IMG/VR virus record: IMGVR_UViG_3300042868_009577 | Location: 1-54,385 of that record | Length of the DNA: 54,385 nucleotides | Source: a virus | Direction: 5' to 3' (one strand) | Shown here: positions 1 through 54,385 of the stretch, piece after piece | How the letters are laid out: every line of letters starts with the position of its first letter | Position numbering within the stretch: position 1 is the stretch's first letter | Translations under genes and position numbers: made by a program | Notes under the pieces: model-generated | Databases searched by the model: none | The model's input: the letters and a program-made list of their open reading frames with translations, nothing else | Told to the model about the DNA's origin: nothing

Positions 1-32
1 TCATTGAATTTAGTTTTATCTTTTTTCTTTTA

Positions 33-63
33 CAAAGATACCAATAAATATGTATATAATCAA
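33..63 (-). promoter_or_regulatory. Bacteroidota-type promoter for a gene left of the window
   Basis: Reading leftwards, TTG (61-63) is followed by exactly 20 nt and TATCTTTG (33-40), a full match to the Bacteroidota housekeeping promoter pattern TTG-N17-23-TAnnTTTG. An ATG complement lies at 2-4, about 25 nt downstream, so a minus-strand gene probably begins at the window edge. Only its start codon is visible. Confidence 0.6.
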
Positions 64-154
64 GAAAACTTAAAAAATAAAATTATTTTTTTTTAATAAA
101 TTAATGATTTACCTTATATTTTAGTAAATATTGGCCTTCAAATTGCCTTGACGA

Positions 155-162
155 TATTTATT
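155..162 (+). promoter_or_regulatory. Late-type motif TATTTATT, 3 nt before the first envelope gene
   Basis: TATTTATT sits 3 nt before the ATG at 166, the same geometry as TATTTATA before the terminase, portal and other late genes in this window. It supports 166 as the start and marks the envelope cluster as late-expressed. Confidence 0.5.
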
Positions 163-165
163 GTT

Positions 166-708
166 ATGGCAAATAATAATAGACTAAATGTGTCTCTGAT
201 ACCCATTTTTGTGGTATTAGGGTTTTTTGGGATGTATTCTTACATCGTAGATCCTTTACAGGAAACAAAGGCGGTATACATTTCTGGGGTAGAAAATAAC
301 ATCAAAATTGGTAAACTAACTAATAATAGAAGTTTAGCTTTTGGTGCTAAAAACATTTTCCAGGAAATATTACAAGATAAAGATTTTATAATTGTTGAAG
401 ACGCAAAATCAGCTGATTTAATCTTTAGTGCGGAAATACTATACTTTGATGTAAATAAAACTAAACGAAATATCTCCGTATTCCATTCTGATGTTGAAGA
501 AACGTTGGTGGTAATGAGGGGTAAGTTGAGTGATAAGTCTGGTAAAAAACTTAAGGAAGTTGTTGCCGAAGAATCTAGCTCAGAGATTTCAACATCGACA
601 TTAATAACAGACGAAGGTAGTGATAAAGTAAATCAACAAGCACTATCGTCAGCAATAAAGAAGACCTGCGAGTCTTTAATTAATAAAGCATTTTTTAATA
701 AAAAATAA
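166..708 (+). CDS. Membrane-anchored LptE/CsgG-like envelope protein
   Basis: A 180-residue protein. I chose ATG 166 over an upstream TTG at 148 because of the TATTTATT motif 3 nt before it. Residues about 8-28 form one hydrophobic segment (LIPIFVVLGFFGMYSYIV), likely a signal anchor. The rest alternates strands and helices and contains a stretch (NNRSLAFGAKNIFQEILQD, then SADLIFSAEILYFDV) that resembles the LptE / CsgG-type periplasmic fold, where such proteins assist outer-membrane assembly or secretion. No lipobox Cys is visible. The next gene starts 1 nt after the stop, so it heads a coupled envelope operon. The family assignment rests on pattern only; a generic periplasmic protein is the alternative. 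Confidence 0.5.
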   Translation: MANNNRLNVSLIPIFVVLGFFGMYSYIVDPLQETKAVYISGVENNIKIGKLTNNRSLAFGAKNIFQEILQDKDFIIVEDAKSADLIFSAEILYFDVNKTKRNISVFHSDVEETLVVMRGKLSDKSGKKLKEVVAEESSSEISTSTLITDEGSDKVNQQALSSAIKKTCESLINKAFFNKK

Positions 709-709
709 T

Positions 710-2350
710 ATGAAAAATTTAATTTTATTTATTGGGGTATTTTTAATATCTCTACCATCATTCAGTCAATTAACCGTTAATCAAACGGTAACCCCAGGTG
801 GACCATATATGGTTGGTGATACGTTAACCGTAAAATATACTGTTGATAGGGGGGTCACATTACCTCGTTATTTCTGGTTAAGATATTCATTTAACAATAA
901 AGCGTTAACAATGGTATCAAATAGTACTGTGTTTTCACAAGGTAGTTCTACTCAGACATTTTTCACTGGTTGGAATAACTTTATATTCACCCCAGCAGCA
1001 AATATTGCTGCAACCAGTTTGTACGCGCAATATCTTGCAACACCATGGGCTTATACCGCAAATAATGATTGGAATGTTGGACAAATAACAATCCAAAGGA
1101 CTGATGCCGCAATTAATGGTGATATTGCAACACAAAAATATGTGATTAAAGACCAAAATCAATATAATGATATTCATAAATTAGATTTAGCATACGCTAT
1201 TAATGACGCTTCGGCAAACATTTCACCAATAACTCGCAACGCAACTAATTTATCATTAACTGGCGTTAGTGGTAATACCTCGCAATTTAAAGTAAAAGTA
1301 TTATTCCCACAAGGTTACGGTATTTCTGACCACAATGTTCAATTAATGAAATTAAAAACAGATGGTAGTGGTGATATTGATTGGTCAAAACAACCTATTG
1401 CACAATTACCATTAGACGCTAGTGGGGAGGCTCTTTTTACAACGCAAGTTAAAGTGGGCGACTCAGTTGGTGTGTTTGTTGGGCCAGCAATGCAAAAATC
1501 ATGGATGAATAATATTGTTACAGTATCTGACGCATATAAAGCTTTCCTAGGTCATTCACAAACTGATATTGGTGGTACCGCAAACTTCTTTACTTATCCA
1601 ATTTTAGAAAAGAAAGTTGGTTTAATTACAAAAAACAAAACTGAATTTAGTGAATCGGATTCTTACTATCTATTCGCGCATGTAATGGGTATTAATGTTG
1701 ATAGTCCAGCTATGATACCTACATCGACTTCAACATCGGTAAGATGGTATAGTGGTTTATTAAATCAAAGCTGGTTAGACGGTGTTGTTAAAAATAAAGT
1801 TATTATCGATTCACCAGTAAAAGAAGTTCATGCTGTTTTTGCTTGGGGTGGTGATTTAAACTGGTCACATTCATCTGATCCATCAGTAATTGCTACAAGA
1901 ATTAGTAGTGGATTATATACAAATTCGATAAACAATAAAACATCAATGTCAACGCAGGTGATGTCTTATGTTCCAGCAGCATTAGAGACCGCGAAATTAT
2001 CGGTTGTTTCCGCTTTGGAAAATGGTAAGGTTGTATTAACAACAAACCTAACAAAAGAAGGATTAGCTGGTTTAGAAGTTATTATGGAGTATGATGAATC
2101 TAAATTACAATTAGATAACGTTGTTTTTGATAGCGGTTCAACTATAACCAATTTTTCTACACATAAAGATGGTAGATTAACATTTGGCTCTATGGATCAA
2201 TTAAAAACATCTAGAATTAAAACTGGGACACCATATAAATTAATATTCACACCTAAGGTGGCACTTACAAATACTGCAGGTTTATTCTATTTTGTTTTAT
2301 CCGATGCTGTTGATGCTAGTGGTAAGAAAATAAACTTAGTAATAGAATAA
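710..2350 (+). CDS. Secreted protein with degenerate dockerin-like and C-terminal cohesin-like modules
   Basis: 546 residues. Residues 1-19 are a signal peptide ending in SFS before Gln20, the typical Bacteroidota cleavage context. The N-terminal half is beta-rich and unrecognised. Around residues 268-325 a dockerin-like block begins with IVTVSDAYKAFLG and continues to ESDSYYLFAHVMG, but its Ca-loop aspartates are largely missing. Residues about 425-546 look like a cohesin-type beta-sandwich (GLEVIMEYDESKLQLDNV). The C-terminal half is clearly paralogous to the next gene (VTVSD, ESDxYxL, W-x-GDxNxSHS are shared). Stop and next ATG are 1 nt apart. Predicted to act outside the inner membrane, perhaps on the cell surface. 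A virion role is less likely because of the signal peptide. Confidence 0.6.
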   Translation: MKNLILFIGVFLISLPSFSQLTVNQTVTPGGPYMVGDTLTVKYTVDRGVTLPRYFWLRYSFNNKALTMVSNSTVFSQGSSTQTFFTGWNNFIFTPAANIAATSLYAQYLATPWAYTANNDWNVGQITIQRTDAAINGDIATQKYVIKDQNQYNDIHKLDLAYAINDASANISPITRNATNLSLTGVSGNTSQFKVKVLFPQGYGISDHNVQLMKLKTDGSGDIDWSKQPIAQLPLDASGEALFTTQVKVGDSVGVFVGPAMQKSWMNNIVTVSDAYKAFLGHSQTDIGGTANFFTYPILEKKVGLITKNKTEFSESDSYYLFAHVMGINVDSPAMIPTSTSTSVRWYSGLLNQSWLDGVVKNKVIIDSPVKEVHAVFAWGGDLNWSHSSDPSVIATRISSGLYTNSINNKTSMSTQVMSYVPAALETAKLSVVSALENGKVVLTTNLTKEGLAGLEVIMEYDESKLQLDNVVFDSGSTITNFSTHKDGRLTFGSMDQLKTSRIKTGTPYKLIFTPKVALTNTAGLFYFVLSDAVDASGKKINLVIE

Positions 2351-2351
2351 T

Positions 2352-4649
2352 ATGAAGAAATTATTAGTAATATGTTTTTTACTAATCTCATTTTTAGGGT
2401 TCGGACAGAGTGTATCTGCTCCGGACTCTAAGTCATTTATACCCTCCACAAACGGACAAGATGCAAGTGGGTTTGTATTGAGTGGATTTAGCTCAACATC
2501 AACTTTATTAGCGTCAATCAGTTTAGTTAATCCACCAACAAATACTACGTTCTATCTTAATACAACAACGGGTTTAACCGCAGCAAGTGGATTTACTTTA
2601 ACAGGTAATAAAACTCGTTTAGTGGTAACAGGTACAATGGCTAATATCAATAATGCATTAGCATCTTTAAAAATAACCACAGGCTCGGTAGTCGGTAATG
2701 TTCAAATATCGGTAGCAGCAACTGTTAATCCTGTTGGATTTTTCTACAATGGTGTAAATGGACACTTTTATAGACCAATATCAACAGGTACAACATACAC
2801 TGGAGCAAGAGCCGCATCGTTATTAACAACATTCAAAGGACAGACAGGGTATTTAGTAACAATAACATCGGCATCGGAAAATGCTTTTATATTTGCTAAT
2901 GTACCACAAGCTAATATATGGTTTGCGGCAACCGATGAGGTTAGAGATGGAACTTGGGTAATAGATGCTGGACCTGAAAAGGGGACGGTAATGAAAACCT
3001 CAAACGGACAAACGGCGGGTAATATTCCAGGTGTGTATAACAACTGGGCACCTGGTGAACCAAATGGTAATAATGGTAGTGAGAATTATGCGGTAACAAA
3101 TTGGAATGGTCAATCAACGTGGAATGATTTATCAAACAATTGGAATAATCCCTATATAATTGAATATGGAACTTGGACTAATCCCGATGATGCAACATTT
3201 ACTGAATTTTACACAAATTCGGTAACACACACAAACGGAGATGTTTTAACTGCAAGATTCAATTTTGATTTTGGACCTAATGTTGATGAGACTAAATTTT
3301 CAGCAAAAGCAAACACATTTGTAAATAATACATGGGGTACAACAACAAATACGTCTAGAGCAATAAGTGGATTGGGTAAAGTTGATATTACAAACGATTT
3401 GGATGCTGTAAAAGTTAATAATGGCGGTACTAGAGCAACAACAACCACTGGGGATGTAGAATGGTGTGTGATATATGATTATGACGCAATTAACCAAAGG
3501 TATAGAATTGGTATTGATAGTAGAGAGGTTAATGGGGTAGTTTCAACACCATCTACAATCACTAGTTTACAGTTATTTGATTTATGGAATGGCCCTGTAA
3601 CATTTAATTCATATGATCCAAATGGATGGACTGAAGTTTATGTTTACACATCAACTCAATTTAATTTTTCTGGTTCGTCATTTGCTTCGTTTATTAGGGC
3701 CGGAAACGGATTTTACGGTTTAAGAGCTGAATTTGCATTTACACTAATTCAATCTTTTAAACAACATGGAATTGATTTATCATACACAAATCAAACGGAT
3801 TTAAACACGTTGTATAATAGCATTGTAACTGTTTCAGATGTGTTTATAGCATTTAAGGAATTATCAAATGGTGGCATATTTGGCGATCAAAGCGGGAATG
3901 AATTTACAAATGGTATTCAGTTTATGAATGCAGATGTGGACGGTAATGGTGTGTTTAACGAATCTGATACATATAAATTGTTACAACATTTAACAGGGGT
4001 AACAACACTAACACAATATTCCGCGTTAACCTATTTGATGAAACTTTATAATAAATCGGATTACGATGCGGTCACTAAATCTAATTGGAAAACACAATTA
4101 AATTCAACAAGAAGTTTATTACCGTTTAACTTGAATAGTGGTACACTTAATAATACCTATAACGTTAGCGTGACTTGGATTGGGGATGTGAATTTATCCC
4201 ATTCGGCACAACAAACTGTTAGCTCTGTTGCTAGTAATTCTATGAGAACTATGAGTTTATCAACTAACTCAGTTTCAAATCAAATAAATGCTTACCTAAT
4301 GGGTGAAAATATTGGTGGTAAAGTCATTATAACAATATCGATAGATCCATTACAGCAAGAGTTAGTTGGAACACAATTTCAAATAAATTATGACAATACC
4401 GCGTTAAAATTTGAAAAAGTTGATTTTAAAACAAAAGGCAACCCAACAAATTTTGGTGTTGACGGGGGCACTTATATTAATTTAGGTTCATTAATTACAG
4501 ACGGATCGACATTATTAGACAAAACAACAGAATATAAATTAACATTTATTCCTCAGGTTGGTATTGAGGGGGTATTAGGTTTGACGTCATTATCTGCTAC
4601 TGATGCGGTAAATAAAGCCGGTGGTCAATTAAAAGTAAAAGTTAACTAA
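2352..4649 (+). CDS. Secreted C-type lectin protein with dockerin-like and cohesin-like modules
   Basis: 765 residues. The signal peptide ends LGFG before Gln19. Residues about 55-127 resemble the beta-sandwich repeats of Bacteroidota adhesins. Residues about 130-273 are a C-type lectin-like domain: the helix TYTGARAASLL, then TGYLVTITSASENAFI, the sugar-binding EPN at 236-238 and WND at 257-259. In animal lectins EPN goes with mannose-type ligands; that ligand preference is inference here. A dockerin-like block follows with a good calcium loop (DVDGNGVFNESD) after a VTVSD helix, and the last ~110 residues are cohesin-like. It is the intact paralogue of the preceding protein. The stop overlaps the next start (TAATG). 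Likely function: carbohydrate-binding surface protein. Confidence 0.7.
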   Translation: MKKLLVICFLLISFLGFGQSVSAPDSKSFIPSTNGQDASGFVLSGFSSTSTLLASISLVNPPTNTTFYLNTTTGLTAASGFTLTGNKTRLVVTGTMANINNALASLKITTGSVVGNVQISVAATVNPVGFFYNGVNGHFYRPISTGTTYTGARAASLLTTFKGQTGYLVTITSASENAFIFANVPQANIWFAATDEVRDGTWVIDAGPEKGTVMKTSNGQTAGNIPGVYNNWAPGEPNGNNGSENYAVTNWNGQSTWNDLSNNWNNPYIIEYGTWTNPDDATFTEFYTNSVTHTNGDVLTARFNFDFGPNVDETKFSAKANTFVNNTWGTTTNTSRAISGLGKVDITNDLDAVKVNNGGTRATTTTGDVEWCVIYDYDAINQRYRIGIDSREVNGVVSTPSTITSLQLFDLWNGPVTFNSYDPNGWTEVYVYTSTQFNFSGSSFASFIRAGNGFYGLRAEFAFTLIQSFKQHGIDLSYTNQTDLNTLYNSIVTVSDVFIAFKELSNGGIFGDQSGNEFTNGIQFMNADVDGNGVFNESDTYKLLQHLTGVTTLTQYSALTYLMKLYNKSDYDAVTKSNWKTQLNSTRSLLPFNLNSGTLNNTYNVSVTWIGDVNLSHSAQQTVSSVASNSMRTMSLSTNSVSNQINAYLMGENIGGKVIITISIDPLQQELVGTQFQINYDNTALKFEKVDFKTKGNPTNFGVDGGTYINLGSLITDGSTLLDKTTEYKLTFIPQVGIEGVLGLTSLSATDAVNKAGGQLKVKVN

Positions 4650-5542
4650 TGAAAAAACTATTAATAATTCTGTCACTAATTTCGATAACATTTGTTACAA
4701 ATGCACAGATACAAAAACCCGACACGTTGCAACTATCCGCAAAAGAATTATTTGGGGAAAGTGATGATTGGAATGATGTGGGTATATTACAATCCTATGT
4801 TAATTTTTCAAAGGATGTCTTATCATCATCAAACCTTTCGGTTGGTATAATTGGTAGGCAGGTTTCCACAACACTTAATTTAGGGTATCAGAAATCATCA
4901 AAAAACGGGCAATGGGGACACTCATTTGCAGCATCTATAAATCCTATATGGGACTATTATGGTGTTGGTTATGGCCTAAGTAGAAACACAGAAAAAAGAA
5001 CTACCACAATACAAACATTTTATTCTACGGACTTTGACTTTCAAAAAGATATTAACCTATCATTTATTGATGTGTTTAGAACCGAAAAATGGGGGACATT
5101 TGGTTATAGTTTAACAGCATCAAAATCATTTTGGGGAACATACCAAGGTGAATGGGAAGGAAGATACACGGTGGATGTGAATGGAGATTTTTTAGATTTA
5201 ATATATCCACAAATGCCAGCATCATCCGAACTTACTTATAGAGGTATGGTGATGTATACGTACACACTAAAAACAAAGAGGGTAGACATTTCGCCACAGG
5301 TATTTGCTATGAGCGATATATACAAAGTATTTAAAGATGGCACCGAATCAGATTTGGCATATGTAGATGACTTCAATTTGGACTTGTATTATGGGCTATC
5401 TATGAACTGGAAAATAACTAAAAGATTTGTATTGAATACTAATCTTAGATACAACACAACTTGGGATAAGTTATCAGAATCCGTAGGATATAAAAAGGCA
5501 AATCCAATCCTATTTATGATAGGAACAAACTTTAAATTCTAA
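4649..5542 (+). CDS. Outer-membrane beta-barrel protein
   Basis: 297 residues. The signal peptide ends TNA before Gln20. The mature part consists of alternating amphipathic strands rich in Tyr, Trp and Gly, and the protein ends in Phe (IGTNFKF), typical of outer-membrane barrels recognised by the BAM complex. It shares blocks with the barrel encoded at 9577-10995: (V/L)xISPQ(V/I)FxM, GxFGYxL and K(I/L)(T/S)KRF. Both ends overlap the neighbouring genes by 1 nt (TAATG), so it is translationally coupled to the lectin protein and the following lipoprotein. It could anchor or export the surface proteins encoded upstream; a porin-like or receptor-blocking role is also possible. Confidence 0.7.
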   Translation: MKKLLIILSLISITFVTNAQIQKPDTLQLSAKELFGESDDWNDVGILQSYVNFSKDVLSSSNLSVGIIGRQVSTTLNLGYQKSSKNGQWGHSFAASINPIWDYYGVGYGLSRNTEKRTTTIQTFYSTDFDFQKDINLSFIDVFRTEKWGTFGYSLTASKSFWGTYQGEWEGRYTVDVNGDFLDLIYPQMPASSELTYRGMVMYTYTLKTKRVDISPQVFAMSDIYKVFKDGTESDLAYVDDFNLDLYYGLSMNWKITKRFVLNTNLRYNTTWDKLSESVGYKKANPILFMIGTNFKF

Positions 5543-5886
5543 TGAAAAAATTATTATTAATATCATTTATTTTATTGGTTGGGTGTACAAAACCAGAATT
5601 ACCGTTACCTGACGTTATAGCAAAGGATGACATATTTGCCATTAATGAAAGTACTGTGATTAATGGCCAATCGATATATTTTAATTTACCGGTTGCCGGG
5701 ATATATACATTGACATTAATAGATAAAACAACCGGGCAAGTCATTAGCCGAGAAAGATTTACGGGCCAAAATGGTGAAAATGTTAAGAAAATTTATACCA
5801 AAAGTATTTCGGGCAAGTATTTATATTTATTACTAGAAGATATTGATAAAAAAGAACTAAATAAAACAACATTAATAATTAAGTAA
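5542..5886 (+). CDS. Lipoprotein with a C-terminal beta-sandwich
   Basis: 114 residues. The N-terminus has a charged start, a hydrophobic core and the lipobox LVGC, so Cys15 should be lipidated by host Lgt/Lsp. The remaining ~95 residues are a small beta-sandwich (AGIYTLTLIDKTTGQVIS, then SGKYLYLLLED) that resembles the C-terminal sorting domains of type IX secretion substrates or an Fn3-like fold. It is similar to the next lipoprotein, suggesting duplication. It starts inside the stop codon of the barrel gene. No enzymatic motif is visible; a structural or partner-binding role is inferred. Confidence 0.65.
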   Translation: MKKLLLISFILLVGCTKPELPLPDVIAKDDIFAINESTVINGQSIYFNLPVAGIYTLTLIDKTTGQVISRERFTGQNGENVKKIYTKSISGKYLYLLLEDIDKKELNKTTLIIK

Positions 5887-5887
5887 A

Positions 5888-6259
5888 ATGAAAAAAACGG
5901 TAATATTCGCGTTAATTGTGGTTGGGTTAGTAGGTTGTTCAAAGGATGATATTTTTGAACTACCAACTCAGCAAGTTACTCCAGCCCTACAAATAAAAAA
6001 TTCGGTTGGTATTAAGCTAGAAACTGCCTTTGTAACTAATGAGGTTGCAATGAACGTAAAGATTGATGTTGAGCAACCAGTAACAATAAAGATTTTTGAT
6101 ATTTCCAATAAAGTTGTCTCTAAGGAGGTTGTAACGGTTAAAGCTGGTGATAATATACTAAAAGTATATACTTCAGCATTACCATCATCAGCATATAGAA
6201 TCGGATTATTTGATTCTAAAAACAACCAATTAGGAATTACAGATTTTAATAAACTATAA
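5888..6259 (+). CDS. Lipoprotein with a candidate surface-export signal (CSKDD)
   Basis: 123 residues. The lipobox LVGC places lipidated Cys at 17. It is followed by SKDDIFE, an acidic stretch close to the lipoprotein export signals that send lipoproteins to the outer face of Bacteroidota outer membranes. Residues about 65-120 (VTIKIFDISNKVVSKEV, then SSAYRIGLFDSKNN) resemble a type IX secretion C-terminal domain fold and align with the preceding lipoprotein. It is the last gene of the first tightly packed block; 17 nt follow before the next gene. Surface exposure is predicted; the function is unknown. Confidence 0.65.
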   Translation: MKKTVIFALIVVGLVGCSKDDIFELPTQQVTPALQIKNSVGIKLETAFVTNEVAMNVKIDVEQPVTIKIFDISNKVVSKEVVTVKAGDNILKVYTSALPSSAYRIGLFDSKNNQLGITDFNKL

Positions 6260-6274
6260 ATAAAAATATAAATA
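6255..6274 (+). promoter_or_regulatory. Two TATAAATA boxes just before the gene at 6277
   Basis: TATAAATA occurs at 6255-6262 and again at 6267-6274, 2 nt before the ATG. This is the orientation of the classical T4 late promoter, opposite to the TATTTATA motif seen elsewhere in this window. In AT-rich DNA this could be chance. Confidence 0.3.
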
Positions 6275-6276
6275 TT

Positions 6277-6996
6277 ATGGCAGACAAAAACGGAGACGGA
6301 ATAGTATATCATCGCTCAGATTGCGGTGACAATTATGTAAGAATGTATGGTAATGGTGGAGATTGGGATGGTTCAATATGTGAAACATGGGGACTTAGTT
6401 CTAGAGCAATAGCATATATTCACGCTCATCCTGAAATAAATCATAGAATTGAAGATGTAACTGGTAGAGAGTGGAATGAAGAAGTTGCGCCAATAATTGA
6501 TTTGGTTGAAAAACAAATAGTATCTGAAATTAAAGAAGGGTATGAAGAAGTAAAAGAAGGTGTAATAGATGCATACCAATGGGCAGATAAAAATGCTTGT
6601 AATATAGCGGTAACCGCAGCTATTGGATTGGGTTGTGCAGCAGCATTTGCACCAGAACAACCTGAAGGTGCAGTAGCATCAACCACATTATCATTTATGG
6701 CACAACCAATTCTTTATACTGCAGATAAAGCAGCTAAAGTGGTTGTAGTAATGGCAATGACTGAAATTATAACAGAAGGATTTTTAGCAATACCATACGT
6801 TAGTGATAGTATTGACCATACACTATTAAAAAATATAATTTCAAATTGTTTAGGTAAAAGTTTAGATTCTGCAGAGTTATGGGCAACACCGGCTGGAGTT
6901 GGTATTGCAATTGGAGCGGCATTTGCACCAGTTATTGCAGATTTGATATGTACAAAAACTTGTCCTGAAGGATTTACTAAAGCGTTTGGTGTATAA
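6277..6996 (+). CDS. Unknown protein with two hydrophobic helices and paired cysteines
   Basis: 239 residues, not recognised. The N-terminal ~75 residues are polar and rich in Asp, Gly and Trp. A helical, charged linker follows at about 85-115. Then come two Ala/Gly-rich hydrophobic stretches: NIAVTAAIGLGCAAAFAP at about 110 and GVGIAIGAAFAPVIADLIC near 210, separated by a moderately hydrophobic helical region. Several cysteines lie next to the hydrophobic segments. There is no signal peptide. It lies between lipoprotein genes and small membrane-protein genes, which suggests membrane insertion or pore formation, but no family can be named. Confidence 0.5.
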   Translation: MADKNGDGIVYHRSDCGDNYVRMYGNGGDWDGSICETWGLSSRAIAYIHAHPEINHRIEDVTGREWNEEVAPIIDLVEKQIVSEIKEGYEEVKEGVIDAYQWADKNACNIAVTAAIGLGCAAAFAPEQPEGAVASTTLSFMAQPILYTADKAAKVVVVMAMTEIITEGFLAIPYVSDSIDHTLLKNIISNCLGKSLDSAELWATPAGVGIAIGAAFAPVIADLICTKTCPEGFTKAFGV

Positions 6997-7057
6997 TATT
7001 AAACATTTGAGGTATTTGGGTGGTAATTAAATAAACTAAAAATTAAAAACAAATAAA

Positions 7058-7384
7058 ATGTCAGAAGAAGTAGAAAATGCAAATGACGGAACTTTATCCG
7101 GATTAAAAAAGACTATTATCGGTGTAATAACAACAGCTGTAATGGGATTAGGTACCTGGGGTATAACTCAAATAACAGGTGGTGGTGATGATCCAGCACC
7201 AGTACAGCAAGCCGCACCAGTAATTAATATCACTAACTCTAATCAGCAACAACAATCAGCTGGAGGGGGTAAAACGGTGATTATTAAAGAAAAGGCCGGG
7301 TCAGCCCAACCAGCAGCTCAACCAGCCGCTAAGCCTAAGAAAAAAGAAGGTGATGAGTTTAAAGAAGAAGCACCAAAGTGGTAA
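7058..7384 (+). CDS. Small single-span membrane protein with a Pro/Gln/Lys-rich tail
   Basis: 108 residues. After a short acidic N-terminus, residues about 18-41 form one membrane segment (TIIGVITTAVMGLGTWGITQI). The C-terminal ~65 residues are low complexity: QQQQ, AQPAAQPAAKPKKK and an acidic/basic end. This layout resembles periplasm-spanning spanin-like or TonB-like proteins, but no catalytic or lipobox residue is visible. An A-rich 62-nt leader precedes it. It lies in a run of four small membrane-protein genes (7058-8554), so a role in lysis or envelope bridging is plausible but unproven. Confidence 0.5.
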   Translation: MSEEVENANDGTLSGLKKTIIGVITTAVMGLGTWGITQITGGGDDPAPVQQAAPVINITNSNQQQQSAGGGKTVIIKEKAGSAQPAAQPAAKPKKKEGDEFKEEAPKW

Positions 7385-7412
7385 TAATTTAAAGTTAAAC
7401 TAGAATATTAAA

Positions 7413-8021
7413 ATGAAAGAAGAAGCAGGTGGTTTTAAGGAGCTATTAGGTAATATGATGAAACGTAGATGGTTCATCACTGCCATCGTATTAGGTGGAT
7501 TTATGATAATCATTATGGGGATATTTGGGGCAATCCTAAATAAATCCGCAATTGAAGGAGAATGGAAAGAACTTCTACTATTGTTATTGGGTGCTTTCAT
7601 TGGTTCTTATGGTAAAATCATTGACTATTGGTTTAGTGATACCGATAAGGATAAAATGTTAGTTCAGAAAATGGATGAGGAAGATGGCACATCATTAAGT
7701 AATACTGCCGATTTACCAAATAATCCAATAGTTCCAACCAATGTATTTCCATTAGTTTTACCAACAAGTGAGGAAGTTAGTGGGGAAGTTGGACAAACTG
7801 TCCAAGCAACTGTCCAACCTAAAGTAGGTGTTGAAGTGGATGAAGATGGTGACGGTGTAATGGATGGTTTAGATTTCGATGGTGACGGTAAAATCGATGA
7901 ATATTTTGCACACAGGCAATGTGAACACGTTTGGGGTGACTTAGACGGTGATGGAACTGAAGAATGTCTAAAGTGTGGTAAAGTTAAAGACGAATATGCT
8001 GAGATGCATATGGAAGGATAA
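7413..8021 (+). CDS. Two-span membrane protein with calcium-loop and zinc-ribbon tail
   Basis: 202 residues. Two hydrophobic segments (about 20-42, WFITAIVLGGFMIIIMGIFGAI, and 53-67, LLLLLLGAFIGSYG) resemble a holin-like hairpin. A polar linker leads to three DxDxDG loops (DEDGDGVMDGLD, DFDGDGKIDEYF, DLDGDGTEE) of the thrombospondin-type-3/dockerin/EF-hand kind. The last loop lies inside a likely zinc ribbon, C-x-H before it and C-x-x-C after it. The combination of membrane hairpin, calcium loops and zinc site in one small phage protein is unusual. It could sense or hold divalent ions at the envelope; whether it is a holin is uncertain. Confidence 0.5.
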   Translation: MKEEAGGFKELLGNMMKRRWFITAIVLGGFMIIIMGIFGAILNKSAIEGEWKELLLLLLGAFIGSYGKIIDYWFSDTDKDKMLVQKMDEEDGTSLSNTADLPNNPIVPTNVFPLVLPTSEEVSGEVGQTVQATVQPKVGVEVDEDGDGVMDGLDFDGDGKIDEYFAHRQCEHVWGDLDGDGTEECLKCGKVKDEYAEMHMEG

Positions 8022-8052
8022 TAAACACAAAAAAAAACAAAAAACAAAAATT

Positions 8053-8322
8053 ATGGGATTTTTAAAAGATTTATTTAACGACAACAACACAATTAATGAA
8101 AAATCAGTTGTTGGATTCGCGTCATTCATTATGATGGTAATATCATTGGTTGTAGACTTGGTGACAGGTTGGTTGGGGAAAGAGTTACTTATCAATGAAT
8201 TTATTTTCGATGGGTTTTTAGTTATTACTCTTGGTTCATTTGGTATTGCATCCGTTGATAAATGGATAAATAACAAAAATTCAAATAAAAAAGACGATAG
8301 CCAAGATGTTATCGAAGGTTAA
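8053..8322 (+). CDS. Small two-span membrane protein, holin-like
   Basis: 89 residues from ATG 8053. The frame is open upstream to 7975, but that part overlaps the preceding gene and the sequence just before 8053 is A-rich like other leaders here, so the shorter form is preferred. A short amphipathic N-terminus (MGFLKDLFNDN) is followed by two membrane segments (about 18-38 and 48-66) and a charged tail. This matches the general layout of class II holins and of small phage membrane proteins. No endolysin gene is visible nearby, so the holin call is tentative. Confidence 0.5.
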   Translation: MGFLKDLFNDNNTINEKSVVGFASFIMMVISLVVDLVTGWLGKELLINEFIFDGFLVITLGSFGIASVDKWINNKNSNKKDDSQDVIEG

Positions 8323-8332
8323 AATTAAATAT

Positions 8333-8554
8333 ATGACTATTAATTTAGAAAAAATAAAAGAAGCAATGGCTTCAACCATGTTAATGATGGCGATGGCTTG
8401 GGTAATATTTGCGTTATCATTTCAAGTATACTTTCTTTTCTTACACGTAACAGATAATAACGAAGAGATAAGTAGAATCACCAATGAGTTGACGATCAGA
8501 ATAGATGGCCGATTTGTAGACAATCCTAAAAATGTGTTCTATAATGGAAAGTAA
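8333..8554 (+). CDS. Small single-span membrane protein
   Basis: 73 residues from ATG 8333; the frame extends upstream to 8306 inside the previous gene, but that extension is basic and unlikely. Residues about 10-38 form one long hydrophobic helix (MLMMAMAWVIFALSFQVYFLFL), with a polar C-terminal tail of ~35 residues. It lies between the two-span protein and the CsgG-like gene; the next start is 1 nt after its stop. Possibly an accessory lysis or envelope protein; not recognised. Confidence 0.45.
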   Translation: MTINLEKIKEAMASTMLMMAMAWVIFALSFQVYFLFLHVTDNNEEISRITNELTIRIDGRFVDNPKNVFYNGK

Positions 8555-8555
8555 T

Positions 8556-9275
8556 ATGAAAAAAATATTTTTATTATTATTCATCACACTTTTTAGCACA
8601 TCGTTATTTGCCCAAACTATTGGTAAAACGCAAACAGAACAATATAAAGCATCGTTTGAGACTGCAATTGATATTTCGCGTTTCTTAGATTATGACGGTA
8701 AACAAATTCCAATTCAGATCTTAAAAGCTGGAATTAGTGATGAAATGTACGAGATGTATCCCGAACTTAAAGAAAAAAGAGTAGGTTTAGGCGTTGCAAA
8801 TATTTCAATGGAATATTTAGAAAACTTAAATCGTTTTAAGTTTACAGAAGATAAAACGGAAATTAAAAACCGAATGGTTAAACAATTCCAAGCATCTCAA
8901 GCTGGTATTTCTGAAAATAAATTAGATGGTAGAGGTAAGATCAACTTAGCTGAATATTTTGTGACAATTGAATGTTATGATTATTCTGTATCAGAAGATG
9001 AGACTGTAAACTTAAAAGACGGTGTTAAAAATCTAATGGTGACTCGTATCGGTTTACAAGTTAGATTTACTAACGCTGAGACTGGTGTTGTTTTTTCAGG
9101 ATCTGGTCTTGGTGAAGCAAAAACAACTAGAGAGTTAACATTATTATCAGACGCAACCGTTGATGAAGTTAAGTTTAACCAATCAACTATTTCAATAGCA
9201 ACAAAAAAAGCTTTAGACATTGCGTGTGCTAGAATATTAGACAGAATGATTAAAAAAGGAATTTTTGAAAAATAA
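8556..9275 (+). CDS. CsgG-family-like exported protein
   Basis: 239 residues from ATG 8556. Eight in-frame codons lie upstream, but the hydrophobic signal peptide begins at MKKIFLLLFITLF and ends LFA before Gln19, so 8556 is the start. The mature part has the alpha/beta pattern of the CsgG family (curli secretion channel): a central MVTRIGLQVRFTNAETGVV strand pair and a C-terminal helix with IATKKALDIACARILDRMI. No lipobox Cys is present, unlike true CsgG, so it may be a periplasmic relative. It overlaps the next gene by 1 nt. Role inferred: export or assembly of the surface proteins encoded in the same cluster. Confidence 0.55.
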   Translation: MKKIFLLLFITLFSTSLFAQTIGKTQTEQYKASFETAIDISRFLDYDGKQIPIQILKAGISDEMYEMYPELKEKRVGLGVANISMEYLENLNRFKFTEDKTEIKNRMVKQFQASQAGISENKLDGRGKINLAEYFVTIECYDYSVSEDETVNLKDGVKNLMVTRIGLQVRFTNAETGVVFSGSGLGEAKTTRELTLLSDATVDEVKFNQSTISIATKKALDIACARILDRMIKKGIFEK

Positions 9276-9577
9276 TGAAAAACGTAATTTTAACTACACT
9301 ACTATTGCTGACGTTTGGTTGTGCACCGGTTAGGTATGTTTATGTTGATCAAAAAGATTCAGTGATAAGAAAACAAAGAGTGGTGTATGATAACATGTAT
9401 GTTCCATCACCATTTTTTTTTAATTATAATTGGGGGCCACCGTTTTATACACCAATAATAATACAAAGACAAAGACCTGTCTTAAGGCAAGCACCCGTTG
9501 TTACCCCTAATAGACCAAGTAGATCACAACCAAGACTAAGTAGACCGATTCCGCCAAGAGTGCCGAAAAATAGATAA
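9275..9577 (+). CDS. Small Pro/Arg-rich lipoprotein
   Basis: 100 residues. The hydrophobic N-terminus ends in LTFGC, an acceptable lipobox with lipidated Cys at 16. The mature part starts with APVRYVYVDQ, then is aromatic (SPFFFNYNWGPPFYTP) and ends with a basic, proline-rich tail (PSRSQPRLSRPIPPRVPKNR). No acidic export signal follows the Cys, so it is more likely to face the periplasm, where the basic tail could touch peptidoglycan. It is coupled at both ends by TAATG overlaps to the CsgG-like and barrel genes. Confidence 0.6.
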   Translation: MKNVILTTLLLLTFGCAPVRYVYVDQKDSVIRKQRVVYDNMYVPSPFFFNYNWGPPFYTPIIIQRQRPVLRQAPVVTPNRPSRSQPRLSRPIPPRVPKNR

Positions 9578-10995
9578 TGAAAAAATGGTTAATAAGTTTA
9601 TCAATAATTCTTCTGTCGTTATTCGTTAATAAAGCGATAGGCCAAACTTATACCCAAACATTTGTAGATAGGTGTACCGGAGAACGTAAAGTTGCGACAA
9701 CCACAATGATTAATGGGAATGCTACCGTATCTTTCTATAATCAAGTTAGAACGTTTAGCCCTATCGAAGTTCAAACCGGTGTAGTTCAGAGTTGGTTACT
9801 TACAACTAAAGCTACCTACGAGGCTATTACGTGTCCTGTAATCAATAATCCAATAGTACAGCAAGCGGTAACAAACGCGGCCGCACAAGCAGCTAGTAAT
9901 GCCGCAGCTCAAGCGGCTAGTTCTGCTGCATCTAGTGCTGCCTCAAGTTCTGCTGCAACAGCGGCAAGCTCGTCAGCAAGTAGTGCTGCTAGTTCATCCG
10001 CAAGTAGCGCGGCTAGTTCATCGGCAGGTAGTGCAGCGGGTTCATCAGCAAGTGGCGCCGCTAGCTCACCACCGCCGGCGTCATCGAGTTCAAGTGGTTC
10101 TGGCGGTTCTAGTAGTTCATCATCGTCAAGCACAAAAACTGAAGCTAAAACAGAAAGTAAAACAGAAAGTAAAACAGAAAGTAAAACAGAAAGTAAATCA
10201 GAGACAAAAGAAGAATCAAAAACCGAAAGTAAAAGCGAAGAAAAAAAGGAAGAATCAAAAACAGAGGAAAAAAAGGAAGAATCTAAAGAAGAAAAAAAGG
10301 AAGAAAAAAAGGAAGAAAAGAAAAAAGAAAAAGCTGCGGTGTCGAATCCTATGTTGTTATCGTCTGATTTGTCAACAATTGAGACACCAGAGGGTAGGTG
10401 GTTACAATCCGCAACTATTGGTGTATCCAAATCATCATTAATGGGTGATAAGAGTTATTCCGCAAATACTGTTATAATGAGCGATCTGAAAACTTTTATT
10501 GTTACTGGTGGATTCACTAAAATGGATTTTTCGAATGGTAAATTAAACGCAATACATTCATATTCATCATCTTTTGCTTATTTGAATGGTAATTACATGA
10601 ATTTATTAGGTTATACCTGGATAAAACCAACACAGAAGAAAGGTGTGTTTGGATATAATTTGGGATTAATAAATCTATTATTAAAAAATTCAAAAAGTGG
10701 GTATGACTACAACACTTCAACATCAGTTGTGGCGTTTTGGACCAAACCATATCAATACAGTAAAAAATTAACCATATCGCCACAGATATTCACAATGTTT
10801 GCTCCAATATCTTGGAATAGTGTGGCGGGCACGTCCACAATAAACAAAAATATGGGATATCTTATTGGTTCATCATTTGATTACAAACTAAGTAAAAGAT
10901 TTGGGCTTAGTATCAATTATAAACTAAGTGGTAATACTGCAGATGGGTCACCATTATTAAGTAATGTCTTGATTGGATCAAGAATGATTTTATAA
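9577..10995 (+). CDS. Outer-membrane barrel with long Ala/Ser and Lys/Glu low-complexity linker
   Basis: 472 residues. The signal peptide ends KAIG before Gln23. Residues 23-100 form a small beta-rich domain with two Cys (33 and 86). Residues 101-184 are almost entirely Ala, Ser and Gly, and 185-251 are Lys, Glu, Ser and Thr in short repeats. Residues about 260-472 form a beta-barrel-like domain paralogous to the one at 4649-5542 (LTISPQIFTM, KLSKRFGLSINY). It closes the envelope cluster. The disordered linker could span periplasm or reach outwards from the barrel. The barrel call is fair; the function is unknown. Confidence 0.6.
   Translation: MKKWLISLSIILLSLFVNKAIGQTYTQTFVDRCTGERKVATTTMINGNATVSFYNQVRTFSPIEVQTGVVQSWLLTTKATYEAITCPVINNPIVQQAVTNAAAQAASNAAAQAASSAASSAASSSAATAASSSASSAASSSASSAASSSAGSAAGSSASGAASSPPPASSSSSGSGGSSSSSSSSTKTEAKTESKTESKTESKTESKSETKEESKTESKSEEKKEESKTEEKKEESKEEKKEEKKEEKKKEKAAVSNPMLLSSDLSTIETPEGRWLQSATIGVSKSSLMGDKSYSANTVIMSDLKTFIVTGGFTKMDFSNGKLNAIHSYSSSFAYLNGNYMNLLGYTWIKPTQKKGVFGYNLGLINLLLKNSKSGYDYNTSTSVVAFWTKPYQYSKKLTISPQIFTMFAPISWNSVAGTSTINKNMGYLIGSSFDYKLSKRFGLSINYKLSGNTADGSPLLSNVLIGSRMIL
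10147..10194 (+). repeat. Four perfect tandem copies of a 12-nt unit
   Basis: AAAACAGAAAGT is repeated four times without mismatch inside the barrel gene, encoding K-T-E-S repeats. Being a multiple of 3, copy-number change would lengthen or shorten the linker without a frameshift. Confidence 0.85.
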
Positions 10996-11022
10996 AAAAA
11001 CCCCACGTAGAAACGAGGGGTT
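10994..11022 (-). terminator. Rho-independent terminator of the RNA-repair operon
   Basis: On the minus strand AACCCC (11022-11017) pairs with GGGGTT (11004-10999) around a 12-nt loop and is followed by a T-tract (11000-10994). It lies 30 nt past the stop of the gene at 11052. On the plus strand the hairpin lacks a T-tract. Confidence 0.7.
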
Positions 11023-11051
11023 AGTTTGGCAAGAAATAACTAAACGTATTT

Positions 11052-11423
11052 TTATGCGTTTGTTAATTCTAATATAGACATGTTTTCTGAATTTGTCAAC
11101 TTTTTATGTAAATTTAAAATATCTTGACATTTTTCATATTCTTCAATTTCTTCAAAATGAGTTAAAATGAAATCAATAAGAATGTCCGCCTCATTTTTTC
11201 TAAAAACAAATTCTGTGCTAAAATCAACGGGCCCAACTAATTCTGAAACGGTTGTTGACTGAACAAGATATTTAATTGTTTTTCTATTACTATTGCTAAG
11301 CAAATTAAAACAATCAAAAATACCTTGGTAAATTCTTGTTTTATTCTTTTCAAAAAAATCGGTATAACCATTATATTTTCCGGTTATAACTACTTCAATA
11401 ACTTTAGGTATTTTATTATTCAT
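11052..11423 (-). CDS. Unknown protein in the RNA-repair operon
   Basis: 123 residues, no recognised family. The sequence is predicted mostly helical after a beta-like start (KVIEVVITGKYNGYTDFFEKN); it is acidic at the C-terminus, with no signal peptide or membrane segment. Its start overlaps the end of the RNA ligase gene by 8 nt, so it is the third and last gene of a coupled kinase-ligase operon. Context suggests an accessory to RNA repair or a protein co-expressed early, but nothing in the sequence proves this. Confidence 0.6.
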   Translation of the reverse strand: MNNKIPKVIEVVITGKYNGYTDFFEKNKTRIYQGIFDCFNLLSNSNRKTIKYLVQSTTVSELVGPVDFSTEFVFRKNEADILIDFILTHFEEIEEYEKCQDILNLHKKLTNSENMSILELTNA

Positions 11424-12606
11424 CTTTTTTAAATGGTTTTGAATAATTTGGATATATGATTTTCCAAATATTTTGTTTATGATCTTTTCCGTCTAACATG
11501 TTAAATAAAATGTTAGAGTGCCTATAATGTTTTGCTTTAAAAGCAAACTCTTTTCTATCTAAATTTTGTAATTTTAAATTTTCATAAATCTCAATATAAT
11601 CCTTATTGATATTATCAAATCTAATCGTTAAATCTCTTACTGTTTTCTTAACCCAATCATTAAATTCGTCTGGAACTTTTTCAAGTAATTCATCAAATGG
11701 TTTATTATCTTTCAAATATTCCCATATGTCTCTATTTGATATATTAGTTAATATTCGATGTAATCGAACATATTCATCACCTTTAATCTTCATTCTAAAT
11801 CCGTTTTTAAAACGAATTACATAACCTTCTTTATGCTTACTAATTTCTTCTTTTAGTAAATCAAAACCTTCACCCCAGGTTTTATATGTGACAACAAGTT
11901 TAAATCCTAAATTTTTAAATAAATTATTTAATCGAATATCTTCATTTGAATCATTATGAATATTGACCTCGGAACCATTTTTAATATTAATTACTCCAAG
12001 TAAGATCAAATCTTCATAATCATATTCACAGACAATTCTATTTTCTGGATAAATTATCTCAAACAAATATGTGTATTCCTTTGGTAAACGCTTGTAATCA
12101 TACTTTTCAAGGATCTCACGACCTTTTATAGACTGTGGTGATGTGAATGATCCACGAGTAGCTAAAATCCACTCACCCTTAGTTTTTGGTGTTGGTTCGT
12201 AGTATGAATTATCAAAGTCAGGGAGATTGTTTGGATCAAAAAATCTTTCCATACCGGTTTCGTAATTATTATTAAACCATATGTTATATCTTCGTTCATC
12301 ACTTAACTCTTCTTCATAATAAAAAAGAATACCTAGCGATCCATCCATTTTTTCATATACCTCAAAAAATTCATTTGGTAAATCTTCTGGTTTATGTTCT
12401 TCGTAATTAAAAAATTTATTAAATGGTCTTGCAACAATATCACCATTTGAATTAGTCACTAAACCACGGCACTGTATTGTAATTTCATCCCATAATTTTT
12501 CGTATTGAACCTTTGGTGTATAATTCCAAATAGTTAAATCTAAAGTTGGGTGAGTTTGTTTATGTAATAAACCATCTTGAAAATATTTTTCTAATATGTT
12601 TAACAT
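11416..12606 (-). CDS. rnlA: T4 Rnl1-type RNA ligase
   Basis: 396 residues, close to T4 RNA ligase 1 (374). The nucleotidyltransferase motifs are visible in order: motif I EKMDGS (Lys86 is the predicted AMP-accepting lysine), preceded by the CRGLV strand; the conserved ATRGSF block; LFEIIYPENRIV (motif IIIa-like); EGYVIRF (motif IV) and FRMKIKG (motif V). The enzyme joins RNA ends using ATP. In T4 it works with a polynucleotide kinase to mend tRNAs cut by host anticodon nucleases such as PrrC. The P-loop kinase gene lies 9 nt upstream in the same operon. The C-terminal ~130 residues probably form the substrate-specific domain. Confidence 0.9.
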   Translation of the reverse strand: MLNILEKYFQDGLLHKQTHPTLDLTIWNYTPKVQYEKLWDEITIQCRGLVTNSNGDIVARPFNKFFNYEEHKPEDLPNEFFEVYEKMDGSLGILFYYEEELSDERRYNIWFNNNYETGMERFFDPNNLPDFDNSYYEPTPKTKGEWILATRGSFTSPQSIKGREILEKYDYKRLPKEYTYLFEIIYPENRIVCEYDYEDLILLGVINIKNGSEVNIHNDSNEDIRLNNLFKNLGFKLVVTYKTWGEGFDLLKEEISKHKEGYVIRFKNGFRMKIKGDEYVRLHRILTNISNRDIWEYLKDNKPFDELLEKVPDEFNDWVKKTVRDLTIRFDNINKDYIEIYENLKLQNLDRKEFAFKAKHYRHSNILFNMLDGKDHKQNIWKIIYPNYSKPFKKDE

Positions 12607-12615
12607 TTGTTGTGT

Positions 12616-13038
12616 TTATAATGATACTTCAAATCTATCTTTCATTTGATGGATTTTTTCTTCTGGTACGTTGTGTACATTAACCCCATCGTGTCTATTT
12701 TCAACTATAACTGAATGGATTCTATAGTTATATCTTTCAGCCATTTCGTAATATGGTTTCATTTCCCATTCTTGGGTAAATGTGTTTGCAACAACTATTT
12801 TATAAATTCCTAGTTTCATTTTTTCCGCGCATTTCTGTTGACACATATTATGCGCTTCTTTAATTCTATCTGGTTCAAAATTATACACACCATTTGAATC
12901 AACAAATAAATCATCCGCAGATAAAACTGTGTTAGTTGTTAATTGTGGACTATTTAAAATAGCATCACCTAGCGTACTTTTACCTGATCCAGGAATACCT
13001 CTTAATAGTATTAGGTCACCAATAAAATCTTTTTCCAT
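12616..13038 (-). CDS. P-loop polynucleotide kinase-like protein
   Basis: 140 residues. A Walker A motif GIPGSGKST lies at 14-22 after a hydrophobic strand. LSADDLF follows at about 40, and a VVANTFTQEWEM block at about 82 corresponds to the switch strand of the AAA_33/zeta-toxin/T4 Pnk kinase-like P-loop family. It lacks the phosphatase half of T4 Pnkp. Placed directly before the RNA ligase, it most likely phosphorylates 5'-OH RNA ends for sealing. It starts within the stop of the small membrane-protein gene upstream (TAATG) and shares its host-type promoter. A different small-molecule kinase cannot be excluded. Confidence 0.75.
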   Translation of the reverse strand: MEKDFIGDLILLRGIPGSGKSTLGDAILNSPQLTTNTVLSADDLFVDSNGVYNFEPDRIKEAHNMCQQKCAEKMKLGIYKIVVANTFTQEWEMKPYYEMAERYNYRIHSVIVENRHDGVNVHNVPEEKIHQMKDRFEVSL

Positions 13039-13187
13039 TATTCTTTTTTTATAAATATTTCTAGTTTTTTTACCCTTTCGTCTAGTTTTTTTACCTCGGT
13101 TTTATAATGTTTAGCGATTAAAAAAACAAAAGAAATCATTATTATGGTTATAACCAATAATGATAATGTATATGTGTCTTTTTTCAT
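13038..13187 (-). CDS. Small membrane protein with a coiled-coil tail
   Basis: 49 residues from ATG 13187. A longer in-frame start at 13235 would overlap the promoter, so the short form is preferred. Residues about 7-27 form a membrane segment (LSLLVITIIMISFVFLIA), followed by a charged heptad-like helix (TEVKKLDERVKKLEIFIKKE). It is the first gene of the RNA-repair operon and overlaps the kinase gene by 1 nt. Function unknown; it might tether or regulate the repair enzymes, or be an unrelated early membrane protein. Confidence 0.5.
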   Translation of the reverse strand: MKKDTYTLSLLVITIIMISFVFLIAKHYKTEVKKLDERVKKLEIFIKKE

Positions 13188-13204
13188 TTTATAATGATTA
13201 TAAT

Positions 13205-13235
13205 TAAAGATAAAGATTTTTTTTCTAAAAAACAA
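13205..13235 (-). promoter_or_regulatory. Host-type promoter of the RNA-repair operon
   Basis: On the minus strand TTG (13235-13233), 20 nt, then TATCTTTA (13212-13205), a one-base departure from the Bacteroidota TTG-N-TAnnTTTG pattern. It lies 17 nt upstream of the ATG at 13187, implying early transcription by host RNA polymerase. Confidence 0.6.
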
Positions 13236-13280
13236 AAATGGGGGTATTATCCCCCAAATTTATTTACGAATAGTTGCGTT

Positions 13281-13454
13281 CTATTGTACCGCAGTAACCG
13301 AATCAACCACATTGGTTGTGTCACTTAATTGTACACTTGCTGTATCAACCTGTGTAGCTGTAGAATCTGTTGTTTCATTTGTGGTAGATTTCGAACCACA
13401 TGCTGTCAATGTAAACATTACACTAACAAACAAAATAAAGCTATATTTTTTCAT
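13281..13454 (-). CDS. 57-aa lipoprotein
   Basis: An uninterrupted 58-codon frame from ATG 13454 to TAG 13281. The product begins MKKYSFILFVSVMFTLTACG: a basic start, a hydrophobic core and the lipobox LTAC with lipidated Cys at 19. The remaining 38 residues are Thr/Ser/Val-rich and probably disordered. No acidic surface-export signal follows the Cys. It stands alone between the clpC-like terminator and the RNA-repair operon. Similar very small lipoproteins include entericidins and superinfection-exclusion lipoproteins such as phage T5 Llp; such a role is only inference. Confidence 0.7.
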   Translation of the reverse strand: MKKYSFILFVSVMFTLTACGSKSTTNETTDSTATQVDTASVQLSDTTNVVDSVTAVQ

Positions 13455-13502
13455 ACTACATTAAATATACACAAATAATTTGAAATAAAAAAATAATGTA
13501 AT

Positions 13503-13530
13503 AAAAAACCCCAACTAGATGTTGGGGTTT
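13503..13530 (-). terminator. Strong rho-independent terminator
   Basis: A perfect 10-bp stem AAACCCCAAC / GTTGGGGTTT (13530-13521 with 13515-13506) with a 5-nt loop is followed on the minus strand by a T-tract (13508-13503). It would end transcripts of the clpC-like gene or of a small RNA starting near 13590. Confidence 0.8.
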
Positions 13531-13608
13531 AAGGTCTTTCAGTGAGTTCAACCTCACTTACTTATGATAAAAAACGAAAAGGTAGTCGGCAAAGATAACC
13601 TTCAGAGA
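13503..13608 (-). ncRNA. Candidate structured small RNA or 3' UTR
   Basis: The ~130 nt between the clpC-like stop (13658) and the terminator (13503-13530) hold no gene. On the minus strand there is a TATTTATA box (13616-13609), a TATCTTTG box (13597-13590), a 6-bp hairpin AGTGAG/CTCACT (13543-13560) and outer complementarity between CTTTG near 13590 and GAAAG near 13537. This could be an independent small RNA with its own promoter and terminator, or just a structured 3' UTR. It is not a tRNA. Confidence 0.35.
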
Positions 13609-13616
13609 TATAAATA
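13609..13616 (-). promoter_or_regulatory. TATTTATA late-type motif, minus strand
   Basis: An exact TATTTATA reading leftwards, with no gene start close downstream; the nearest is the 57-aa lipoprotein at 13454, beyond a terminator. It could serve the candidate small RNA or be a chance match. Confidence 0.3.
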
Positions 13617-13657
13617 TATACACTTTTGATGAAAAGTCAAGTATTTAGCAAAAAAAA

Positions 13658-15676
13658 CTAAATAATTTTACTTTTAATCAGTAATTTATCTTTATATACC
13701 AATTTTATTGACTCATTTTCTTTTATGACATCTTTTAGTATCTCATCACTAATAAAATCTTCACATAGTGATTGTATAATTCGTTTTATTGGTCTGGCGC
13801 CAAATTCAATCTCTTTATTCTTAGAAAGGATTTCATTGGTAACGCTTTGATCAAATGAAATAAGATACTTTTTATCTTTTAATCTTTTAACCAACTTGTC
13901 TAACTCTAATTTTATAATCCTTTTTAGCGATTCTTCATTTAATGGATTAAATAAAATAATATCATCAATTCTATTTAAAAATTCCGGATTAAATTGCTGT
14001 TTTAAAGCTTTTTGAATCATTGTTTTTTTAACAAATTCTTTTTGTTCATTACTACTATTAGTTGAAAAGCCAACGCCTCCACCAAATTCGGAAACTTTCT
14101 TAGCGCCAACGTTTGAAGTCATAATGATTAAGGTATTAGCAAAATCAACTTTTCTACCAAAAGAATCTGTTAGATGACCTTCGTCTAAAATTTGTAATAA
14201 TAAATTGAATACATCTTTATGTGCTTTTTCAATTTCATCAAATAAAATAACACTAAATGGGTTGTTTTTAACTTTTTCGGTTAACTGACCACCTTCATCA
14301 TAACCAACATAACCAGGAGGCGAACCAATAAGTCTTGATACTGAATGTTTTTCCATAAATTCACTCATATCAACCCTGATTACTTTGTCTTGTGAACCAA
14401 AAATTTGTTCCGCTAATGTCTTGGCTAAATAAGTTTTACCAACACCGGTTGATCCTAGAAATATAAATGATCCAATTGGTTTGGCACCATCTTTAATGCC
14501 AACTCGATTTCTACGAATGGCTTTAGAAATGGACGCAATAGCATCTTCTTGCCCAATAACTCTAGTAGATAAGTTGGTTTCAAGATTTAATAAGTCTTTA
14601 GTTTCTTTACCATCTATTTTAAAAATTGGGACTCCGGTCATTGATGATACTATGGCGTAAACATCTTCTGTTGAAACACTTATTAAATTATTTTTTTGTT
14701 TGTTTAACCATTTATCTTTTTCATCTTCTAACTTGGTTTGTAACTTCTTTTCTTCATCTCTTAGTTTTGCGGCATGTTCGTAGTCTTGAGATTTAACAAC
14801 TTCAATTTTTTTAGTTTTCAAAATCTCAATTTCAGTGTTTAACCTTTCTATTGATTCCGGTATTTTTACCGCGACCCTTTTCTCGGACCCTAATTCATCT
14901 AGGACATCAATTGCTTTATCTGGAAATTGTTTATCACTCATATATCTACCAGATAATTTAACAATAGTTTCAACCACATCTTGTTCATAACTAACCTTAT
15001 GGAAGTTTTGATATGAATCTTTTAAATTATTTAAAATTTCAACTGTTTCTTCTTCCGTAGGTTCAGTTAGGATAATTTTTTGAAACCTTCTAACTAGTGC
15101 CCCATCTTTTTCGATATGTTTTTTAAATTCATCAAAAGTTGTTGCGCCAATACATTGTATTTCACCTCTAGCTAACGCTGGCTTTAAGATATTAGCCGCG
15201 TCCATAGATCCACTAGCATTACCAGCTCCAACCATCGTATGCAATTCGTCTATAAAAATAACAACATCAGTATTTTCTTGCAATTCATGTAGAATAGCTT
15301 TGATTCTTTCTTCAAATTGACCACGATATTTTGTTCCAGCAACGAGCGATGTTAAATCTAACGAGACAATTCGTTTATCCACTAAACTAGGCGGGCATTC
15401 CCCGTTAACTATCATTAATGCCAATTTTTCAACAAGCGCTGATTTACCAACACCAGCTTCACCGACAATAACCGCATTATTTTTCTTTTTTCTTGATAAA
15501 ATTTGTGCGATTCTTTTAACCTCTTTGTCCCTACCAATAATAGGGTCTATCCTACCTTCCTTAGCCAATTTATTTAAATCTCTAGAAAAGTTATCTAATA
15601 TTGGTGTATTAGAAAGATTTTTTCTAGCTTTTGTGTTTGGTTTTGGGGAATCTTCGTAACTAAAATCTACAGACAT
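13658..15676 (-). CDS. ClpC-like AAA+ protein unfoldase lacking the N domain
   Basis: 672 residues against roughly 810-850 for host ClpC. Two complete AAA+ modules are visible: Walker A1 GEAGVGKS (72-79), Walker B1 VIFIDE (139-144), Walker A2 GSTGVGKT (408-415), Walker B2 ILFDE (477-481). A short middle segment has a UVR-like helix (SQDYEHAAKLRDEEKKL, ~297-312), typical of ClpC and not ClpB. VGF at 535-537, in the loop after GGG, matches the ClpP-docking tripeptide position. The N-terminal substrate/adaptor domain is missing: only ~30 residues precede the first module. It probably unfolds proteins for host ClpP. A host-type promoter and 8-bp repeats precede it, and a small heat-shock gene diverges from it. 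Confidence 0.88.
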   Translation of the reverse strand: MSVDFSYEDSPKPNTKARKNLSNTPILDNFSRDLNKLAKEGRIDPIIGRDKEVKRIAQILSRKKKNNAVIVGEAGVGKSALVEKLALMIVNGECPPSLVDKRIVSLDLTSLVAGTKYRGQFEERIKAILHELQENTDVVIFIDELHTMVGAGNASGSMDAANILKPALARGEIQCIGATTFDEFKKHIEKDGALVRRFQKIILTEPTEEETVEILNNLKDSYQNFHKVSYEQDVVETIVKLSGRYMSDKQFPDKAIDVLDELGSEKRVAVKIPESIERLNTEIEILKTKKIEVVKSQDYEHAAKLRDEEKKLQTKLEDEKDKWLNKQKNNLISVSTEDVYAIVSSMTGVPIFKIDGKETKDLLNLETNLSTRVIGQEDAIASISKAIRRNRVGIKDGAKPIGSFIFLGSTGVGKTYLAKTLAEQIFGSQDKVIRVDMSEFMEKHSVSRLIGSPPGYVGYDEGGQLTEKVKNNPFSVILFDEIEKAHKDVFNLLLQILDEGHLTDSFGRKVDFANTLIIMTSNVGAKKVSEFGGGVGFSTNSSNEQKEFVKKTMIQKALKQQFNPEFLNRIDDIILFNPLNEESLKRIIKLELDKLVKRLKDKKYLISFDQSVTNEILSKNKEIEFGARPIKRIIQSLCEDFISDEILKDVIKENESIKLVYKDKLLIKSKII

Positions 15677-15692
15677 ATCTTTGTTTTTTTTA

Positions 15693-15723
15693 CAAACATA
15701 AATAATATTTTCGATAAAAACAA
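15693..15723 (-). promoter_or_regulatory. Host-type promoter of the clpC-like gene
   Basis: Minus strand: TTG (15723-15721), exactly 20 nt, TATGTTTG (15700-15693), a full Bacteroidota consensus, 16 nt before the ATG at 15676. Confidence 0.7.
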
Positions 15724-15740
15724 ATTAAGAATGTGTCAAA

Positions 15741-15788
15741 ATGTCTAAAAAAATGTCTAACGAATGTCTAAATGTCATTTTTAGACAT
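15741..15788. promoter_or_regulatory. 8-bp repeat array between clpC-like and hsp20 genes
   Basis: ATGTCTAA occurs as direct repeats at 15741-15748, 15753-15760 and 15764-15771 and inverted (TTAGACAT) at 15781-15788, with copies offset by 12 and 11 bp, about one helical turn. A related ATGTGTCA lies at 15731-15738. The inverted copy includes TAGACA, 16 bp before TATAAT (15804-15809), a possible promoter for the hsp20 gene. It looks like an operator for a shared regulator; it is not CIRCE. Confidence 0.6.
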
Positions 15789-15843
15789 TTGGTAAATGAT
15801 TTGTATAATATTGATTAATAATAAAAAATAAAAACATAAAATT

Positions 15844-16212
15844 ATGATTAGATTATTTAAAGACCCATTTTTCGATGTTCTTGATGAACTATCTAGCTCA
15901 AGTCATAATATATTTGAGCCCAAAACAAAAATTAATAAAACTGAAGATGGATACAAGGTTTTTGTATCGGTGCCAGGATTAACAAAAGATGATTTAAAAA
16001 TCACATTAAAAGAAGGTATTTTAAAAATATCTTATGACAATGAAACTAAAACTGATACCAACCATTTTGTTACTAAATTCAATAAATCATATACCATTCC
16101 AGACAATGTGAATGAAAAAGAGATTGTTGGTAAAGTGGAAAATGGTTTATTGGAAATAACCTTACCAATAGGTAAAAAGAAACCCGTCGAAAGATTTATT
16201 AGTTTAAATTAG
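15844..16212 (+). CDS. hsp20: Small heat-shock protein, Hsp20/alpha-crystallin family
   Basis: 122 residues. The alpha-crystallin domain is clear at about 28-110: TEDGYKVFVSVPGLTKDDLKI, then the EGILKISY strand, and ENGLLEITLPI near the end (the conserved G-x-L motif followed by the last strand). The N-terminal arm is short (~25 residues) and begins MIRLFKDPFFDVLDEL. These proteins form oligomers that hold unfolded proteins. Hsp20 genes occur in many T4-like marine phages. It diverges from the clpC-like gene across the repeat array, so the two are probably co-regulated as a protein-quality pair. A terminator follows 4 nt after the stop. Confidence 0.92.
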   Translation: MIRLFKDPFFDVLDELSSSSHNIFEPKTKINKTEDGYKVFVSVPGLTKDDLKITLKEGILKISYDNETKTDTNHFVTKFNKSYTIPDNVNEKEIVGKVENGLLEITLPIGKKKPVERFISLN

Positions 16213-16216
16213 TATT

Positions 16217-16245
16217 AAAGCCCCTTAATTGGGGCTTTATTTTTT
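16217..16245 (+). terminator. Terminator of the hsp20 gene
   Basis: AAAGCCCC (16217-16224), a 6-nt loop, GGGGCTTT (16231-16238), then ATTTTTT. Perfect 8-bp stem with a T-tract. Confidence 0.9.
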
Positions 16246-16254
16246 AATACGAAT

Positions 16255-16262
16255 TATTTATA
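16255..16262 (+). promoter_or_regulatory. TATTTATA late-type motif before the KTSC gene
   Basis: Exact TATTTATA, 16 nt before the ATG at 16279 and directly after the hsp20 terminator, so it probably starts a new transcript. Confidence 0.55.
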
Positions 16263-16278
16263 TTATATAAAAAAAAAT

Positions 16279-16524
16279 ATGGCTATAACATCGGAAAGGA
16301 TTGAAGGTAAAAAAATATCCGTCGACATTAAATCTAGTAATATAAAATCGGCTTTATACGATACCGAATCAGAGTTGCTAACTGTCACATTTAATAATGG
16401 GACTATTTATGGATATGAAAAGGTTCCGTGGGAAATATTTACAAAGTTTAGACTTAGTGATTCACAAGGAGCTTATTTAAATTCAACAATAAAGAAAAAC
16501 TACCAATATCAAAAAATATCATAA
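16279..16524 (+). CDS. KTSC domain protein
   Basis: 81 residues covering little beyond one KTSC-type domain: SSNIKSALYDTESELLTVTF, then the hallmark strand-turn YGYEKVPWEIFTKF (Y-x-Y-x-x-V-P) and SQGAYLNSTIKKNY. In other proteins this domain occurs at the C-terminus of some lysyl-tRNA synthetases and as stand-alone phage or bacterial proteins; its biochemical role is not known. It begins the transcript after the hsp20 terminator, and its stop overlaps the start of the nucleotidyltransferase gene. Confidence 0.75.
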   Translation: MAITSERIEGKKISVDIKSSNIKSALYDTESELLTVTFNNGTIYGYEKVPWEIFTKFRLSDSQGAYLNSTIKKNYQYQKIS

Positions 16525-17300
16525 TGATGGGATTAATTGATGAGCTTTTAGAGTTATCGGACCCAGAGGTCGATCAAAGAATTATTAAGTCTTTTAAGAT
16601 GAAGGATACTCTATGCCTATCAATTTTTGATAAAAATGAAAATGGTAGTTATGAAATCAAAAAAGAAATTAGAGATAAATTGATTGAGATATCAGATGAC
16701 TTCATTACTTTTTGGGGGGTAGATTTCTTTATTCATGATATCATTTTAATTGGTTCATTAGCGAACTATAATTGGTCAGAGTACTCTGATGTTGATTTAC
16801 ATATTATTGTTGATATGAGTGAGTTAGGAGATAGTGAGGCTTTGACAAAAATAGTTAAAGAGTTTTTTGATGCTAAAAAACGTGTGTGGAACGAATTTCA
16901 TGATGTTAAAATAAAGAATTTTGATGTTGAGCTATATGTTCAAGATGTTGATGATGAATACGTTTCATCTGGGGTATATTCAATATTAAATAATGAGTGG
17001 GTAGCAGAACCTTCACAGAACCCAGAAAGTATTGATACCCAGAAAATACTAGATAAAGGGGAGTATTTTGCAAAACAAATTGATTCATTACTAGACGATT
17101 ATAAAAATAATAAAGACGTAACCGCTGCTGAAACTGATTTAAGAGATAAACTTAAAAAATTTAGAAAAAGTGGTTTGGATAGTGGCGGTGAGTACTCTTA
17201 TGAAAACTTAACATTCAAATTACTTAGGAGAAATGGGTATATCGAAAAATTAATGAATCTTAAAAACAATATGATCGACAAAAAATTATCTGTATCATAA
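16524..17300 (+). CDS. Pol-beta-type nucleotidyltransferase
   Basis: 258 residues. The nucleotidyltransferase core is visible at about 70-145: IILIGSLANYNWSEYSDVDLHI carries the GS motif and the paired metal-binding aspartates (SDVD), and NFDVELYVQD supplies the third acidic strand. The N-terminal ~65 residues and the helical C-terminus (with LRDKLKKFRKSG) are additional. Family members add nucleotides to RNA, proteins or antibiotics; similar genes occur near the head module of T4-like marine phages but the substrate is unknown. Two ATG codons sit in tandem at 16524 and 16527. Coupled to the KTSC gene. Confidence 0.75.
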   Translation: MMGLIDELLELSDPEVDQRIIKSFKMKDTLCLSIFDKNENGSYEIKKEIRDKLIEISDDFITFWGVDFFIHDIILIGSLANYNWSEYSDVDLHIIVDMSELGDSEALTKIVKEFFDAKKRVWNEFHDVKIKNFDVELYVQDVDDEYVSSGVYSILNNEWVAEPSQNPESIDTQKILDKGEYFAKQIDSLLDDYKNNKDVTAAETDLRDKLKKFRKSGLDSGGEYSYENLTFKLLRRNGYIEKLMNLKNNMIDKKLSVS

Positions 17301-17331
17301 TCGATATCTCTATTTTTTTCCTTTTATGTAG

Positions 17332-17344
17332 TATTTATACAATA
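17332..17344 (+). promoter_or_regulatory. Extended late motif TATTTATACAATA
   Basis: One of three exact 13-bp copies in the window (others at 23026 and 26307). It ends 29 nt before the ATG at 17374. Confidence 0.7.
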
Positions 17345-17373
17345 AGAATAAGCTTATCTTTAATTAAAAAACA

Positions 17374-18687
17374 ATGGGAGATTTAAAACCTATCGGTAGC
17401 GAAAAACTTCAAGGTGATGATAAAATCAAAAGAATCCTTGAATTAACCTACTACAAACAAAATACAATAAATGAAAACACTAGATCAGTCCACGCGGAAT
17501 TGATTAAAGAAACCGTAAACGGTGTTTATGGTATTGTTAGAGAGAAAGATGGATACTATGTAAAAAGAGGCTTGAATGAAAGCAGTCTTGATTATATTGG
17601 TGGTCTTTTTATGAAAAATAAAAATAAATTTTCATCATATGCGGAAGCTTTAAAGAGACTTGAGTTGATTAACTCTCAAGAATTAAATGAAGACGTTACA
17701 AAATATGTGTTAAAACAAAATAAACCAAAATCTGAAGAGCCTTTATCTATGCCAGCTATGCCGGAAGAACTTCCAGCGCCAGCTCCAGAGATGGGTTCCG
17801 ATTCACCAGAAATGAGTGAACCAGCGCCAGATATGAATGAACCTTCTGTAGACGATGTGTCAGCTGGTCAGTCTGATGCTAGCAAACGTTCTGATTATAT
17901 GGCTGAAGTGCAAAAGTTTGCTGGGAAGTTAGGCCAAGAATTGAGAGATCAACAACCAAAAATGGAAAGTGATGATATTAAGTATGTTCTTAATATGATT
18001 ATTTCTGCTGTTGATTTAGATATATTAGACGAAGATGATATTGAAGATATTGCTAAGAAATTTGAAAGAGATGAGGAATCTATGGCTGAGCCAGAAATGG
18101 GGGAGCCTACACCAGACGAAGATGTTGAGGCACCATCGGATGATGAAACTGCACCAGAAGATGATTTAGCTGAAAGAATTGCTAAGCTAGAAGAATTGAT
18201 TAATTCAAAATTTGAAGAACCTAAAGAACAAGATTTGGGCGAATATAAAGATTTAGACGAATATGAAGATATTGAAGAATATTTCTTTTACAACGACGAA
18301 TACAAAGATGAAGAAAATTCATCAAACGATATGTCAGATGAAGGATCTTTAAGATCTAATTTCCACGCGTCAAAACAAGTTGAAAGACCATCTAGATTAA
18401 TGAAAAGTATGAAAACTAATTCTGCTTGGTTTGATGATAATGAAAAACAACACAGTGAAGATCAATTTAATCTAGATGATTATGATGAAGAAGATTTTGA
18501 TGATTATGATAATTTCATGGCAAAACACGGTGACACTTCTTTAGATCTACGTGATAAAAAGTTTTTTGGTAACTACACACCTCTTAAAGTAAAAACGTTA
18601 AGAAAAAATAATGATTCAGATATCACACCGGAATTAGATGATATAAATGAAAGTATTAACAATACTCTAAGTAAATATTTTGAATAA
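17374..18687 (+). CDS. Acidic late protein, probable head-assembly component
   Basis: 437 residues, unrecognised. The N-terminal ~115 residues are ordered (NGVYGIVREKDGYYVKRG, EALKRLELI). A Pro/Glu/Met-rich linker follows (about 130-170), a helical middle (YMAEVQKFAGKLGQELRDQQ) and a very acidic Asp/Glu/Tyr-rich C-terminal third. The extreme C-terminus DINESINNTLSKYF fits the L/I-x-E type prohead-protease recognition context. The strong late promoter and position just upstream of terminase and portal suggest a virion or prohead-core protein. Its composition resembles the scaffold at 27116. Confidence 0.55.
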   Translation: MGDLKPIGSEKLQGDDKIKRILELTYYKQNTINENTRSVHAELIKETVNGVYGIVREKDGYYVKRGLNESSLDYIGGLFMKNKNKFSSYAEALKRLELINSQELNEDVTKYVLKQNKPKSEEPLSMPAMPEELPAPAPEMGSDSPEMSEPAPDMNEPSVDDVSAGQSDASKRSDYMAEVQKFAGKLGQELRDQQPKMESDDIKYVLNMIISAVDLDILDEDDIEDIAKKFERDEESMAEPEMGEPTPDEDVEAPSDDETAPEDDLAERIAKLEELINSKFEEPKEQDLGEYKDLDEYEDIEEYFFYNDEYKDEENSSNDMSDEGSLRSNFHASKQVERPSRLMKSMKTNSAWFDDNEKQHSEDQFNLDDYDEEDFDDYDNFMAKHGDTSLDLRDKKFFGNYTPLKVKTLRKNNDSDITPELDDINESINNTLSKYFE

Positions 18688-19089
18688 ATGTACCTTCTTT
18701 ATATCAACGAATTAGGACAGGATTATAAAGCTCAGAGACAATATGAATTTATCTTTGGTAAGAATCCTGACGCATTAGTTGAAGAATGGTTTATAATACC
18801 GTCAGCAGGTAGATCAATACCACCAGAAATTGAAGATATTGATTTAGTTGCGTTATTAAAAAACTCAGATTTAAAACTCGAATTGGTTCAAAATTCTGAT
18901 TATTTTGGTGTTATAGATTCGGTTGACGGTATTGTTGCATTAGGTTGGGAAGCTTTCGACATAAATGCTGAAGAAAGACCTGTGAGGGTCTCTTTTCATT
19001 TTGGGGAAGAACTAGATAGTGTGACCGAAAAATTGGCGAAGAAAGGGCTTAGATTAATTAACGAAGAAATTAAATTCAAATTAAAATGA
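18688..19089 (+). CDS. Conserved-looking late protein of unknown function
   Basis: 133 residues, no known motif. It begins MYLLYINELGQDYKAQRQYEFIFG and contains a VDGIVALGWEAFDI turn region; mixed alpha/beta, no membrane segment or signal peptide. Its ATG follows the previous stop directly and its stop overlaps the next start (ATGA), so it is a fixed member of the head-region operon. Function cannot be read from the sequence. Confidence 0.6.
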   Translation: MYLLYINELGQDYKAQRQYEFIFGKNPDALVEEWFIIPSAGRSIPPEIEDIDLVALLKNSDLKLELVQNSDYFGVIDSVDGIVALGWEAFDINAEERPVRVSFHFGEELDSVTEKLAKKGLRLINEEIKFKLK

Positions 19090-19844
19090 AAAGAATAGAT
19101 ATTATTGAAAAATTAGTTGCTGAGGGATTTTCTGTAAATACCTTAGTTAAATTTAATGACAATCAATTACACAAACTTTCAACCAAATTATTGGGTGAAG
19201 GATTAAAAGTTAAGGCAGATGATATTAAATCAGACCCAGCTTTGGCCGATAAATTAAAAGACAAAGATGTTACAATTGTTCCCGAAGCGGAAGAACCTAA
19301 ATTTGTGAGCTGTTCATCTATTGGTGTAAAATTTGCTGGTATGTGTGAAAAAAATACAAAGGAACCAGTTGATTCATGCGCAAAAATGGGAATTAAGACA
19401 CCTGGTTATTGTTATGTTGGAAATAAAAAACCCGTTAAACATAAAGCATCCACATCTGTAAATGTAAAAAATTTAAACGAGTTTGTTGAAAATGTTGTGG
19501 ACAAAAAATATCATTCATTAGCAACAAAGGGGGAAATTGTTTCTTTAATTAAAGAAAGAGTAAGTGCACCAAAAAATAATATTACAGAAAAATTACAAGG
19601 TAGATTACCAGAGTTTATGTCGTTTGACAATATTGTTTCTGCTGCGGAGCCACAGACCAAACCTGATCCAAAAAGCCCCGATACAATACCTTCAAGACCT
19701 AGTGAACCTAAAATTTCTCCGGATCAAAATCCTAGAAAAAGACCGTTCAGAAACCCAAATGAAGAGCCAGCTGTTCAACCAAAGCCAAAAGCTAAGGTGA
19801 GAAAAATTAATAATCCGGCGTCAATGCCAATGGCTGCAGAATAA
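19086..19844 (+). CDS. Late protein with four evenly spaced cysteines
   Basis: 252 residues. The N-terminal ~45 residues are helical. Residues 76-116 contain two copies of C-x3-G-(V/I)-K-x3-G-x-C-x6-7-(K)-x-P-V, placing Cys at 76, 87, 98 and 109, exactly 11 apart. This looks like an internal duplication and a possible metal site. A helical region follows (about 120-180), then a Pro/Lys/Arg-rich tail from ~180 (DPKSPDTIPSRPSEPK), likely disordered and basic. It overlaps the preceding gene by 4 nt and is in the operon leading to the terminase. Unknown function; virion or packaging role inferred from position. Confidence 0.55.
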   Translation: MKRIDIIEKLVAEGFSVNTLVKFNDNQLHKLSTKLLGEGLKVKADDIKSDPALADKLKDKDVTIVPEAEEPKFVSCSSIGVKFAGMCEKNTKEPVDSCAKMGIKTPGYCYVGNKKPVKHKASTSVNVKNLNEFVENVVDKKYHSLATKGEIVSLIKERVSAPKNNITEKLQGRLPEFMSFDNIVSAAEPQTKPDPKSPDTIPSRPSEPKISPDQNPRKRPFRNPNEEPAVQPKPKAKVRKINNPASMPMAAE

Positions 19845-19851
19845 TTAGACT

Positions 19852-21150
19852 ATGAAAATAACTAAAAAAGAGCTATTATTGAGATTACAAGAAAATCTTA
19901 ATGAAATGCCTATAAAATATGATTCAGAAGATAGACCAAGTCCAGATATTGAACGAGATTTATCAACCAGGGAAACTCCATTTAAAAAAGTTAACTTACC
20001 TAAAGATGTTGAAAACCCAAACTCAAACTTTGAGGAATTATTAGCGTCAAAACGTTATCAAGAAATTGTAAACAACATAAGACACTACACTGGTCTACCT
20101 AGATTGACACCAGATCAAGGGACAATAGATACTTTAAAGAATACAATGGGTTCGGCATATGGTAGAGTAGCGCAAATCGAATCTAGACACAAAAGACGCT
20201 TAGAACAACTAGCTATTGAATTAGTTATGAAAGAGATGGGTGTTGAAGAGGGTGATATTGTTTATGAAGCAACATTACAAAAACCAAACTCTGAAGGATT
20301 TAAGGAAACTCCACCTGAAGATATGGAGCCAGAAGAAATTGAACTTGAAAAAGAATTATATGATGAGTTGGAAGATCTAACTCTAGAAAGAGCTAAAAGA
20401 AGGTTGATTAACGCTATGATGGCGGGATCATCATCTAAAGGTCACTACATGTATCATTATGCCACAGATAAACTTATTGAAATAACTGGAGATAGAAATA
20501 TTATTGGTTTATATGGCACCTTAATGTCATCTGCAGAAGCAGTGTTATGGCAAATGGGTAATCAAGATTTAGGAATGGGTGGCGGTGGCGGTGCGCCAGA
20601 AGCTGGTGGTAAAGAAACGGTTTTTCCAAACGAAAACCCACCTAGAGTTGTTGCCACAGCAATTGTTTTTCCAATACTTGTTCATGAACTAATGAAAGGT
20701 ACTTTAGAAGTTGTCGCAGCATTACATGGACAACCGAGAGATAAAGAAATGGCTAGCAAGGTTATCGAATTAGAAGATACTTTACAAAAAGAAATTTGGG
20801 ATCTAAGATTAGGTCCAGCTATTTGGGATATTTTAAGAGATTCGTTTCCTGAAGAAGTTACTACAGATGAAGATAAGTCTGGAATGCAATTAATATTTTT
20901 CCAAACAATTGTTTCTAAACCAGCTAAACAATTTTTAGTATTCATGAAAGAAGTTTTATCGAATACACAATCTGGTAAAAGATTAATGAAGATGTTATAT
21001 GATATTATTAATAGTGAAATTAATGATTATGATTATAAGGTAGCAATGCAGGAATTTGACGAAGAATTAAATAAAAAATCTGATGAAATAGATCCAGATG
21101 AGTTTAACGACTTTTTGGGTGGTTTAGGAATAGGGTTATCTGATAACTAA
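19852..21150 (+). CDS. Late protein upstream of terminase, unknown
   Basis: 432 residues, mostly helical and acidic, with a short Gly-rich loop (GMGGGGGAPEAGG) near 245. The N-terminus MKITKKELLLRLQENLNEMP contains an LNE motif that could be a prohead-protease site. A moderately hydrophobic helix (VVATAIVFPILVHELMKGTLEVVAAL) follows the Gly loop. It is the last gene before a strong terminator, and terminase begins a new transcript 64 nt later. The position suggests a head or packaging component. No family recognised. Confidence 0.55.
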   Translation: MKITKKELLLRLQENLNEMPIKYDSEDRPSPDIERDLSTRETPFKKVNLPKDVENPNSNFEELLASKRYQEIVNNIRHYTGLPRLTPDQGTIDTLKNTMGSAYGRVAQIESRHKRRLEQLAIELVMKEMGVEEGDIVYEATLQKPNSEGFKETPPEDMEPEEIELEKELYDELEDLTLERAKRRLINAMMAGSSSKGHYMYHYATDKLIEITGDRNIIGLYGTLMSSAEAVLWQMGNQDLGMGGGGGAPEAGGKETVFPNENPPRVVATAIVFPILVHELMKGTLEVVAALHGQPRDKEMASKVIELEDTLQKEIWDLRLGPAIWDILRDSFPEEVTTDEDKSGMQLIFFQTIVSKPAKQFLVFMKEVLSNTQSGKRLMKMLYDIINSEINDYDYKVAMQEFDEELNKKSDEIDPDEFNDFLGGLGIGLSDN

Positions 21151-21173
21151 TTTTTCATCTTTTAAAAAATAGT

Positions 21174-21200
21174 AAAAGTGGTCCCAAAGACCACTTTTTT
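21174..21200 (+). terminator. Terminator between late operon and terminase
   Basis: AAAAGTGGTC (21174-21183), loop CCAAA, GACCACTTTT (21189-21198) plus further Ts. A 10-bp perfect stem ends only 2 nt before the TATTTATA motif of the terminase gene. Confidence 0.9.
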
Positions 21201-21202
21201 AA

Positions 21203-21210
21203 TATTTATA
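21203..21210 (+). promoter_or_regulatory. TATTTATA late-type motif, 3 nt before terminase
   Basis: Exact TATTTATA ending 3 nt before the ATG at 21214. Because a terminator lies immediately upstream, this must be close to the whole promoter, and the mRNA leader would be almost absent. Confidence 0.7.
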
Positions 21211-21213
21211 TAT

Positions 21214-22989
21214 ATGAGTCAAAAAATAGAACAATTAAAAGAGTACGCACGTATCATAAAAGATACTCCATATGCGCTTAAGACATATCTTCAGACGTTT
21301 GACAACACACAAAAAAGATTCGTACCATTAGAGTTATTTCCAGATCAAATACAATTGTTAAAAGATTACGAATCTTATAATGAAAATATTACTAGAAAAT
21401 ATCGACAGGCTGGTGTTACAACAGTAACAGCCGCTTGGTTATCTAAAAAATTACAATTAGCGAAACCAGAAAATCCTGAGAGAGTTTTGATCATCGCTAA
21501 CAAGCGAGATACCGCAATTGAAATGGCTAACAAAGTTAGAACGTTTTTAGATCAATGGCCTGACTGGATTAATGTGGGGTTTTCTGCAGATAAAAATTCT
21601 GAAAGTAGATATCGATTAAATAATGGTTGTGAGGTTAAAGCTGTTGCAACATCTGCGGATGCACTACGTGGTTATACACCAACCATATTAGTATTTGATG
21701 AGGCCGCGTATATTGAGGCTGGAGACGACTTTTGGGCGGCGTCTATGGCGTCATTGTCAACCGGGGGTAAGATTATACTTATCTCAACACCAAATGGTTT
21801 TGACCCAATATATTATGGTGTTTACGAACAAGCTATTAGAGGTATCAATGATTTTCATATAACAGATTTAAGATGGTTTAAGGACCCGCGTTATACAAAA
21901 GACCTTGTGTTTATTAAGGTCCCTGATATTGTACATTATATGCTCAATAGGGAACAGTATAATGACGACGAGGTTATTCTAAAAGATTTTGATTTAGAAA
22001 ACTATGAAGAACTTCTTAACGAAGGATATCAACCATATTCTACTTGGTTTGAGTCCATGTCTAAGAAATTTAAATATGATAAAAGAAAAATAGCGCAAGA
22101 ACTTGAATGCGACTTTCTTGGATCTGGAGATAGTGTAATCCCAACTGAAACTATGGAAAGGATTGCGAAAACTATGATTAAAACCCCTAAAGAAAAATAT
22201 ATGCAGGGAACTCTTTGGCAATGGAAAGACCCACAGGAGGGACATAGATATATTATGGGAGTGGATGTTAGTAGGGGTGATAGTGATGACTTTTCTTCTA
22301 TTAGTATTATAGATTTTGATGACAGAGAACAGGTTCTTGAATATGTTGGTAAAATACCACCAGATGACTTAGCATCAATAGCTTATAAATGGGGTATTTT
22401 ATATAACGCATTTATTGTTATTGATATTACCGGTGGTATGGGTGTTGCAACATCAAGAAAACTACAGGAAATGAATTATAAAGATTTATTTATTGACGGG
22501 TTTAACACTAAAAACGTTTGGGAGTATAATTCAAAAGCATTAGAAAAGATTCCTGGAATAAATTTTAACAATAAAAGAACACAAATTGTTGCTTGTTTTG
22601 AAGAACAGCTTAGACATAGTTTTATTGTTAGATCTAATAGATTATTAAATGAGTTGAATACTTTTGTGTATATAAATGGTAAGCCAAACCATATGAAAGG
22701 TGCTCATGATGACGCTATTATGGCGATTGCTATTGCAATGTATGCTGGTGACATATCTTTCACACAATTAAAAAGAAACGAACAACAGAATAAAGCGATG
22801 TTGGAATCTTGGGTTATGTCAGAAAGGACATATGAAGCCGACACAACACATTACTCATATGGGGGTACTCTGGACCAAATAGGATCTATGTCAATTGACG
22901 GGTCATCAAATAACATGTTTGGGAGTACACCGAGTAAATCACAGTATAACCAATATTCTTGGTTATTTGGTACAAATAAAAAGGGTTGA
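21214..22989 (+). CDS. Terminase large subunit, T4 gp17-like
   Basis: 591 residues from ATG 21214; an in-frame GTG at 21178 lies inside the terminator and is rejected. ATPase: a Walker-A-like RQAGVTT at 64-70, Walker B ILVFDEAA (158-165) and the coupling motif STP (191-193). The usual Walker A lysine is replaced by Val68. Nuclease: MGVDVSRGDSDDF (Asp351), IVIDITGG (Asp404) and GAHDDAI (Asp499/500) supply the RNase-H-like acidic cluster. It cuts and pumps phage DNA into the prohead through the portal, encoded next. It is alone between a terminator and the portal's own promoter. Confidence 0.93.
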   Translation: MSQKIEQLKEYARIIKDTPYALKTYLQTFDNTQKRFVPLELFPDQIQLLKDYESYNENITRKYRQAGVTTVTAAWLSKKLQLAKPENPERVLIIANKRDTAIEMANKVRTFLDQWPDWINVGFSADKNSESRYRLNNGCEVKAVATSADALRGYTPTILVFDEAAYIEAGDDFWAASMASLSTGGKIILISTPNGFDPIYYGVYEQAIRGINDFHITDLRWFKDPRYTKDLVFIKVPDIVHYMLNREQYNDDEVILKDFDLENYEELLNEGYQPYSTWFESMSKKFKYDKRKIAQELECDFLGSGDSVIPTETMERIAKTMIKTPKEKYMQGTLWQWKDPQEGHRYIMGVDVSRGDSDDFSSISIIDFDDREQVLEYVGKIPPDDLASIAYKWGILYNAFIVIDITGGMGVATSRKLQEMNYKDLFIDGFNTKNVWEYNSKALEKIPGINFNNKRTQIVACFEEQLRHSFIVRSNRLLNELNTFVYINGKPNHMKGAHDDAIMAIAIAMYAGDISFTQLKRNEQQNKAMLESWVMSERTYEADTTHYSYGGTLDQIGSMSIDGSSNNMFGSTPSKSQYNQYSWLFGTNKKG

Positions 22990-23025
22990 TAATGTAATAA
23001 AATTTACTTAGTTTAAGTAGAATAC

Positions 23026-23038
23026 TATTTATACAATA
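23026..23038 (+). promoter_or_regulatory. Extended late motif TATTTATACAATA overlapping the portal start codon
   Basis: The 13-bp motif is identical to the copies at 17332 and 26307; its last A is the first base of the portal ATG (23038). Any transcript starting downstream of the motif would be nearly leaderless. Confidence 0.7.
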
Positions 23039-24846
23039 TGGCAAACAAAGATTTAACAATTTTTCAGAAGTTAACTAAGGTTTTTGGGTTTGAAAATTCA
23101 CCAGCTGACACACAACCATCTTTTAAATTTTCAAGAGATGAGTTGTTGAAAACTGGCGATCCAGTTGAATTTGAAAAAGCTAAGTTACAAGCACAACAAT
23201 CCCATTATCTTTTTGATAAATGGGCTAAATTAGATAATTCATTATATAACCAATCTGTTTATTATGAACCAACTAGATTGTCAGCTTATTATGACTATGA
23301 GTCAATGGAGTTTACTCCAGAGATTTCGGCAGCATTGGACATATATTCGGAAGAATCAACAACATTATCCGAAAAAGGACAAATATTAACAGTTTATTCT
23401 GAATCAAATAGAGTAAAAAATATCTTAACCGATCTTTTTGAAAACAAATTAGACATAAATACTAACCTACAAATGTGGGCTAGAAATTTATGTAAATATG
23501 GTGATAATTTTGTCTATTTAAAAAGTGATCCTGAACAAGGTATTATTGGGTGTCAACAATTACCAAATATTGAATTGGAGAGATGGGAAGGAGCACAAAA
23601 TAGAAACCCAAACCAATCAGACATTAAAATGTCTACCCGTGAGTTACGTTTTAGTTGGAAAAATAAAGACATGGAATTCCAATCATGGGAAATTGCTCAC
23701 TTCAGATTATTGGGTGACGATAGAAAATTACCTTATGGAACTTCTATGTTAGATAAGATTAGAAGAATTTGGAAACAACTTCTACTTGCTGAAGATGCGA
23801 TGTTAATTTATAGAACATCAAGAGCACCAGAAAGACGTGTATTTAAAATATTCGTTGGTAATATGGATGATAAAGATATTGAACCATATGTACAACGTGT
23901 TGCTAACAAATTTAAAAGAGATACTGTGGTTGACCAAAGAAATGGTAACGTTGATATGCGTTACAATCAAATGGCGGTCGATCAAGACTTTTTCATACCT
24001 GTTAGAGATCCGGCAGCGCCTAGTCCAATTGAAACTTTAGCTGGTGCGCAAAATTTAGGAGAGATCGCGGATATTGAATACATCCAGAAAAAATTATTAG
24101 CAGCATTGCGTATTCCTAAAGCATTTTTAGGATTTGAAGAAGTTGTTGGTGATGGTAAGAATCTAGCTTTAATGGATATGCGTTTTGCTAGAACAATTAA
24201 TAGAATACAAAAATCATTAATACAAGAGTTAAATAAAGTAGCTTTAATTCATTTATACCTATTAGGTTTAGAAGACGAATTAGAAAATTTTACACTAGGT
24301 TTAACAAACCCATCAGCACAATCAGATTTATTAAAGATTGAACAATGGAAAGAAAAGGTGACACTTTATAAAGATGCCACTTCAGATCAATCTCAAGTGG
24401 GTATTCTTCCTGTTTCACATACTTGGGCTAAGAAGAACATTCTTGGTATGAGTGATAATGAAGTATTACTCGATTTACAACAACAACGAATTGAAAGAGC
24501 TATGGGCTTTGAGTTATTGAATACACAGACAATTATTAAGCGTTCTGGTGTGTTTGATGAAGTTGATAGTAAATATGGTATACCAGAAGACGAAAGACAG
24601 AAAATTGAAGATCAGGGAGCTGAGGGTGACGCAGAAGGTGGAGGAATGCCACCGTCATCACCGTCACCACCATCACCACCTTCGGCTGGTGGATCTGATG
24701 GTGAGCCGTTAAGTGAAAGTAAGATTAGAAAGATTAAATCTTATTTAGGTGAAACGGAAAATATTGGGGACCTTTTTAATATGGAAAAGGCACAAAAGAA
24801 TATTTATGAAATAGAAAATAAATTGAAAGATATATTAAATGACTAA
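23038..24846 (+). CDS. Portal protein, T4 gp20-like
   Basis: 602 residues (T4 gp20 has 524). The fold signature is clear: YYEPTRLSAYYDYESMEFTPEISAALDIYSEE near the start, KYGDNFVYL, then APERRVFKIFVGNM, a long helical crown region with LRIPKAFLGFEE and ARTINRIQKSLIQELNKVALIHLYL. It forms the dodecameric ring at one head vertex through which DNA is packaged. A disordered Pro/Ser/Gly stretch (PPSSPSPPSPPSAGGSDG) near 545 precedes a C-terminal helix SESKIRKIKSYLGE that resembles tails of other late proteins here. The next gene starts 2 nt after its stop. Confidence 0.93.
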   Translation: MANKDLTIFQKLTKVFGFENSPADTQPSFKFSRDELLKTGDPVEFEKAKLQAQQSHYLFDKWAKLDNSLYNQSVYYEPTRLSAYYDYESMEFTPEISAALDIYSEESTTLSEKGQILTVYSESNRVKNILTDLFENKLDINTNLQMWARNLCKYGDNFVYLKSDPEQGIIGCQQLPNIELERWEGAQNRNPNQSDIKMSTRELRFSWKNKDMEFQSWEIAHFRLLGDDRKLPYGTSMLDKIRRIWKQLLLAEDAMLIYRTSRAPERRVFKIFVGNMDDKDIEPYVQRVANKFKRDTVVDQRNGNVDMRYNQMAVDQDFFIPVRDPAAPSPIETLAGAQNLGEIADIEYIQKKLLAALRIPKAFLGFEEVVGDGKNLALMDMRFARTINRIQKSLIQELNKVALIHLYLLGLEDELENFTLGLTNPSAQSDLLKIEQWKEKVTLYKDATSDQSQVGILPVSHTWAKKNILGMSDNEVLLDLQQQRIERAMGFELLNTQTIIKRSGVFDEVDSKYGIPEDERQKIEDQGAEGDAEGGGMPPSSPSPPSPPSAGGSDGEPLSESKIRKIKSYLGETENIGDLFNMEKAQKNIYEIENKLKDILND

Positions 24847-24848
24847 AA

Positions 24849-25586
24849 ATGAATAAAATTGGGGTTGTAAAAAGTAAGATTTTAAAAAAATTAACAGAAT
24901 CGTTTAGTACAAACGATAAATCTGAAATGAAAACTATCCTAAGTAAGATAGTTTCAAATAAAGATTTTAAAGAAATGTATTTGTTTTATGAAGAAATTGA
25001 AAACAAATATTTCGATAACATGGATACAGCGAAGTTGTATGTTGAAGAATTGAATTTAATTTTAAAGAATAAAGCTAAAAGTATTAGCGAGTTTTGTAAG
25101 GAGTTAAACGAAAGTCTAAAAACAATAGATGTTGACACGCACGAATTATACTCATATCTAGACCAATTATCTGAAGATGATAATTTAAGTAATTTAGATA
25201 AAAAAGTTATTGCTAAGAAAAAATTAGTTGAACATTTAACAAAAAAGAAAGATGTTAAATTAGAAGAAGGTGTTGATTATACAAATAACGAAAATTTATT
25301 GTATTCCGTTTTAGCAAATAATTTTAACGCCCTTTATTCACAGAATCTAAATGAAGAACAAAAAGAAGAATTGAAAACCATTTTATCTATGTCTGATGAC
25401 GACTTAAATGGTAGTATTTCTGATTTAAAAGAAACAGTTTTATCTAAGGTTAATAATATTCTTAGTGAAGAAACTGATAGTGACTTATCCGGTAAGTTAA
25501 ACAACGTTGTTCTAGAGGTTAACTCTATGGAAACATCAAAATACAACTATTATAGATTAAAGCAGTTAAAGGATGGTCTTGATTAA
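24849..25586 (+). CDS. Helical prohead-core-like protein
   Basis: 245 residues, almost wholly helical and rich in Lys, Glu, Asp and Leu with coiled-coil character; no enzyme motif. It sits exactly where T4 carries the small prohead-core genes 67 and 68, between portal and protease. LTESFS at ~16 is a possible L-x-E cleavage site near the N-terminus. The last codons lie within a perfect palindrome shared with the convergent bS21 gene, whose 3' end overlaps it by 4 nt. The core-protein call is positional. Confidence 0.55.
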   Translation: MNKIGVVKSKILKKLTESFSTNDKSEMKTILSKIVSNKDFKEMYLFYEEIENKYFDNMDTAKLYVEELNLILKNKAKSISEFCKELNESLKTIDVDTHELYSYLDQLSEDDNLSNLDKKVIAKKKLVEHLTKKKDVKLEEGVDYTNNENLLYSVLANNFNALYSQNLNEEQKEELKTILSMSDDDLNGSISDLKETVLSKVNNILSEETDSDLSGKLNNVVLEVNSMETSKYNYYRLKQLKDGLD

Positions 25587-25602
25587 TCAAGACTATCTTT
25601 TA
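25572..25602. terminator. Palindromic bidirectional terminator overlapping two gene ends
   Basis: GTCTTGATTAATCAAGAC (25576-25593) is a perfect 18-bp palindrome, extendable to 25572-25597 with one G-U pair and followed by TTTTA on the plus strand. Both stop codons (TAA 25584-25586 and, on the minus strand, 25585-25583) lie at its centre, so the hairpin belongs to both coding sequences. Confidence 0.7.
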
Positions 25603-25768
25603 TCCCCTGAATATACTTAGCTTTTAATATTTCCGCTCTTTTTATCACAGACGGTTTCACAAATTCCTGTCTTTTTCTTAACTCCTGAATTTGTTTTACA
25701 TCACGTACTTTATTCTTATATTGTTTTAAAGCGATTTCGATCCCTTTATTCACATCAATCATTAACAT
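25583..25768 (-). CDS. rpsU: Ribosomal protein bS21, Bacteroidota type
   Basis: 61 residues. The signature is strong: IEIALKQYKNKV, then LRKRQEFVKPSVIKRAEILKAKY, which matches the bS21 core (LRRRQxFxKPSVxRR) in its Bacteroidota form with the longer C-terminal KAxYIQ helix. bS21 binds the small subunit near the 3' end of 16S rRNA. In Bacteroidota, bS21 with bS18 and bS6 helps sequester the anti-Shine-Dalgarno tail. A phage copy could replace host bS21 and shift initiation toward phage mRNAs. It lies alone on the minus strand inside the plus-strand head operon. A second Met at codon 3 is an alternative start. Confidence 0.88.
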   Translation of the reverse strand: MLMIDVNKGIEIALKQYKNKVRDVKQIQELRKRQEFVKPSVIKRAEILKAKYIQGIKDSLD

Positions 25769-25812
25769 AATTAAAAATTTATTTTAGATTATTTGTTTTT
25801 TTAAGAAAAAAC

Positions 25813-25827
25813 AAGTATATTATACTT
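25813..25827. repeat. Inverted repeat between bS21 and the divergent gene
   Basis: AAGTATA-T-TATACTT, a perfect 7-bp inverted repeat, lies 45 nt upstream of bS21 and 36 nt upstream of the plus-strand gene at 25863. It could be an operator for either gene. Confidence 0.45.
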
Positions 25828-25862
25828 ACACCATAATATATATAAAATTATGTAAAAAGTTA

Positions 25863-26291
25863 ATGAAAATTGGAAAATTTATTCCTTTGGGTGATTACAA
25901 GGAAATTAAAGTGGGTTATGGTACCGTAGATTTTAAAAATCTAAAAACTGTTTATATTAAATTAAACGCTTGGGTTAAACCAGATTCAGAAGAAAGTAAC
26001 TTTGATAAGATCATATCAAAGTCTAGGCGTGAAATAAAGGAATTAATAAGAATATCAGATCTAAATGATTTATTCAAAAAAGAATCTATTGTTGATTTAG
26101 ATATAAGAACTAAAGGAATCAAGTTAAATAAAAGATCATTTATGAATTTGGAAATAACTCTTTTTGTTGCAAAACATTTTGATGTTAAATCTATTGAAAC
26201 CAAAAATATGATGAAAACCTTAACTAATAGTATGGTTGATTCGTGTTTAAAAAACGAAAGTTTATTTAATTTCAATAAAACTAAGTTATAA
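25863..26291 (+). CDS. Unknown protein between bS21 and prohead protease
   Basis: 142 residues, not recognised. It is basic and mixed alpha/beta (GYGTVDFKNLKTVYIKLNAWV, then SRREIKELIRISDLNDLF, and MNLEITLFVAKHFDVKSIE). No membrane segment, signal or known catalytic motif. It starts after an AT-rich leader with an inverted repeat, and the protease gene follows behind its own late motif, so it may be expressed separately from the head genes. Its position suggests a head-assembly or regulatory protein, without direct evidence. Confidence 0.55.
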   Translation: MKIGKFIPLGDYKEIKVGYGTVDFKNLKTVYIKLNAWVKPDSEESNFDKIISKSRREIKELIRISDLNDLFKKESIVDLDIRTKGIKLNKRSFMNLEITLFVAKHFDVKSIETKNMMKTLTNSMVDSCLKNESLFNFNKTKL

Positions 26292-26306
26292 TTTGAATTT
26301 TAGATG

Positions 26307-26319
26307 TATTTATACAATA
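26307..26319 (+). promoter_or_regulatory. Extended late motif TATTTATACAATA before the prohead protease
   Basis: Third exact copy of the 13-bp motif, ending 15 nt before the ATG at 26335. Confidence 0.7.
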
Positions 26320-26334
26320 TATTAATATATCTAA

Positions 26335-27024
26335 ATGAAAGTATTAGGACCTAATGAAACCGGGAAGGGAATTTTAATTGAATATGATGCTGGTCATATT
26401 TCTCCCGGTGATTTAAATAACAAAAATGTAATAACAGAAATACAAAATAAAGATACCGATCAGGACTTTATTTTGTACGCTGTTTTACAGAAATATGATA
26501 CCCCAAATAAAAACGGTAGAATCTATCCTCAGAGTTTATTAAAAAGGGAAGACCAGAAGTATCAAGAAATAATGAAAAAAGGTTCAGCGCTAAACGAGCT
26601 GAATCACCCATCGTCATCACTTATTGACTTAGATAGGGTATCTCACACCATTGAAGAAACATGGTGGGATGGTAAAACCTTAATGGGTAAAATCAAACTA
26701 TTAACATCACCAGGATTTAGAAAAATGGGTATCGTTAGTTGTAAGGGAGACCAAGCAGCTATGTTACTTATTAACGGAGTTACTCTAGGTATTTCATCTA
26801 GAGGTGTTGGATCGTTAAAACAAGTTAAAGGTCAAAACATCGTACAAGATGATTTTGAATTAGTTTGTTTTGACTTAGTTTCTTCACCATCAACACCTGG
26901 TGCGTATGTTTTTCAAGACATTGGCGATAAAGATAAATTTAACGAAACTATTGAAGAAAAACCTCTTGTTGACGATAGGATGAAGAAATTGATGGGTGGA
27001 CTAGACAAATTTTTAAACAAATAA
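26335..27024 (+). CDS. Prohead core protease, T4 gp21-like
   Basis: 229 residues (T4 gp21 has 212). The serine-protease motifs of the herpesvirus-like fold are visible: the histidine in LNELNHPSS (about 86-94) and the serine in LGISSRGVGS (about 152-161), embedded in the typical VSHTIEETWWDGKTLMGKI context. It cleaves scaffold, capsid and other prohead proteins after an L/I-x-E motif. It sits between core-like genes and the scaffold, as in T4. A hairpin terminator follows, and the scaffold gene has its own late motif. Confidence 0.92.
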   Translation: MKVLGPNETGKGILIEYDAGHISPGDLNNKNVITEIQNKDTDQDFILYAVLQKYDTPNKNGRIYPQSLLKREDQKYQEIMKKGSALNELNHPSSSLIDLDRVSHTIEETWWDGKTLMGKIKLLTSPGFRKMGIVSCKGDQAAMLLINGVTLGISSRGVGSLKQVKGQNIVQDDFELVCFDLVSSPSTPGAYVFQDIGDKDKFNETIEEKPLVDDRMKKLMGGLDKFLNK

Positions 27025-27042
27025 AATAAAAATATTAAAAAT

Positions 27043-27077
27043 ATCTCATTTCAGTATATGATAAATGAGATTTTTTT
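27043..27077 (+). terminator. Terminator after the prohead protease
   Basis: ATCTCATTT (27043-27051), 11-nt loop, AAATGAGAT (27063-27071), then six Ts. Confidence 0.85.
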
Positions 27078-27088
27078 AATTATACGTA

Positions 27089-27096
27089 TATTTATA
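27089..27096 (+). promoter_or_regulatory. TATTTATA late-type motif before the scaffold gene
   Basis: Exact motif, 19 nt before the ATG at 27116 and directly after the protease terminator. Confidence 0.65.
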
Positions 27097-27115
27097 TAGA
27101 AATAAAATAACACAA

Positions 27116-28300
27116 ATGAGTGAAAAATCAATTTTAGAACAAGCGTTACTTCAAGTTAATACACTTGAAGAAGCAGTGAAGCAAAATGCAAAAGGTATAC
27201 TTTCATCAGTAATGAAGAAAGAACTAAACGATTTGCTTAAAGAATCAGAAGAAGAGGAAGAAGCAGCTGATGCTGTAGATCCTACAGAAGAGGAAGAAGA
27301 TATGTCAGAACAGCCAGAATTGGATGACGAAGAGGCTGAAGATGAAGATGAAATGTCCTCGATAAATGATGAACCATCAAAAGATATTGACGGCGAAGAT
27401 GAGTCTGCAGAAATGGAAGACGATGAAGACGCTGAAATGGAAGAACCAGAAATGGATGATGATTTACCATCAATGGATGGCATGGATATGCCAACCGGTG
27501 ACGACGACATGTTAGACATGACAGGTGCTTCTGATGAGGAAGTTCTTAAAGTGTTTAAAGCAATGTCAGATGAAGATGGTATCGTTGTTAAAAAAGACGG
27601 TAACAACATTGAACTATCAGATGATGGGGACGAGTACATCATTAAGCTAGACGAATCTGAAGATGCTTATGATGAAACCGATGATGAAGAGGTTTCTGAA
27701 GAGTATGAAGAAGAGGAAATGGCTGAAGAAGATGAAACTGTTTACGAAATTGACCTAGGCGATGATGATGACGAAGAAGAAGCACCTGAAGAAGAAATGG
27801 GTGAAGCTGCTCGTACAAAATGGAACGCACACGGTGGTGTAAGAACTGGTTTAAAAAGTAAAAAACTTTTTGCTGCCGGCGCTAAAAATGAATCAAAATC
27901 ATCAAGTGCAATTAATGAACAAGTTGAAACTTTGAAAAAACAAAACCAAGAGTATAAAAAAGCTTTAGTGTTGTTTAAAGATAAGTTAAATGAAGTCGCT
28001 GTATTCAACGCTAATTTAGCTCACGCTACAAGATTGTTCACAGAGCATTCAACAACAAAAACAGAGAAATTGGAAATTTTGAAAAGATTTGATACCGTTT
28101 CTACTATAAATGAATCAAAAAATCTTTTTACATCAATTCGCGCAGAATTAGAAACTAAAAAACCAGTTACTGAATCTATGGCGGGTAAAATTTCATCATC
28201 ACCTTCTACATCATCTTCACAAGAGATGTTATCTGAGTCAAAAGCATATGAAGCACCTCAGTTTAGAAGAATGAGAGATTTAATGAGTAAATTAAAATAA
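27116..28300 (+). CDS. Prohead scaffold protein, T4 gp22-like
   Basis: 394 residues. The first ~40 are helical (LEQALLQVNTLEEAVKQNAKGIL). Residues ~42-235 are extremely acidic, with long Asp/Glu runs and Met-Asp-rich segments. The C-terminal third is a coiled coil (NEQVETLKKQNQEYKKALVLFKDKLNEVAVFNANLAHATRLF) ending LSESKAYEAPQFRRMRDLMSKLK. Acidic plus helical composition and the position between protease and major capsid gene identify it as the core scaffold on which the capsid assembles before proteolytic removal. Sequence identity to T4 gp22 itself is not obvious. Confidence 0.85.
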   Translation: MSEKSILEQALLQVNTLEEAVKQNAKGILSSVMKKELNDLLKESEEEEEAADAVDPTEEEEDMSEQPELDDEEAEDEDEMSSINDEPSKDIDGEDESAEMEDDEDAEMEEPEMDDDLPSMDGMDMPTGDDDMLDMTGASDEEVLKVFKAMSDEDGIVVKKDGNNIELSDDGDEYIIKLDESEDAYDETDDEEVSEEYEEEEMAEEDETVYEIDLGDDDDEEEAPEEEMGEAARTKWNAHGGVRTGLKSKKLFAAGAKNESKSSSAINEQVETLKKQNQEYKKALVLFKDKLNEVAVFNANLAHATRLFTEHSTTKTEKLEILKRFDTVSTINESKNLFTSIRAELETKKPVTESMAGKISSSPSTSSSQEMLSESKAYEAPQFRRMRDLMSKLK

Positions 28301-28335
28301 TAAATAAAAAAAACCAAAAAAACAAATACTAAAAA

Positions 28336-30069
28336 ATGGGAGCATTATTAGAATCAGGTATGGTAGGTAACATCGGGTTAAAACACCTTAGAGTTATCAA
28401 AGAAGATACCATCAAAAAATGGGATGACTTAGGATTCCTAGAAGGCCTAGACGGTCACCAAAGAGATAACATCGCGCAATTGTATGAAAACCAAGCGTCA
28501 CACTTAATCAACGAAGCAGCAGTTTCTGATGCTAGTGGTTCATTTGAGACAGTGGTATTCCCTATCATTCGTCGTGTGTTTTCTAAATTATTAGCAAACG
28601 ATATCGTTTCAGTACAAGCAATGAACTTACCAATCGGTAAATTGTTCTACTTCGTACCTAAAATTCAAGACAGAAATGCTGGTGCACACTATCAGCCATT
28701 TGGTATGCCAGGTAACAGCGCCGCTGCTACTGACGGTTACAGTGATAGTTCAAAGAACCTTTATGATCGTTTTTACGAAGCGTCTGACGCAAACGACCAA
28801 GGTTTATTTGACTACTCAAAAGGTGCTTACACAACTGAAGAAGTTAATCCACACGCTTTTATCACATTTGATAACGGAGCAACAACAGCTACAACAGCAG
28901 CACTAAGTGGTTCATCACTTTCTAGTGTTATCGTTGTACTTTCTGGATTCACAAAAGACGGACAAGGTAAAATGGTTGGTGCTAACGGTAACATGATGGA
29001 TACTGAAGAGTTCTTAGCTTCACTTCAAATTGAAGTAACTGGTAACACTACAGCAAACAACGGTGTTAAAAACTTTAACGTTGTAACTCAAAAATATGGT
29101 AAAGGTATTGTTGAGTACGGTGGAAAATCTGGTAGTGGTTTAAGTAGATATCATGATATTTGTGATGAAGAAGGTTTAATCTACCTTAACGTAGATTTAG
29201 AAAGCTATAGCACAACAAGCGGTTTTGCTGGTTCTGACTTTAGCGCTAACGACTTAGCTTTAGCTAACTTCAAAGTAACTTATAGAGCATACGAAACTTT
29301 AGAATTTGAAGATAATATCGGTGAAGTATCATTTGATTTAGCTTCTGTAACAGTTTCTGTGACTGAAAGAAAATTAAGAGCTTCTTGGTCTCCAGAATTG
29401 GCACAAGACGTTTCTGCTTTCCATAATATCGATGCTGAAGCTGAATTAACAGCTTTATTATCTGAGCAAATCGCTGCTGAGGTTGACCGTGAAATTTTAC
29501 GTGACCTTAGAAAAGGTGCTGCTTGGACTGCTAAGTGGGATTACAACGAGTGGAAATACGGTGCTACTGGAAACACTCCATACATGGGTTACACTCAAAA
29601 AGACTGGAACCAAACATTGATCACTAAGATCAACCAGGTTTCTGCTCAAATCCACAAATCTACTTTGAGAGGTGGTGCTAACTGGATCGTAGTTTCTTCA
29701 GAAGTTTCTGCTGTATTCGATGATTTAGAGTACTTCCACGTATCAAACGCTAATCCAGAGCAAGATCAATACAACATGGGTATCGAAAAAATCGGTACAC
29801 TTGCTGGACGTTACCAAGTATTCCGTGATCCATATTTACCAGCTGGTAAGATTTTGATCGGTCACAAAGGTAAATCATTATTGGATGCTGGTTATATCTA
29901 CGCACCTTACGTGCCGTTACAATTAACTCCAACAATGTACAATCCATTTAACATGACACCTATCAAAGGTATCATGACGAGATACGCAAAGAAAATGGTT
30001 AACAACCGTTACTTTGGTTTGATCAACGTAAGTGGTTTACAAACGTTCGATATGAATACTTTAAGATAA
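28336..30069 (+). CDS. Major capsid protein, T4 gp23-like
   Basis: 577 residues (T4 gp23 has 521). The N-terminus VGNIGLKHLRVIKEDTIKKW and the LYENQASHLINEAA block are characteristic of the gp23 family, followed by ETVVFPIIRRVFSKLLANDIVSVQAMNLPIGKLFYF. LINE ends at Glu60, giving a likely protease cut between 60 and 61 (T4 gp23 is cut after Glu65). The HK97-type core extends to the end. Codon choice here is visibly richer in C-ending codons than in neighbouring genes, as expected for the most highly expressed gene. A terminator follows 19 nt after the stop. Confidence 0.95.
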   Translation: MGALLESGMVGNIGLKHLRVIKEDTIKKWDDLGFLEGLDGHQRDNIAQLYENQASHLINEAAVSDASGSFETVVFPIIRRVFSKLLANDIVSVQAMNLPIGKLFYFVPKIQDRNAGAHYQPFGMPGNSAAATDGYSDSSKNLYDRFYEASDANDQGLFDYSKGAYTTEEVNPHAFITFDNGATTATTAALSGSSLSSVIVVLSGFTKDGQGKMVGANGNMMDTEEFLASLQIEVTGNTTANNGVKNFNVVTQKYGKGIVEYGGKSGSGLSRYHDICDEEGLIYLNVDLESYSTTSGFAGSDFSANDLALANFKVTYRAYETLEFEDNIGEVSFDLASVTVSVTERKLRASWSPELAQDVSAFHNIDAEAELTALLSEQIAAEVDREILRDLRKGAAWTAKWDYNEWKYGATGNTPYMGYTQKDWNQTLITKINQVSAQIHKSTLRGGANWIVVSSEVSAVFDDLEYFHVSNANPEQDQYNMGIEKIGTLAGRYQVFRDPYLPAGKILIGHKGKSLLDAGYIYAPYVPLQLTPTMYNPFNMTPIKGIMTRYAKKMVNNRYFGLINVSGLQTFDMNTLR

Positions 30070-30088
30070 TAGTAAATTATCAATAATA

Positions 30089-30118
30089 AAAAGCCTCCGA
30101 TTTTCGGGGGCTTTTTTT
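30089..30118 (+). terminator. Terminator of the major capsid gene
   Basis: AAAAGCCTCCGA / TCGGGGGCTTTT (30089-30100 with 30104-30115, one T-G pair) and a T-tract. Confidence 0.9.
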
Positions 30119-30135
30119 ATTTAATTAATTTTTGT

Positions 30136-30143
30136 TATATTTG
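30136..30143 (+). promoter_or_regulatory. Host-type -7 element before the SAP-like gene
   Basis: TATATTTG matches TAnnTTTG and ends 6 nt before the ATG at 30150. There is no clear TTG at the expected upstream distance, only a T-run, so the match is partial. Confidence 0.4.
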
Positions 30144-30149
30144 TAAAAT

Positions 30150-30464
30150 ATGTCTGAAGTAGATTACAGTAAGTTAAGATTAGATGTCCTTGAGAAAATG
30201 ATATATTCAAGAAGTATTGAATGTAAAATGAAGAAGGACGAAATGATACGGATGTTGAAATTATATGATGAGGGGAAGTATGTTGAGCCTCTTAGGGAAA
30301 CATTACATATAAAGGAAGATTCTGGGTTTGTGATTGGTATTGATATGCGTAATAGAGATCATATTATGCAAATGAGTAAACTTATTGAAAAGAAAGAAGG
30401 TAAAAGTTTACATAGATTTTCCGATAACCGTATATGGTATTGGGCACCCCAAAAATTGATATAA
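30150..30464 (+). CDS. SAP-domain-like small protein
   Basis: 104 residues. Residues about 4-42 (YSKLRLDVLEKMIYSRSIECKMKKDEMIRMLKLYDEGKY) follow the SAP helix-extended loop-helix pattern: L-x3-L-x3-L, then R/S, then K-x-E-(L/M)-I. SAP motifs usually bind DNA. The remaining 60 residues are unrecognised and end in an aromatic WYWAPQKLI. It is a single gene between the capsid terminator and the convergent minus-strand block, with a possible host-type promoter, so it may be expressed earlier than its neighbours. Could be a DNA-binding regulator. Confidence 0.6.
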   Translation: MSEVDYSKLRLDVLEKMIYSRSIECKMKKDEMIRMLKLYDEGKYVEPLRETLHIKEDSGFVIGIDMRNRDHIMQMSKLIEKKEGKSLHRFSDNRIWYWAPQKLI

Positions 30465-30491
30465 CTTTTTAATGTTAGATTATTTTAAAAT

Positions 30492-30508
30492 AAATAGATC
30501 TATTTTTT
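30492..30508. terminator. Palindrome between convergent genes
   Basis: AAATAGATCTATTT (30492-30505) is a perfect 14-bp palindrome between the convergent genes, followed by Ts on the plus strand. It includes the stop codon of the minus-strand gene (30502-30500). It is a weak bidirectional terminator candidate because the stem is AT-rich. Confidence 0.4.
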
Positions 30509-30997
30509 CCCTGTGTAAGTACTTGATTTTTTAGGTTCTTCAAAATAAGCTCTAAATAAATCAATAAATTCTTCGTATACACCTTTCTTGTTTTCTTTTG
30601 TAATTAATAAAACCGCAATATTTGTATTGAATCCTGTAAATTTATCTATATCATCAGTAACTGAATTTGATTGTATTTGATGTTGTGTAAATAATTCAAT
30701 ACTTTCATCAGTTATTTCAATATCATCAGAAAATTCGGCATATTGATATTGACCATCTTCATCCGAATCAACTTCGTATGTATAATATCCTTGATGATAG
30801 TCTGTATCAATATCTTCAGTATAGGTTATATACAAACCATTGGTTTCTTTATTTCTTAGTAATGCAAAATCATCGGCACTAACCAATAAATCCATATAGA
30901 TTTTTTGCTTGTCAAAAGAAGAATCTCTAAACCCGTACTCACCACTATCATAATCTGGTGCGTCGTCCCACCCTTCAATAATATCTAATAATTTCAT
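30500..30997 (-). CDS. Unknown acidic protein
   Basis: 165 residues, strongly acidic and rich in Asp and Tyr (DAPDYDSGEYGFRDSSFDKQ, then the TYEVDSDEDGQYQYAEFSDD region). The pattern suggests beta-strands with a helical C-terminus (KGVYEEFIDLFRAYFEEP). No signal peptide, membrane segment or known motif. It is the last gene of the long minus-strand block and starts 3 nt after the stop of the gene upstream. Function cannot be inferred. Confidence 0.55.
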   Translation of the reverse strand: MKLLDIIEGWDDAPDYDSGEYGFRDSSFDKQKIYMDLLVSADDFALLRNKETNGLYITYTEDIDTDYHQGYYTYEVDSDEDGQYQYAEFSDDIEITDESIELFTQHQIQSNSVTDDIDKFTGFNTNIAVLLITKENKKGVYEEFIDLFRAYFEEPKKSSTYTGKK

Positions 30998-31000
30998 TAA

Positions 31001-31774
31001 TTACCAAGTTTTACAAGCCCAATATCTTGGTTTCCAACGTGGGCCTGGATTTGCACAATTATGTCTAGCTCTAAACGATTTACGTCTCTTAGGATTATTT
31101 TTCTTAATAACCATTCTTTTCCCCTTCGCAGATTTACCTCCGAAACCGAAATTTACTTTAACTACTTTACCCTTTTCATTCTTGACGTACACTTTAAACT
31201 TTTTAATATCACCTTGCATGATTTTTCCAAGTTGAACCTTACGTCCTTGATATTCAGCTTCTTGTAGTATATCACAATATTCAAATTCCGTATTTTCAAC
31301 AGATCCAAATTCATCTTCATATATCAACACAGTAGTATCTTCATTAAATTCAAACAATCTTTTAAATTGTTCTTCAGTAATTGATATAATAGTTTTTTTC
31401 TGATTTAAATTAATATGATGTTCATCAAATTTTACCATAGTGGGTTTATTACCTTTACCAATTTTTGGGTCCTTTTTTTCAGCACGTCTTTTTTGTGCTG
31501 TCATATTTTTCTTTTCTTTCTTATCATATGATGACGCAATCTTAGGTGTGTCTTTAGAGACTTTTTTAGTTGGTCTACATTTTGGATATGACTTTCTACC
31601 TTTTTCCCCATTAGCTGATGATCTACCACAAGGTGGGTGTTTACCATCAACTTTTTTACTAACGTCAACCCATTTTTCTTTAAACCATCTACCTAAATCT
31701 TCTTTAAGAACATCACCATTGATGATCGATTCTTCAATATAATTTAAATCTTCTTCGTTTACTATGATTTTCAT
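31001..31774 (-). CDS. Basic protein with DUF5872-like and Cys-containing C-terminal modules
   Basis: 257 residues. The N-terminal third includes EDLGRWFKEKWVDVSKKV, then CGRSS and SYPKCRPTKK, a Lys/Cys module resembling the domain I remember as DUF5872 of phages and large DNA viruses. A linker contains ISITEEQFKRLFEF, a short motif typical of T4-like phage structural proteins. The C-terminal ~70 residues (FKVYVKNEKGKVVKVNFGFG, then RRKSFRARHNC and PRYWACKTW) form another conserved phage module with two Cys. The protein is very basic and may bind nucleic acid. Function unknown. Confidence 0.6.
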   Translation of the reverse strand: MKIIVNEEDLNYIEESIINGDVLKEDLGRWFKEKWVDVSKKVDGKHPPCGRSSANGEKGRKSYPKCRPTKKVSKDTPKIASSYDKKEKKNMTAQKRRAEKKDPKIGKGNKPTMVKFDEHHINLNQKKTIISITEEQFKRLFEFNEDTTVLIYEDEFGSVENTEFEYCDILQEAEYQGRKVQLGKIMQGDIKKFKVYVKNEKGKVVKVNFGFGGKSAKGKRMVIKKNNPKRRKSFRARHNCANPGPRWKPRYWACKTW

Positions 31775-32224
31775 TTACTTTTTACCTTTACAATAAGTCC
31801 CTGAGCAATGTTTTTTACCATCAAGCCCTTTTATTTTACCTTTACATACCTGTACGGCATATCCATTAGCATAAGCGCTTGGATAGACTTTGAATTTAGA
31901 TTTTGCGGCAGATTTACCTCTAGCACATAATGTTGTGCTAGCTTCATTTATATGGTCTTTTTCCATAATACCTTTTATGAAATTAGCCACTTCCTCAACA
32001 TCGTCTTTAGATGTGGAAATATGATCTCCGGCCCAAGCATGATCTCCAGTTACTAACTTTGGAAATTCTGGATGGAATTTAAATGAAAGGATTGTTTCAA
32101 TATCATCCTTAATTTGCGTTAGATTTTGTAACACCATGTATGTACCGTTATCGGTAATACTATTTTCACTTTCTTCTTTTAGGGTGTTTATGTGCTTTTT
32201 GATGATTTCAGTTAAAGTTTTCAT
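31775..32224 (-). CDS. Small protein with a basic Cys-containing C-terminal module
   Basis: 149 residues. The N-terminal ~100 are helical (MKTLTEIIKKHINTLKEE, then VEEVANFIKGIMEKDH). The C-terminal ~50 carry LCARGKSAAKSKFKVYPSAY, then NGYAVQVCKGKIKG, ending CSGTYCKGKK: a basic module with four Cys found in various phage proteins. INEAST just before it could be a prohead-protease site. It ends 1 nt before the DUF5872-like gene and probably shares its function; perhaps a virion or DNA-associated protein. Confidence 0.55.
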   Translation of the reverse strand: MKTLTEIIKKHINTLKEESENSITDNGTYMVLQNLTQIKDDIETILSFKFHPEFPKLVTGDHAWAGDHISTSKDDVEEVANFIKGIMEKDHINEASTTLCARGKSAAKSKFKVYPSAYANGYAVQVCKGKIKGLDGKKHCSGTYCKGKK

Positions 32225-32229
32225 TTTAA

Positions 32230-33600
32230 TTATTTTTCAGATACTAATTCGAATTTTATTTCGTTATTATAATAAATAAACTCATTATGTGTTTTCCCCT
32301 TGATTTCAAGGAAATATTCCCTAGGAATTAATATAGATGTATCAAACATAAATGAATTTTCATTTGTAACATCTAGCTGAGTCCAATCAAATATATTTAC
32401 ATTCGTTCTACCTTCTTTAATGTATATTCTATAAAAAACCTCTTCAAATAATTCTGTTTTGGGTACATCAATTGATCTAAACGAAATAACAACTTTTCTT
32501 ACTTCACCTCTTTTTATTTTTTCGTTTAATTTTATCCCGTAAAATTGAATGGAATATCTTTCTAATTCTTTTTGATTTTCACCTACTGTGAACTTAGATG
32601 AATATGGTTTTGGTACGAATTTTTGTGTAACATTTGATATTTCAACACCGTCTAAGGATAACCCTTTCCAAACATCGTAATAGAAGCGTTTTCCGTCGCA
32701 TAGGACGCCGTCTAATCCAAAGGTGACACGATATACCCCTTTTCTAATTTTGGTCGTTAAAAGGTCTCCTAAGCCAAATAACACATTCCCTGAAGCGTCT
32801 TTTATGTCAACAGTAGGTAACGTATCTAAATCATAGAAATTTGTACCCTTTGTTACATACAAAAATAAGTTTTGATCAGTTTTTTCGATGAAGTTCTGTC
32901 TATTATCTTCAATCTTATCGTCAAAAACTGTTTCAACGTATGGTTCAAAAAAGGTTTGGGTATATTTTGTGAAAAATGCAACTGATTGATCAACTTCACT
33001 CTCAATATCTTGATACAAAACAGCAAAGGCAACACCTAACCCGTGGTTAGGGCTTCCGTTTATAATACCATTAACATAATCAGTTATATTGGCAACAAGG
33101 TCTTCATTACCATTATCAAAATGAATTGTTTCAATAATTTCAGGTGTATTGGCATATATACCATCACTAGACCACGTATTTAAAGTTGTTCTATTGAACC
33201 AATTGGAAGCTCTTTCGTCAAAAGTGTTATTTCCACTTGTGAAATCAAATACCCCATCTTCATAATCAAAACCAACACCCTCGTCCCAGAATTCATTTAT
33301 TTTAAATACAATTAAATCAAATGAACTAGTTCTGTCTCTACCTTTACCATTTTTTTGTTTAAGTAAGGTTTCGTCGCCAAAAATGGTGTTTGTTAGTTTT
33401 AAGTAGTGTCTGGTATTTTCATCTAAGACATAATCACCGTTGTTGACTTTTTCTATCAAATCGGTGAAATCAACCTTAAAAATAAATTTAGAAAAGGTTG
33501 AACCATATATTAACTCCGTATTTGGGTTCTTGGCTGTGTTTACCTGTGAATCCTTTAGAATTGTGTTATTTTTTTCAAAATATGAACGAAAATATGACAT
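32230..33600 (-). CDS. Virion protein, probably tail or baseplate
   Basis: 456 residues, beta-rich throughout, without signal peptide. The N-terminal ~190 residues (TKIxFxVDFTDLIEKVNNG-like strands, then FDFTSGNNTFDERASNWFNR and HFDNGNEDLVANITDYVNGI) resemble DNRLRE-type structural domains. The middle has KGTNFYDLDTLPTVDIKDAS and Ig-like strands follow. It lies next to a baseplate OB-fold gene and has a TATTTATT motif 10 nt before its start. A baseplate or tail-associated structural role is likely; the exact component is not identifiable. Confidence 0.55.
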   Translation of the reverse strand: MSYFRSYFEKNNTILKDSQVNTAKNPNTELIYGSTFSKFIFKVDFTDLIEKVNNGDYVLDENTRHYLKLTNTIFGDETLLKQKNGKGRDRTSSFDLIVFKINEFWDEGVGFDYEDGVFDFTSGNNTFDERASNWFNRTTLNTWSSDGIYANTPEIIETIHFDNGNEDLVANITDYVNGIINGSPNHGLGVAFAVLYQDIESEVDQSVAFFTKYTQTFFEPYVETVFDDKIEDNRQNFIEKTDQNLFLYVTKGTNFYDLDTLPTVDIKDASGNVLFGLGDLLTTKIRKGVYRVTFGLDGVLCDGKRFYYDVWKGLSLDGVEISNVTQKFVPKPYSSKFTVGENQKELERYSIQFYGIKLNEKIKRGEVRKVVISFRSIDVPKTELFEEVFYRIYIKEGRTNVNIFDWTQLDVTNENSFMFDTSILIPREYFLEIKGKTHNEFIYYNNEIKFELVSEK

Positions 33601-33610
33601 CTTTTTATTT

Positions 33611-33618
33611 AATAAATA
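33611..33618 (-). promoter_or_regulatory. TATTTATT late-type motif, minus strand
   Basis: TATTTATT reading leftwards, 10 nt before the ATG at 33600. It lies between two same-strand genes, so it would add transcripts for the downstream half of the block. Confidence 0.45.
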
Positions 33619-33623
33619 TCACA

Positions 33624-35102
33624 TTAATTTATTCTAATCGAATTATTTAACATGTCTTGCTTTGATCGCTCAATAAGCCTTTTTAACGAGTCCATTGCGG
33701 ATTGGAAGTATTTTGGTTCGGTTAAGATACCATGTTTGTGATTTAATAGAATTACGGTTATTAATTCTAATATTTCTACTAGTTTTTCACCTCTAACGGT
33801 GGCAAACGTATTAGGCACAATTCTCTGTAAATAATCTTCTTGAGTATACTCATATCTATTTAAAGAAGAAAAATCGATTTGTTTACCATCTACCCCCGGA
33901 TTATTTGTTGATAAATATAAAACATTGTCAGCGGTAATTGCCGCAAAAGTTTGATCAACATCACTTATCTTTTTAAGATACGGTATAGTTTTAATCTCGG
34001 TTTTTCTTGGTACGTCTATCAACGAATCACTGAAAACTAACCCATAAGATATTCTATCATAATAAGTTATTTTTTTTAAAAACTCACCAGAATTGCTAGA
34101 AGACCTAAAATCACTTGTTGGTCTAAAATAGAATGGGTGGCAATAAATGTCTTTAAGTGATGGTTCAATACTTTTTAATTTTTCCCTATCTAACCTTGAA
34201 ATAAAATCTCTAACTAAAATGTATGCTTCCTGAAACTTATCATCACCCTCAAGGGTAACGGTTTCTTGATATATTAGTTCAGATGTGTTAGCGTCTAATT
34301 GTGTGTCAGCACCGAAAACATCAGTTTTATATTTTTCACCAAAACTTTGTTTTATTGAATAGATATAATATGTTAATTCTGTTGGCGTTTCGACGTTGTC
34401 CAATTTATATTCAAAAAGATGTTTGATATCCGCTCTGGTAAGAATAGAATTTTCTACAAGTTTTTGGTCTAAAACAACTGTTTCTGAGAATTTTTTTAAG
34501 GAAATCTTTGAATGTTTTTTAGAATAAAATGGGTATTTTGATAGGTCTTCCTTTTGTTTCGCATTAGCGGTAAATTTATCAATAAGTTTACCAGCTCTTA
34601 ATTGTACACCATGTTCAGTAAGTATTACGTCTGAACCATAGTTACCACTAATAGCTATATCTTCAATTCTTGGGATAGCACCAACAGACTCAGCTCTAAT
34701 AAACCCCTCACTAAATGTTTTTTTATTACTTATAAAAGATTTAATATCTGGAGTTTTTTCACTTCTCTGGCCAAATGTGGTTTCGGTTAATTGTACCTCA
34801 CTTAATTGTCCACCATAGTCATGTGGTGTTGTAAATGGACCGGCAACATATTCCTGATTTTGTAAATCTTTCTCATTGTCATATCTAATAATTTTTACTG
34901 ATTGACCTATTTTAGGAATTATATTGATGTGATTTGGTAGAAACGGTGTATAAATAAATGGATCGTCTTTAGACCAATTGTCCCAATTGGGTACGGCGTT
35001 TTCCCTAGCGCTATCTTGTTCGTCAATATTTTTAGCCCTAATTCTACCAAATCCCCTAGGATCTTGATTGTCTAAACAAACACCAATTTCTATTATTTTC
35101 AT
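33624..35102 (-). CDS. Baseplate protein with gp5/gpV-type OB fold
   Basis: 492 residues. The N-terminal ~110 residues (IEIGVCLDNQDPRGFGRIRA, then PFIYTPFLP and IIPKIGQSVKIIRYDNE followed by QEYVAGPF) are the classic OB-fold of T4 gp5 / phage baseplate spike-hub proteins. The rest contains an ISGNYGSDVILTEHGVQLRAG beta block, like the gp5/VgrG spike transition, and a large unrecognised C-terminal region with no lysozyme domain visible. It probably links the tube or hub to the spike. Its start overlaps the upstream small coiled-coil gene by 4 nt. Confidence 0.75.
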   Translation of the reverse strand: MKIIEIGVCLDNQDPRGFGRIRAKNIDEQDSARENAVPNWDNWSKDDPFIYTPFLPNHINIIPKIGQSVKIIRYDNEKDLQNQEYVAGPFTTPHDYGGQLSEVQLTETTFGQRSEKTPDIKSFISNKKTFSEGFIRAESVGAIPRIEDIAISGNYGSDVILTEHGVQLRAGKLIDKFTANAKQKEDLSKYPFYSKKHSKISLKKFSETVVLDQKLVENSILTRADIKHLFEYKLDNVETPTELTYYIYSIKQSFGEKYKTDVFGADTQLDANTSELIYQETVTLEGDDKFQEAYILVRDFISRLDREKLKSIEPSLKDIYCHPFYFRPTSDFRSSSNSGEFLKKITYYDRISYGLVFSDSLIDVPRKTEIKTIPYLKKISDVDQTFAAITADNVLYLSTNNPGVDGKQIDFSSLNRYEYTQEDYLQRIVPNTFATVRGEKLVEILELITVILLNHKHGILTEPKYFQSAMDSLKRLIERSKQDMLNNSIRIN

Positions 35103-35296
35103 TTAGTTCTTTTTTCTAATTCTTTATTAATCTTATCATATAAAACTTCAACAGACTCTAAGTGTCTAGTTAAGTCAATAATAACTTCTTTCGTTTTTTG
35201 AAACTCTTCAATTAAAAAATCTCTTGAGCTTACAAGAACGTTATTACTCCTATTTTCAACGTCGTTTGCGATTTCGATGACTTCATTTTTATTCAT
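35099..35296 (-). CDS. Small coiled-coil protein
   Basis: 65 residues, entirely helical with heptad-like spacing (NKNEVIEIANDVENRSN, then FLIEEFQKTKEVIIDLTRHLESVEVLYDKINKELEKR). No known family. It is inserted between two larger baseplate-region genes, starting 1 nt after one and overlapping the next by 4 nt, so it is co-translated with them. Possibly a small tail assembly protein or chaperone. Confidence 0.55.
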   Translation of the reverse strand: MNKNEVIEIANDVENRSNNVLVSSRDFLIEEFQKTKEVIIDLTRHLESVEVLYDKINKELEKRTK

Positions 35297-35297
35297 A

Positions 35298-37178
35298 TTA
35301 CGTTAGTTTTCCATGTGCTTTTAATAGTCCTGGTAAAATTACTGCAGCCCCACCTAATGGTGCCACGGGAATCGTTGCCGCGTCTAAACTTACCTGAACA
35401 AATGAGTTTTGATCCATTTCTTGTTGGTGACCCTTTATAACTGATGAAACAAATTGAACAATATTATTTTCTTGACCGAAAATATCTCCTGTTGGTATGT
35501 TGTTAGCCTCCAGGAATTCCGCGGCATTCATGATCGCTCTATCTTCATTATAACCTGGTAGTCTTTTAGATAATTGTAATAATAAACCAGGAATTGCTTG
35601 AGATACACCGACTTTCAAAGTATTCAATAATGCTAAAATTGCGCTATAAAAATCTTCACAAGATTTAATACCAACAAATGGTAGTAATGCGGTTAAGATA
35701 TCAATTAAACCTCTAATAATCACTAGGTAGCGTTTTTTAGATTTCTTTAATAATCTTGTTACTAATCCTTTAAGTATAAGTGCTAACTGTGGTTTAACTT
35801 TAATCCAAAAAACAGTTAAGAATTTATTAAAAATATCTTTTAAAAGATTGAATACAAATTTACCTAAATTTTTTATTAAGGTTTTAATGGAAATAAAAGC
35901 AGAAGAAACCGCTGATTTTAACATTTTCCATAATACAACAATAGGGAAAAACATTTTAGGCGAAAATATACTAGACAATAAAGCTTTAGGTAAATTCTTC
36001 ATTGTCTGAAAATCTAAATTAGCTAAGAATTGTGGAAATGGTATTGACAAGCTATTGTTTGCAGCATCTTTTGCAATTTTTGACATTGCGTCATTATACT
36101 CTTTAGTTATGTCATTTTTTGTACTAGAAAAATATGCAAATTCTTCAACAATGTTTTGATTGACTGGTAAATTATAATTATTACAATCAACAAACCTTAA
36201 TACTTTATTATACCTTAAATTTTCATCATCAATATCAATACCTTCAACGTCATCAAAATCAAAAAATGCACCTATTTCAACATCACCTTCGTTAAACTGA
36301 TCTACAGCATTTTGTTTTAATGTTTCATTGCTAGGAGCTGGACATGCTGCGCATATTTTATTTATAACCCTCATTAACTTATTTAAGTTAAGATCATAAT
36401 TTGAATTTTCAGTATTCACACCTCCAACCGGAACAACTAAAGATAATGTATTCTTTAATATGTCAGATATTTTAGGAAACTCAATAGACTCATAATATTT
36501 TGTAATAAAACTATCTACAGTTATATTATTTGCTGTTAAACCACTTAAATTATATACCTGATTACCACTATCCCACTTTATACCAAATAAATTTGTCTCA
36601 TCTAAAGCTGTAAAATTATATGGTGACCCGTTAAAATTTTCATAAAAAACTTTATTCATTTTAACCTTATCTGTCGATGCAGAATTTTCATATATAATTT
36701 TACCTAAACCAGATTGTGGGTCTGTTTGTAATGTGTCTAATAAATCAAACTCTTTTGGTGAAATTGTCAGATCATCGATTGACATTTTAGTACCAATACC
36801 ACAAGACAATTCACTATCACTTGCAAAAAAAAGTTTTCTAACATTACTTAGAAATATTGGTTTGATTGATTCAGATGTTTCTTTGACTGATTCCCTAGTT
36901 ATTTTTCTTACCATACTTTCACCATTTTGTGAATTTTTTGGTAATATTTTATCTAAATCTCTAGTTATTTTATCAAAAATATTGTCGGTATTGGGTATTT
37001 TTTTTTTGAAAGAAGATGCGTACGATGTTAGTGTTGAACCTATTTGGTCTTGGAAATTTTCAATTGAGCCATCGGCTTTATCAATAGAACTAAGCACACC
37101 AGTTTTTAACTCATTGGCTTGCTGAATTATTTTGAATTTAGATGTAACCTCTTTTTGTTTGGTTTTTAAATCTGTCAT
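35298..37178 (-). CDS. Large tail/baseplate protein with long hydrophobic helical segment
   Basis: 626 residues. The N-terminal ~110 are helical, followed by a mixed region with an SAPANETLK-like Cys pair (KICAACPAPSN). Residues ~395-560 are a long run of hydrophobic or amphipathic helices (FPIVVLWKMLKSAVSSAFISI, then IKTLIKNLGKFVFNLLKDIF and KRYLVIIRGLIDILTALLPFVGI). Such stretches occur in tape-measure and membrane-contacting tail proteins, but it is shorter than most tape measures for large tails. Context: directly upstream of the OB-fold baseplate gene. Tail or baseplate role likely, identity open. Confidence 0.55.
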   Translation of the reverse strand: MTDLKTKQKEVTSKFKIIQQANELKTGVLSSIDKADGSIENFQDQIGSTLTSYASSFKKKIPNTDNIFDKITRDLDKILPKNSQNGESMVRKITRESVKETSESIKPIFLSNVRKLFFASDSELSCGIGTKMSIDDLTISPKEFDLLDTLQTDPQSGLGKIIYENSASTDKVKMNKVFYENFNGSPYNFTALDETNLFGIKWDSGNQVYNLSGLTANNITVDSFITKYYESIEFPKISDILKNTLSLVVPVGGVNTENSNYDLNLNKLMRVINKICAACPAPSNETLKQNAVDQFNEGDVEIGAFFDFDDVEGIDIDDENLRYNKVLRFVDCNNYNLPVNQNIVEEFAYFSSTKNDITKEYNDAMSKIAKDAANNSLSIPFPQFLANLDFQTMKNLPKALLSSIFSPKMFFPIVVLWKMLKSAVSSAFISIKTLIKNLGKFVFNLLKDIFNKFLTVFWIKVKPQLALILKGLVTRLLKKSKKRYLVIIRGLIDILTALLPFVGIKSCEDFYSAILALLNTLKVGVSQAIPGLLLQLSKRLPGYNEDRAIMNAAEFLEANNIPTGDIFGQENNIVQFVSSVIKGHQQEMDQNSFVQVSLDAATIPVAPLGGAAVILPGLLKAHGKLT

Positions 37179-37558
37179 TATAATTTGTATTTTCCACCTT
37201 CTGGTTCTTGTGTATCACCGTCATTCATTAATTTTTCTAATAGATCTCTGTCTTCATCAGTTAACGACATTTTTCCTGGCGCGAATTTATCACCAGATCC
37301 AGCACCTTTTTGTATAAGTGTATTTTGAATTTTAACTAAGGATAGTTTTTTCTCAGTACACTCATTAAGTATTTTTTGTTGTTCTTTAATAACTGGCCCT
37401 ATTACGGACATATCTTCAGATTCTTTCATAAATGAAAGCATCTTTTTCATAATAAGCGTTGCAGTACTTTTCTGTTCAACGATATCGTTATAAATCTCCT
37501 GCATTAGCGCCAACGCCGAGTCGGTGTCTAATCCTATATTTTTTCTAGGTGTTCTCAT
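37178..37558 (-). CDS. Small helical late protein
   Basis: 126 residues, predominantly helical (SALALMQEIYNDIVEQKSTA, then MKKMLSFMKESEDMSVIGPV), with a Gly-rich hinge (GAGSGDKFAPGK) and an acidic C-terminal helix. It is not recognised. A TATTTATT motif lies 3 nt before its ATG, the tightest late-type geometry in the minus block, and its stop overlaps the start of the following tail gene (TAATG), so it heads a late baseplate operon. Possibly a tail assembly chaperone-like protein. Confidence 0.55.
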   Translation of the reverse strand: MRTPRKNIGLDTDSALALMQEIYNDIVEQKSTATLIMKKMLSFMKESEDMSVIGPVIKEQQKILNECTEKKLSLVKIQNTLIQKGAGSGDKFAPGKMSLTDEDRDLLEKLMNDGDTQEPEGGKYKL

Positions 37559-37561
37559 GTT

Positions 37562-37569
37562 AATAAATA
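37562..37569 (-). promoter_or_regulatory. TATTTATT late-type motif, 3 nt before the gene at 37558
   Basis: Reading leftwards, TATTTATT-AAC-ATG, the same geometry as upstream of the terminase and the first envelope gene. Confidence 0.6.
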
Positions 37570-37572
37570 TTT

Positions 37573-38271
37573 TTAATCTAAAAACCCAACTAAAACACCA
37601 TTATATAAATTTTTATACTTTTTTAATGAGATTCTAATCTCTTTAGTTGATAATGAGGTCATCTCTCTAAGGGATAGTAAAATTAAATTTTTGTTGAATT
37701 TGTTACCATCACCAATTTGAAAAATCATTTCAAAATTGCTAAAAATCTCTAGAAGTGCGTAACCTAATTTTTTTTCATTGTCCGTTAAATCTTCATTTTC
37801 AACAAATTCTTCTAACTTATTGGATAACTTAATAATAACATTACTATAGTCAACGAAACTTTCATCAATTGTATAGGAAAAATCTACCCTACTCTCAATA
37901 TCTTCTGAGATGTCTTCATATGAAATACTACGGTTTTGTTCCTTAGTATCCTTTTGAATGGCCCCCATAAGGTAGTTTTTACAAATGGTACCAAAATATG
38001 AGTAGGCTTTGTAGTTTTTAGTGTGGTCAAACTTATTAATTTTGGTAATTAGAAAAGACATAGTATCGTTATGAATTTCTTCAAATTCTAAATCTTTTCT
38101 ATATAATTTATAACGTCGAATAATTGATTCGACCATTATAACTAGGGGTTCACGTAAATATTCGTTGAATATCTTATTTCTTTCTGCTTCATCATTACTT
38201 TCTAAGTAGTTGACTACCGCCTTTTCTTGATCCTCCCCAAAATATACTTTTTGGGTTCTTGGTCTTGGCAT
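37573..38271 (-). CDS. Late-transcription sigma factor, T4 gp55-like
   Basis: 232 residues (T4 gp55 has 185). Residues ~25-125 look like sigma region 2: IFNEYLREPLVIMVESIIRRYKLY, then FEEIHNDTMSFLITKINKFD followed by TKNYKAYSYFGTICKNYLMGAIQKD, the aromatic, basic helix that in gp55 and sigma-70 contacts the -10 region. A helical C-terminus without a clear region 4 fits gp55. In T4, gp55 with gp33 and the sliding clamp directs host polymerase to TATAAATA promoters. Here it is the obvious candidate to read TATTTATA. It starts inside the stop of the upstream glycosyltransferase gene. Confidence 0.75.
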   Translation of the reverse strand: MPRPRTQKVYFGEDQEKAVVNYLESNDEAERNKIFNEYLREPLVIMVESIIRRYKLYRKDLEFEEIHNDTMSFLITKINKFDHTKNYKAYSYFGTICKNYLMGAIQKDTKEQNRSISYEDISEDIESRVDFSYTIDESFVDYSNVIIKLSNKLEEFVENEDLTDNEKKLGYALLEIFSNFEMIFQIGDGNKFNKNLILLSLREMTSLSTKEIRISLKKYKNLYNGVLVGFLD

Positions 38272-39056
38272 TAAGCTTCATTATAAATTACATCGCGTTT
38301 ATTGTTAAAAAAGAATTCTTTTTTTGCTGTTTCAATCCAAAACTTAGCTTCATTACCTTTTAGCTTAATTGTTTCATCATTCTTATATGCCCAAAAAAGT
38401 GAGTCTTCCCTTAAATTAACGTGTTTATATCCAATCCTAGGAACAACAACAACTTTAACGCCATTATGTGTTAACCTAAGTAGTAACTCATAACCAAAAG
38501 TTAATTTGATATTACTTTTTAATCCACCATTATCTAAAAATGTTTTTGTTTTATAAACACCGCCAGAAATTTGATAGTTTTGATATTCCATTAAAACTTC
38601 ATTATCAATGATACCTTGTTTTTCTGAAAATCCATAAGCCCATACAGATTCGTTTGTGTAATTTGTTAATTCACCCATAGGGTTAATATCTTTAACAATT
38701 GGTAAAAATACCTCAGCATCTGGTTGTTCGCTCATGTATTGCGTAATTGATTTTAACCAAATTTTTTGATATTCATCATCAACTTCTAAAATTGAAAACC
38801 ATTCCGTGTCACAAGATTTTGCGCCAACATTAATTTGTGAACAAAAATCAGATTCTGAATTATGAAACTCATAATTTATTTCTAGTTTCTGACCTAAATC
38901 AATTTTAGTTAACTCTTTTTTTAATTTTTCTGGTGCAACGATTAGTAATTTTACATCGTTATAAAACTCTTTAACAGATTCAACAGCATTTAATAACATA
39001 TCATCATAATTGTCATTAAGTTTGTGAATCGGCAATAATACAGTTATTTTTTTCAT
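38271..39056 (-). CDS. GT-A fold glycosyltransferase (family 2-like)
   Basis: 261 residues. It starts with the GT2 nucleotide-sugar strand KKITVLLPIHKLNDNYDDMLLNAVESV; the metal/sugar region is WFSILEVDDEY (DxD-like, ~95-105); then QISGGVYKTKTFLDNGGLKS and a C-terminal LLRLTHNGVKVVVVPRIGY. No membrane segments. It would transfer a sugar from a nucleotide donor to an unknown acceptor, such as modified phage DNA, virion protein or host surface glycan. Coupled to the second glycosyltransferase (4-nt overlap) and the sigma gene (1-nt overlap). Confidence 0.75.
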   Translation of the reverse strand: MKKITVLLPIHKLNDNYDDMLLNAVESVKEFYNDVKLLIVAPEKLKKELTKIDLGQKLEINYEFHNSESDFCSQINVGAKSCDTEWFSILEVDDEYQKIWLKSITQYMSEQPDAEVFLPIVKDINPMGELTNYTNESVWAYGFSEKQGIIDNEVLMEYQNYQISGGVYKTKTFLDNGGLKSNIKLTFGYELLLRLTHNGVKVVVVPRIGYKHVNLREDSLFWAYKNDETIKLKGNEAKFWIETAKKEFFFNNKRDVIYNEA

Positions 39057-40120
39057 ACGGCTTCTTCTGTTTTTAATTTTTCTAATCCCTTATTGATTAA
39101 ATCTTTTCTTTTTGAATTAAAAGAGTCAAAGATATTTAATACATTATTTTTTGTGATTTCTTTTTCATATGGTTGTAACGTCTCTTTCATTTTATTTTTA
39201 ACGTCTTCATTGATTTCAACCCCCTCTAACCAAGCAACACAATACGTGCCCAGTAATTCAACAAGTTTACTTTCATCATATGTCCAGAAACCATTTTCAC
39301 TTAACCAATCTGGCTCAGTCATAGGAATTTTACCAATAACTGGAACACCTGATTTCATTGATTCTAATGGGAATGTACCAAATGTACTATCATCATCAAC
39401 CCAAACCGAAACAAAACATTCTTTCAATCCTTCTGAAAATTCTTCATTAGACATTTGAACCATATCTCTAAATGTTACCCATCTTAATTGTGGATATTTT
39501 AAATAAAATTCTGAGATTAATTTTCTATGCGTCATTCTATCTCTACAGCTAATCGCAATATATGGTTTAGCCATCTTTTCAGTTGGTGAAAAATAATCTT
39601 CGATTACAGGTGGAATAACAAAAGTTAAAGCATCTGGAAAATACTCTTGAAGATATTTTTTAGTTGCGTTAGTTGTTGTGATAATTTTTTCAATACCATA
39701 GTCTAAGAATTTGCTACCGATTGGTAATGTTTCATACATATATTCTTTTTGTTGAATTAACATTACTTTAGTACATTTAACGTTAGCTAGTTGTTCTAAA
39801 ACATTAGAATATTGTTCTGGGATAACAAGCACATCATCAATACCCATTTCTACCCGATCTTCTTTAATCGATACCACTGGGATTGAATCATATTTATCAC
39901 CTAACCAAGATGTTACACCTTGGTATGTTTTTTCTTCTGCAAGAATTTTTGCGTTGTACCCTTCTTGTTTTAGAAATAGCGCCATATCATAGATATGTTT
40001 CACTGCGGCTCTAGCATTACCTCTAGTATCATAACAAAGAAAATAGATTCCATTTTCTTTTGATTCAATTCTAGATAACGCGTCTTGTAACTTTTCGATA
40101 GTTGTTAGTTTTTCACTCAT
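39053..40120 (-). CDS. GT-B fold glycosyltransferase (family 4-like)
   Basis: 355 residues. Rossmann-like N-terminal half: GIYFLCYDTRGNARAAVKHI and GYNAKILAE, then DVLVIPEQYSNV and KVMLIQQKEYMYE. C-terminal half: PYIAISCRDRMTHRKLISEF and ECFVSVWVDDDSTFGTFPLESM, then KSGVPVIGKIP, matching the E-x7-E-like donor-binding region of GT4 enzymes (FPLESMKSGVPVIG). It overlaps the next glycosyltransferase gene by 4 nt. Acceptor unknown. Together with two other transferases here it suggests a dedicated glycosylation pathway. Confidence 0.75.
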   Translation of the reverse strand: MSEKLTTIEKLQDALSRIESKENGIYFLCYDTRGNARAAVKHIYDMALFLKQEGYNAKILAEEKTYQGVTSWLGDKYDSIPVVSIKEDRVEMGIDDVLVIPEQYSNVLEQLANVKCTKVMLIQQKEYMYETLPIGSKFLDYGIEKIITTTNATKKYLQEYFPDALTFVIPPVIEDYFSPTEKMAKPYIAISCRDRMTHRKLISEFYLKYPQLRWVTFRDMVQMSNEEFSEGLKECFVSVWVDDDSTFGTFPLESMKSGVPVIGKIPMTEPDWLSENGFWTYDESKLVELLGTYCVAWLEGVEINEDVKNKMKETLQPYEKEITKNNVLNIFDSFNSKRKDLINKGLEKLKTEEAV

Positions 40121-40121
40121 A

Positions 40122-40409
40122 TTAATCGTTTTCTTCTTTTATTATTCCGTACTGATATAACGTATTAAACGCTAAATTAAATGATGTTGAGGTTTTTTTA
40201 CCTTTTAATGAAGACAATACATCATCTTCACCCTCTTCATCATATTCATCTAATATACGTTCAATCATCATTTTTATTAATTCATATTTAAAAATGTTAA
40301 TCTCCATAACATCTTTATCATCTTCATCCTTTAATGTATTTCCGGTTCTACATTTTTCAATATAACCATCAATATCTATATAATACTCGTTGTTTTTAAA
40401 ATCAGGCAT
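40122..40409 (-). CDS. Small acidic protein, unknown
   Basis: 95 residues, acidic, with no known motif. It begins MPDFKNNEYYIDIDGYIEKC, has a helical middle (NIFKYELIKMMIERILDEYDEEGEDD) and ends SLAFNTLYQYGIIKEE-like. It overlaps the upstream HAD-like gene by 8 nt and ends 1 nt before the glycosyltransferase start, so it is part of the same transcript. Function not inferable. Confidence 0.5.
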   Translation of the reverse strand: MPDFKNNEYYIDIDGYIEKCRTGNTLKDEDDKDVMEINIFKYELIKMMIERILDEYDEEGEDDVLSSLKGKKTSTSFNLAFNTLYQYGIIKEEND

Positions 40410-41028
40410 CTAGTAGGTTTTTGTTTTCGTTGTTTATTATTATTTGACTATTTTCAATATCAATATCACTTAATTTATTTATTATTTTTTCATAAGTAAA
40501 GTGCTCGTTATACTTTGTACTAAATAATATAAATTCTTTATTTTCAGGTTTTAGTTGTAAGATTTTTTCGGAGTCACTTATCCATAAATCAACGGTTTCC
40601 CATTCTTTAGCAATATCTTCACTTTTAATAAATTTTATATTATCTACCATGATACCATTGCGCGATAAAAAGAAAAGTGTTGCTGGTCTAGATTTACCTA
40701 ACTCATCCAAACCTACTAGAAAAATTTTATGATCTTTATGATGATAAACAATTTTGTTTAGATCATTATTGACATTAATGTAACTCACTGGAGAATGTCC
40801 ATAAAGCTCCATTGGATATTCAATATATTGAAAGTGATCTTGCTGTTCTTTCGATTGAAAGATAAAATGGTCTGATAAATTATTGTTAGTTATTGGTTCA
40901 ATAACTTTATATTCAAAAGAGTCTCCCTCTTCCGTTTCGTCAACATCTATATATGCATTTTCATAATGATAATGAAAACGATTTATAATATTACGTAAAA
41001 CCCCATCGATTGAAATATATATATTCAT
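40402..41028 (-). CDS. HAD-like protein with an altered nucleophile
   Basis: 208 residues. The N-terminus MNIYISIDGVLRNIINRF is the HAD motif I pattern (hhhhDxDGVLR), but the first Asp, the phosphoryl-accepting nucleophile, is Ser6 here. Later blocks fit a HAD fold: KIFLVGLDELGKSRPATLFFLSRNG (~100-125) for motif II/III and DLWISDSEKIL for the acidic motif. It is therefore probably a catalytically changed or binding-only HAD protein; T4-like phages often carry HAD nucleotidases or PNK phosphatases of this kind. It overlaps the small gene downstream by 8 nt. Confidence 0.55.
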   Translation of the reverse strand: MNIYISIDGVLRNIINRFHYHYENAYIDVDETEEGDSFEYKVIEPITNNNLSDHFIFQSKEQQDHFQYIEYPMELYGHSPVSYINVNNDLNKIVYHHKDHKIFLVGLDELGKSRPATLFFLSRNGIMVDNIKFIKSEDIAKEWETVDLWISDSEKILQLKPENKEFILFSTKYNEHFTYEKIINKLSDIDIENSQIIINNENKNLLDA

Positions 41029-41071
41029 ATTCCAAAAGATAGGGTTTTTAATAAAAAAAGTAAATACCTAA

Positions 41072-41785
41072 TTATTCGTATCTCTGCAAAATTTCGGTGA
41101 TGATTGGGTTTCTTACAATATCTTCCATACCAAATTCAAAAACACCAATACCTTTAACACCATCTAATCTTTTCTTAGCATCATAAAGACCTGTTTTGGT
41201 TTTATCTTTAAATTTGTCAGATTGTTCTAAGTCTCCAGATAAAAAGAATTTTGAACTAAATCCAATTCTAGTTAATAATAATTTTATTTGAGCTGGAGAC
41301 GCGTTTTGTGCTTCTTCAAAAACAAGTATTGTATTGTCAACATTCCAACCTCTCATATAAGCTAAAGCGGCTACTTCAATATAACCTTCGTCTTTTAAAC
41401 GCTCTCTAGCCTCTTTACCAATTATTTTATTTAACAAATAATAAGAAGGGTAGATATATGGGTCCAATTTTTCTTCTAATCCACCAGGTAGTGACCCCAA
41501 TTTCTCTTCAGCTTCTACCGCGGGTCTAACTATGATAATTTTTTCATATTTATTTTCTTCATCCCATAATAAATCAATAGCTCTTTTCATTGCTATATAA
41601 GACTTACCAACTCCAGCGGGGCCAAAACATAAAGTGATTTGATTATTACCTAAAATATCCCAATATTTTTCCTGGTTAGCTGTTAAAAATTTTTCTTTTG
41701 GTTTTTTAATAATCTCCCTAATTCTTTGTTTATGGGGAGTTTTCCTATCTTCGATGACCGGAGCTTTACTTTTAGATTTAATCAA
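41072..41785 (-). CDS. phoH: PhoH-like P-loop ATPase
   Basis: 237 residues. The PhoH core is complete: LTANQEKYWDILGNNQITLCFGPAGVGKS (Walker A GPAGVGKS), KIIIVRPAVEAEEKLGSLPG, the YMRGWNVDNTILVFEEAQNAS block with Walker B, then LLTRIGFSSKFFLSGDLEQSD. A short basic N-terminal extension (~25 residues) precedes it. PhoH-like proteins are common in marine T4-like phages; ATP-driven RNA helicase or RNA-metabolism roles are proposed, and phosphate regulation is not established for phages. It stands between small AT-rich gaps on both sides. Confidence 0.9.
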   Translation of the reverse strand: MIKSKSKAPVIEDRKTPHKQRIREIIKKPKEKFLTANQEKYWDILGNNQITLCFGPAGVGKSYIAMKRAIDLLWDEENKYEKIIIVRPAVEAEEKLGSLPGGLEEKLDPYIYPSYYLLNKIIGKEARERLKDEGYIEVAALAYMRGWNVDNTILVFEEAQNASPAQIKLLLTRIGFSSKFFLSGDLEQSDKFKDKTKTGLYDAKKRLDGVKGIGVFEFGMEDIVRNPIITEILQRYE

Positions 41786-41825
41786 AATTTTTAATTTTTA
41801 TTTAATAGTTTATTTATTGTAAATA

Positions 41826-42440
41826 TTACTTAATTCCGCTTGAATTAAATCCACCTTCACCTCTATCGGTACTGTTTATACTATCAGTTTTGTTTAATTT
41901 TATTTTACCTTCGCCATAAACTGGTGCAATAACTGCCTGAGCAATCCTATCACCTTTCGATATGTTGAAGGGTTCTTGACCTAAATTAATTAATGGTATT
42001 TTAACTTCACCGCGATAATGACTATCAACTGTACCAGGACTATTTAAAACAGTTATGCCGTTTTTTATTGCTAAACCACTTCTTGGTCTAACCTGTAATT
42101 CTAAACCTTTAACTAATTCAAAATACAATCCTGTTGGGATAAGTGTTCTTTCACCTGGCTTTAGTGTTATAGGTCCTTCAATATCAGCCCTTAAATCAAA
42201 TCCACTATCACCTTCATAGGCAAATTTAGGGTCTTCGTTCGTTGATTTATTTATGAATTTAATTGGGATGTGTGAATACTCCTTTTCTTGAGCGGACATA
42301 ATTTCCGTATTTAAACTTTCTAAAGTTTTATTTATGTCCATTGCTAACGATTCGTCAATATCTTCATTTTCATCACCGGAAGATAATAGACTTTCATATT
42401 GTTTTAATTGGTTCAAAATTTCGTTAAAATTATTTTCCAT
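41826..42440 (-). CDS. dut: dUTP pyrophosphatase with N-terminal extension
   Basis: 204 residues against about 150 for a typical trimeric dUTPase. All five motifs are present: EGDSGFDLRA (1), RPRSGLA (2), GTVDSHYRGE (3, with the catalytic Asp in VDSHYRG), RIAQAVI (4) and RGEGGFNSSG (5, the flexible C-terminal lid). An extra ~60-residue acidic helical N-terminus (NEILNQLKQYESLLSSGDENED) precedes the catalytic domain and is not part of the family. The enzyme converts dUTP to dUMP, keeping uracil out of phage DNA and feeding dTMP synthesis. It overlaps the HD-like gene by 11 nt. Confidence 0.93.
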   Translation of the reverse strand: MENNFNEILNQLKQYESLLSSGDENEDIDESLAMDINKTLESLNTEIMSAQEKEYSHIPIKFINKSTNEDPKFAYEGDSGFDLRADIEGPITLKPGERTLIPTGLYFELVKGLELQVRPRSGLAIKNGITVLNSPGTVDSHYRGEVKIPLINLGQEPFNISKGDRIAQAVIAPVYGEGKIKLNKTDSINSTDRGEGGFNSSGIK

Positions 42441-42996
42441 ATTTTTCTTCGATTAATGCTAATTCAAAACCTTGTTTTAAAATTTGACCCATGATAGACG
42501 AATGCCATTTAGCCATTTTGTCTTCAGAATCTTTGTCTAAATTTATTATTGCCTGGTATTCATCTTCATCCAATGAAACACCATGTGTTACTGCGTAAAA
42601 AACACTTCTTTCACCAACTCTTAATGCCACCTTATTATCTTGAGCGTAAACATAATGTTTGCCTTGATTTAATCTGTGCCATTCACTAGGGTTTTCTTTA
42701 AACATGAAAACCTTACCTATTTGTGATAAAAAAACTGTTTTAATTAATTTTTCCTTGGGTATCCTAATTTTATCTGGTAGGATATCATTTAATAATAACG
42801 TGTACTTACAGACCTTAATTAAATGATCTAGTAGTCCACCCGGATAGCATCCATATAAGTCAGTACTTGGGGACGCGGGGGAAATGTAGAAATTATCCCC
42901 CAAAAAATCCCCAAGTTCAATAGAAAAAACTTTATATTGTTCGTTCGTTTCAAGGAACTTTTTTTTATTTTTTTCTAACTTATCTAATGATATCAT
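42430..42996 (-). CDS. HD-domain-like protein with a changed metal motif
   Basis: 188 residues. YGCYPGGLLDHLIKVCKYTLLL supplies the first helix and histidine of an HD phosphohydrolase fold; the second helix reads LIKTVFLSQIGKVFMF, where HD enzymes have H-D-(I/L)-G-K. Both metal ligands are replaced (Ser-Gln). SEWHRLNQGKHYVY and RVGERSVFYAVTHGVSLDEDEYQAI complete the fold. Related phage proteins I recall read HQIGK here, so the family may have drifted from HD chemistry. It could be a nucleotide-binding rather than nucleotide-cleaving protein. It lies in an operon with dUTPase. Confidence 0.6.
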   Translation of the reverse strand: MISLDKLEKNKKKFLETNEQYKVFSIELGDFLGDNFYISPASPSTDLYGCYPGGLLDHLIKVCKYTLLLNDILPDKIRIPKEKLIKTVFLSQIGKVFMFKENPSEWHRLNQGKHYVYAQDNKVALRVGERSVFYAVTHGVSLDEDEYQAIINLDKDSEDKMAKWHSSIMGQILKQGFELALIEEKYGK

Positions 42997-42999
42997 TTG

Positions 43000-43230
43000 T
43001 TATTTATAATATTCCGGAGTGTTTTTTCTATCTATAATGCACTCAATCTGCATTTTAGCGACAGAAATACTTTCACTCCCTCGTACATCGCCAGAACGGT
43101 ATTTAGCCGCAACGATAGTTGCTTCCTCAACTGTCTCAGCCTCAAGGATGTATTTTAATTTTTGCAATCTTGGACTTCCATTTCTGTCCATTTGTTCGGT
43201 TTCATAACCAATTGTTACTAAGTAATGCAT
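43000..43230 (-). CDS. Small protein, DUF4494-like
   Basis: 76 residues. The pattern MHYLVTIGYETEQ, KLKYILEAETVEEATIVAAKYR and ESISVAKMQIECII resembles small Bacteroidota proteins of the DUF4494 type (a strand, the E-A-x-S/T-x-x-E-A helix, then a strand). The fold may be a small alpha/beta domain; no function is known. It is 3 nt upstream of the HD-like gene and probably its operon leader. Confidence 0.5.
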   Translation of the reverse strand: MHYLVTIGYETEQMDRNGSPRLQKLKYILEAETVEEATIVAAKYRSGDVRGSESISVAKMQIECIIDRKNTPEYYK

Positions 43231-43286
43231 ATCTAATTGTTTTAAGTTTAAACTAATATACGCAAATAAATTCGAAAAACCAAAAA

Positions 43287-44513
43287 TTATTTACCAACAA
43301 ATATTTTTAAGAAGTCTACCCTGTCCTTACAAACATTTTTTAATGAATATTTGTCTTTAACCGTTTCGTACAATTTATTACCCAAATCTTCAATCATACT
43401 AGGGGACTCAATAAGTCTCTTCATATGTTTTGTCCAATCCTTATGGTTTTTTCTAGGCTCGACCAATAATGCGTTTCCACTATTGTTATACACCCCTTGA
43501 TTAATCGATGTTGTTAGGATTGTGCTATATGGCTTAACATCACTAGAAATGATTGCTTTTTTATGAAATCCAGCCTCAATAACTTTTAATTCAGATTTAC
43601 AAGCGTTAAAATATGATTCATATAATGGGGCCAATGACACGTCAAAGTGATTGTAGTTAAACGCGTATTTATTTATCTCTTGAGTCCATCTTCTACGATA
43701 TGACACATCGCTATTTGGATAATCAGTTTGATTATATGTTAGTAAGTATTGTTTATATTCCTCATCAATATACTTGTAGTTTGAGGTAAAAAATTGTTCG
43801 TATTTACTCCAAACAGTTTCTTCTGGTCTAACTGGTCGTTGTCTAACCTCATTTGTTTGTTTGTTAATTTCATTAACCGTACCCCTAAGATCAAACCCGC
43901 ATAAAACAAATTGTGTTTTATCTTTAAATTGATTTAAAACCCCATCAATACCTTGTTTTAGTAATTCAAGGTCATGTAAGTGACTAGAACCGCCTAACCA
44001 ACCAAATCGAACTCTATCTGATTTAGTTTTTTCTGGTTTAAATTGTGGTTCATTTTCATCAATAGCATTTGGGAAAACAATCACATTTTTAACACCTAAT
44101 TTATTCTTGATTTCTGTTGCGAATAATTCTGTTGTACATGTGATGTAGTCAACTGATCGCATGAAGCTAACTTTTGTTTCTGGAACTTTATTCGCTTTTA
44201 ATTGACCAAACATTGGGTGTCGTTGATCTACATTCCAAAAGTCATCAATATCCATAATGACCTTTATTCCCTTACTTCGTAACCAACTAATTCTTTCTAG
44301 ATTTTTTTCTGCGCTTAGTTTATGTATAAAGCTGTGGAAAACAACAACGTCGTAGTCAAGAAAAACTGAATCGTTATCTTCAACATTAAATGAAATGTCT
44401 ACGTGTACATCATCAGAAAAGTGATTACCGATAAATTTATAGGGATCTAGGATTCTGTACTTACCAACACCATGGTTATCGGAAGGAATTGCTAATAGTT
44501 TGATTTTTGACAT
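43287..44513 (-). CDS. GT-B fold glycosyltransferase
   Basis: 408 residues. N-terminal Rossmann domain: KIKLLAIPSDNHGVGKYRI, then VFLDYDVVVFHSFIHK, KGIKVIMDIDDFW and RSVDYITCTTELFATEI (the standard GT4 hinge helix). C-terminal domain: RVRFGWLGGSSHLHDLELLKQ and TQFVLCGFDLRG, then DVSLAPLYESYFNACKSELKVIEAGFHKKAIISSDVKPY, with the E-x7-E donor-sugar motif in SELKVIEAG. The start codon lies within an inverted repeat (44505-44534). It is the third glycosyltransferase of the minus block; the acceptor is unknown. Confidence 0.8.
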   Translation of the reverse strand: MSKIKLLAIPSDNHGVGKYRILDPYKFIGNHFSDDVHVDISFNVEDNDSVFLDYDVVVFHSFIHKLSAEKNLERISWLRSKGIKVIMDIDDFWNVDQRHPMFGQLKANKVPETKVSFMRSVDYITCTTELFATEIKNKLGVKNVIVFPNAIDENEPQFKPEKTKSDRVRFGWLGGSSHLHDLELLKQGIDGVLNQFKDKTQFVLCGFDLRGTVNEINKQTNEVRQRPVRPEETVWSKYEQFFTSNYKYIDEEYKQYLLTYNQTDYPNSDVSYRRRWTQEINKYAFNYNHFDVSLAPLYESYFNACKSELKVIEAGFHKKAIISSDVKPYSTILTTSINQGVYNNSGNALLVEPRKNHKDWTKHMKRLIESPSMIEDLGNKLYETVKDKYSLKNVCKDRVDFLKIFVGK

Positions 44514-44534
44514 ATATAATATATTATGTCAAAA
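44505..44534. repeat. Inverted repeat enclosing the glycosyltransferase start codon
   Basis: TTTTGACATA (44505-44514) and TATGTCAAAA (44525-44534) are perfect 10-bp inverted arms with a 10-nt AT centre. In the minus-strand mRNA the AUG (44513-44511) lies inside the 3' arm, so the hairpin could hide it; alternatively the DNA palindrome is a repressor site. Confidence 0.55.
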
Positions 44535-44564
44535 TAATAAGAAAAAAATATTTAAATGGAAAGC

Positions 44565-45131
44565 TTATTTAGCTTTATTTACCCCAGTAATTTTTCCTTT
44601 AAAAATTGAATCACCAACTTTCAATACTAAATTTTCATTTATTGTTGAAGTTTGTTGTGCTGTTAAGATTTGATTTAACTTTTCATCCATAACCTTTCTA
44701 ACAGTATTTTCAATCAATACCGCAATAGTATTCATATCCATAGAGTGTGATGAAAATGATTTAGTTTCTGGTTTTTTAGCTAAACCTTCTTTTTCCATTA
44801 ATTTCTTAGCACCTTTAACAAAATCCATGTCAAGTGTCTCATTTAATGAAATTGATTGCATTTGTTCAATAGGATGATTAATCATCGCTTGTTTAATAGC
44901 GTCTGGTAGTTTAGAGTTTTGTATTTTATCTACATTAACATTACCACCCACAGGTCTTGTGTTAGGTTGTTTAGGTAAATTTGATTCCATTAATTGTGAT
45001 GGGTCTGAAAAAAGTGTTTCTTGGTCAATGTTACCTTTTTGGTAATCACCGCCGTCTACTTTATTCATTACCTTTTTAGCGTTTACTAATTTACGCATTA
45101 AGTCGTTTTCTGATATTGATCCGTTTGCCAT
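44565..45131 (-). CDS. Late virion-associated protein, unknown
   Basis: 188 residues. Mostly disordered and polar N-terminal half (DGGDYQKGNIDQETLFSDPS). It contains KLPDAIKQAMINHPI (~75-90), a phrase I recognise from hypothetical proteins in T4-like marine phages, and a helical segment NTIAVLIENTVRKVMDEKLNQIL, ending in a beta-like LKVGDSIFKGKITGV. A TATTTATC variant of the late motif lies 5 nt before the start. Probably a virion or head/tail-completion protein. Confidence 0.5.
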   Translation of the reverse strand: MANGSISENDLMRKLVNAKKVMNKVDGGDYQKGNIDQETLFSDPSQLMESNLPKQPNTRPVGGNVNVDKIQNSKLPDAIKQAMINHPIEQMQSISLNETLDMDFVKGAKKLMEKEGLAKKPETKSFSSHSMDMNTIAVLIENTVRKVMDEKLNQILTAQQTSTINENLVLKVGDSIFKGKITGVNKAK

Positions 45132-45136
45132 AATAT

Positions 45137-45144
45137 GATAAATA
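45137..45144 (-). promoter_or_regulatory. TATTTATC variant of the late motif, minus strand
   Basis: One-base variant at the last position, 5 nt before the ATG at 45131. Confidence 0.4.
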
Positions 45145-45169
45145 TATTATTTTAATATTAAATAATAAA

Positions 45170-46177
45170 CTAAATGTAGGATATTAATTTTTTTATTCTT
45201 TGAATATATGATTCATTTAAATCATATGAATTCATATCCGTCTTTGGTTTTTCTTTAGTTGGAATTTTAGGTAAGTCTCCCTTTTCATCGGGCTCATCGG
45301 GTTTATTTGGCTCCTTAGTTGGTTTTTTAGTTGGTTCCGGTACAATTACATCAAGACTAGGTTTTTTACTAGATACCCTACTGGTAAACCTATTTATTTT
45401 AGATTTATCGTCTGAGCTAACATCTGTACCAATATTGGTAATTGTATCAGAAATTCTATTTAATAATTCGTTTTTCTTTTTGTTAAAATCTTTTAACTGA
45501 TTAACATATTCAATTTCTTTTGGACTATTTTTTGATTTTTTATAATTTTCTAAACTAGTCTTTATATCTTTTTCAATTTGTTCTAATTCTTTATCAAATT
45601 GTTTTAATTCAGCATCAACATTTCTAGCTTGCTTAGTGATTGTCGGTTTTTTAGGTTCAATTGGCTTTGGTTCTACCCCAGCTTTTGATTCTGGTTTTTT
45701 CGTGTCGCCTATTCTTGGTTTTGGTGGTGTTGTCGAAAAATCTGTGCTAACATACGTTACACCCATCGTTTTATCATCACCACCCCCATTAAACTTTTCT
45801 CTAGGAGTATCGAATGTTTCGTCTTTTAACACTTCAACTCTAGACATTCTAGATGCTAAAAATGTTCTCCAACCGTAATTAGATTTTTCTTTACCAACTC
45901 TACCAGGAGTACCTCTTTTTGATGCGGATGGATCGTCAATATAAGCCCTAACTAATAAATTACCGGTAGTTTTGTGTGACCCCATTGCAACTGGTTCAGC
46001 TTTAACTCTGTACCCAGCTTTTACACTTTTCTTTTTTGGTTTTCTTGGGCCAGTATAATAAAAAGTAATTGGGTGTCTATTAACAATTGCGTCAACCAAA
46101 GGTCTATTACGACTTATCTTTAATATTGGATAATTCTGTTCTTCAATAATATCTTCTAGAAAATTTTCTAATTTCAT
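45170..46177 (-). CDS. Protein with a WYL-like N-terminal domain and a charged tail
   Basis: 335 residues from ATG 46177, which lies 1 nt after the preceding stop; a start 87 nt further up would overlap that gene and is rejected. Residues ~15-125 follow a WYL-like pattern: LVDAIVNRHPITFYYTGP, YRVKAEPVAMGSHKTTGNLLVRAY and YGWRTFLASRMSRVEVL, then ETFDTP. WYL domains bind ligands or nucleic acid in regulators. From ~130 on the protein is Pro/Lys-rich with a coiled coil (LKQFDKELEQIEKDIKTSL) and ends LNESYIQRIKKLISYI, a tail shared with another late protein. Likely packaged or virion-associated; regulator not excluded. Confidence 0.55.
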   Translation of the reverse strand: MKLENFLEDIIEEQNYPILKISRNRPLVDAIVNRHPITFYYTGPRKPKKKSVKAGYRVKAEPVAMGSHKTTGNLLVRAYIDDPSASKRGTPGRVGKEKSNYGWRTFLASRMSRVEVLKDETFDTPREKFNGGGDDKTMGVTYVSTDFSTTPPKPRIGDTKKPESKAGVEPKPIEPKKPTITKQARNVDAELKQFDKELEQIEKDIKTSLENYKKSKNSPKEIEYVNQLKDFNKKKNELLNRISDTITNIGTDVSSDDKSKINRFTSRVSSKKPSLDVIVPEPTKKPTKEPNKPDEPDEKGDLPKIPTKEKPKTDMNSYDLNESYIQRIKKLISYI

Positions 46178-46178
46178 A

Positions 46179-46835
46179 TTAAAAGTCTGGGTAGTTTTTA
46201 TTGCTACCATATTTGTTTCTTGCAACGGATTCTGTTCTTGTATTAATATCAAGCGACGATCCAATTAAATTATTGCTTTCACCCTTACCTTTTTCATCAC
46301 CATCTGATAATGCATTAGGGTGTTGATATGAATAAGCATTTTTATCATTGTATTGATTTTTATTCATATTTTCAACTCTACTATTAATATCTGTTAAAGA
46401 GCCAATACCTTTGTCTTCACCTTTACCTCTTTCATCACCATTAGATAGTGCGTTAGGGTGATTACTATTATATTGATTATTACTACGATATAGGTTCTTA
46501 GCTAATAACTCTTGTCTAGTATTAATATCTGAAATTGATCCTATTGATCCATTGTTATCTCCCTTACCCTTTTCATCACCATCTGATAATGCGTTAATGT
46601 TTTTTGAGTTATATTCATTTTTATCAGAATATGAATTTTTAACTGTATTGTTGATTCTGGTTTGAATGTCAGTTGCTGAACCAATCATACCACTATTCTC
46701 ACCTTTACCCTTCTCATCACCATCTGACATAGCATTTTGGTGATTAATGCCGTAACCAGAATTTGTGGCATAGGCATTTTTTGATAAATGTATCTGTCTT
46801 TGTTGTTCAGCGATTATTTCTATCTGTGTTGCCAT
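46179..46835 (-). CDS. Repeat protein with four ~47-residue NALSDGDEKGKGE units
   Basis: 218 residues made of four tandem units starting at residues 34, 81, 128 and 174 (period 47, 47, 46), with partial units at both ends. Each unit has N-A-(L/M)-S-(D/N)-G-D-E-(K/R)-G-K-G-(E/D), a short linker, I-G-S-x2-D-I-(N/Q)-(T/S)-R, a helix-like stretch and (K/N)-N-x-Y-x2-x-N-x-Y. No signal peptide. It sits in a late block of virion-type genes; the start overlaps nothing but follows the upstream stop by 1 nt. Probably a structural protein in which each repeat occupies an equivalent position; not a known family to me. Confidence 0.65.
   Translation of the reverse strand: MATQIEIIAEQQRQIHLSKNAYATNSGYGINHQNAMSDGDEKGKGENSGMIGSATDIQTRINNTVKNSYSDKNEYNSKNINALSDGDEKGKGDNNGSIGSISDINTRQELLAKNLYRSNNQYNSNHPNALSNGDERGKGEDKGIGSLTDINSRVENMNKNQYNDKNAYSYQHPNALSDGDEKGKGESNNLIGSSLDINTRTESVARNKYGSNKNYPDF
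46215..46736 (-). repeat. Four imperfect ~140-nt repeats within the repeat protein
   Basis: The coding repeats correspond to DNA units of 141, 141 and 138 nt. The GGTGATGAAAAAGGTAAGGG-type core is well conserved at the DNA level (visible as CCTTTTTCATCACCATCTGA on the plus strand at about 46289, 46569 and 46709), and one copy differs at several bases. Confidence 0.75.
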
Positions 46836-46836
46836 A

Positions 46837-47334
46837 TTAATAATTTATTATTTTTTTTATTCTTTGTACCTCTTCAAACAATCCAAGGGATGTTATTGGG
46901 CTAATAGACGTTTTATCTGAATTGCTTTTAAACATGTTGGGTGAAATCTTTGTAGTTTCCTTTTTTTCGTGTGTTTTTAAAAATGGGTTTTTTCTTAGAC
47001 CAGTTATAGCAGTATTATTATTTATTTTTTTACTACCCATTTTATTGTTCTTAACTAATTGTCTTTCACCGTCTAAAAATGTTTTAGCCCATTTTTCCAT
47101 TAATTCACCACCACATAAATTATATTTGGTTTTTTCATCAACCTTGTTAACACCTTTTAAATCGTGTATAATTCTTTTAAGTTGACCGTAGTTAACTTTT
47201 TTTGTTGACAACAAGTTTTCTGCTCTTTGTCTACCGTCTGCCCATTGCGTGCCTAACGTAGCTAGAGTTTCATTAATTCTTTTAATAATATCTTCAGGTA
47301 TATCGTATACCTTACCATTTAAATCTTTATTCAC
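46837..47334 (-). CDS. Late protein sharing a C-terminal tail motif, unknown
   Basis: 165 residues. The N-terminal ~85 residues are helical (IPEDIIKRINETLATLGTQW, then RQRAENLLSTKKVNYGQLKRIIHDLKG) and the C-terminal half is basic and polar. It ends LFEEVQRIKKIINY, closely similar to the tail of the WYL-like protein (IQRIKKLISYI). It overlaps the upstream gene by 8 nt and precedes the repeat protein by 1 nt. A virion or prohead-targeted protein is a reasonable guess. Confidence 0.5.
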   Translation of the reverse strand: MNKDLNGKVYDIPEDIIKRINETLATLGTQWADGRQRAENLLSTKKVNYGQLKRIIHDLKGVNKVDEKTKYNLCGGELMEKWAKTFLDGERQLVKNNKMGSKKINNNTAITGLRKNPFLKTHEKKETTKISPNMFKSNSDKTSISPITSLGLFEEVQRIKKIINY

Positions 47335-48115
47335 TTTTCAAATGATTTATAATTTTTTCTAAAGGGATGTTATTTTTTGATAACGTCTTTTTTAATGATT
47401 GCAATTGTTTTAAGACTAACGGGTTTATTTCCGCGTCGTCTGTTTCGTTATCAATAATTTCAGAATTCTTACTTTTATTAACCAAAACACTTTCAATGTA
47501 ATCTTTTATAAATGTTTTTGGATTTTCAACCAATCTAACAAGATCTTTTTGGTCAGGAATATAGCCCATTGCTTCTAACCTTTCCTTTGCTTCATCTTCC
47601 GGAATGCCAAGTTTTTTTGTAAAATGGTTCAACGCCTCATCATAACTTGCGTCGGCACCCAGAGTGTCTTCATAACCCAAAGCAGAATCCATTTCAATTT
47701 CTTTAATGTTTTTGGTGTCTTCCCAAAGCGTACCCCATTGTCTTAATTGTGTTTGTGGGCCATATCCACCAGCAGGTATCCCCATTGTACCATGTGCCGT
47801 GTTTGCCACCTTATCTGTTCTTTCTTTAGATGTTATTGTTACTTTTTTAGCACCAACAGAAATATTACTTCTACTTATATTACCTTTATTATCAACTATC
47901 TCATCAACATCTTTTTCAACATCAATATTTACTTCTTCTTTCTTTTCGACCTTATCTGGTATCTTTTTGAAATTAGTTTCACTGGAAAATTCATCAGCTA
48001 GTTTAGCCCATTTTTTACCTTTTTTACCACCTTTTGATGCTTGTGCATAGAAATACCTTTGCTGCGCTTTTGACGCAAATTTCTCTTCGATTACCTGTTT
48101 AATAAAATTATTCAT
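47327..48115 (-). CDS. Late protein with SKAQQR motif, unknown
   Basis: 262 residues. The N-terminus MNNFIKQVIEEKFASKAQQRYFYAQ contains the SKAQQR phrase found in small phage proteins, followed by a basic GGKKGKKWAKLADEF. The middle is acidic/basic and disordered (VEKKEEVNIDVEKDVDEIVD), then APAGGYGPQTQLRQWG-like turn residues and helices (YDEALNHFTKKLGIPEDEAKERLEAMGY). It is the first gene of the minus block, with a TATTTATA motif 15 nt upstream, divergent from the tail gene at 48169. Probably a virion-associated protein. Confidence 0.5.
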   Translation of the reverse strand: MNNFIKQVIEEKFASKAQQRYFYAQASKGGKKGKKWAKLADEFSSETNFKKIPDKVEKKEEVNIDVEKDVDEIVDNKGNISRSNISVGAKKVTITSKERTDKVANTAHGTMGIPAGGYGPQTQLRQWGTLWEDTKNIKEIEMDSALGYEDTLGADASYDEALNHFTKKLGIPEDEAKERLEAMGYIPDQKDLVRLVENPKTFIKDYIESVLVNKSKNSEIIDNETDDAEINPLVLKQLQSLKKTLSKNNIPLEKIINHLKSE

Positions 48116-48130
48116 CTAAACGTATTTTTA

Positions 48131-48138
48131 TATAAATA
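48131..48138 (-). promoter_or_regulatory. TATTTATA late motif, leftward
   Basis: Exact motif on the minus strand, 15 nt before the ATG at 48115; it pairs back-to-back with the rightward motif at 48156. Confidence 0.65.
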
Positions 48139-48155
48139 TCAAACCATACGAAAGA

Positions 48156-48163
48156 TATTTATA
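48156..48163 (+). promoter_or_regulatory. TATTTATA late motif, rightward
   Basis: Exact motif, 5 nt before the ATG at 48169. With the copy at 48131 it forms a divergent late promoter in a 53-nt gap. Confidence 0.7.
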
Positions 48164-48168
48164 GAAAT

Positions 48169-49614
48169 ATGAATACACAGAATATTTTAAAGTATTTCGG
48201 AACAAAAATGGACCTTAGACTGGATTCTTCAGAGTTTTATGACTATGAAATATCTAAAATTGATGGTGATTACAATACTGATGTTATTGATTTAACTCAA
48301 CCAATAGTATATAACACCCTAAAGATAAATGATAGTTTGGATGGATTTGATTGTGTTAGAACAACAATTACTCTTACCGAATATGATAATAGGGTTAATG
48401 ACGCCGCGTATCCATACTCTGGATTTTCTAGTACACTTACATACGATTTATTTGTAGAGTGGGTTGGTTTATACCACAAATATTTGATATTAAATAACGA
48501 TGTATATGTTTTTTTACTAGATAACGGTGAAGAGCACTTTATGAAAATATCTGGTTATAACGCACCATTGTTATTAGATGAACAAATGGGTGATACCGAA
48601 GTAAGTGTTATTGAGAGATTTAAAACAGATGGTTATTATAAATGTCAAGGTAAACTAGACACACCAACAGCATGTTGTGGAATTACACCTAAATATGGGG
48701 TAAAACCTTGGGCATACCAATTTATACAACCAGAACCTAATGAATGTACATTACCAATCATTGATAGACGGGTTGAAAAGGGTTGGTCATTAGATTTTAT
48801 ATTTAACAGGGAATCATTACCATGGTCATCTGGTGGTAAATTTTATTTTTTTGGAACCAGGGGACCTAATTCTTATGCGACAAGCGCTGATAGTATATTA
48901 TCATTTGGGTTTACATCAGATAGAAGAATAGAGTGGACAGCAACAAGATATTCTGGGTATTGTGACACTATTTCCGGGTATACTGAATCATTTTATGTTG
49001 ATGGTGATGTTACACCACAATTATGTACAATAGACGAAACTAAAGATTTTAATATAACAATAGTTTTTGATCGTTATAAAAGATTTACCGATTGTGACAC
49101 AGAAAATCATGGTGGGTGGAATGATTTATTAGGTTGGAGGGTTAATGACTATTCAGATCTAGAGGTAACTGCGGTTACAAGTACACAAATAAGCACATAC
49201 GATTCAACAAATGAAATGTTGAGTAAAAAATGGGCTGACGAGAAAGAAAGAAGATTGGGGACATTGAAAATATATCTAAACGGTAGGCCAATATATAAAA
49301 AAGAAAATTGGGAAGAGGTGGTTCCATCGTCTAGAGGTTCACAACCATTTATACAGTCGTGGGGTGGCGATTTAAATTTAAACCCAGATCACACCGGAAT
49401 ATGTTGTTTTAACATGAAATCAATCGGTTATTACGAAGAACCACTAGATTATGTACATGTTAGACATAATTTTATAACCAGGTTAAATCAATATGATTTC
49501 TTTATTTGTGGGCCAGATTGTGAAGATAACCTTTCGGCATATTTTTCCAATGCTTTGACAGACGAGGATGAAAATTACATAATAACAGATAATAACGACG
49601 TAATTCTATATTAA
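48169..49614 (+). CDS. Tail structural protein, lectin/LamG-like region
   Basis: 481 residues, beta-rich, no signal peptide. The N-terminal ~150 residues form strands (MDLRLDSSEFYDYEISKIDG). A Cys-rich spot (TACCGITPKYGVKPW) precedes a concanavalin-like or LamG-like region: GWSLDFIFNRESLPW, ILSFGFTSDRRIEWTATRYSG and LGTLKIYLNGRPIYKKENWEEVV, the last resembling laminin-G strand pairs (L-x-I-Y-x-N-G-x-x). It begins the rightward tail/fibre block. Likely a tail or fibre-associated protein; the exact part is unknown. Confidence 0.6.
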   Translation: MNTQNILKYFGTKMDLRLDSSEFYDYEISKIDGDYNTDVIDLTQPIVYNTLKINDSLDGFDCVRTTITLTEYDNRVNDAAYPYSGFSSTLTYDLFVEWVGLYHKYLILNNDVYVFLLDNGEEHFMKISGYNAPLLLDEQMGDTEVSVIERFKTDGYYKCQGKLDTPTACCGITPKYGVKPWAYQFIQPEPNECTLPIIDRRVEKGWSLDFIFNRESLPWSSGGKFYFFGTRGPNSYATSADSILSFGFTSDRRIEWTATRYSGYCDTISGYTESFYVDGDVTPQLCTIDETKDFNITIVFDRYKRFTDCDTENHGGWNDLLGWRVNDYSDLEVTAVTSTQISTYDSTNEMLSKKWADEKERRLGTLKIYLNGRPIYKKENWEEVVPSSRGSQPFIQSWGGDLNLNPDHTGICCFNMKSIGYYEEPLDYVHVRHNFITRLNQYDFFICGPDCEDNLSAYFSNALTDEDENYIITDNNDVILY

Positions 49615-49616
49615 AA

Positions 49617-49624
49617 TATTTATT
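49617..49624 (+). promoter_or_regulatory. TATTTATT late-type motif, 3 nt before the tail-fibre gene
   Basis: TATTTATT-TAA-ATG at 49628, immediately after the upstream stop; same spacing as other tight copies. Confidence 0.55.
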
Positions 49625-49627
49625 TAA

Positions 49628-50686
49628 ATGGCAGGTAAAAAAATAACACAATTAACAAGCGGATCACTCTCGAATCTAACATTAGATTCAGTATTGCCAC
49701 TTACGTACTCAGGAACAACTTTTCAACATAATTCGAGGCATTTAAGGCAAATACTTGTAGATAGTGGTTCACACTATTTTACAGGCAGTCAACATATTAA
49801 TGGAGATTTAACAATAACAGGTTCAGTAAAATCATTAATTGTTGGTACTGGGTCGTTTCATATAGATAACCCAGAGATATTACATGTACAAAATAGTGGA
49901 AGTTATAATATCACTCACTTTGAAGGTAACAACCAATATTACACGCAAATTAATTTACGAAATACAAATTCTGGAAGTAATGCTAGTGGTGATATAGTAA
50001 TAACAGCTGATAACGGTACCGAAGGTGTTCATTTTGTTAATTTGGGTATAAATTCGTCAACATACACTGGAGGTCTTGTAGGTAGGGAAAACGATGCATA
50101 CCTTTTAAATGTCGGCAAAGACTTATATATTGGAACTGTTGGTGGTTCCAATCATCCAGCTAAATTATATTTATTTGCAGAAAATAATTGGGAAAATCCA
50201 CAAGTAACCGTACATACTGGAAGTCAAGTAACTTTTAATACCCCATCATTTAGTGAAGGGTACATGTATGAGTTTAGTGGTAGTGCTAAAATGCAAAATG
50301 ACTTATCTATTAATGGTGAACTAACCATTGGTAGTGTAAATGAAAAAATAGTACTTGAAGTTAGTGGTGGGACATCGTCACATGAGTTTAATTATGTTAG
50401 TGGTTCTGTATTTTATATATCTAGCTCATTAGGTAATAATATATATAATGTGTCAAATATCCCAACCGAAGACTTAAATGCAGTTTCATTAACGTTTATA
50501 GTAAAACAGGAATCAACACCATATATTGCTTCATCATATAAACTTAATAATGAAAATGTAACAGTTAGATGGGCAAATAATGAACAACCAGTGGGTAATT
50601 CAAATAAAACTGATGTAATAGGATTAACAGCACTTAGAGTTGGATCATCTTGGAATATCTTAGGAACATTTACAACATTTGGATAA
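49628..50686 (+). CDS. Tail-fibre-like protein
   Basis: 352 residues. The N-terminus MAGKKITQLTSGSLSNLTLDSVLPL and the GSHYFTGSQHINGDLTITGSV block are typical of fibre shafts in T4-like marine phages (short strand repeats with G-S-x-x-x-x-G-D-L-x-I-T-G-S). The middle has SGSNASGDIVITADNGTEGVHFVN, and the C-terminal ~100 residues form a compact domain (LNAVSLTFIVKQESTPYIASSY, then VIGLTALRVGSSWNILGTF). It is intracellularly made, without a signal peptide, and lies between two other tail genes. Likely part of the receptor-recognition apparatus. Confidence 0.7.
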   Translation: MAGKKITQLTSGSLSNLTLDSVLPLTYSGTTFQHNSRHLRQILVDSGSHYFTGSQHINGDLTITGSVKSLIVGTGSFHIDNPEILHVQNSGSYNITHFEGNNQYYTQINLRNTNSGSNASGDIVITADNGTEGVHFVNLGINSSTYTGGLVGRENDAYLLNVGKDLYIGTVGGSNHPAKLYLFAENNWENPQVTVHTGSQVTFNTPSFSEGYMYEFSGSAKMQNDLSINGELTIGSVNEKIVLEVSGGTSSHEFNYVSGSVFYISSSLGNNIYNVSNIPTEDLNAVSLTFIVKQESTPYIASSYKLNNENVTVRWANNEQPVGNSNKTDVIGLTALRVGSSWNILGTFTTFG

Positions 50687-50692
50687 TATATT

Positions 50693-52597
50693 ATGATTAG
50701 TAAAATATCGTCAAGAGTTGGTGCAACAAGAATTTTTGTGGTTAGACCCAATGATGGTCAAGTCATACCGACTCCCACGCCTACTTTTACTATCACACCC
50801 ACACCAACCGTAACACCTACAATAACGGTAACACCATCTATACCAGAAAATGATTTAACATATGCAATTATTCCTGGTAATGATATAGCTTATGTCATTA
50901 TTCCAAATAATGATTTTACTTATACACTAATACCAACTAACGATTTAACAGCGACAATAATACCTAGCAATGATTTAGAATATTTAGTTCTCCCATTAAA
51001 TGATCTTAATTATACATTAATACCAAATACCGATTTAACATATACATTAATTCCAAATTCCGATTTGGAATATTCGATATTAAAACCACCAACAGTATTT
51101 TTTGGTGAAATAAAATTAGGGGAATCTGATATTGAAGGAACTTGTAATTGTGCTGTATGGGAGTGTCCAAGATTTTATGTGACTGGTGATGGACCAACGT
51201 TCTGTGAATCAAATATTTTTGTAACAAATGGAGATGGATTTGGTTTTAGTGGTTGGGGAACAATTGTCCATAATGGTTATTATAAAACCGTTAATATGGA
51301 TGGTAGTAATGTTGCAACATATAGAACCGATTGTGGATCTTGTCCATCTGTTCCAACACCTACACCAACTGAAACACCAACCCCTACACCTACGGAAACA
51401 CCAACCCCTACACCTACGGAAACACCAACCCCTACACCTACGAACACACCAATCACTTCATCACCATATAGTTATACCATTCAAGCTAGAGCAATAGATG
51501 GTTCCAATAACAAATATGGGTGGGTAATTCAACAAGATGCATGTGAAGGGGGTGAATTTAATGTTACAATCTATTCCAATTCATCGACATTTGTTGATGG
51601 TATGAATTTTTATTCGGACATCAATGTTGGTGTTATTAATGATATTGTAACTTATATGGAATATTATTATTATTATCCTTTAGAAAACAAAACATTTAGA
51701 TTGTTAAGTGGTAATATAGTTGGTGAGATTGCGTCGTGTCCAACACTGACCCCTACCTCAACACCTACATCAACTGAAACACCAACGCCAACGAATACTC
51801 CAACAACCCCACCTGAAGGTGCTGTATTAAATATTATAGTACCAGATGGAACCCCGGCAATTGTTTTTGATGGTGAAACATTCACTTCAAATATCTCTTA
51901 TGGGTTAGTTAAAAATCAACAATACACAATTAGTGTAAATAATAGTAGTGGTAATTTCTTATATTGGTCAGGAACCGGTATTAATTTACCAGCGGCATCA
52001 ACGCCTTTCACGGTAGTATATGTTACAGGTAGTACAGGAACATTACAAGCGGTGTTTGCTCAACCAACAGCAACCCCTACCCCAACATCAACGAACACTC
52101 CAACCCCTACGAACACACCTACACCTACGAGTACACCTACACCTACATCTACGGCACAACCTTCAGGTCTTATAGTGACAATTTCAGAGGTTGGTTCTGA
52201 TGTTATAATGTCAGGTTCAGGTTCACTTAATCTTACAGGATTAATTGAGGGTTCGGTACAAACAGCCGGAGGTATTAACGGTACGTTGGGTTATTGGGTA
52301 ATTGGTCAATCTAATCTATTTTTTGCTAGGAAATTTTTTGGAAATAACCTAAATGTTTACCCAAATAGTTTCGGTTCAGGATATACAGCACCAACATCAT
52401 ACTCAGGACAAACATTTGGTATTCAGGATGGGTCATTAGGTAAAGATATTATTTTACCAATTGGTTACACTTCAGGTAGTCCGTTAAGTGGAACCGCAAC
52501 ATTTGCAAACAAAACAATATCAAGTATGGGTTTAACTCCTGGTACTTATCTGTATGATTGGGGAAGTGATTCGATAACATTACAAATCGGTTCTTAA
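50693..52597 (+). CDS. Fibre/adhesin-like protein with decapeptide and PT-rich repeats
   Basis: 634 residues in blocks: a short N-terminal anchor (1-25, SKISSRVGATRIFVVRPNDG); PT-rich linker; eight exact-length decapeptides P-x-N-D-(L/F/I)-x-(Y/A)-x-x-(I/L) at residues 51-130; a Cys-containing domain (~131-220, with CNCAVWECPRFYV and TDCGSCPS); then three small domains separated by Pro-Thr-Glu linkers (PTPTPTETPTPTPTE), the third GAVLNIIVPDGTPAIVFDG-like and the last ending in DWGSDSITLQIGS. No signal peptide. It begins 6 nt after the fibre gene. A modular, extendable tail-fibre or adhesin is likely. Confidence 0.65.
   Translation: MISKISSRVGATRIFVVRPNDGQVIPTPTPTFTITPTPTVTPTITVTPSIPENDLTYAIIPGNDIAYVIIPNNDFTYTLIPTNDLTATIIPSNDLEYLVLPLNDLNYTLIPNTDLTYTLIPNSDLEYSILKPPTVFFGEIKLGESDIEGTCNCAVWECPRFYVTGDGPTFCESNIFVTNGDGFGFSGWGTIVHNGYYKTVNMDGSNVATYRTDCGSCPSVPTPTPTETPTPTPTETPTPTPTETPTPTPTNTPITSSPYSYTIQARAIDGSNNKYGWVIQQDACEGGEFNVTIYSNSSTFVDGMNFYSDINVGVINDIVTYMEYYYYYPLENKTFRLLSGNIVGEIASCPTLTPTSTPTSTETPTPTNTPTTPPEGAVLNIIVPDGTPAIVFDGETFTSNISYGLVKNQQYTISVNNSSGNFLYWSGTGINLPAASTPFTVVYVTGSTGTLQAVFAQPTATPTPTSTNTPTPTNTPTPTSTPTPTSTAQPSGLIVTISEVGSDVIMSGSGSLNLTGLIEGSVQTAGGINGTLGYWVIGQSNLFFARKFFGNNLNVYPNSFGSGYTAPTSYSGQTFGIQDGSLGKDIILPIGYTSGSPLSGTATFANKTISSMGLTPGTYLYDWGSDSITLQIGS
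50843..51082 (+). repeat. Eight tandem decapeptide-coding repeats
   Basis: Residues 51-130 of the adhesin-like protein are eight units of exactly 10 residues with the core N-D-L and a Pro first residue. The DNA copies have diverged (wobble bases differ), so the register is kept by selection on the protein rather than recent duplication. Confidence 0.8.
51371..51442 (+). repeat. Three perfect tandem copies of a 24-nt unit
   Basis: GAAACACCAACCCCTACACCTACG repeated exactly three times, encoding ETPTPTPT. Related, less regular PT-coding stretches occur at about 51747-51810 and 52070-52157. Identical copies suggest recent expansion by slippage or recombination without frameshift. Confidence 0.9.
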
Positions 52598-52639
52598 AAA
52601 TAAAAAATAACAAATAATAAAAGATACAACAGAATAAAG

Positions 52640-52647
52640 TATTTATA
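52640..52647 (+). promoter_or_regulatory. TATTTATA late-type motif before the last gene
   Basis: Exact motif, 20 nt before the ATG at 52668. Confidence 0.65.
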
Positions 52648-52667
52648 ATAGACAAAAATAACAAACT

Positions 52668-54385
52668 ATGGCAGTAGGAGCAAGAATAACAAGTACAAAC
52701 TTAAGTGGTAAGACGGCAACAGTAACGTTTATACCATATACAGGGGCAACATCAGGTACCACGGTAAACCTTGGAACTAAAACAATCCCTTTCAATAACA
52801 TCAATACACACCCGTATGGTGTTTATAATCTATACTTTGCTGAATATGATTACACATACTCATTAACTGTAGACCAACCAGCCACAAGTGTTCAATCGTT
52901 TGTTTATCAAAATAGAATAGTTAATTCTGACAACTATGGTGCTGCGTTTTTGAATTTTAATGATTTTACCGCAGAAATTATTGACTTAGGTGTTGATTCT
53001 ACTGTATGGAATAATCAGGATATATATGTGTTAGATAATTCAGGTTATATGCACTATTTTGATGGTGTTGACAATAATGATGATAGATTAGTAATATTCA
53101 CAAATGCCATTCACGAAGAAATAGGAAGATATAGTGGTACAACTGATGGTAATAGTAGAGACGATTTAGATGGTAAGTGGGTTACATTTGAAGATGTAGA
53201 TAATGGTGTGTTAACTTACTCAAACGGTGTGGAAGTATTCACATACACTTGGGACCCAGCATTATATAGTATCGATATTGAGTGGAATTATGATGCAACC
53301 ACGTCTGATGGTACAATGATTATCGAAAAATGGGAAGTTCCACCTTTAAGTGGATGGACATACAATGGACCAGGTACATCACACATAGTTAATCCAACTG
53401 ACGGTACAACAACTTTATTTAAAACTTGGACAGATGGAACATACATTAGACATAAAATGACAAATTCATCTGATTTTATTGCTGTTTTAACTGAAGCTCA
53501 AGGTGTCTCAGGCACATACACAAATTTTGAAATATATAACACAAGTGGAACCATTTTAGAGACGGTTTCATTAACTGGTGCCACATATAGCAATTATAAT
53601 GACCAATTTCACGGAACAAACAAATATACCATATTACTATGGGATGTTAATAACGTAGAAACACCATATAAAATAATAAGTTATAATGGTAACACATCAA
53701 ACTTAATTGAAACATCACACGCTAGAGGTACAGGATATACAGAAAACAATATAGATGGAGATTCTGGTTTATATCCAGATAGTGATGGAAATGATGGTGG
53801 TGTTGTAATAACTTTTTATGACACTGATAATTGGAATAATTTTGGTTCAGATGTTACATACTGTGACATTATGTATATGTTCAATAATCAAACATCATTT
53901 AGTACATATACATTCGCAAACAACGAACCAAAAACAATTAATACTTGGGGTCAATTAAGTGACATTTATAGAGTTCCGTGTGTAAATGGTGATGGTATTG
54001 CATCTATGTTAACCATTATGTCGGGTAGTACTCGTATAGAAAGTATGAATGTTAGTGTATCTGGTGTTACTAATTTGAACTGGAATTCATTGGGTAATAG
54101 AACAGTTGTACAACTTATGACAAACAGTAATAACAATGTAACTTACAAATTAATTAACGAATTAGGTGTTGTAATTGATGAAATAAACGATTACGGTTTA
54201 ATAACAGCTTATGCATCAAGTGTGTATTCTTTTGGTGAAACCGCCTATCTTACAATCAGAACGGAGAGTGACCTTGGATTTTATGTATATAGTGGTAGTA
54301 CAGGATTTACCTCAACAGATTATTATAATAATTTAAGTTCAACAAATCAATATTCCTCAGGTACAGATAAGTACAATGGTGCAAT
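52668..54385 (+). CDS. Tail-fibre-like protein, partial (runs off the window)
   Basis: Open from ATG 52668 to the window end, 572 codons without a stop. It begins MAVGARITSTNLSGKTATVT and is a Thr/Asn/Gly/Tyr-rich, beta-rich sequence with repeated units of the kind TxLIxTSH, LWDVNNVETPYKII and FEIYNTSGTIL, which read like beta-propeller or beta-helix blades. No signal peptide. The late motif and the fibre genes upstream suggest a tail fibre or receptor-binding protein. The C-terminus is not visible. Confidence 0.65.
   Translation, partial: MAVGARITSTNLSGKTATVTFIPYTGATSGTTVNLGTKTIPFNNINTHPYGVYNLYFAEYDYTYSLTVDQPATSVQSFVYQNRIVNSDNYGAAFLNFNDFTAEIIDLGVDSTVWNNQDIYVLDNSGYMHYFDGVDNNDDRLVIFTNAIHEEIGRYSGTTDGNSRDDLDGKWVTFEDVDNGVLTYSNGVEVFTYTWDPALYSIDIEWNYDATTSDGTMIIEKWEVPPLSGWTYNGPGTSHIVNPTDGTTTLFKTWTDGTYIRHKMTNSSDFIAVLTEAQGVSGTYTNFEIYNTSGTILETVSLTGATYSNYNDQFHGTNKYTILLWDVNNVETPYKIISYNGNTSNLIETSHARGTGYTENNIDGDSGLYPDSDGNDGGVVITFYDTDNWNNFGSDVTYCDIMYMFNNQTSFSTYTFANNEPKTINTWGQLSDIYRVPCVNGDGIASMLTIMSGSTRIESMNVSVSGVTNLNWNSLGNRTVVQLMTNSNNNVTYKLINELGVVIDEINDYGLITAYASSVYSFGETAYLTIRTESDLGFYVYSGSTGFTSTDYYNNLSSTNQYSSGTDKYNGA

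Follow-up and report, generated by a model that had tools for sequence, protein, structure and literature searches.

Curli-type operons encoding CsgG and CsgF have been described in T4-like pelagimyophages (HTVC008M and its relatives) and in the methylophage Melnitz, and either 'sibling capture' or the control of lysis has been proposed as the role of these phage CsgG operons (PMC7029224, PMC9004378). In HTVC008M, the CsgG operon lies just before the baseplate genes and is accompanied by CsgF, curlin-repeat proteins, a FecR-like protein and a cyclase. Two proteins of this phage (KC465899, 8871-9557 and 10638-11963) both carry curlin-type QxGxxN-like repeats, and this 'partial' curli operon may have fibre subunits of its own; the FecR-like and cyclase genes lie in the same stretch.

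The cultured Flavobacterium phage vB_FspM_immuto (Immutovirus, 160 kb) carries, as genes 13-19, a short version of the cluster considered here, in the row exported nuclease, C-type lectin protein, exported protein, cohesin protein, g8, g12, g14-type and g1-type (gene names as in the list below). The isolation host of immuto is Flavobacterium sp. LMO8, and the host of this relative is thereby fixed. The two clusters share homologs of g8 (42% identical), g12 (51%) and the N-terminal domain of g14, together with g1-like, lectin and cohesin proteins; however, the immuto cluster is shorter, lacks g4, g5 and g6, adjoins replication genes and is annotated mostly as hypothetical. Moraphages (large freshwater phages of Flavobacteriia) resemble the present virus in habitat, size and predicted host phylum, and the paper on them is silent on genes for curli, lectins or cohesins (PMC12619734). 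No description of the cluster was found among open-licence papers that link phages to cohesin/dockerin proteins or to type IX secretion.

On a cellular chromosome, an Ignavibacteriales operon (JAIOYW010000006.1) resembles the cluster in that a CsgG homolog adjoins a CsgG/g1-like paralog, with an N-domain barrel further along; it differs in that the CsgG homolog is lipidated, cyclase and transglutaminase-like genes are present, and lectin and cohesin proteins are missing. This operon of a metagenome-assembled genome (9992-17428: CsgG lipoprotein, CsgG/g1-like paralog, transglutaminase-like protein of 825 aa, CHASE2-like cyclase and barrel) is likely an uncharacterised envelope system.

The locus analysed here consists of 14 co-directional open reading frames (ORFs; g1-g14) on the (+) strand at positions 166-10995 of the IMG/VR virus record IMGVR_UViG_3300042868_009577, the whole 54,385 bases of which are referred to herein as the window; all 14 predicted ORFs are present and lie within it. 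As in HTVC008M and Melnitz, a T4-like phage places a CsgG-type pore gene within an exported operon; unlike HTVC008M, the window has no curlins or recognised CsgF, its g12 lacks a lipobox, and in place of the curli parts it encodes lectin- and cohesin-like proteins, two barrels, paired lipoproteins and an anchored g1/g11. Because of this composition, the Bacteroidota cassette may work like the curli system, but is not one. The original prediction, which proposed an exported multi-protein structure and knew of no described phage system of this composition, is upheld as to a phage-encoded, exported set of proteins that is conserved as a unit under late-type regulation; its claim of novelty has to be qualified in view of the pelagimyophage and Melnitz CsgG/CsgF operons (PMC7029224, PMC9004378) and the short version in immuto. 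The features of the locus are as follows.

150..165, + strand: putative late-type promoter element (GATATTTATTG), with TATTTAT at 155-161, directly before g1
166..708, + strand: g1, exported CsgG-like periplasmic protein, core; by alignment, with likeness to the paralog of the Ignavibacteriales CsgG homolog (over one stretch) and to immuto 15954
710..2350, + strand: g2, optional; secreted, its C-terminal module with dockerin-like and cohesin-like features; Pfam Cohesin E 0.064, g2 to g3 hhalign 99.6, 28/41 loci
2352..4649, + strand: g3, core; secreted, with a C-type lectin domain and a C-terminal module of dockerin/cohesin-like type; Lectin_C 25.9 bits, 41/41 loci
4649..5542, + strand: g4, optional; predicted beta-barrel of the outer membrane, paralogous to that of g14; AF2 barrel of low confidence (pLDDT 58), 80 loci
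5542..5886, + strand: g5, lipoprotein with small beta domain, paralog of g6; CTKPEL, no strong surface-export signal
5888..6259, + strand: g6, lipoprotein; C-x-K-D-D signal for surface export and a beta-sandwich like that of T9SS CTDs; C-x-[KR]-[DE]-[DE] in 27/57 unique relatives
6277..6996, + strand: g7, accessory; membrane protein for which the TM count predicts three segments, no signal peptide; 26 loci
7058..7384, + strand: g8, probable inner-membrane protein, core; 41/41 loci, 42% identical in immuto, from consensus
7413..8021, + strand: g9, N-terminal membrane segments, DxDGDG loops and Cys4-type motif, core; 37/41 loci, from consensus
8053..8322, + strand: g10, small 2-TM membrane protein, holin-like by topology only; 28 loci
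8306..8554, + strand: g11, putative inner-membrane anchor domain, a separate gene here and fused to g1 elsewhere, from fusion counts
8556..9275, + strand: g12, core; putative export protein of the CsgG type with a signal peptide and no lipobox; fold match and homology to an Ignavibacteriales lipoprotein
9275..9577, + strand: g13, small lipoprotein (CAPVRY) without surface-export signal, accessory; 9 loci
9577..10995, + strand: g14, N-terminal domain, long linker and predicted C-terminal outer-membrane barrel, core; 40/41 loci, N-domain common to immuto 14444

Export signals and domain content

The genes are tightly packed, and the single-nucleotide overlaps noted earlier occur at four junctions (g3/g4, g4/g5, g12/g13 and g13/g14); four others have a 1-nt gap, g10 and g11 overlap by 17 nt, and the rest are 17-61 nt apart. 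Most of the genes had been predicted to encode signal peptides, lipoboxes or membrane segments, and indeed 13 of the 14 cluster ORFs score by a signal-peptide/lipobox/TM rule against 2 of the 46 other ORFs in the window (Fisher p = 2.7e-10), the exception being g8, which is weakly hydrophobic near its N-terminus. With signal peptide or lipobox alone, the counts are 11/14 and 1/46 (p = 1.2e-8). The rule is home-made, simple and crude; the contrast between the cluster and the rest of the window is not. The set also contains internal duplications: the barrels encoded from 4649 and 9577 (g4 and g14) are paralogous as predicted (hhalign probability 93, E 3e-7), g2 and g3 have about 260 C-terminal residues in common, and g5 and g6 form a further pair of paralogous lipoproteins; these last two pairs are additions to the original prediction.

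The C-type lectin domain of g3 passes its Pfam cutoff (PF00059, Lectin_C; 25.9 vs 22.6 bits). The 260-residue module common to g2 and g3 resembles dockerin plus cohesin, but the Pfam cohesin/dockerin scores of the window proteins are sub-threshold (13.9 vs 24.1 and 14.2 vs 22.9 bits), and of this part of the original prediction the cohesin is clear in the cultured relative immuto, the cohesin protein of which passes the Pfam cutoff at 36.7 bits. That protein (immuto 12691) also bears a true C-terminal type IX secretion (T9SS) sorting domain (TIGR04183, E 9e-12), which suggests that immuto may send its cohesin protein out by the host type IX route. Like type IX cargo of Bacteroidota, window proteins combine a signal peptide with a C-terminal beta-sandwich; unlike such cargo, none of them scores above the sorting-domain cutoff (TIGR04183/PF18962), g6 reaching 13.8 bits against 27. 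A likeness of g6 to Por_Secre_tail is seen in 22 of 26 members, each time below the cutoff (best 3.7e-4), and its homology to the immuto T9SS domain is not significant. Profile matches of g6 in the PDB were mainly to designed repeat proteins near its N-terminus and were discarded.

A second route to the surface may serve the lipoprotein g6. A C-x-K-(D/E)2-type signal directs lipoproteins to the cell surface, as shown in Capnocytophaga (PMC5080379), and the CSKDD of g6 in the window matches this signal after the lipidated Cys; with R allowed for K, C-x-[KR]-[DE]-[DE] is found in 27 of 57 unique g6 relatives. We do not call g5 and g13 surface-exposed, because they lack a surface-export signal. 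As for curli components, tandem curlin QxGxxN repeats are absent from the cluster, in which we find isolated single matches in g3 and g5; no cluster protein has a Pfam match to CsgF or CsgE, and HTVC008M CsgF has no hhalign match to the four families compared with it.

The CsgG-like proteins and their proposed membrane partners

At the level of sequence, the Pfam CsgG family (PF03783) matches none of 22 g12 members, sequence-profile searches of the PDB with g12 (and with g4) gave no matches, and hhalign comparison of g12 with HTVC008M CsgG and other single HTVC008M proteins gave no significant match. The AlphaFold model of g12, of moderate confidence (pLDDT 74), has its best PDB matches in CsgG (4uv2; E 1.6e-7, probability 1.00, TM 0.45-0.50), and its best match in a viral library is a phage CsgG (E 7e-7). 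Furthermore, g12 is 37% identical over nearly its full length (hhalign 99.9) to the Ignavibacteriales lipoprotein introduced above, which passes PF03783 (28.6 bits vs a cutoff of 20.8) and is the sole cellular g12 relative found; across 396 sampled genomes of the phylum, the g12 profile matched in just one. Given the fold match and the homology to a Pfam-passing protein, we assign g12 to the CsgG superfamily as a predicted CsgG-type export protein, in agreement with the earlier description of the cluster as containing CsgG-like proteins. Its signal peptide ends in AQ and, unlike that of CsgG, has no lipobox.

By alignment, g1 is a shorter periplasmic CsgG-like relative. In 42 loci, g1 and a g11-like membrane anchor form a single gene, and a free g11 occurs in 16 loci, including the window; no locus has both. 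Such an alternation of fused and separate forms is a classical sign that g1 and g11 would be two parts of one complex. Consensus sequences make g8 and g9 candidates for the inner membrane as well: the consensus of g8 has one N-terminal hydrophobic segment followed by an N/Q-rich and then K/E-rich tail, and that of g9 shows calcium-type DxDGDG loops that hardly vary, together with a Cys4-type motif. The slot of g10 is filled in 30 loci by an alternative small 2-TM family, c10. In g14, the linker spans approximately 164-241 aa and is Ala/Ser-rich, then Lys/Glu-rich; homology of g14 to the Ignavibacteriales barrel is not significant. Foldseek returned only generic barrels (BamA, NanC) for the poor g4 model (pLDDT 58) and was not used to assign g4 to a family.

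Conservation, exchange and late-type regulation

Co-occurrence of the genes in related phages, proposed as a check on the original prediction, is extensive. A scan with g4 recovered 90 viral stretches, and the order g1 g2 g3 g4 g5 g6 (g7) g8 g9 (g10/g11) g12 (g13) g14 is kept, with few exceptions, in the 80 of these that were examined, so that about 80 IMG/VR contigs of up to 335 kb hold the cluster in the same order; the g12 profile finds at least 555 relatives in IMG/VR. Among 41 g12-profile loci with enough flanking DNA, g1, g3, g8 and g12 are present in all 41, g14 in 40 and g9 in 37, compared with 28 for g2/g5/g6 and 19 for g4. From this per-gene occurrence, the core that stays together is g1-g3-g8-g9-g12-g14, and the remaining genes are optional. 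In comparisons with the nearest relatives, dN/dS falls at roughly 0.06-0.2 where dS was measurable, which indicates purifying selection. Among phage records, the first 24 kb of the window had no nucleotide match, and g14, g4 and g2 as tblastn queries gave nothing notable.

The T4-like head genes reported to follow the cluster in the window are indeed there (portal, terminase, head protease and major head protein), and they allow the history of the cassette to be set against that of its carriers. Portal, terminase and capsid concur in dividing 14 long contigs into three lineages, approximately 76-87, 58-69 and 30-46% identical to the window in these proteins. Divergence of g12 is uncorrelated with that of the portal (Spearman rho 0.05, n=105 pairs): mean g12 identity is 82% whether portals are 41 or 85% identical, and g12 of the far lineage is up to 87-89% identical to that of the window, as against 75-86% in close relatives. 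Because g12 identity is independent of portal identity, g12 moves between phage lineages, and the fixed gene neighbourhood implies that the cassette moves with it. The cassette is probably non-essential, since among five long contigs chosen by portal alone g12 is present in three and absent from two (one of them 287 kb). In the same survey of head genes, terminase matches L294/L295 (G402, G409) and capsid matches L316/L318 (G411, G405) were seen to contain one in-frame stop (TGA or TAA), which could reflect an intron, an intein, recoding or sequence error.

A late-type motif had been noted before the first gene. It is present, 11 nt before g1, as TATTTAT, which is not TATAAATA but closely resembles its reverse complement; we take it to be the T4 late box read in reverse complement. 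The window contains 47 copies of TATTTAT, which lies at most 70 nt upstream, on the coding strand, of 18 of the 60 window genes (e.g., 23026, 26307, 27089 and 48156), where approximately 2 would be expected and its reverse complement precedes 7; the genes so preceded include portal, head protease and g1. Upstream of g1 it is found in 48 of 63 relatives, compared with 16 of 63 for the reverse complement. TATTTAT is thus a probable late-promoter element of this phage lineage. Literal TATAAATA was rejected as the late promoter, being no more frequent than in shuffled sequences, whereas the strand-specific TATTTAT is enriched, and an occurrence of TATTTAT before g5 was discounted because it lies inside conserved g4 codons.

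Of the families in the variable slots of relatives, class 3 lipase occurs in 18 loci, FeoA in 16, metallophosphoesterase in 12, an exported endonuclease in 11, and a TonB-receptor-type barrel and its accompanying lipoprotein in 10 and 9, respectively; judged by these families, their predicted functions are mostly envelope-directed. The lipase sits between g9 and g12 (L020 13654-14394 and 17 other loci), and the TonB-dependent-receptor-type barrel and lipoprotein pair lies within the cluster in approximately ten contigs (e.g., L058 13122-15596, L069 17914-19113). Beyond the cluster, a small putative lipoprotein of family c16 (19 related loci) is encoded on the minus strand at 13038-13235 of the window, near genes for an RNA ligase and a ClpA-like ATPase.

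A proposed display complex and its alternatives

We favor, with a probability of roughly 0.55, the reading that these genes are a cassette, expressed late and exchanged horizontally between phages, whose products assemble a trans-envelope complex for export and display in infected Bacteroidota, with adhesion as its likeliest use; the carriers would be large viruses of freshwater Bacteroidota that exchange a ten-kilobase set. According to this model, g12 would form a ring-like CsgG-type pore in the outer membrane, and g1, with g11 as its inner-membrane anchor (a separate protein or a fused domain), would together with g8 and g9 tie the pore to the inner membrane, with g14 (barrel, long linker and periplasmic N-domain) as an outer-membrane partner. 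The gate, and the lipoprotein and type IX routes of the host, would then coat the cell with g3, with g2 where present and with the lipoprotein g6. Displayed late, these proteins might hold neighbouring cells, glycans or virions together around lysis, from which progeny could reach new hosts. Adhesion is preferred because it agrees best with folds of the lectin and cohesin type and with late timing, and immuto supports display in that a lectin protein is paired with a T9SS-sorted cohesin protein beside homologs of g8, g12 and g14. The model is weakened by the missing curlins, CsgE, CsgF and g12 lipobox, by the sub-threshold cohesin/dockerin scores of g2 and g3 and by the quality of the g4 and g12 models. 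A larger claim, which we advance tentatively and rather doubt, is that the cassette represents a previously undescribed class of phage-built trans-envelope secretion and display machines for Bacteroidota (a CsgG-type gate, an inner-membrane-anchored CsgG-like adaptor, a linker-barrel and a cohesin-dockerin-lectin adhesin coat) traded between distant lineages.

The displayed proteins and the altered envelope could instead mask receptors and block adsorption or injection by other phages. Superinfection exclusion of this kind would suit the accessory slots of relatives, with their exported DNA/RNA endonuclease, lipase, metallophosphoesterase and TonB-receptor-type barrel with lipoprotein, as well as the exported nuclease that adjoins the immuto cluster. 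However, exclusion genes are usually expressed early and g1 follows a late-type motif, and no match to known exclusion proteins rises above noise; we regard exclusion as unlikely.

Next in order, and improbable too, is a lysis or release module, in which the small membrane proteins would serve as holins, with the outer membrane disrupted by the pore and the lipoproteins, by analogy with the published proposal for Melnitz CsgG (PMC9004378). A GH19 endolysin lies upstream of g1 in 13 loci and would fit a role in lysis too, and the 2-TM proteins g10 and c10 occupy one slot; yet the endolysin is missing from most loci, no holin, spanin or lysis family matched any window protein (g8-g11 included) above noise, and the lectin and cohesin proteins have no obvious place in lysis, for which the cluster encodes far more proteins than are needed.

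The proteins might also be fibres or decorations of the virion that merely look exported, as the late-type motif and the downstream RNA ligase, from a family annotated as catalyzing tail-fibre attachment, would allow. Lectin and Ig-like folds are common on phage tails, but T4-like tails assemble in the cytoplasm, where signal peptides, lipoboxes, beta-barrels and a CsgG-type protein have no place, and the Sec signals thus render ordinary virion parts very unlikely. Host DNA joined by misassembly, named beforehand as a possible refutation and suggested by domain types typical of Bacteroidota surface proteins, can be rejected, as independent viral contigs in the same order, genome-scale contigs with portal, terminase and capsid, a cultured phage and the near absence of g12 from the sampled genomes of the phylum all speak against it.

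Phages are not usually thought to build a secretion apparatus on their host. Two separate T4-like phage groups, one infecting SAR11 and OM43 hosts and the other Bacteroidota, are now each seen to carry a CsgG-centred exported operon, and what a lytic phage gains from an outer-membrane export pore hence becomes a general and testable question. The abundance of the cassette, together with the movement of g12 between lineages whose portals are approximately 40% identical, points to a strong selective benefit.

Follow-up and report, generated by a model that had tools for sequence, protein, structure and literature searches.

Cohesin-dockerin pairs are among the tightest protein contacts, and they are known from cellulose degraders. 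The structures 4fl4 and 3kcp, which we take to be the cohesin-X-dockerin C-terminus of the cellulosome scaffoldin CipA, exemplify the cellulosome scaffoldins, which also include adaptor scaffoldins, while 2jh2 and 2vo8 from Clostridium perfringens and 2xdh from Archaeoglobus are non-cellulosomal cohesins. On the phage side, pelagimyophages and phage Melnitz have curli pore genes for the phage-encoded export of surface proteins, for which sibling capture has been proposed (PMC7029224). Phage-encoded cargo of the type IX secretion system (T9SS) is described for Cryophage in a paper that does not mention cohesin, dockerin or lectin (PMC7468147). Among open-licence papers, nothing was found on phage cohesins or dockerins, permuted dockerins or phage scaffolds.

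The window analysed here, the whole 54,385-nucleotide stretch of IMG/VR record IMGVR_UViG_3300042868_009577, comes from a large freshwater T4-like phage. Two of its genes are predicted to encode the following proteins, each beginning with a signal peptide recognised by eye:

710..2350, + strand: ORF1, secreted, 546 aa (AF2 pLDDT 87.6); signal peptide, cohesin 1, Ig/X-like domain, putative permuted dockerin, cohesin 2
2352..4649, + strand: ORF2, secreted, 765 aa (AF2 pLDDT 82.1); signal peptide, beta domain, C-type lectin, beta domain, putative permuted dockerin, cohesin

Cohesin folds are shared with the cellulosome scaffoldins, and ORF1 repeats the order cohesin, X-like domain, dockerin of 4fl4_I and 3kcp_A. 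This likeness is confined to domain order: ORF1 aligns to 4fl4_I over 19..384 and to 3kcp_A over 20..327, with an rmsd of 12.5. Unlike those scaffoldins, the present proteins are phage-borne, carry a lectin as cargo and have a dockerin that appears permuted; nor was the enzyme component of a cellulosome found, none of the ten operon proteins scanned having a Pfam match to a carbohydrate-degrading enzyme. The non-cellulosomal cohesins are among the best fold matches, yet they are cellular modules, whereas here a phage pair brings its own dockerins.

Cohesin and lectin domains of the pair

The first-pass annotation had described both proteins as having a dockerin-like part and, at the C-terminus, a cohesin-like sandwich, and comparison of the two bears this out (28% identity over ORF1 265-543, E 1.1e-13). 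The genes are neighbours in all 119 related loci that contain both, and the shared module yields exactly two matches per contig in 18/18 large contigs. A scan of cellular genomes found no relatives of this module (45 pattern matches, none confirmed), the ORF1 family matched 0/395 Bacteroidota genomes in a search run without a positive control, and tblastn with ORF1 and ORF2 against isolate phages gave no match, though Flavobacterium phage immuto, discussed below, belongs to that set.

Structures were compared by aligning AlphaFold models with VIA-align. The modules outside the dockerins are as follows:

764..1273, + strand: ORF1 cohesin 1 (residues 19-188); VIA Z 13.1, rmsd 2.3, 131 aligned to 1g1k_A
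1277..1489, + strand: ORF1 Ig/X-like domain (about residues 190-260); DSSP strands and the 4fl4_I/3kcp_A alignments
1988..2347, + strand: ORF1 putative cohesin 2 (residues 427-546); homology to the ORF2 cohesin, Pfam Cohesin in the family
2730..3182, + strand: ORF2 C-type lectin domain (residues 127-277) with EPN and WND motifs; Pfam Lectin_C 1.8e-5, VIA Z 14.2 (127-274)
4278..4646, + strand: ORF2 C-terminal cohesin (residues 643-765); VIA Z 14.4, rmsd 2.1, 125 aligned to 6kgf_C

The nine-strand cohesin jelly roll is recovered in the models of both ORF1 19-188, for which the top VIA rows are cohesins without exception, and ORF2 643-765. The C-terminal domain of ORF2 is accordingly modelled as a cohesin fold, as first proposed; for that of ORF1, the same fold is supported by homology and by Pfam Cohesin matches in 24/69 family members (best 3.7e-6; the window member at 445-518, E 0.064). 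Pfam Cohesin (PF00963) exceeds its curated cut-off in 8/18 related records and in immuto gp015. The window's own cohesin and dockerin stay below the curated Pfam cut-offs; their assignment is drawn from relatives and folds. A conserved putative face for dockerin binding was also seen: the entropy of the putative dockerin-facing sheet (strands 8-3-6-5, numbered by order) is lower than that of the other sheet (9-1-2-7-4) in both proteins, with p values of 0.007 and 0.0055 that are uncorrected for burial or descent. A cohesin fold, a conserved sheet and a dockerin-type module within one chain make binding between chains plausible.

The ORF2 lectin domain scores 25.9 bits against a Lectin_C cut-off of 22.6 and carries the complete sugar motif, E236 P237 N238 and W257 N258 D259 being present in 66/66 family members; an EPN motif predicts binding to mannose, GlcNAc or fucose. 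The N-terminal cohesin of ORF1 was overlooked at first reading, to which this domain and the split calcium loop described next are further additions.

A putative calcium loop in two halves

Dockerin type I (PF00404) is built from two loop-helix repeats for calcium, each of them unbroken and one following the other. In ORF1 and ORF2 the first loop is split, its front half lying some 110 residues downstream of its rear half, and the native order scores below the cut-off:

1493..1699, + strand: core of the ORF1 dockerin-like block; loop 1 rear half (IVTVSD, ending at D274), a helix, a degenerate loop 2 with D317, a further helix; family columns, model helices 272-283, 297-304 and 315-325
1850..1873, + strand: ORF1 split loop 1, front half GDLNWSHS (residues 381-388); family column counts
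3801..4007, + strand: ORF2 dockerin-like core (residues 484-552); Dockerin_1 E 0.051 at 492-547, below the curated Pfam cut-off; model helices 494-507, 521-527 and 537-548
3933..3968, + strand: ORF2 intact calcium loop 2, DVDGNGVFNESD (residues 528-539); family column counts
4182..4205, + strand: ORF2 split loop 1, front half GDVNLSHS (residues 611-618); family columns, re-joining score

The front half has the consensus GD[V/L][N/D]xSHS with invariant D, S and H, and would pair D382-N384-S386 with D274 in ORF1 and D612-N614-S616 with D496 in ORF2. Conservation is strict in both families: G381, D382, L383, S386, H387 and S388 occur in 69/69 ORF1 members (N384 is N in 39 and D in 30; W385 is W in 61, F in 7 and Y in 1), and G611, D612, N614, S616, H617 and S618 in 66/66 ORF2 members.

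Re-joining the halves raises the Dockerin_1 score of ORF2 from 19.0 to 27.0 bits, the cut-off being 22.9 bits. In all five sequences with a scrambled control (ORF2 and relatives L070, L250, L227 and L226) the re-joined form outscores both the native and the scrambled one. The cut-off is passed after re-joining by ORF2, L057, L250, L227 and L226, with L070 reaching 19.0; in the two sequences used for a register test, only the 6+6 register attained it. The re-joined blocks of ORF1 and immuto gp014 gave no Dockerin_1 match at all. At the level of sequence the dockerin of this pair appears circularly permuted, and the block would fold as a pair of EF-hands.

The second loop divides the two proteins. 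That ORF2 keeps a good calcium loop, as first noted, holds throughout its family (D528, F535, E537 and D539 in 66/66; D530 is D in 55 and N in 11; N532 is N in 54, D in 11 and S in 1). The accompanying claim that ORF1 has lost most loop aspartates stands for the first two ligands of loop 2, gone in 69/69 members (position 1 is I or V; position 3 is K, L, N, R, T or I); it does not extend to D317 or to split loop 1, D274 and D317 being invariant in 69/69.

The same split dockerin occurs in secreted proteins of Saprospirales (L255-L334), where 70/81 motif hits combine the half-loop, loop 2, an insert of 56-69 residues and GDVNG. Unlike the present pair these are cellular proteins; cohesins were found in 5/6 of the searched Saprospirales genomes with a split dockerin.

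Immuto and the neighbouring genes

Immuto, a relative available in culture, spreads the modules over a set of three proteins, gp013-gp015. The first protein combines a lectin (Lectin_C 3e-15) with a dockerin-like tail seen by eye; gp014 is a cohesin-X-dockerin protein whose C-terminal end is a split dockerin with a partly altered loop 2, NPNQANGITISD (the sequence pattern for gp014 matched in 12/20); and gp015 joins a Cohesin (5.9e-9) to a type IX secretion tail (Por_Secre_tail, 2.4e-8). Among 19 unique gp013-like proteins the dockerin-like tail is universal, while EPN..WND is found in 12/19 and, by a strict pattern, an intact loop 2 in 15/19: cargo is exchanged and the tail kept. In L226, L248 and L250, Cohesin and T9SS tail are united in a single chain. 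The immuto set looks less like a homopolymer than like a cargo with its adaptor and its anchor.

Immuto gp013-gp018 and the window agree in operon order, lectin, cohesin and a gp017 homologue; they differ in that immuto spreads the modules over three genes and its gp015 cohesin bears a T9SS tail. Because hhalign of the ORF1 family with gp014 covers the signal peptide alone, that relation rests on order and architecture; the gp015 cohesin aligns weakly with the shared module (profile probability 40%). The T9SS sorting domain PF18962 was found in gp015 and five further records, with 0 matches in the window record. A fused-scaffold query matched 154/198 genomes, among the matches listed via the T9SS tail, and is uninformative on the scaffold.

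Downstream of the pair lie the following genes, with homologues counted among 143 sequences (142 loci plus the window):

4649..5542, + strand: outer-membrane-type protein, beta-barrel by eye, without Pfam match; homologues in 57/143
5542..5886, + strand: small lipoprotein, lipobox by eye; homologues in 116/143
5888..6259, + strand: small lipoprotein, lipobox and mature start C-S-K-D-D (surface-export-type signal); candidate surface anchor
7058..7384, + strand: small membrane protein, immuto gp016 counterpart by family and operon position
8556..9275, + strand: secreted protein, conserved; 53% identity with immuto gp017
9577..10995, + strand: secreted low-complexity protein, C-terminal part beta-barrel-like by eye, immuto gp018 counterpart by operon order

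Some of the relatives have the 4649..5542 gene in this operon too. In the 5888..6259 family, 24/58 unique members have a lipobox plus C-x-K-[DE]-[DE], the optimal surface-export signal being C-X-K-(D/E)2-X (PMC5080379); the window protein has weak matches to DUF3244 (0.0017) and Por_Secre_tail (0.076). The 8556..9275 family was considered as CsgG and set aside, PF03783 matching 0/5 records and a PDB profile search returning no CsgG chain. Likeness to the curli pore phages and Cryophage lies in the export of surface proteins by phage genes; CsgG being unconfirmed in this family is the difference.

A proposed lectin scaffold and its alternatives

We give roughly even odds (about 0.5) to the reading that the pair belongs to a cohesin-dockerin scaffold which the phage encodes and which shows lectins on infected cells. 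In its favour stand the cohesin folds, the conserved sheet, the scores of the re-joined dockerins, the strict pairing, the immuto set and its one-chain versions, the exchanged cargo and the invariant sugar motif. Produced during infection, the proteins would leave the host cell and join up, a cohesin on one chain binding a permuted dockerin on another, probably in a calcium-dependent way; the ORF2 lectin would thereby be displayed, probably on the outside of the infected Bacteroidota host. Anchoring would fall, in immuto's branch, to the cohesin that bears the type IX secretion tail; the branch of the window has lost this tail and probably uses one of the adjacent small lipoproteins. A mannose/GlcNAc-type lectin would stick the infected cell to neighbours or to a glycan matrix, so that it bursts beside new hosts, or might instead mask receptors against superinfection. 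Against this scaffold weigh the missing T9SS tail of the window's proteins, the Pfam scores of its cohesin and dockerin below cut-off, the blocks of ORF1 and gp014 that re-joining did not rescue, and the ORF1-gp014 alignment confined to the signal peptide. Clumping was, moreover, looked for in another phage, one that carries curli genes, and was not seen (PMC9004378).

An unlikely alternative is that the domains are merely sturdy sandwiches and that the pair, along with the small membrane and gp017-like proteins, has its role in the periplasm or during lysis. Several small membrane proteins are indeed present in the operon, and a part in regulating lysis has been proposed for curli pores encoded by phages (PMC9004378); the gp017 family, however, lacks a CsgG match, and the conserved binding sheet and loops, the swapped cargo and the T9SS tails of relatives point outside the cell.

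It is distinctly improbable that ORF1 and ORF2 are virion components, or are acquired after lysis, with cohesin-dockerin contacts holding lectins on the particle and aiding its sticking to glycans. Phage particles do often carry lectin, Ig-like and other carbohydrate-binding domains. Here, however, signal peptides, the T9SS tail of relatives and a location among secreted and lipoprotein genes outside the structural block speak otherwise, and with the shared module matched just twice in each of 18 records, no tail protein detectably carries it.

The earlier suggestion of head-to-tail ORF2 chains capped by a degenerate ORF1, to which cohesin and dockerin on one chain and the loss of ORF1 loop 2 in 69/69 would lend themselves, is very doubtful, given that ORF1 has lost loop 2 only and keeps the split loop 1 aspartate in 69/69, that its two cohesin-like domains would be more fitting for an adaptor than for a cap, that immuto holds the modules on separate proteins, and that gp014 has a partly changed loop 2 though its set has no chain-forming partner. 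Head-to-tail chaining by itself may still occur.

Beyond the scaffold reading itself, a wider proposal is tentative, and we judge it rather less probable than even: that phages of Bacteroidota erect on the infected cell a lectin scaffold that resembles a cellulosome and depends on calcium, is fastened through the host's type IX secretion or through surface lipoproteins, and uses a permuted dockerin also common in free-living Bacteroidota, and that they thereby hold sibling cells close before lysis. That the circularly permuted dockerin had previously gone unremarked belongs to this tentative whole.

The split-loop dockerin supplies a sequence rule for spotting overlooked cohesin-dockerin systems in Bacteroidota, and immuto with Flavobacterium sp. 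LMO8 is a cultured phage-host pair in which the scaffold reading is directly testable. A paired and conserved phage set that carries a lectin as cargo and, in a relative grown in culture, a T9SS anchor would add a new route by which a virus remodels the surface of its host.

Occurrence and context of the ORF1/ORF2 pair

The 54,385 bases of the virus record make up the whole window. Its major capsid protein (28336-30069) is closest overall to proteins of uncultured phages and, among isolates, to those of Flavobacterium phage immuto, a Microcystis phage and Rhodothermus phage RM378, which makes the window a fragment of a T4-like phage with a probable Bacteroidota host. The genes of interest lie as follows:

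148-10995, + strand: operon, most products with a signal peptide or lipobox by eye
710-2350, + strand: ORF1, 546 amino acids
2352-4649, + strand: ORF2, 765 amino acids

The first-pass annotation was right to see a pair of proteins combining dockerin-like and cohesin-like modules: over the dockerin-like block and C-terminal cohesin-like domain the two share 28% identity (E 1.1e-13). Their anatomy is nevertheless richer than described there. Pfam by itself matched the window proteins weakly to Cohesin (E 0.064) and Dockerin_1 (E 0.051); the match of ORF2 to a C-type lectin was clear (E 1.8e-5).

Viral contigs were searched with ORF2 (117 stretches, the best 80 of which, 78 loci, were used) and with ORF1 (64 of 79); a further search from the ORF2 alignment gave 252 of 280, of which the best 80 were retained. 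Full-length frames from the loci of the ORF2 and ORF1 searches numbered 135 ORF1-like (87 unique) and 115 ORF2-like (73 unique); 13 frames of deviating length were left out before clustering, and 69 ORF1-like (alignment A1) and 66 ORF2-like (alignment A2) cluster representatives were aligned. The genes are neighbours in the same orientation in all 119 loci containing both (80 unique pairs), ORF1 standing alone in 17 loci and ORF2 in five; several loci per contig are in the set, so that these counts do not represent independent phages. Exactly two copies of the shared module were present in each of 18 large contigs (141-289 kb), with Cohesin above the Pfam cut-off in eight and Dockerin_1 in one.

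Elsewhere in the operon, a small membrane protein (7413-8021) bears aspartate-rich repeats (DEDGDGVMDGLDFDGDGKIDEY) resembling, by eye, calcium binders, and has homologues in 105/143 sequences. A recurrent insert of ~825- and 398-residue frames lies within the operon near the homologue of the 8556-9275 protein in four loci (L021, L035, L050, L054). Beyond the operon, the phage encodes, by eye, a putative Clp-type ATPase (13658-15676) and a putative small heat-shock protein (15844-16212).

Cohesin folds and a split dockerin

With AlphaFold2 models of ORF1 and ORF2 (mean pLDDT 87.6 and 82.1), cohesins lead the Foldseek matches in the PDB for both. VIA-align, a second look at matches supplied by Foldseek itself, identified two cohesins, ORF1 19-188 (Z 13.1; 131 residues at rmsd 2.3) and ORF2 640-765 (Z 14.4; 125 residues at rmsd 2.1); ORF2 127-274 was matched to a C-type lectin (Z 14.2; 118 residues at rmsd 2.0). 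The ORF1 C-terminal domain, not resolved separately by VIA-align, is assigned as a putative cohesin through homology to that of ORF2 and through Pfam (matches in 24/69 family members with E no higher than 1, the lowest being 3.7e-6). Alignments of ORF1 with 4fl4_I (19..384) and 3kcp_A (20..327) have a large rmsd, 12.5, and reflect like domain order, not a single rigid body. An entry titled 'Secretion system C-terminal sorting domain [uncultured Caudovirales phage]' was the top match in the viral library, at E 5.4e-22.

In known complexes, cohesin sheet 8-3-6-5 faces the dockerin, and here it is the better conserved of the two sheets. With strands numbered by order and 10,000 permutations, mean entropy for this sheet versus the other was 0.38 versus 0.75 in ORF1 (p 0.007) and 0.96 versus 1.38 in ORF2 (p 0.0055), the p values being uncorrected for burial or descent.

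In both families calcium loop 1 lacks its front half ahead of IVTVSD, and an invariant GD[VLI][ND]xSHS occurs ~110 residues downstream; put together, DVNLSH and IVTVSD make a dockerin-type loop of 12 residues, as in a permuted dockerin. The G, D, S, H and S are present in 66/66 ORF2-like and 69/69 ORF1-like sequences, an invariance which leaves unsupported the suggestion that ORF1 is a degenerate paralogue capping ORF2 chains. Dockerin_1 scores (cut-off 22.9) were measured for native, re-joined and scrambled front halves, yielding, respectively, 19.0, 27.0 and 18.6 for ORF2 and, at related loci, 18.3, 28.5 and 21.1 (L250), 20.9, 28.9 and 22.1 (L227) and 18.5, 26.8 and 22.5 (L226). L057 rose from 22.8 to 30.8 on re-joining; L070, unmatched when native or scrambled, reached 19.0, below the cut-off. 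Neither native nor re-joined ORF1 matched Dockerin_1, nor did re-joined immuto gp014. Off-register joins scored lower in L227 (22.0 for 5+6, 22.4 for 7+6, 21.3 for 8+6) and L250 (19.6 for 5+6, 21.3 for 7+6), and alternative ten-residue pieces from these proteins gave 17.3 to 20.7, the shuffles and control pieces being few and hand-picked. We infer that the halves of loop 1 may close in space.

Immuto-type and cellular relatives

Immuto, a cultured relative, has in gp017 a protein with 53% identity to that encoded at 8556-9275. Its counterpart operon (gp013-gp018) includes gp013, annotated 'lectin C-type domain-containing', and gp015, annotated 'cohesin domain-containing'; our own scans gave Lectin_C 3e-15 for gp013, and Cohesin 5.9e-9 and Por_Secre_tail 2.4e-8 for gp015. 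The ORF2 lectin is homologous to that of gp013 (hhalign E 9.4e-18), and gp014 ends in a split dockerin (ALTTAD ... NPNQANGITISD ... GDVNGTG). L226, L248 and L250 carry Cohesin and a type IX secretion (T9SS) tail above cut-off with a sub-threshold dockerin in a single chain of 634-658 residues; the L227 counterpart has tail and dockerin, Cohesin not being among the matches listed. Por_Secre_tail exceeded its cut-off in 6/25 records, all six immuto-type, and in 0/19 window-type records.

Among 19 unique gp013-like proteins, EPN..WND is found in 12, intact loop 2 in 15 and the C-terminal tail in all. Seven lack the lectin motif, and one of them, L227, has a GEVED domain in its place. Laminin_G_3 is apparently inserted within the lectin at L249:11220-12965, L250:6695-8386 and L242:2365-4032, the EPN/WND part following it. 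Cargo thus varies on a constant dockerin-like tail. At L222:10527-12689, gp013 and gp014 each have one canonical calcium loop and one altered (gp013 ends GYNN; gp014 loop 2 begins NPN), possibly a reciprocal pattern.

The motif GIKIGDVNG is familiar from Bacteroidota secreted proteins. As a query against public genomes it matched 92 stretches, almost all from records whose titles name Saprospirales or another Bacteroidota group; 70 of 81 translated matches had a half-loop and loop 2 upstream, 56-69 residues intervening, and one of these 70 had a normal front half in place. By sequence, then, the split dockerin is also cellular. Five of six such genomes searched contain 9 to 23 cohesin matches each, and the ORF1 family matched 0/395 Bacteroidota genomes. 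A 2455-residue frame in a Chitinophagales MAG (G021:C19:30413-35010, the genome of L301) has a run of many cohesin matches, a scaffoldin-like protein within a Bacteroidota genome.

Anchoring and proposed function

No T9SS tail was found in the window. The mature part of the lipoprotein at 5888-6259 opens C-S-K-D-D, and C-x-K-[DE]-[DE] occurs in 24/58 unique family members; C-X-K-(D/E)2-X is given as the optimal surface export signal in Capnocytophaga (PMC5080379). At a guess, this lipoprotein could anchor the scaffold.

Our search of open-licence papers for cohesins or dockerins in phages, or for permuted dockerins, found nothing on the subject. 'Sibling capture' was proposed for pelagimyophages with curli genes (PMC7029224), clumping was not seen with phage Melnitz (PMC9004378), and T9SS cargo encoded by Cryophage was reported (PMC7468147). 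An interaction between the cohesins and dockerins described here is predicted and likely. Most likely, the phage would produce a secreted lectin scaffold, held on the infected cell through putative cohesin-dockerin contacts.

Follow-up and report, generated by a model that had tools for sequence, protein, structure and literature searches.

The presence of a bS21 gene among the head genes of a phage raises the question of what a virus does with a ribosomal protein of this type. The window, that is, the whole 54,385-nt IMG/VR record analysed here, contains a single S21 gene, an open reading frame of 61 codons on the minus strand (25583-25768 in the ORF listing), and no bS21 is encoded on the plus strand of that interval. 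The product of 61 amino acids, MLMIDVNKGIEIALKQYKNKVRDVKQIQELRKRQEFVKPSVIKRAEILKAKYIQGIKDSLD, matched Pfam S21 (PF01165) with 37.9 bits (E=1.5e-9), above the curated cut-off of 27 bits, and its best PDB sequence match was chain z (bS21) of 7jil (E=5.3e-13, near full-length alignment), the ribosome of Flavobacterium johnsoniae (PMC9723584). The protein carries a KPSV core and a KAKYIQ tail. An earlier note on this DNA had recognized a Bacteroidota-type bS21 with KPSV core and KAxYIQ tail, and these results confirm that the gene is real and is a virus-carried bS21 of that type.

Relatives of the phage bS21, 45-100% identical, were found in 28 viral contigs, and a profile scan detected them in more than 300 viral contigs. 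The median pairwise dN/dS among relatives was 0.16, which, together with their occurrence in many IMG/VR contigs, indicates a gene maintained under purifying selection and not a chance open reading frame. Scanning genome contigs with the phage bS21 profile returned zero cellular relatives, the genome-contig scan with F. johnsoniae bS21 recovered 80 hosts, and when two host-like bS21 sequences were used to scan viral contigs, the first gave one distant relative and the second none. The host genomes of the bS21 comparison were picked by profile score, not randomly. Phylogenetic analysis (90 rows, 64 columns) placed the 38 phage rows in one group (support 94/82), nested among Bacteroidota hosts of the Tyr54 type, with host L280 as sister. 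A single origin of phage bS21 is favoured rather than proved by this tree, because it has only 64 columns and its phage rows were selected by similarity.

Genomic context analysis revealed the order TerL-portal-hypothetical-bS21 (reversed)-hypothetical-protease-scaffold-MCP, with the same order and strands in about 90 IMG/VR contigs. TerL of these syntenic relatives was mostly 73-92% identical to that of the window, and one of them (L053) lies on a 203-kb contig. The features of the region are collected in the table.

Features of the bS21 region in the window (positions in the 54,385-nt record)
Feature	Position	Strand	Remarks
Intrinsic terminator-like hairpin	21174..21198	+	Ends preceding transcript, 4 nt before TATTTATA box
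TATTTATA box	21203..21210	+	Abuts TerL ATG; putative late promoter
Terminase large subunit (TerL)	21211..22989	+	Start ATG at 21211; GTG at 21178 rejected as start, as it sits inside the preceding terminator
TATTTATA box	23026..23033	+	12 nt before portal ATG
Portal protein	23038..24846	+	
Hypothetical protein, 245 aa	24849..25586	+	Convergent with bS21, 4-nt overlap; beside bS21 in syntenic relatives; no PHROG match, Pfam match sub-threshold only
Phage rpsU, bS21 61 aa	25583..25768	-	PF01165, 7jil match, dN/dS 0.16
Divergent intergenic region, 94 bp	25769..25862		Leaders/promoters of bS21 (-) and 25863 gene (+)
Hypothetical protein, 142 aa	25863..26291	+	Adjacent to bS21 and divergent from it; possibly the 'bS21_CN' described by Chen et al.
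TATTTATA box	26307..26314	+	28 nt before protease ATG
Head maturation (prohead) protease	26335..27024	+	
TATTTATA box	27089-27096		Further window copy
Probable scaffold	27116..28300	+	By position; without family match
Major capsid protein (MCP)	28336..30069	+	Long A-rich leader without TATTTATA box

The same gene arrangement, a reverse-strand bS21 in a TerL-portal-protease-MCP block, was described in Bacteroidetes phages of clades a-e (Chen et al., 2022, ISME Commun 2:31; PMC9723584), and the window bS21 therefore belongs to this published group. Common to both are the reversed bS21 between two hypothetical genes within that block, the GC range (31.0-33.7% in the bS21 phages, 31.9% in the window), an aromatic residue at position 54 and the Bacteroidota type of the protein; the published genomes, however, measure 293-331 kb, while the window is a 54-kb fragment. 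According to these authors bS21 is transcribed with the late genes, and they hypothesized that phage bS21 becomes part of host ribosomes, to the advantage of phage transcripts. The start-site switching by phage bS21 proposed in the earlier note is this published hypothesis and is not new. The bS21 leader and autoregulation are not discussed by Chen et al.

The leader of the gene was compared with those of host rpsU genes. An obvious Shine-Dalgarno (SD) sequence is present in F. johnsoniae at a single gene, rpsU, which is translated best by ribosomes without bS21, and this constitutes a feedback loop; such bS21-deficient ribosomes prefer the SD-rich rpsU mRNA and work poorly on mRNAs that have no SD (McNutt et al., 2023; PMC9976891). 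Pairing of rpsU leaders with the anti-SD (ASD) was scored with RNAduplex using the 16S tail UCACCUCCUUUCU as the one ASD type, and pairing stronger than -13 kcal/mol was taken as the extended SD of an autoregulated rpsU. The window bS21 leader scored +1.8 kcal/mol and thus has no SD, and no purine-rich run was seen in it by eye. All 53 distinct Flavobacterium rpsU leaders were below -18 kcal/mol (extended SD), and phylum-wide (n=90) 64% of the leaders were below -13 kcal/mol. The 70 distinct phage bS21 leaders had a median of -0.6 and a strongest value of -5.4 kcal/mol; since phage bS21 forms one group in the tree, the absence may be a single inherited event, in which case the leaders do not count as independent data points. 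In a wider viral set with an aromatic residue at position 54, pairing was weaker than -8 kcal/mol in 110 of 114 distinct bS21 genes, the exceptions with a moderate or strong SD being L283 (-12.1), L319 (-14.3), L317 (-9.7) and L323 (-9.6 kcal/mol). These four, among them the 735-kb phage record LR756501 (L283), bear an SD on bS21 in neighbourhoods that are otherwise SD-less. Some Bacteroidota host rpsU leaders are also SD-less (L252, L267, L271, L249, and L250), and a loss in phages is therefore assured only for a donor gene that had an SD, like the rpsU of the sister host L280. Base composition was rejected as the cause of the missing SD, since the AT-rich Flavobacterium rpsU leaders all bear one.

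The lack of an autoregulatory SD, unlike every sampled Flavobacterium rpsU, is the most informative feature of the phage gene and had been missed by the earlier note. The phage and F. johnsoniae genes are alike in family, in the Tyr54 contact and in being transcribed alone, but the phage gene has no extended SD, which in the host gene is the regulatory element. McNutt et al. discuss phage bS21, described there as the commonest phage-encoded ribosomal protein, without an analysis of phage leaders (PMC9976891), and as far as we found in openly licensed papers, a phage bS21 without the long SD leader of the host looks unreported. The most likely reading, to which we give an even chance, is that the phage, as its leader suggests, supplies a ribosome-competent bS21 outside the feedback loop of the host.

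The absence of SD sequences from the remaining genes has to be read differently. The median ASD pairing of the 56 scored window genes was -1.25 kcal/mol, compared to -0.9 kcal/mol for shuffled upstream sequences, in agreement with the SD absence noted before. Bacteroidota genes as a rule have no SD (PMC8710568), so that SD-less phage genes say nothing about a special bS21, and any host ribosome replete with bS21 already translates genes of the kind that the phage late genes represent. On this baseline, the argument of the earlier note that absent SDs support start-site switching does not hold.

The Bacteroidota -7 promoter box has the consensus TAnnTTTG. This pattern was found at -36 to -39 from the rpsU ATG in all 80 Flavobacterium loci, the SD lying between box and ATG, and at -24 to -27 in 24 of 51 bS21 leaders (1.4 expected) of syntenic phages outside the clade of the window. 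In many phage relatives the box is about 12 nt nearer to the bS21 ATG than in Flavobacterium, which suggests that the SD segment was removed. The F. johnsoniae rpsU leader was predicted to be 25 nt long (PMC9976891), placing the transcript start about 12 nt after the box begins; with the same spacing, the phage leader would measure about 13 nt and have no room for an extended SD. These boxes, as well as those described below, are sequence patterns and not mapped starts. The clade of the window has neither TAnnTTTG nor TATTTATA within reach of the bS21 ATG, and still no SD.

The sequence TATTTATA was present as an exact match before TerL in 40 of 45 related upstreams (37 at -11; 0.7 expected) and before the portal gene in 46 of 51 (-11 or -12 in almost every case; 1.1 expected), and farther from the ATG before the protease and scaffold genes. 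With one mismatch allowed, 46 of the 48 syntenic relatives had it before bS21, as against 18.9 expected, and -12 was its commonest position (21 cases). It was absent from operon-internal genes and from MCP. The layout terminator-box-ATG at TerL, with the box directly after the terminator-like hairpin, is common to most relatives. Taken together, TATTTATA is probably a late promoter from which late mRNAs without a leader, or almost without one, would arise. The T4 late box TATAAATA is similar to it but not identical, and no paper joining TATTTATA, late promoter and phage was found in the openly licensed literature. A weak match to sigma-70 region 2 / late sigma factor at 37573-38271 (-) is a candidate reader of TATTTATA. 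The very short leaders attributed to the late genes before are thus plausible for TerL and portal, where most of the related upstreams have the box 11-12 nt from the ATG, but not for the MCP or the window bS21, which have no box. The long A-rich leader upstream of the MCP (28336), with neither SD nor TATTTATA, is conserved across relatives.

The position of these boxes bears on a rival explanation, in which host rpsU falls at shut-off and the phage restocks an exchangeable protein, so that the SD would be absent through short phage leaders, or because it was never needed, and would carry no regulatory meaning. Late-gene boxes at 11-12 nt from the ATG indicate that short leaders may be general in these phages, bS21 is essential in F. 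johnsoniae, and its exchangeability is illustrated by the viral bS21 found in E. coli ribosomes (PMC6375957). This explanation predicts neither the SD that four other viral bS21 genes bear amid SD-less neighbours nor the strong divergence of the N-terminal helix, and we regard it as quite unlikely.

The divergence of that helix became apparent when 67 distinct phage proteins were compared with 47 Tyr54-type Bacteroidota host sequences. For the ASD pocket the contact compared was Tyr54 alone (F. johnsoniae numbering; Y52 in the window bS21), which is Tyr in 64 and Phe in three of the 67 phage proteins and Tyr in 47 of 47 hosts, and this conservation argues that the ASD-pocket function is kept. 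K40, S42, R46, and A52 were also kept in the phage proteins. The N-terminal helix, by contrast, differs almost completely from that of hosts, with near-fixed differences at positions 10, 14, 18, 21, 23, 24, 28, and 30; host R14, R18, R21, F23, D24, T28, and R30 are almost entirely replaced, and several arginines are gone. The N-terminal divergence had already been reported by Chen et al. (2022; PMC9723584), who placed the divergent part nearest to the mRNA.

The changed helix speaks in favour of some altered ribosome specificity, and a full switch, by which it would make ribosomes prefer phage late mRNAs over host mRNAs, can be considered. The near-fixed differences with their lost arginines, the placement of the divergent part where the mRNA would run and the late co-expression of phage bS21 (PMC9723584) fit this proposal. 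The pocket residue is unchanged, however, the divergence of the helix could be drift or escape from host factors, and phage late and host mRNAs are both SD-less (PMC8710568), so that no start-site feature telling them apart is apparent; such a switch seems unlikely. A role outside the ribosome, with bS21 borne in the particle or countering a translation-arrest defence of the host, was raised in both forms in PMC9723584 and agrees with the location of the gene among head genes. It is very improbable, because the protein is conserved at the same positions as ribosomal bS21 and still has Tyr54, as expected for a component of the ribosome.

Supply of bS21 outside the feedback loop would require that the phage protein enters host 30S subunits. 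The bS21 of Pelagibacter phage HTVC008M was shown to enter E. coli 70S ribosomes (Mizuno et al., 2019; PMC6375957), which makes replacement of host bS21 by phage bS21 plausible. That protein is likewise virus-encoded and under purifying selection, but it comes from a phage of another host phylum, without the ASD-pocket biology of Bacteroidota. Once incorporated, the conserved C-terminal Tyr would hold the 16S 3' tail with the ASD in the bS21-bS18-bS6 pocket, and the ribosomes would stay replete and active on SD-less mRNAs, those of the phage among them. An extended SD links host rpsU to ribosomes deficient in bS21; the phage bS21 mRNA has none, so synthesis of the phage protein would not be throttled when ribosomes are replete, while each phage bS21 on a ribosome would lower translation of host rpsU. 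From the sequences we infer incorporation into Bacteroidota ribosomes, escape from feedback and repression of host rpsU. McNutt et al. speculated that host autoregulation is a counter-defence that replenishes host bS21 (PMC9976891), and an ASD-occluding phage bS21 would blunt it. A further-reaching version, in which phages freed bS21 from feedback so that ribosomes become SD-blind, host rpsU is switched off and the pool gradually contains only phage bS21, is tentative, and we lean against it.

A ClpC-like double AAA+ unfoldase with a UVR motif, in which no N-terminal domain was seen, is encoded at 13658-15676 (-); in the window phage and several relatives its gene adjoins an Hsp20 gene and lies some 10 kb away from bS21. 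In a speculation of McNutt et al., host bS21 is the target of a phage-encoded protease (PMC9976891). A T4 Rnl1-type RNA ligase (PF09511) and a P-loop kinase-like protein (AAA_33) are encoded by adjacent genes at 11416-12606 and 12616-13038 (-); the pair looks like T4-style tRNA repair, possibly countering anticodon nucleases.

The proposed supply of bS21 outside host control leads to the prediction that, in a genetically tractable host, phage bS21 represses an rpsU reporter and is not itself repressed, and L283, L317, L319, and L323 offer natural contrasts for testing the feedback. In Flavobacterium, the production of host bS21 is regulated by the protein itself by way of the only strong SD in the genome, and the phage copies of the gene are nearly all without it.
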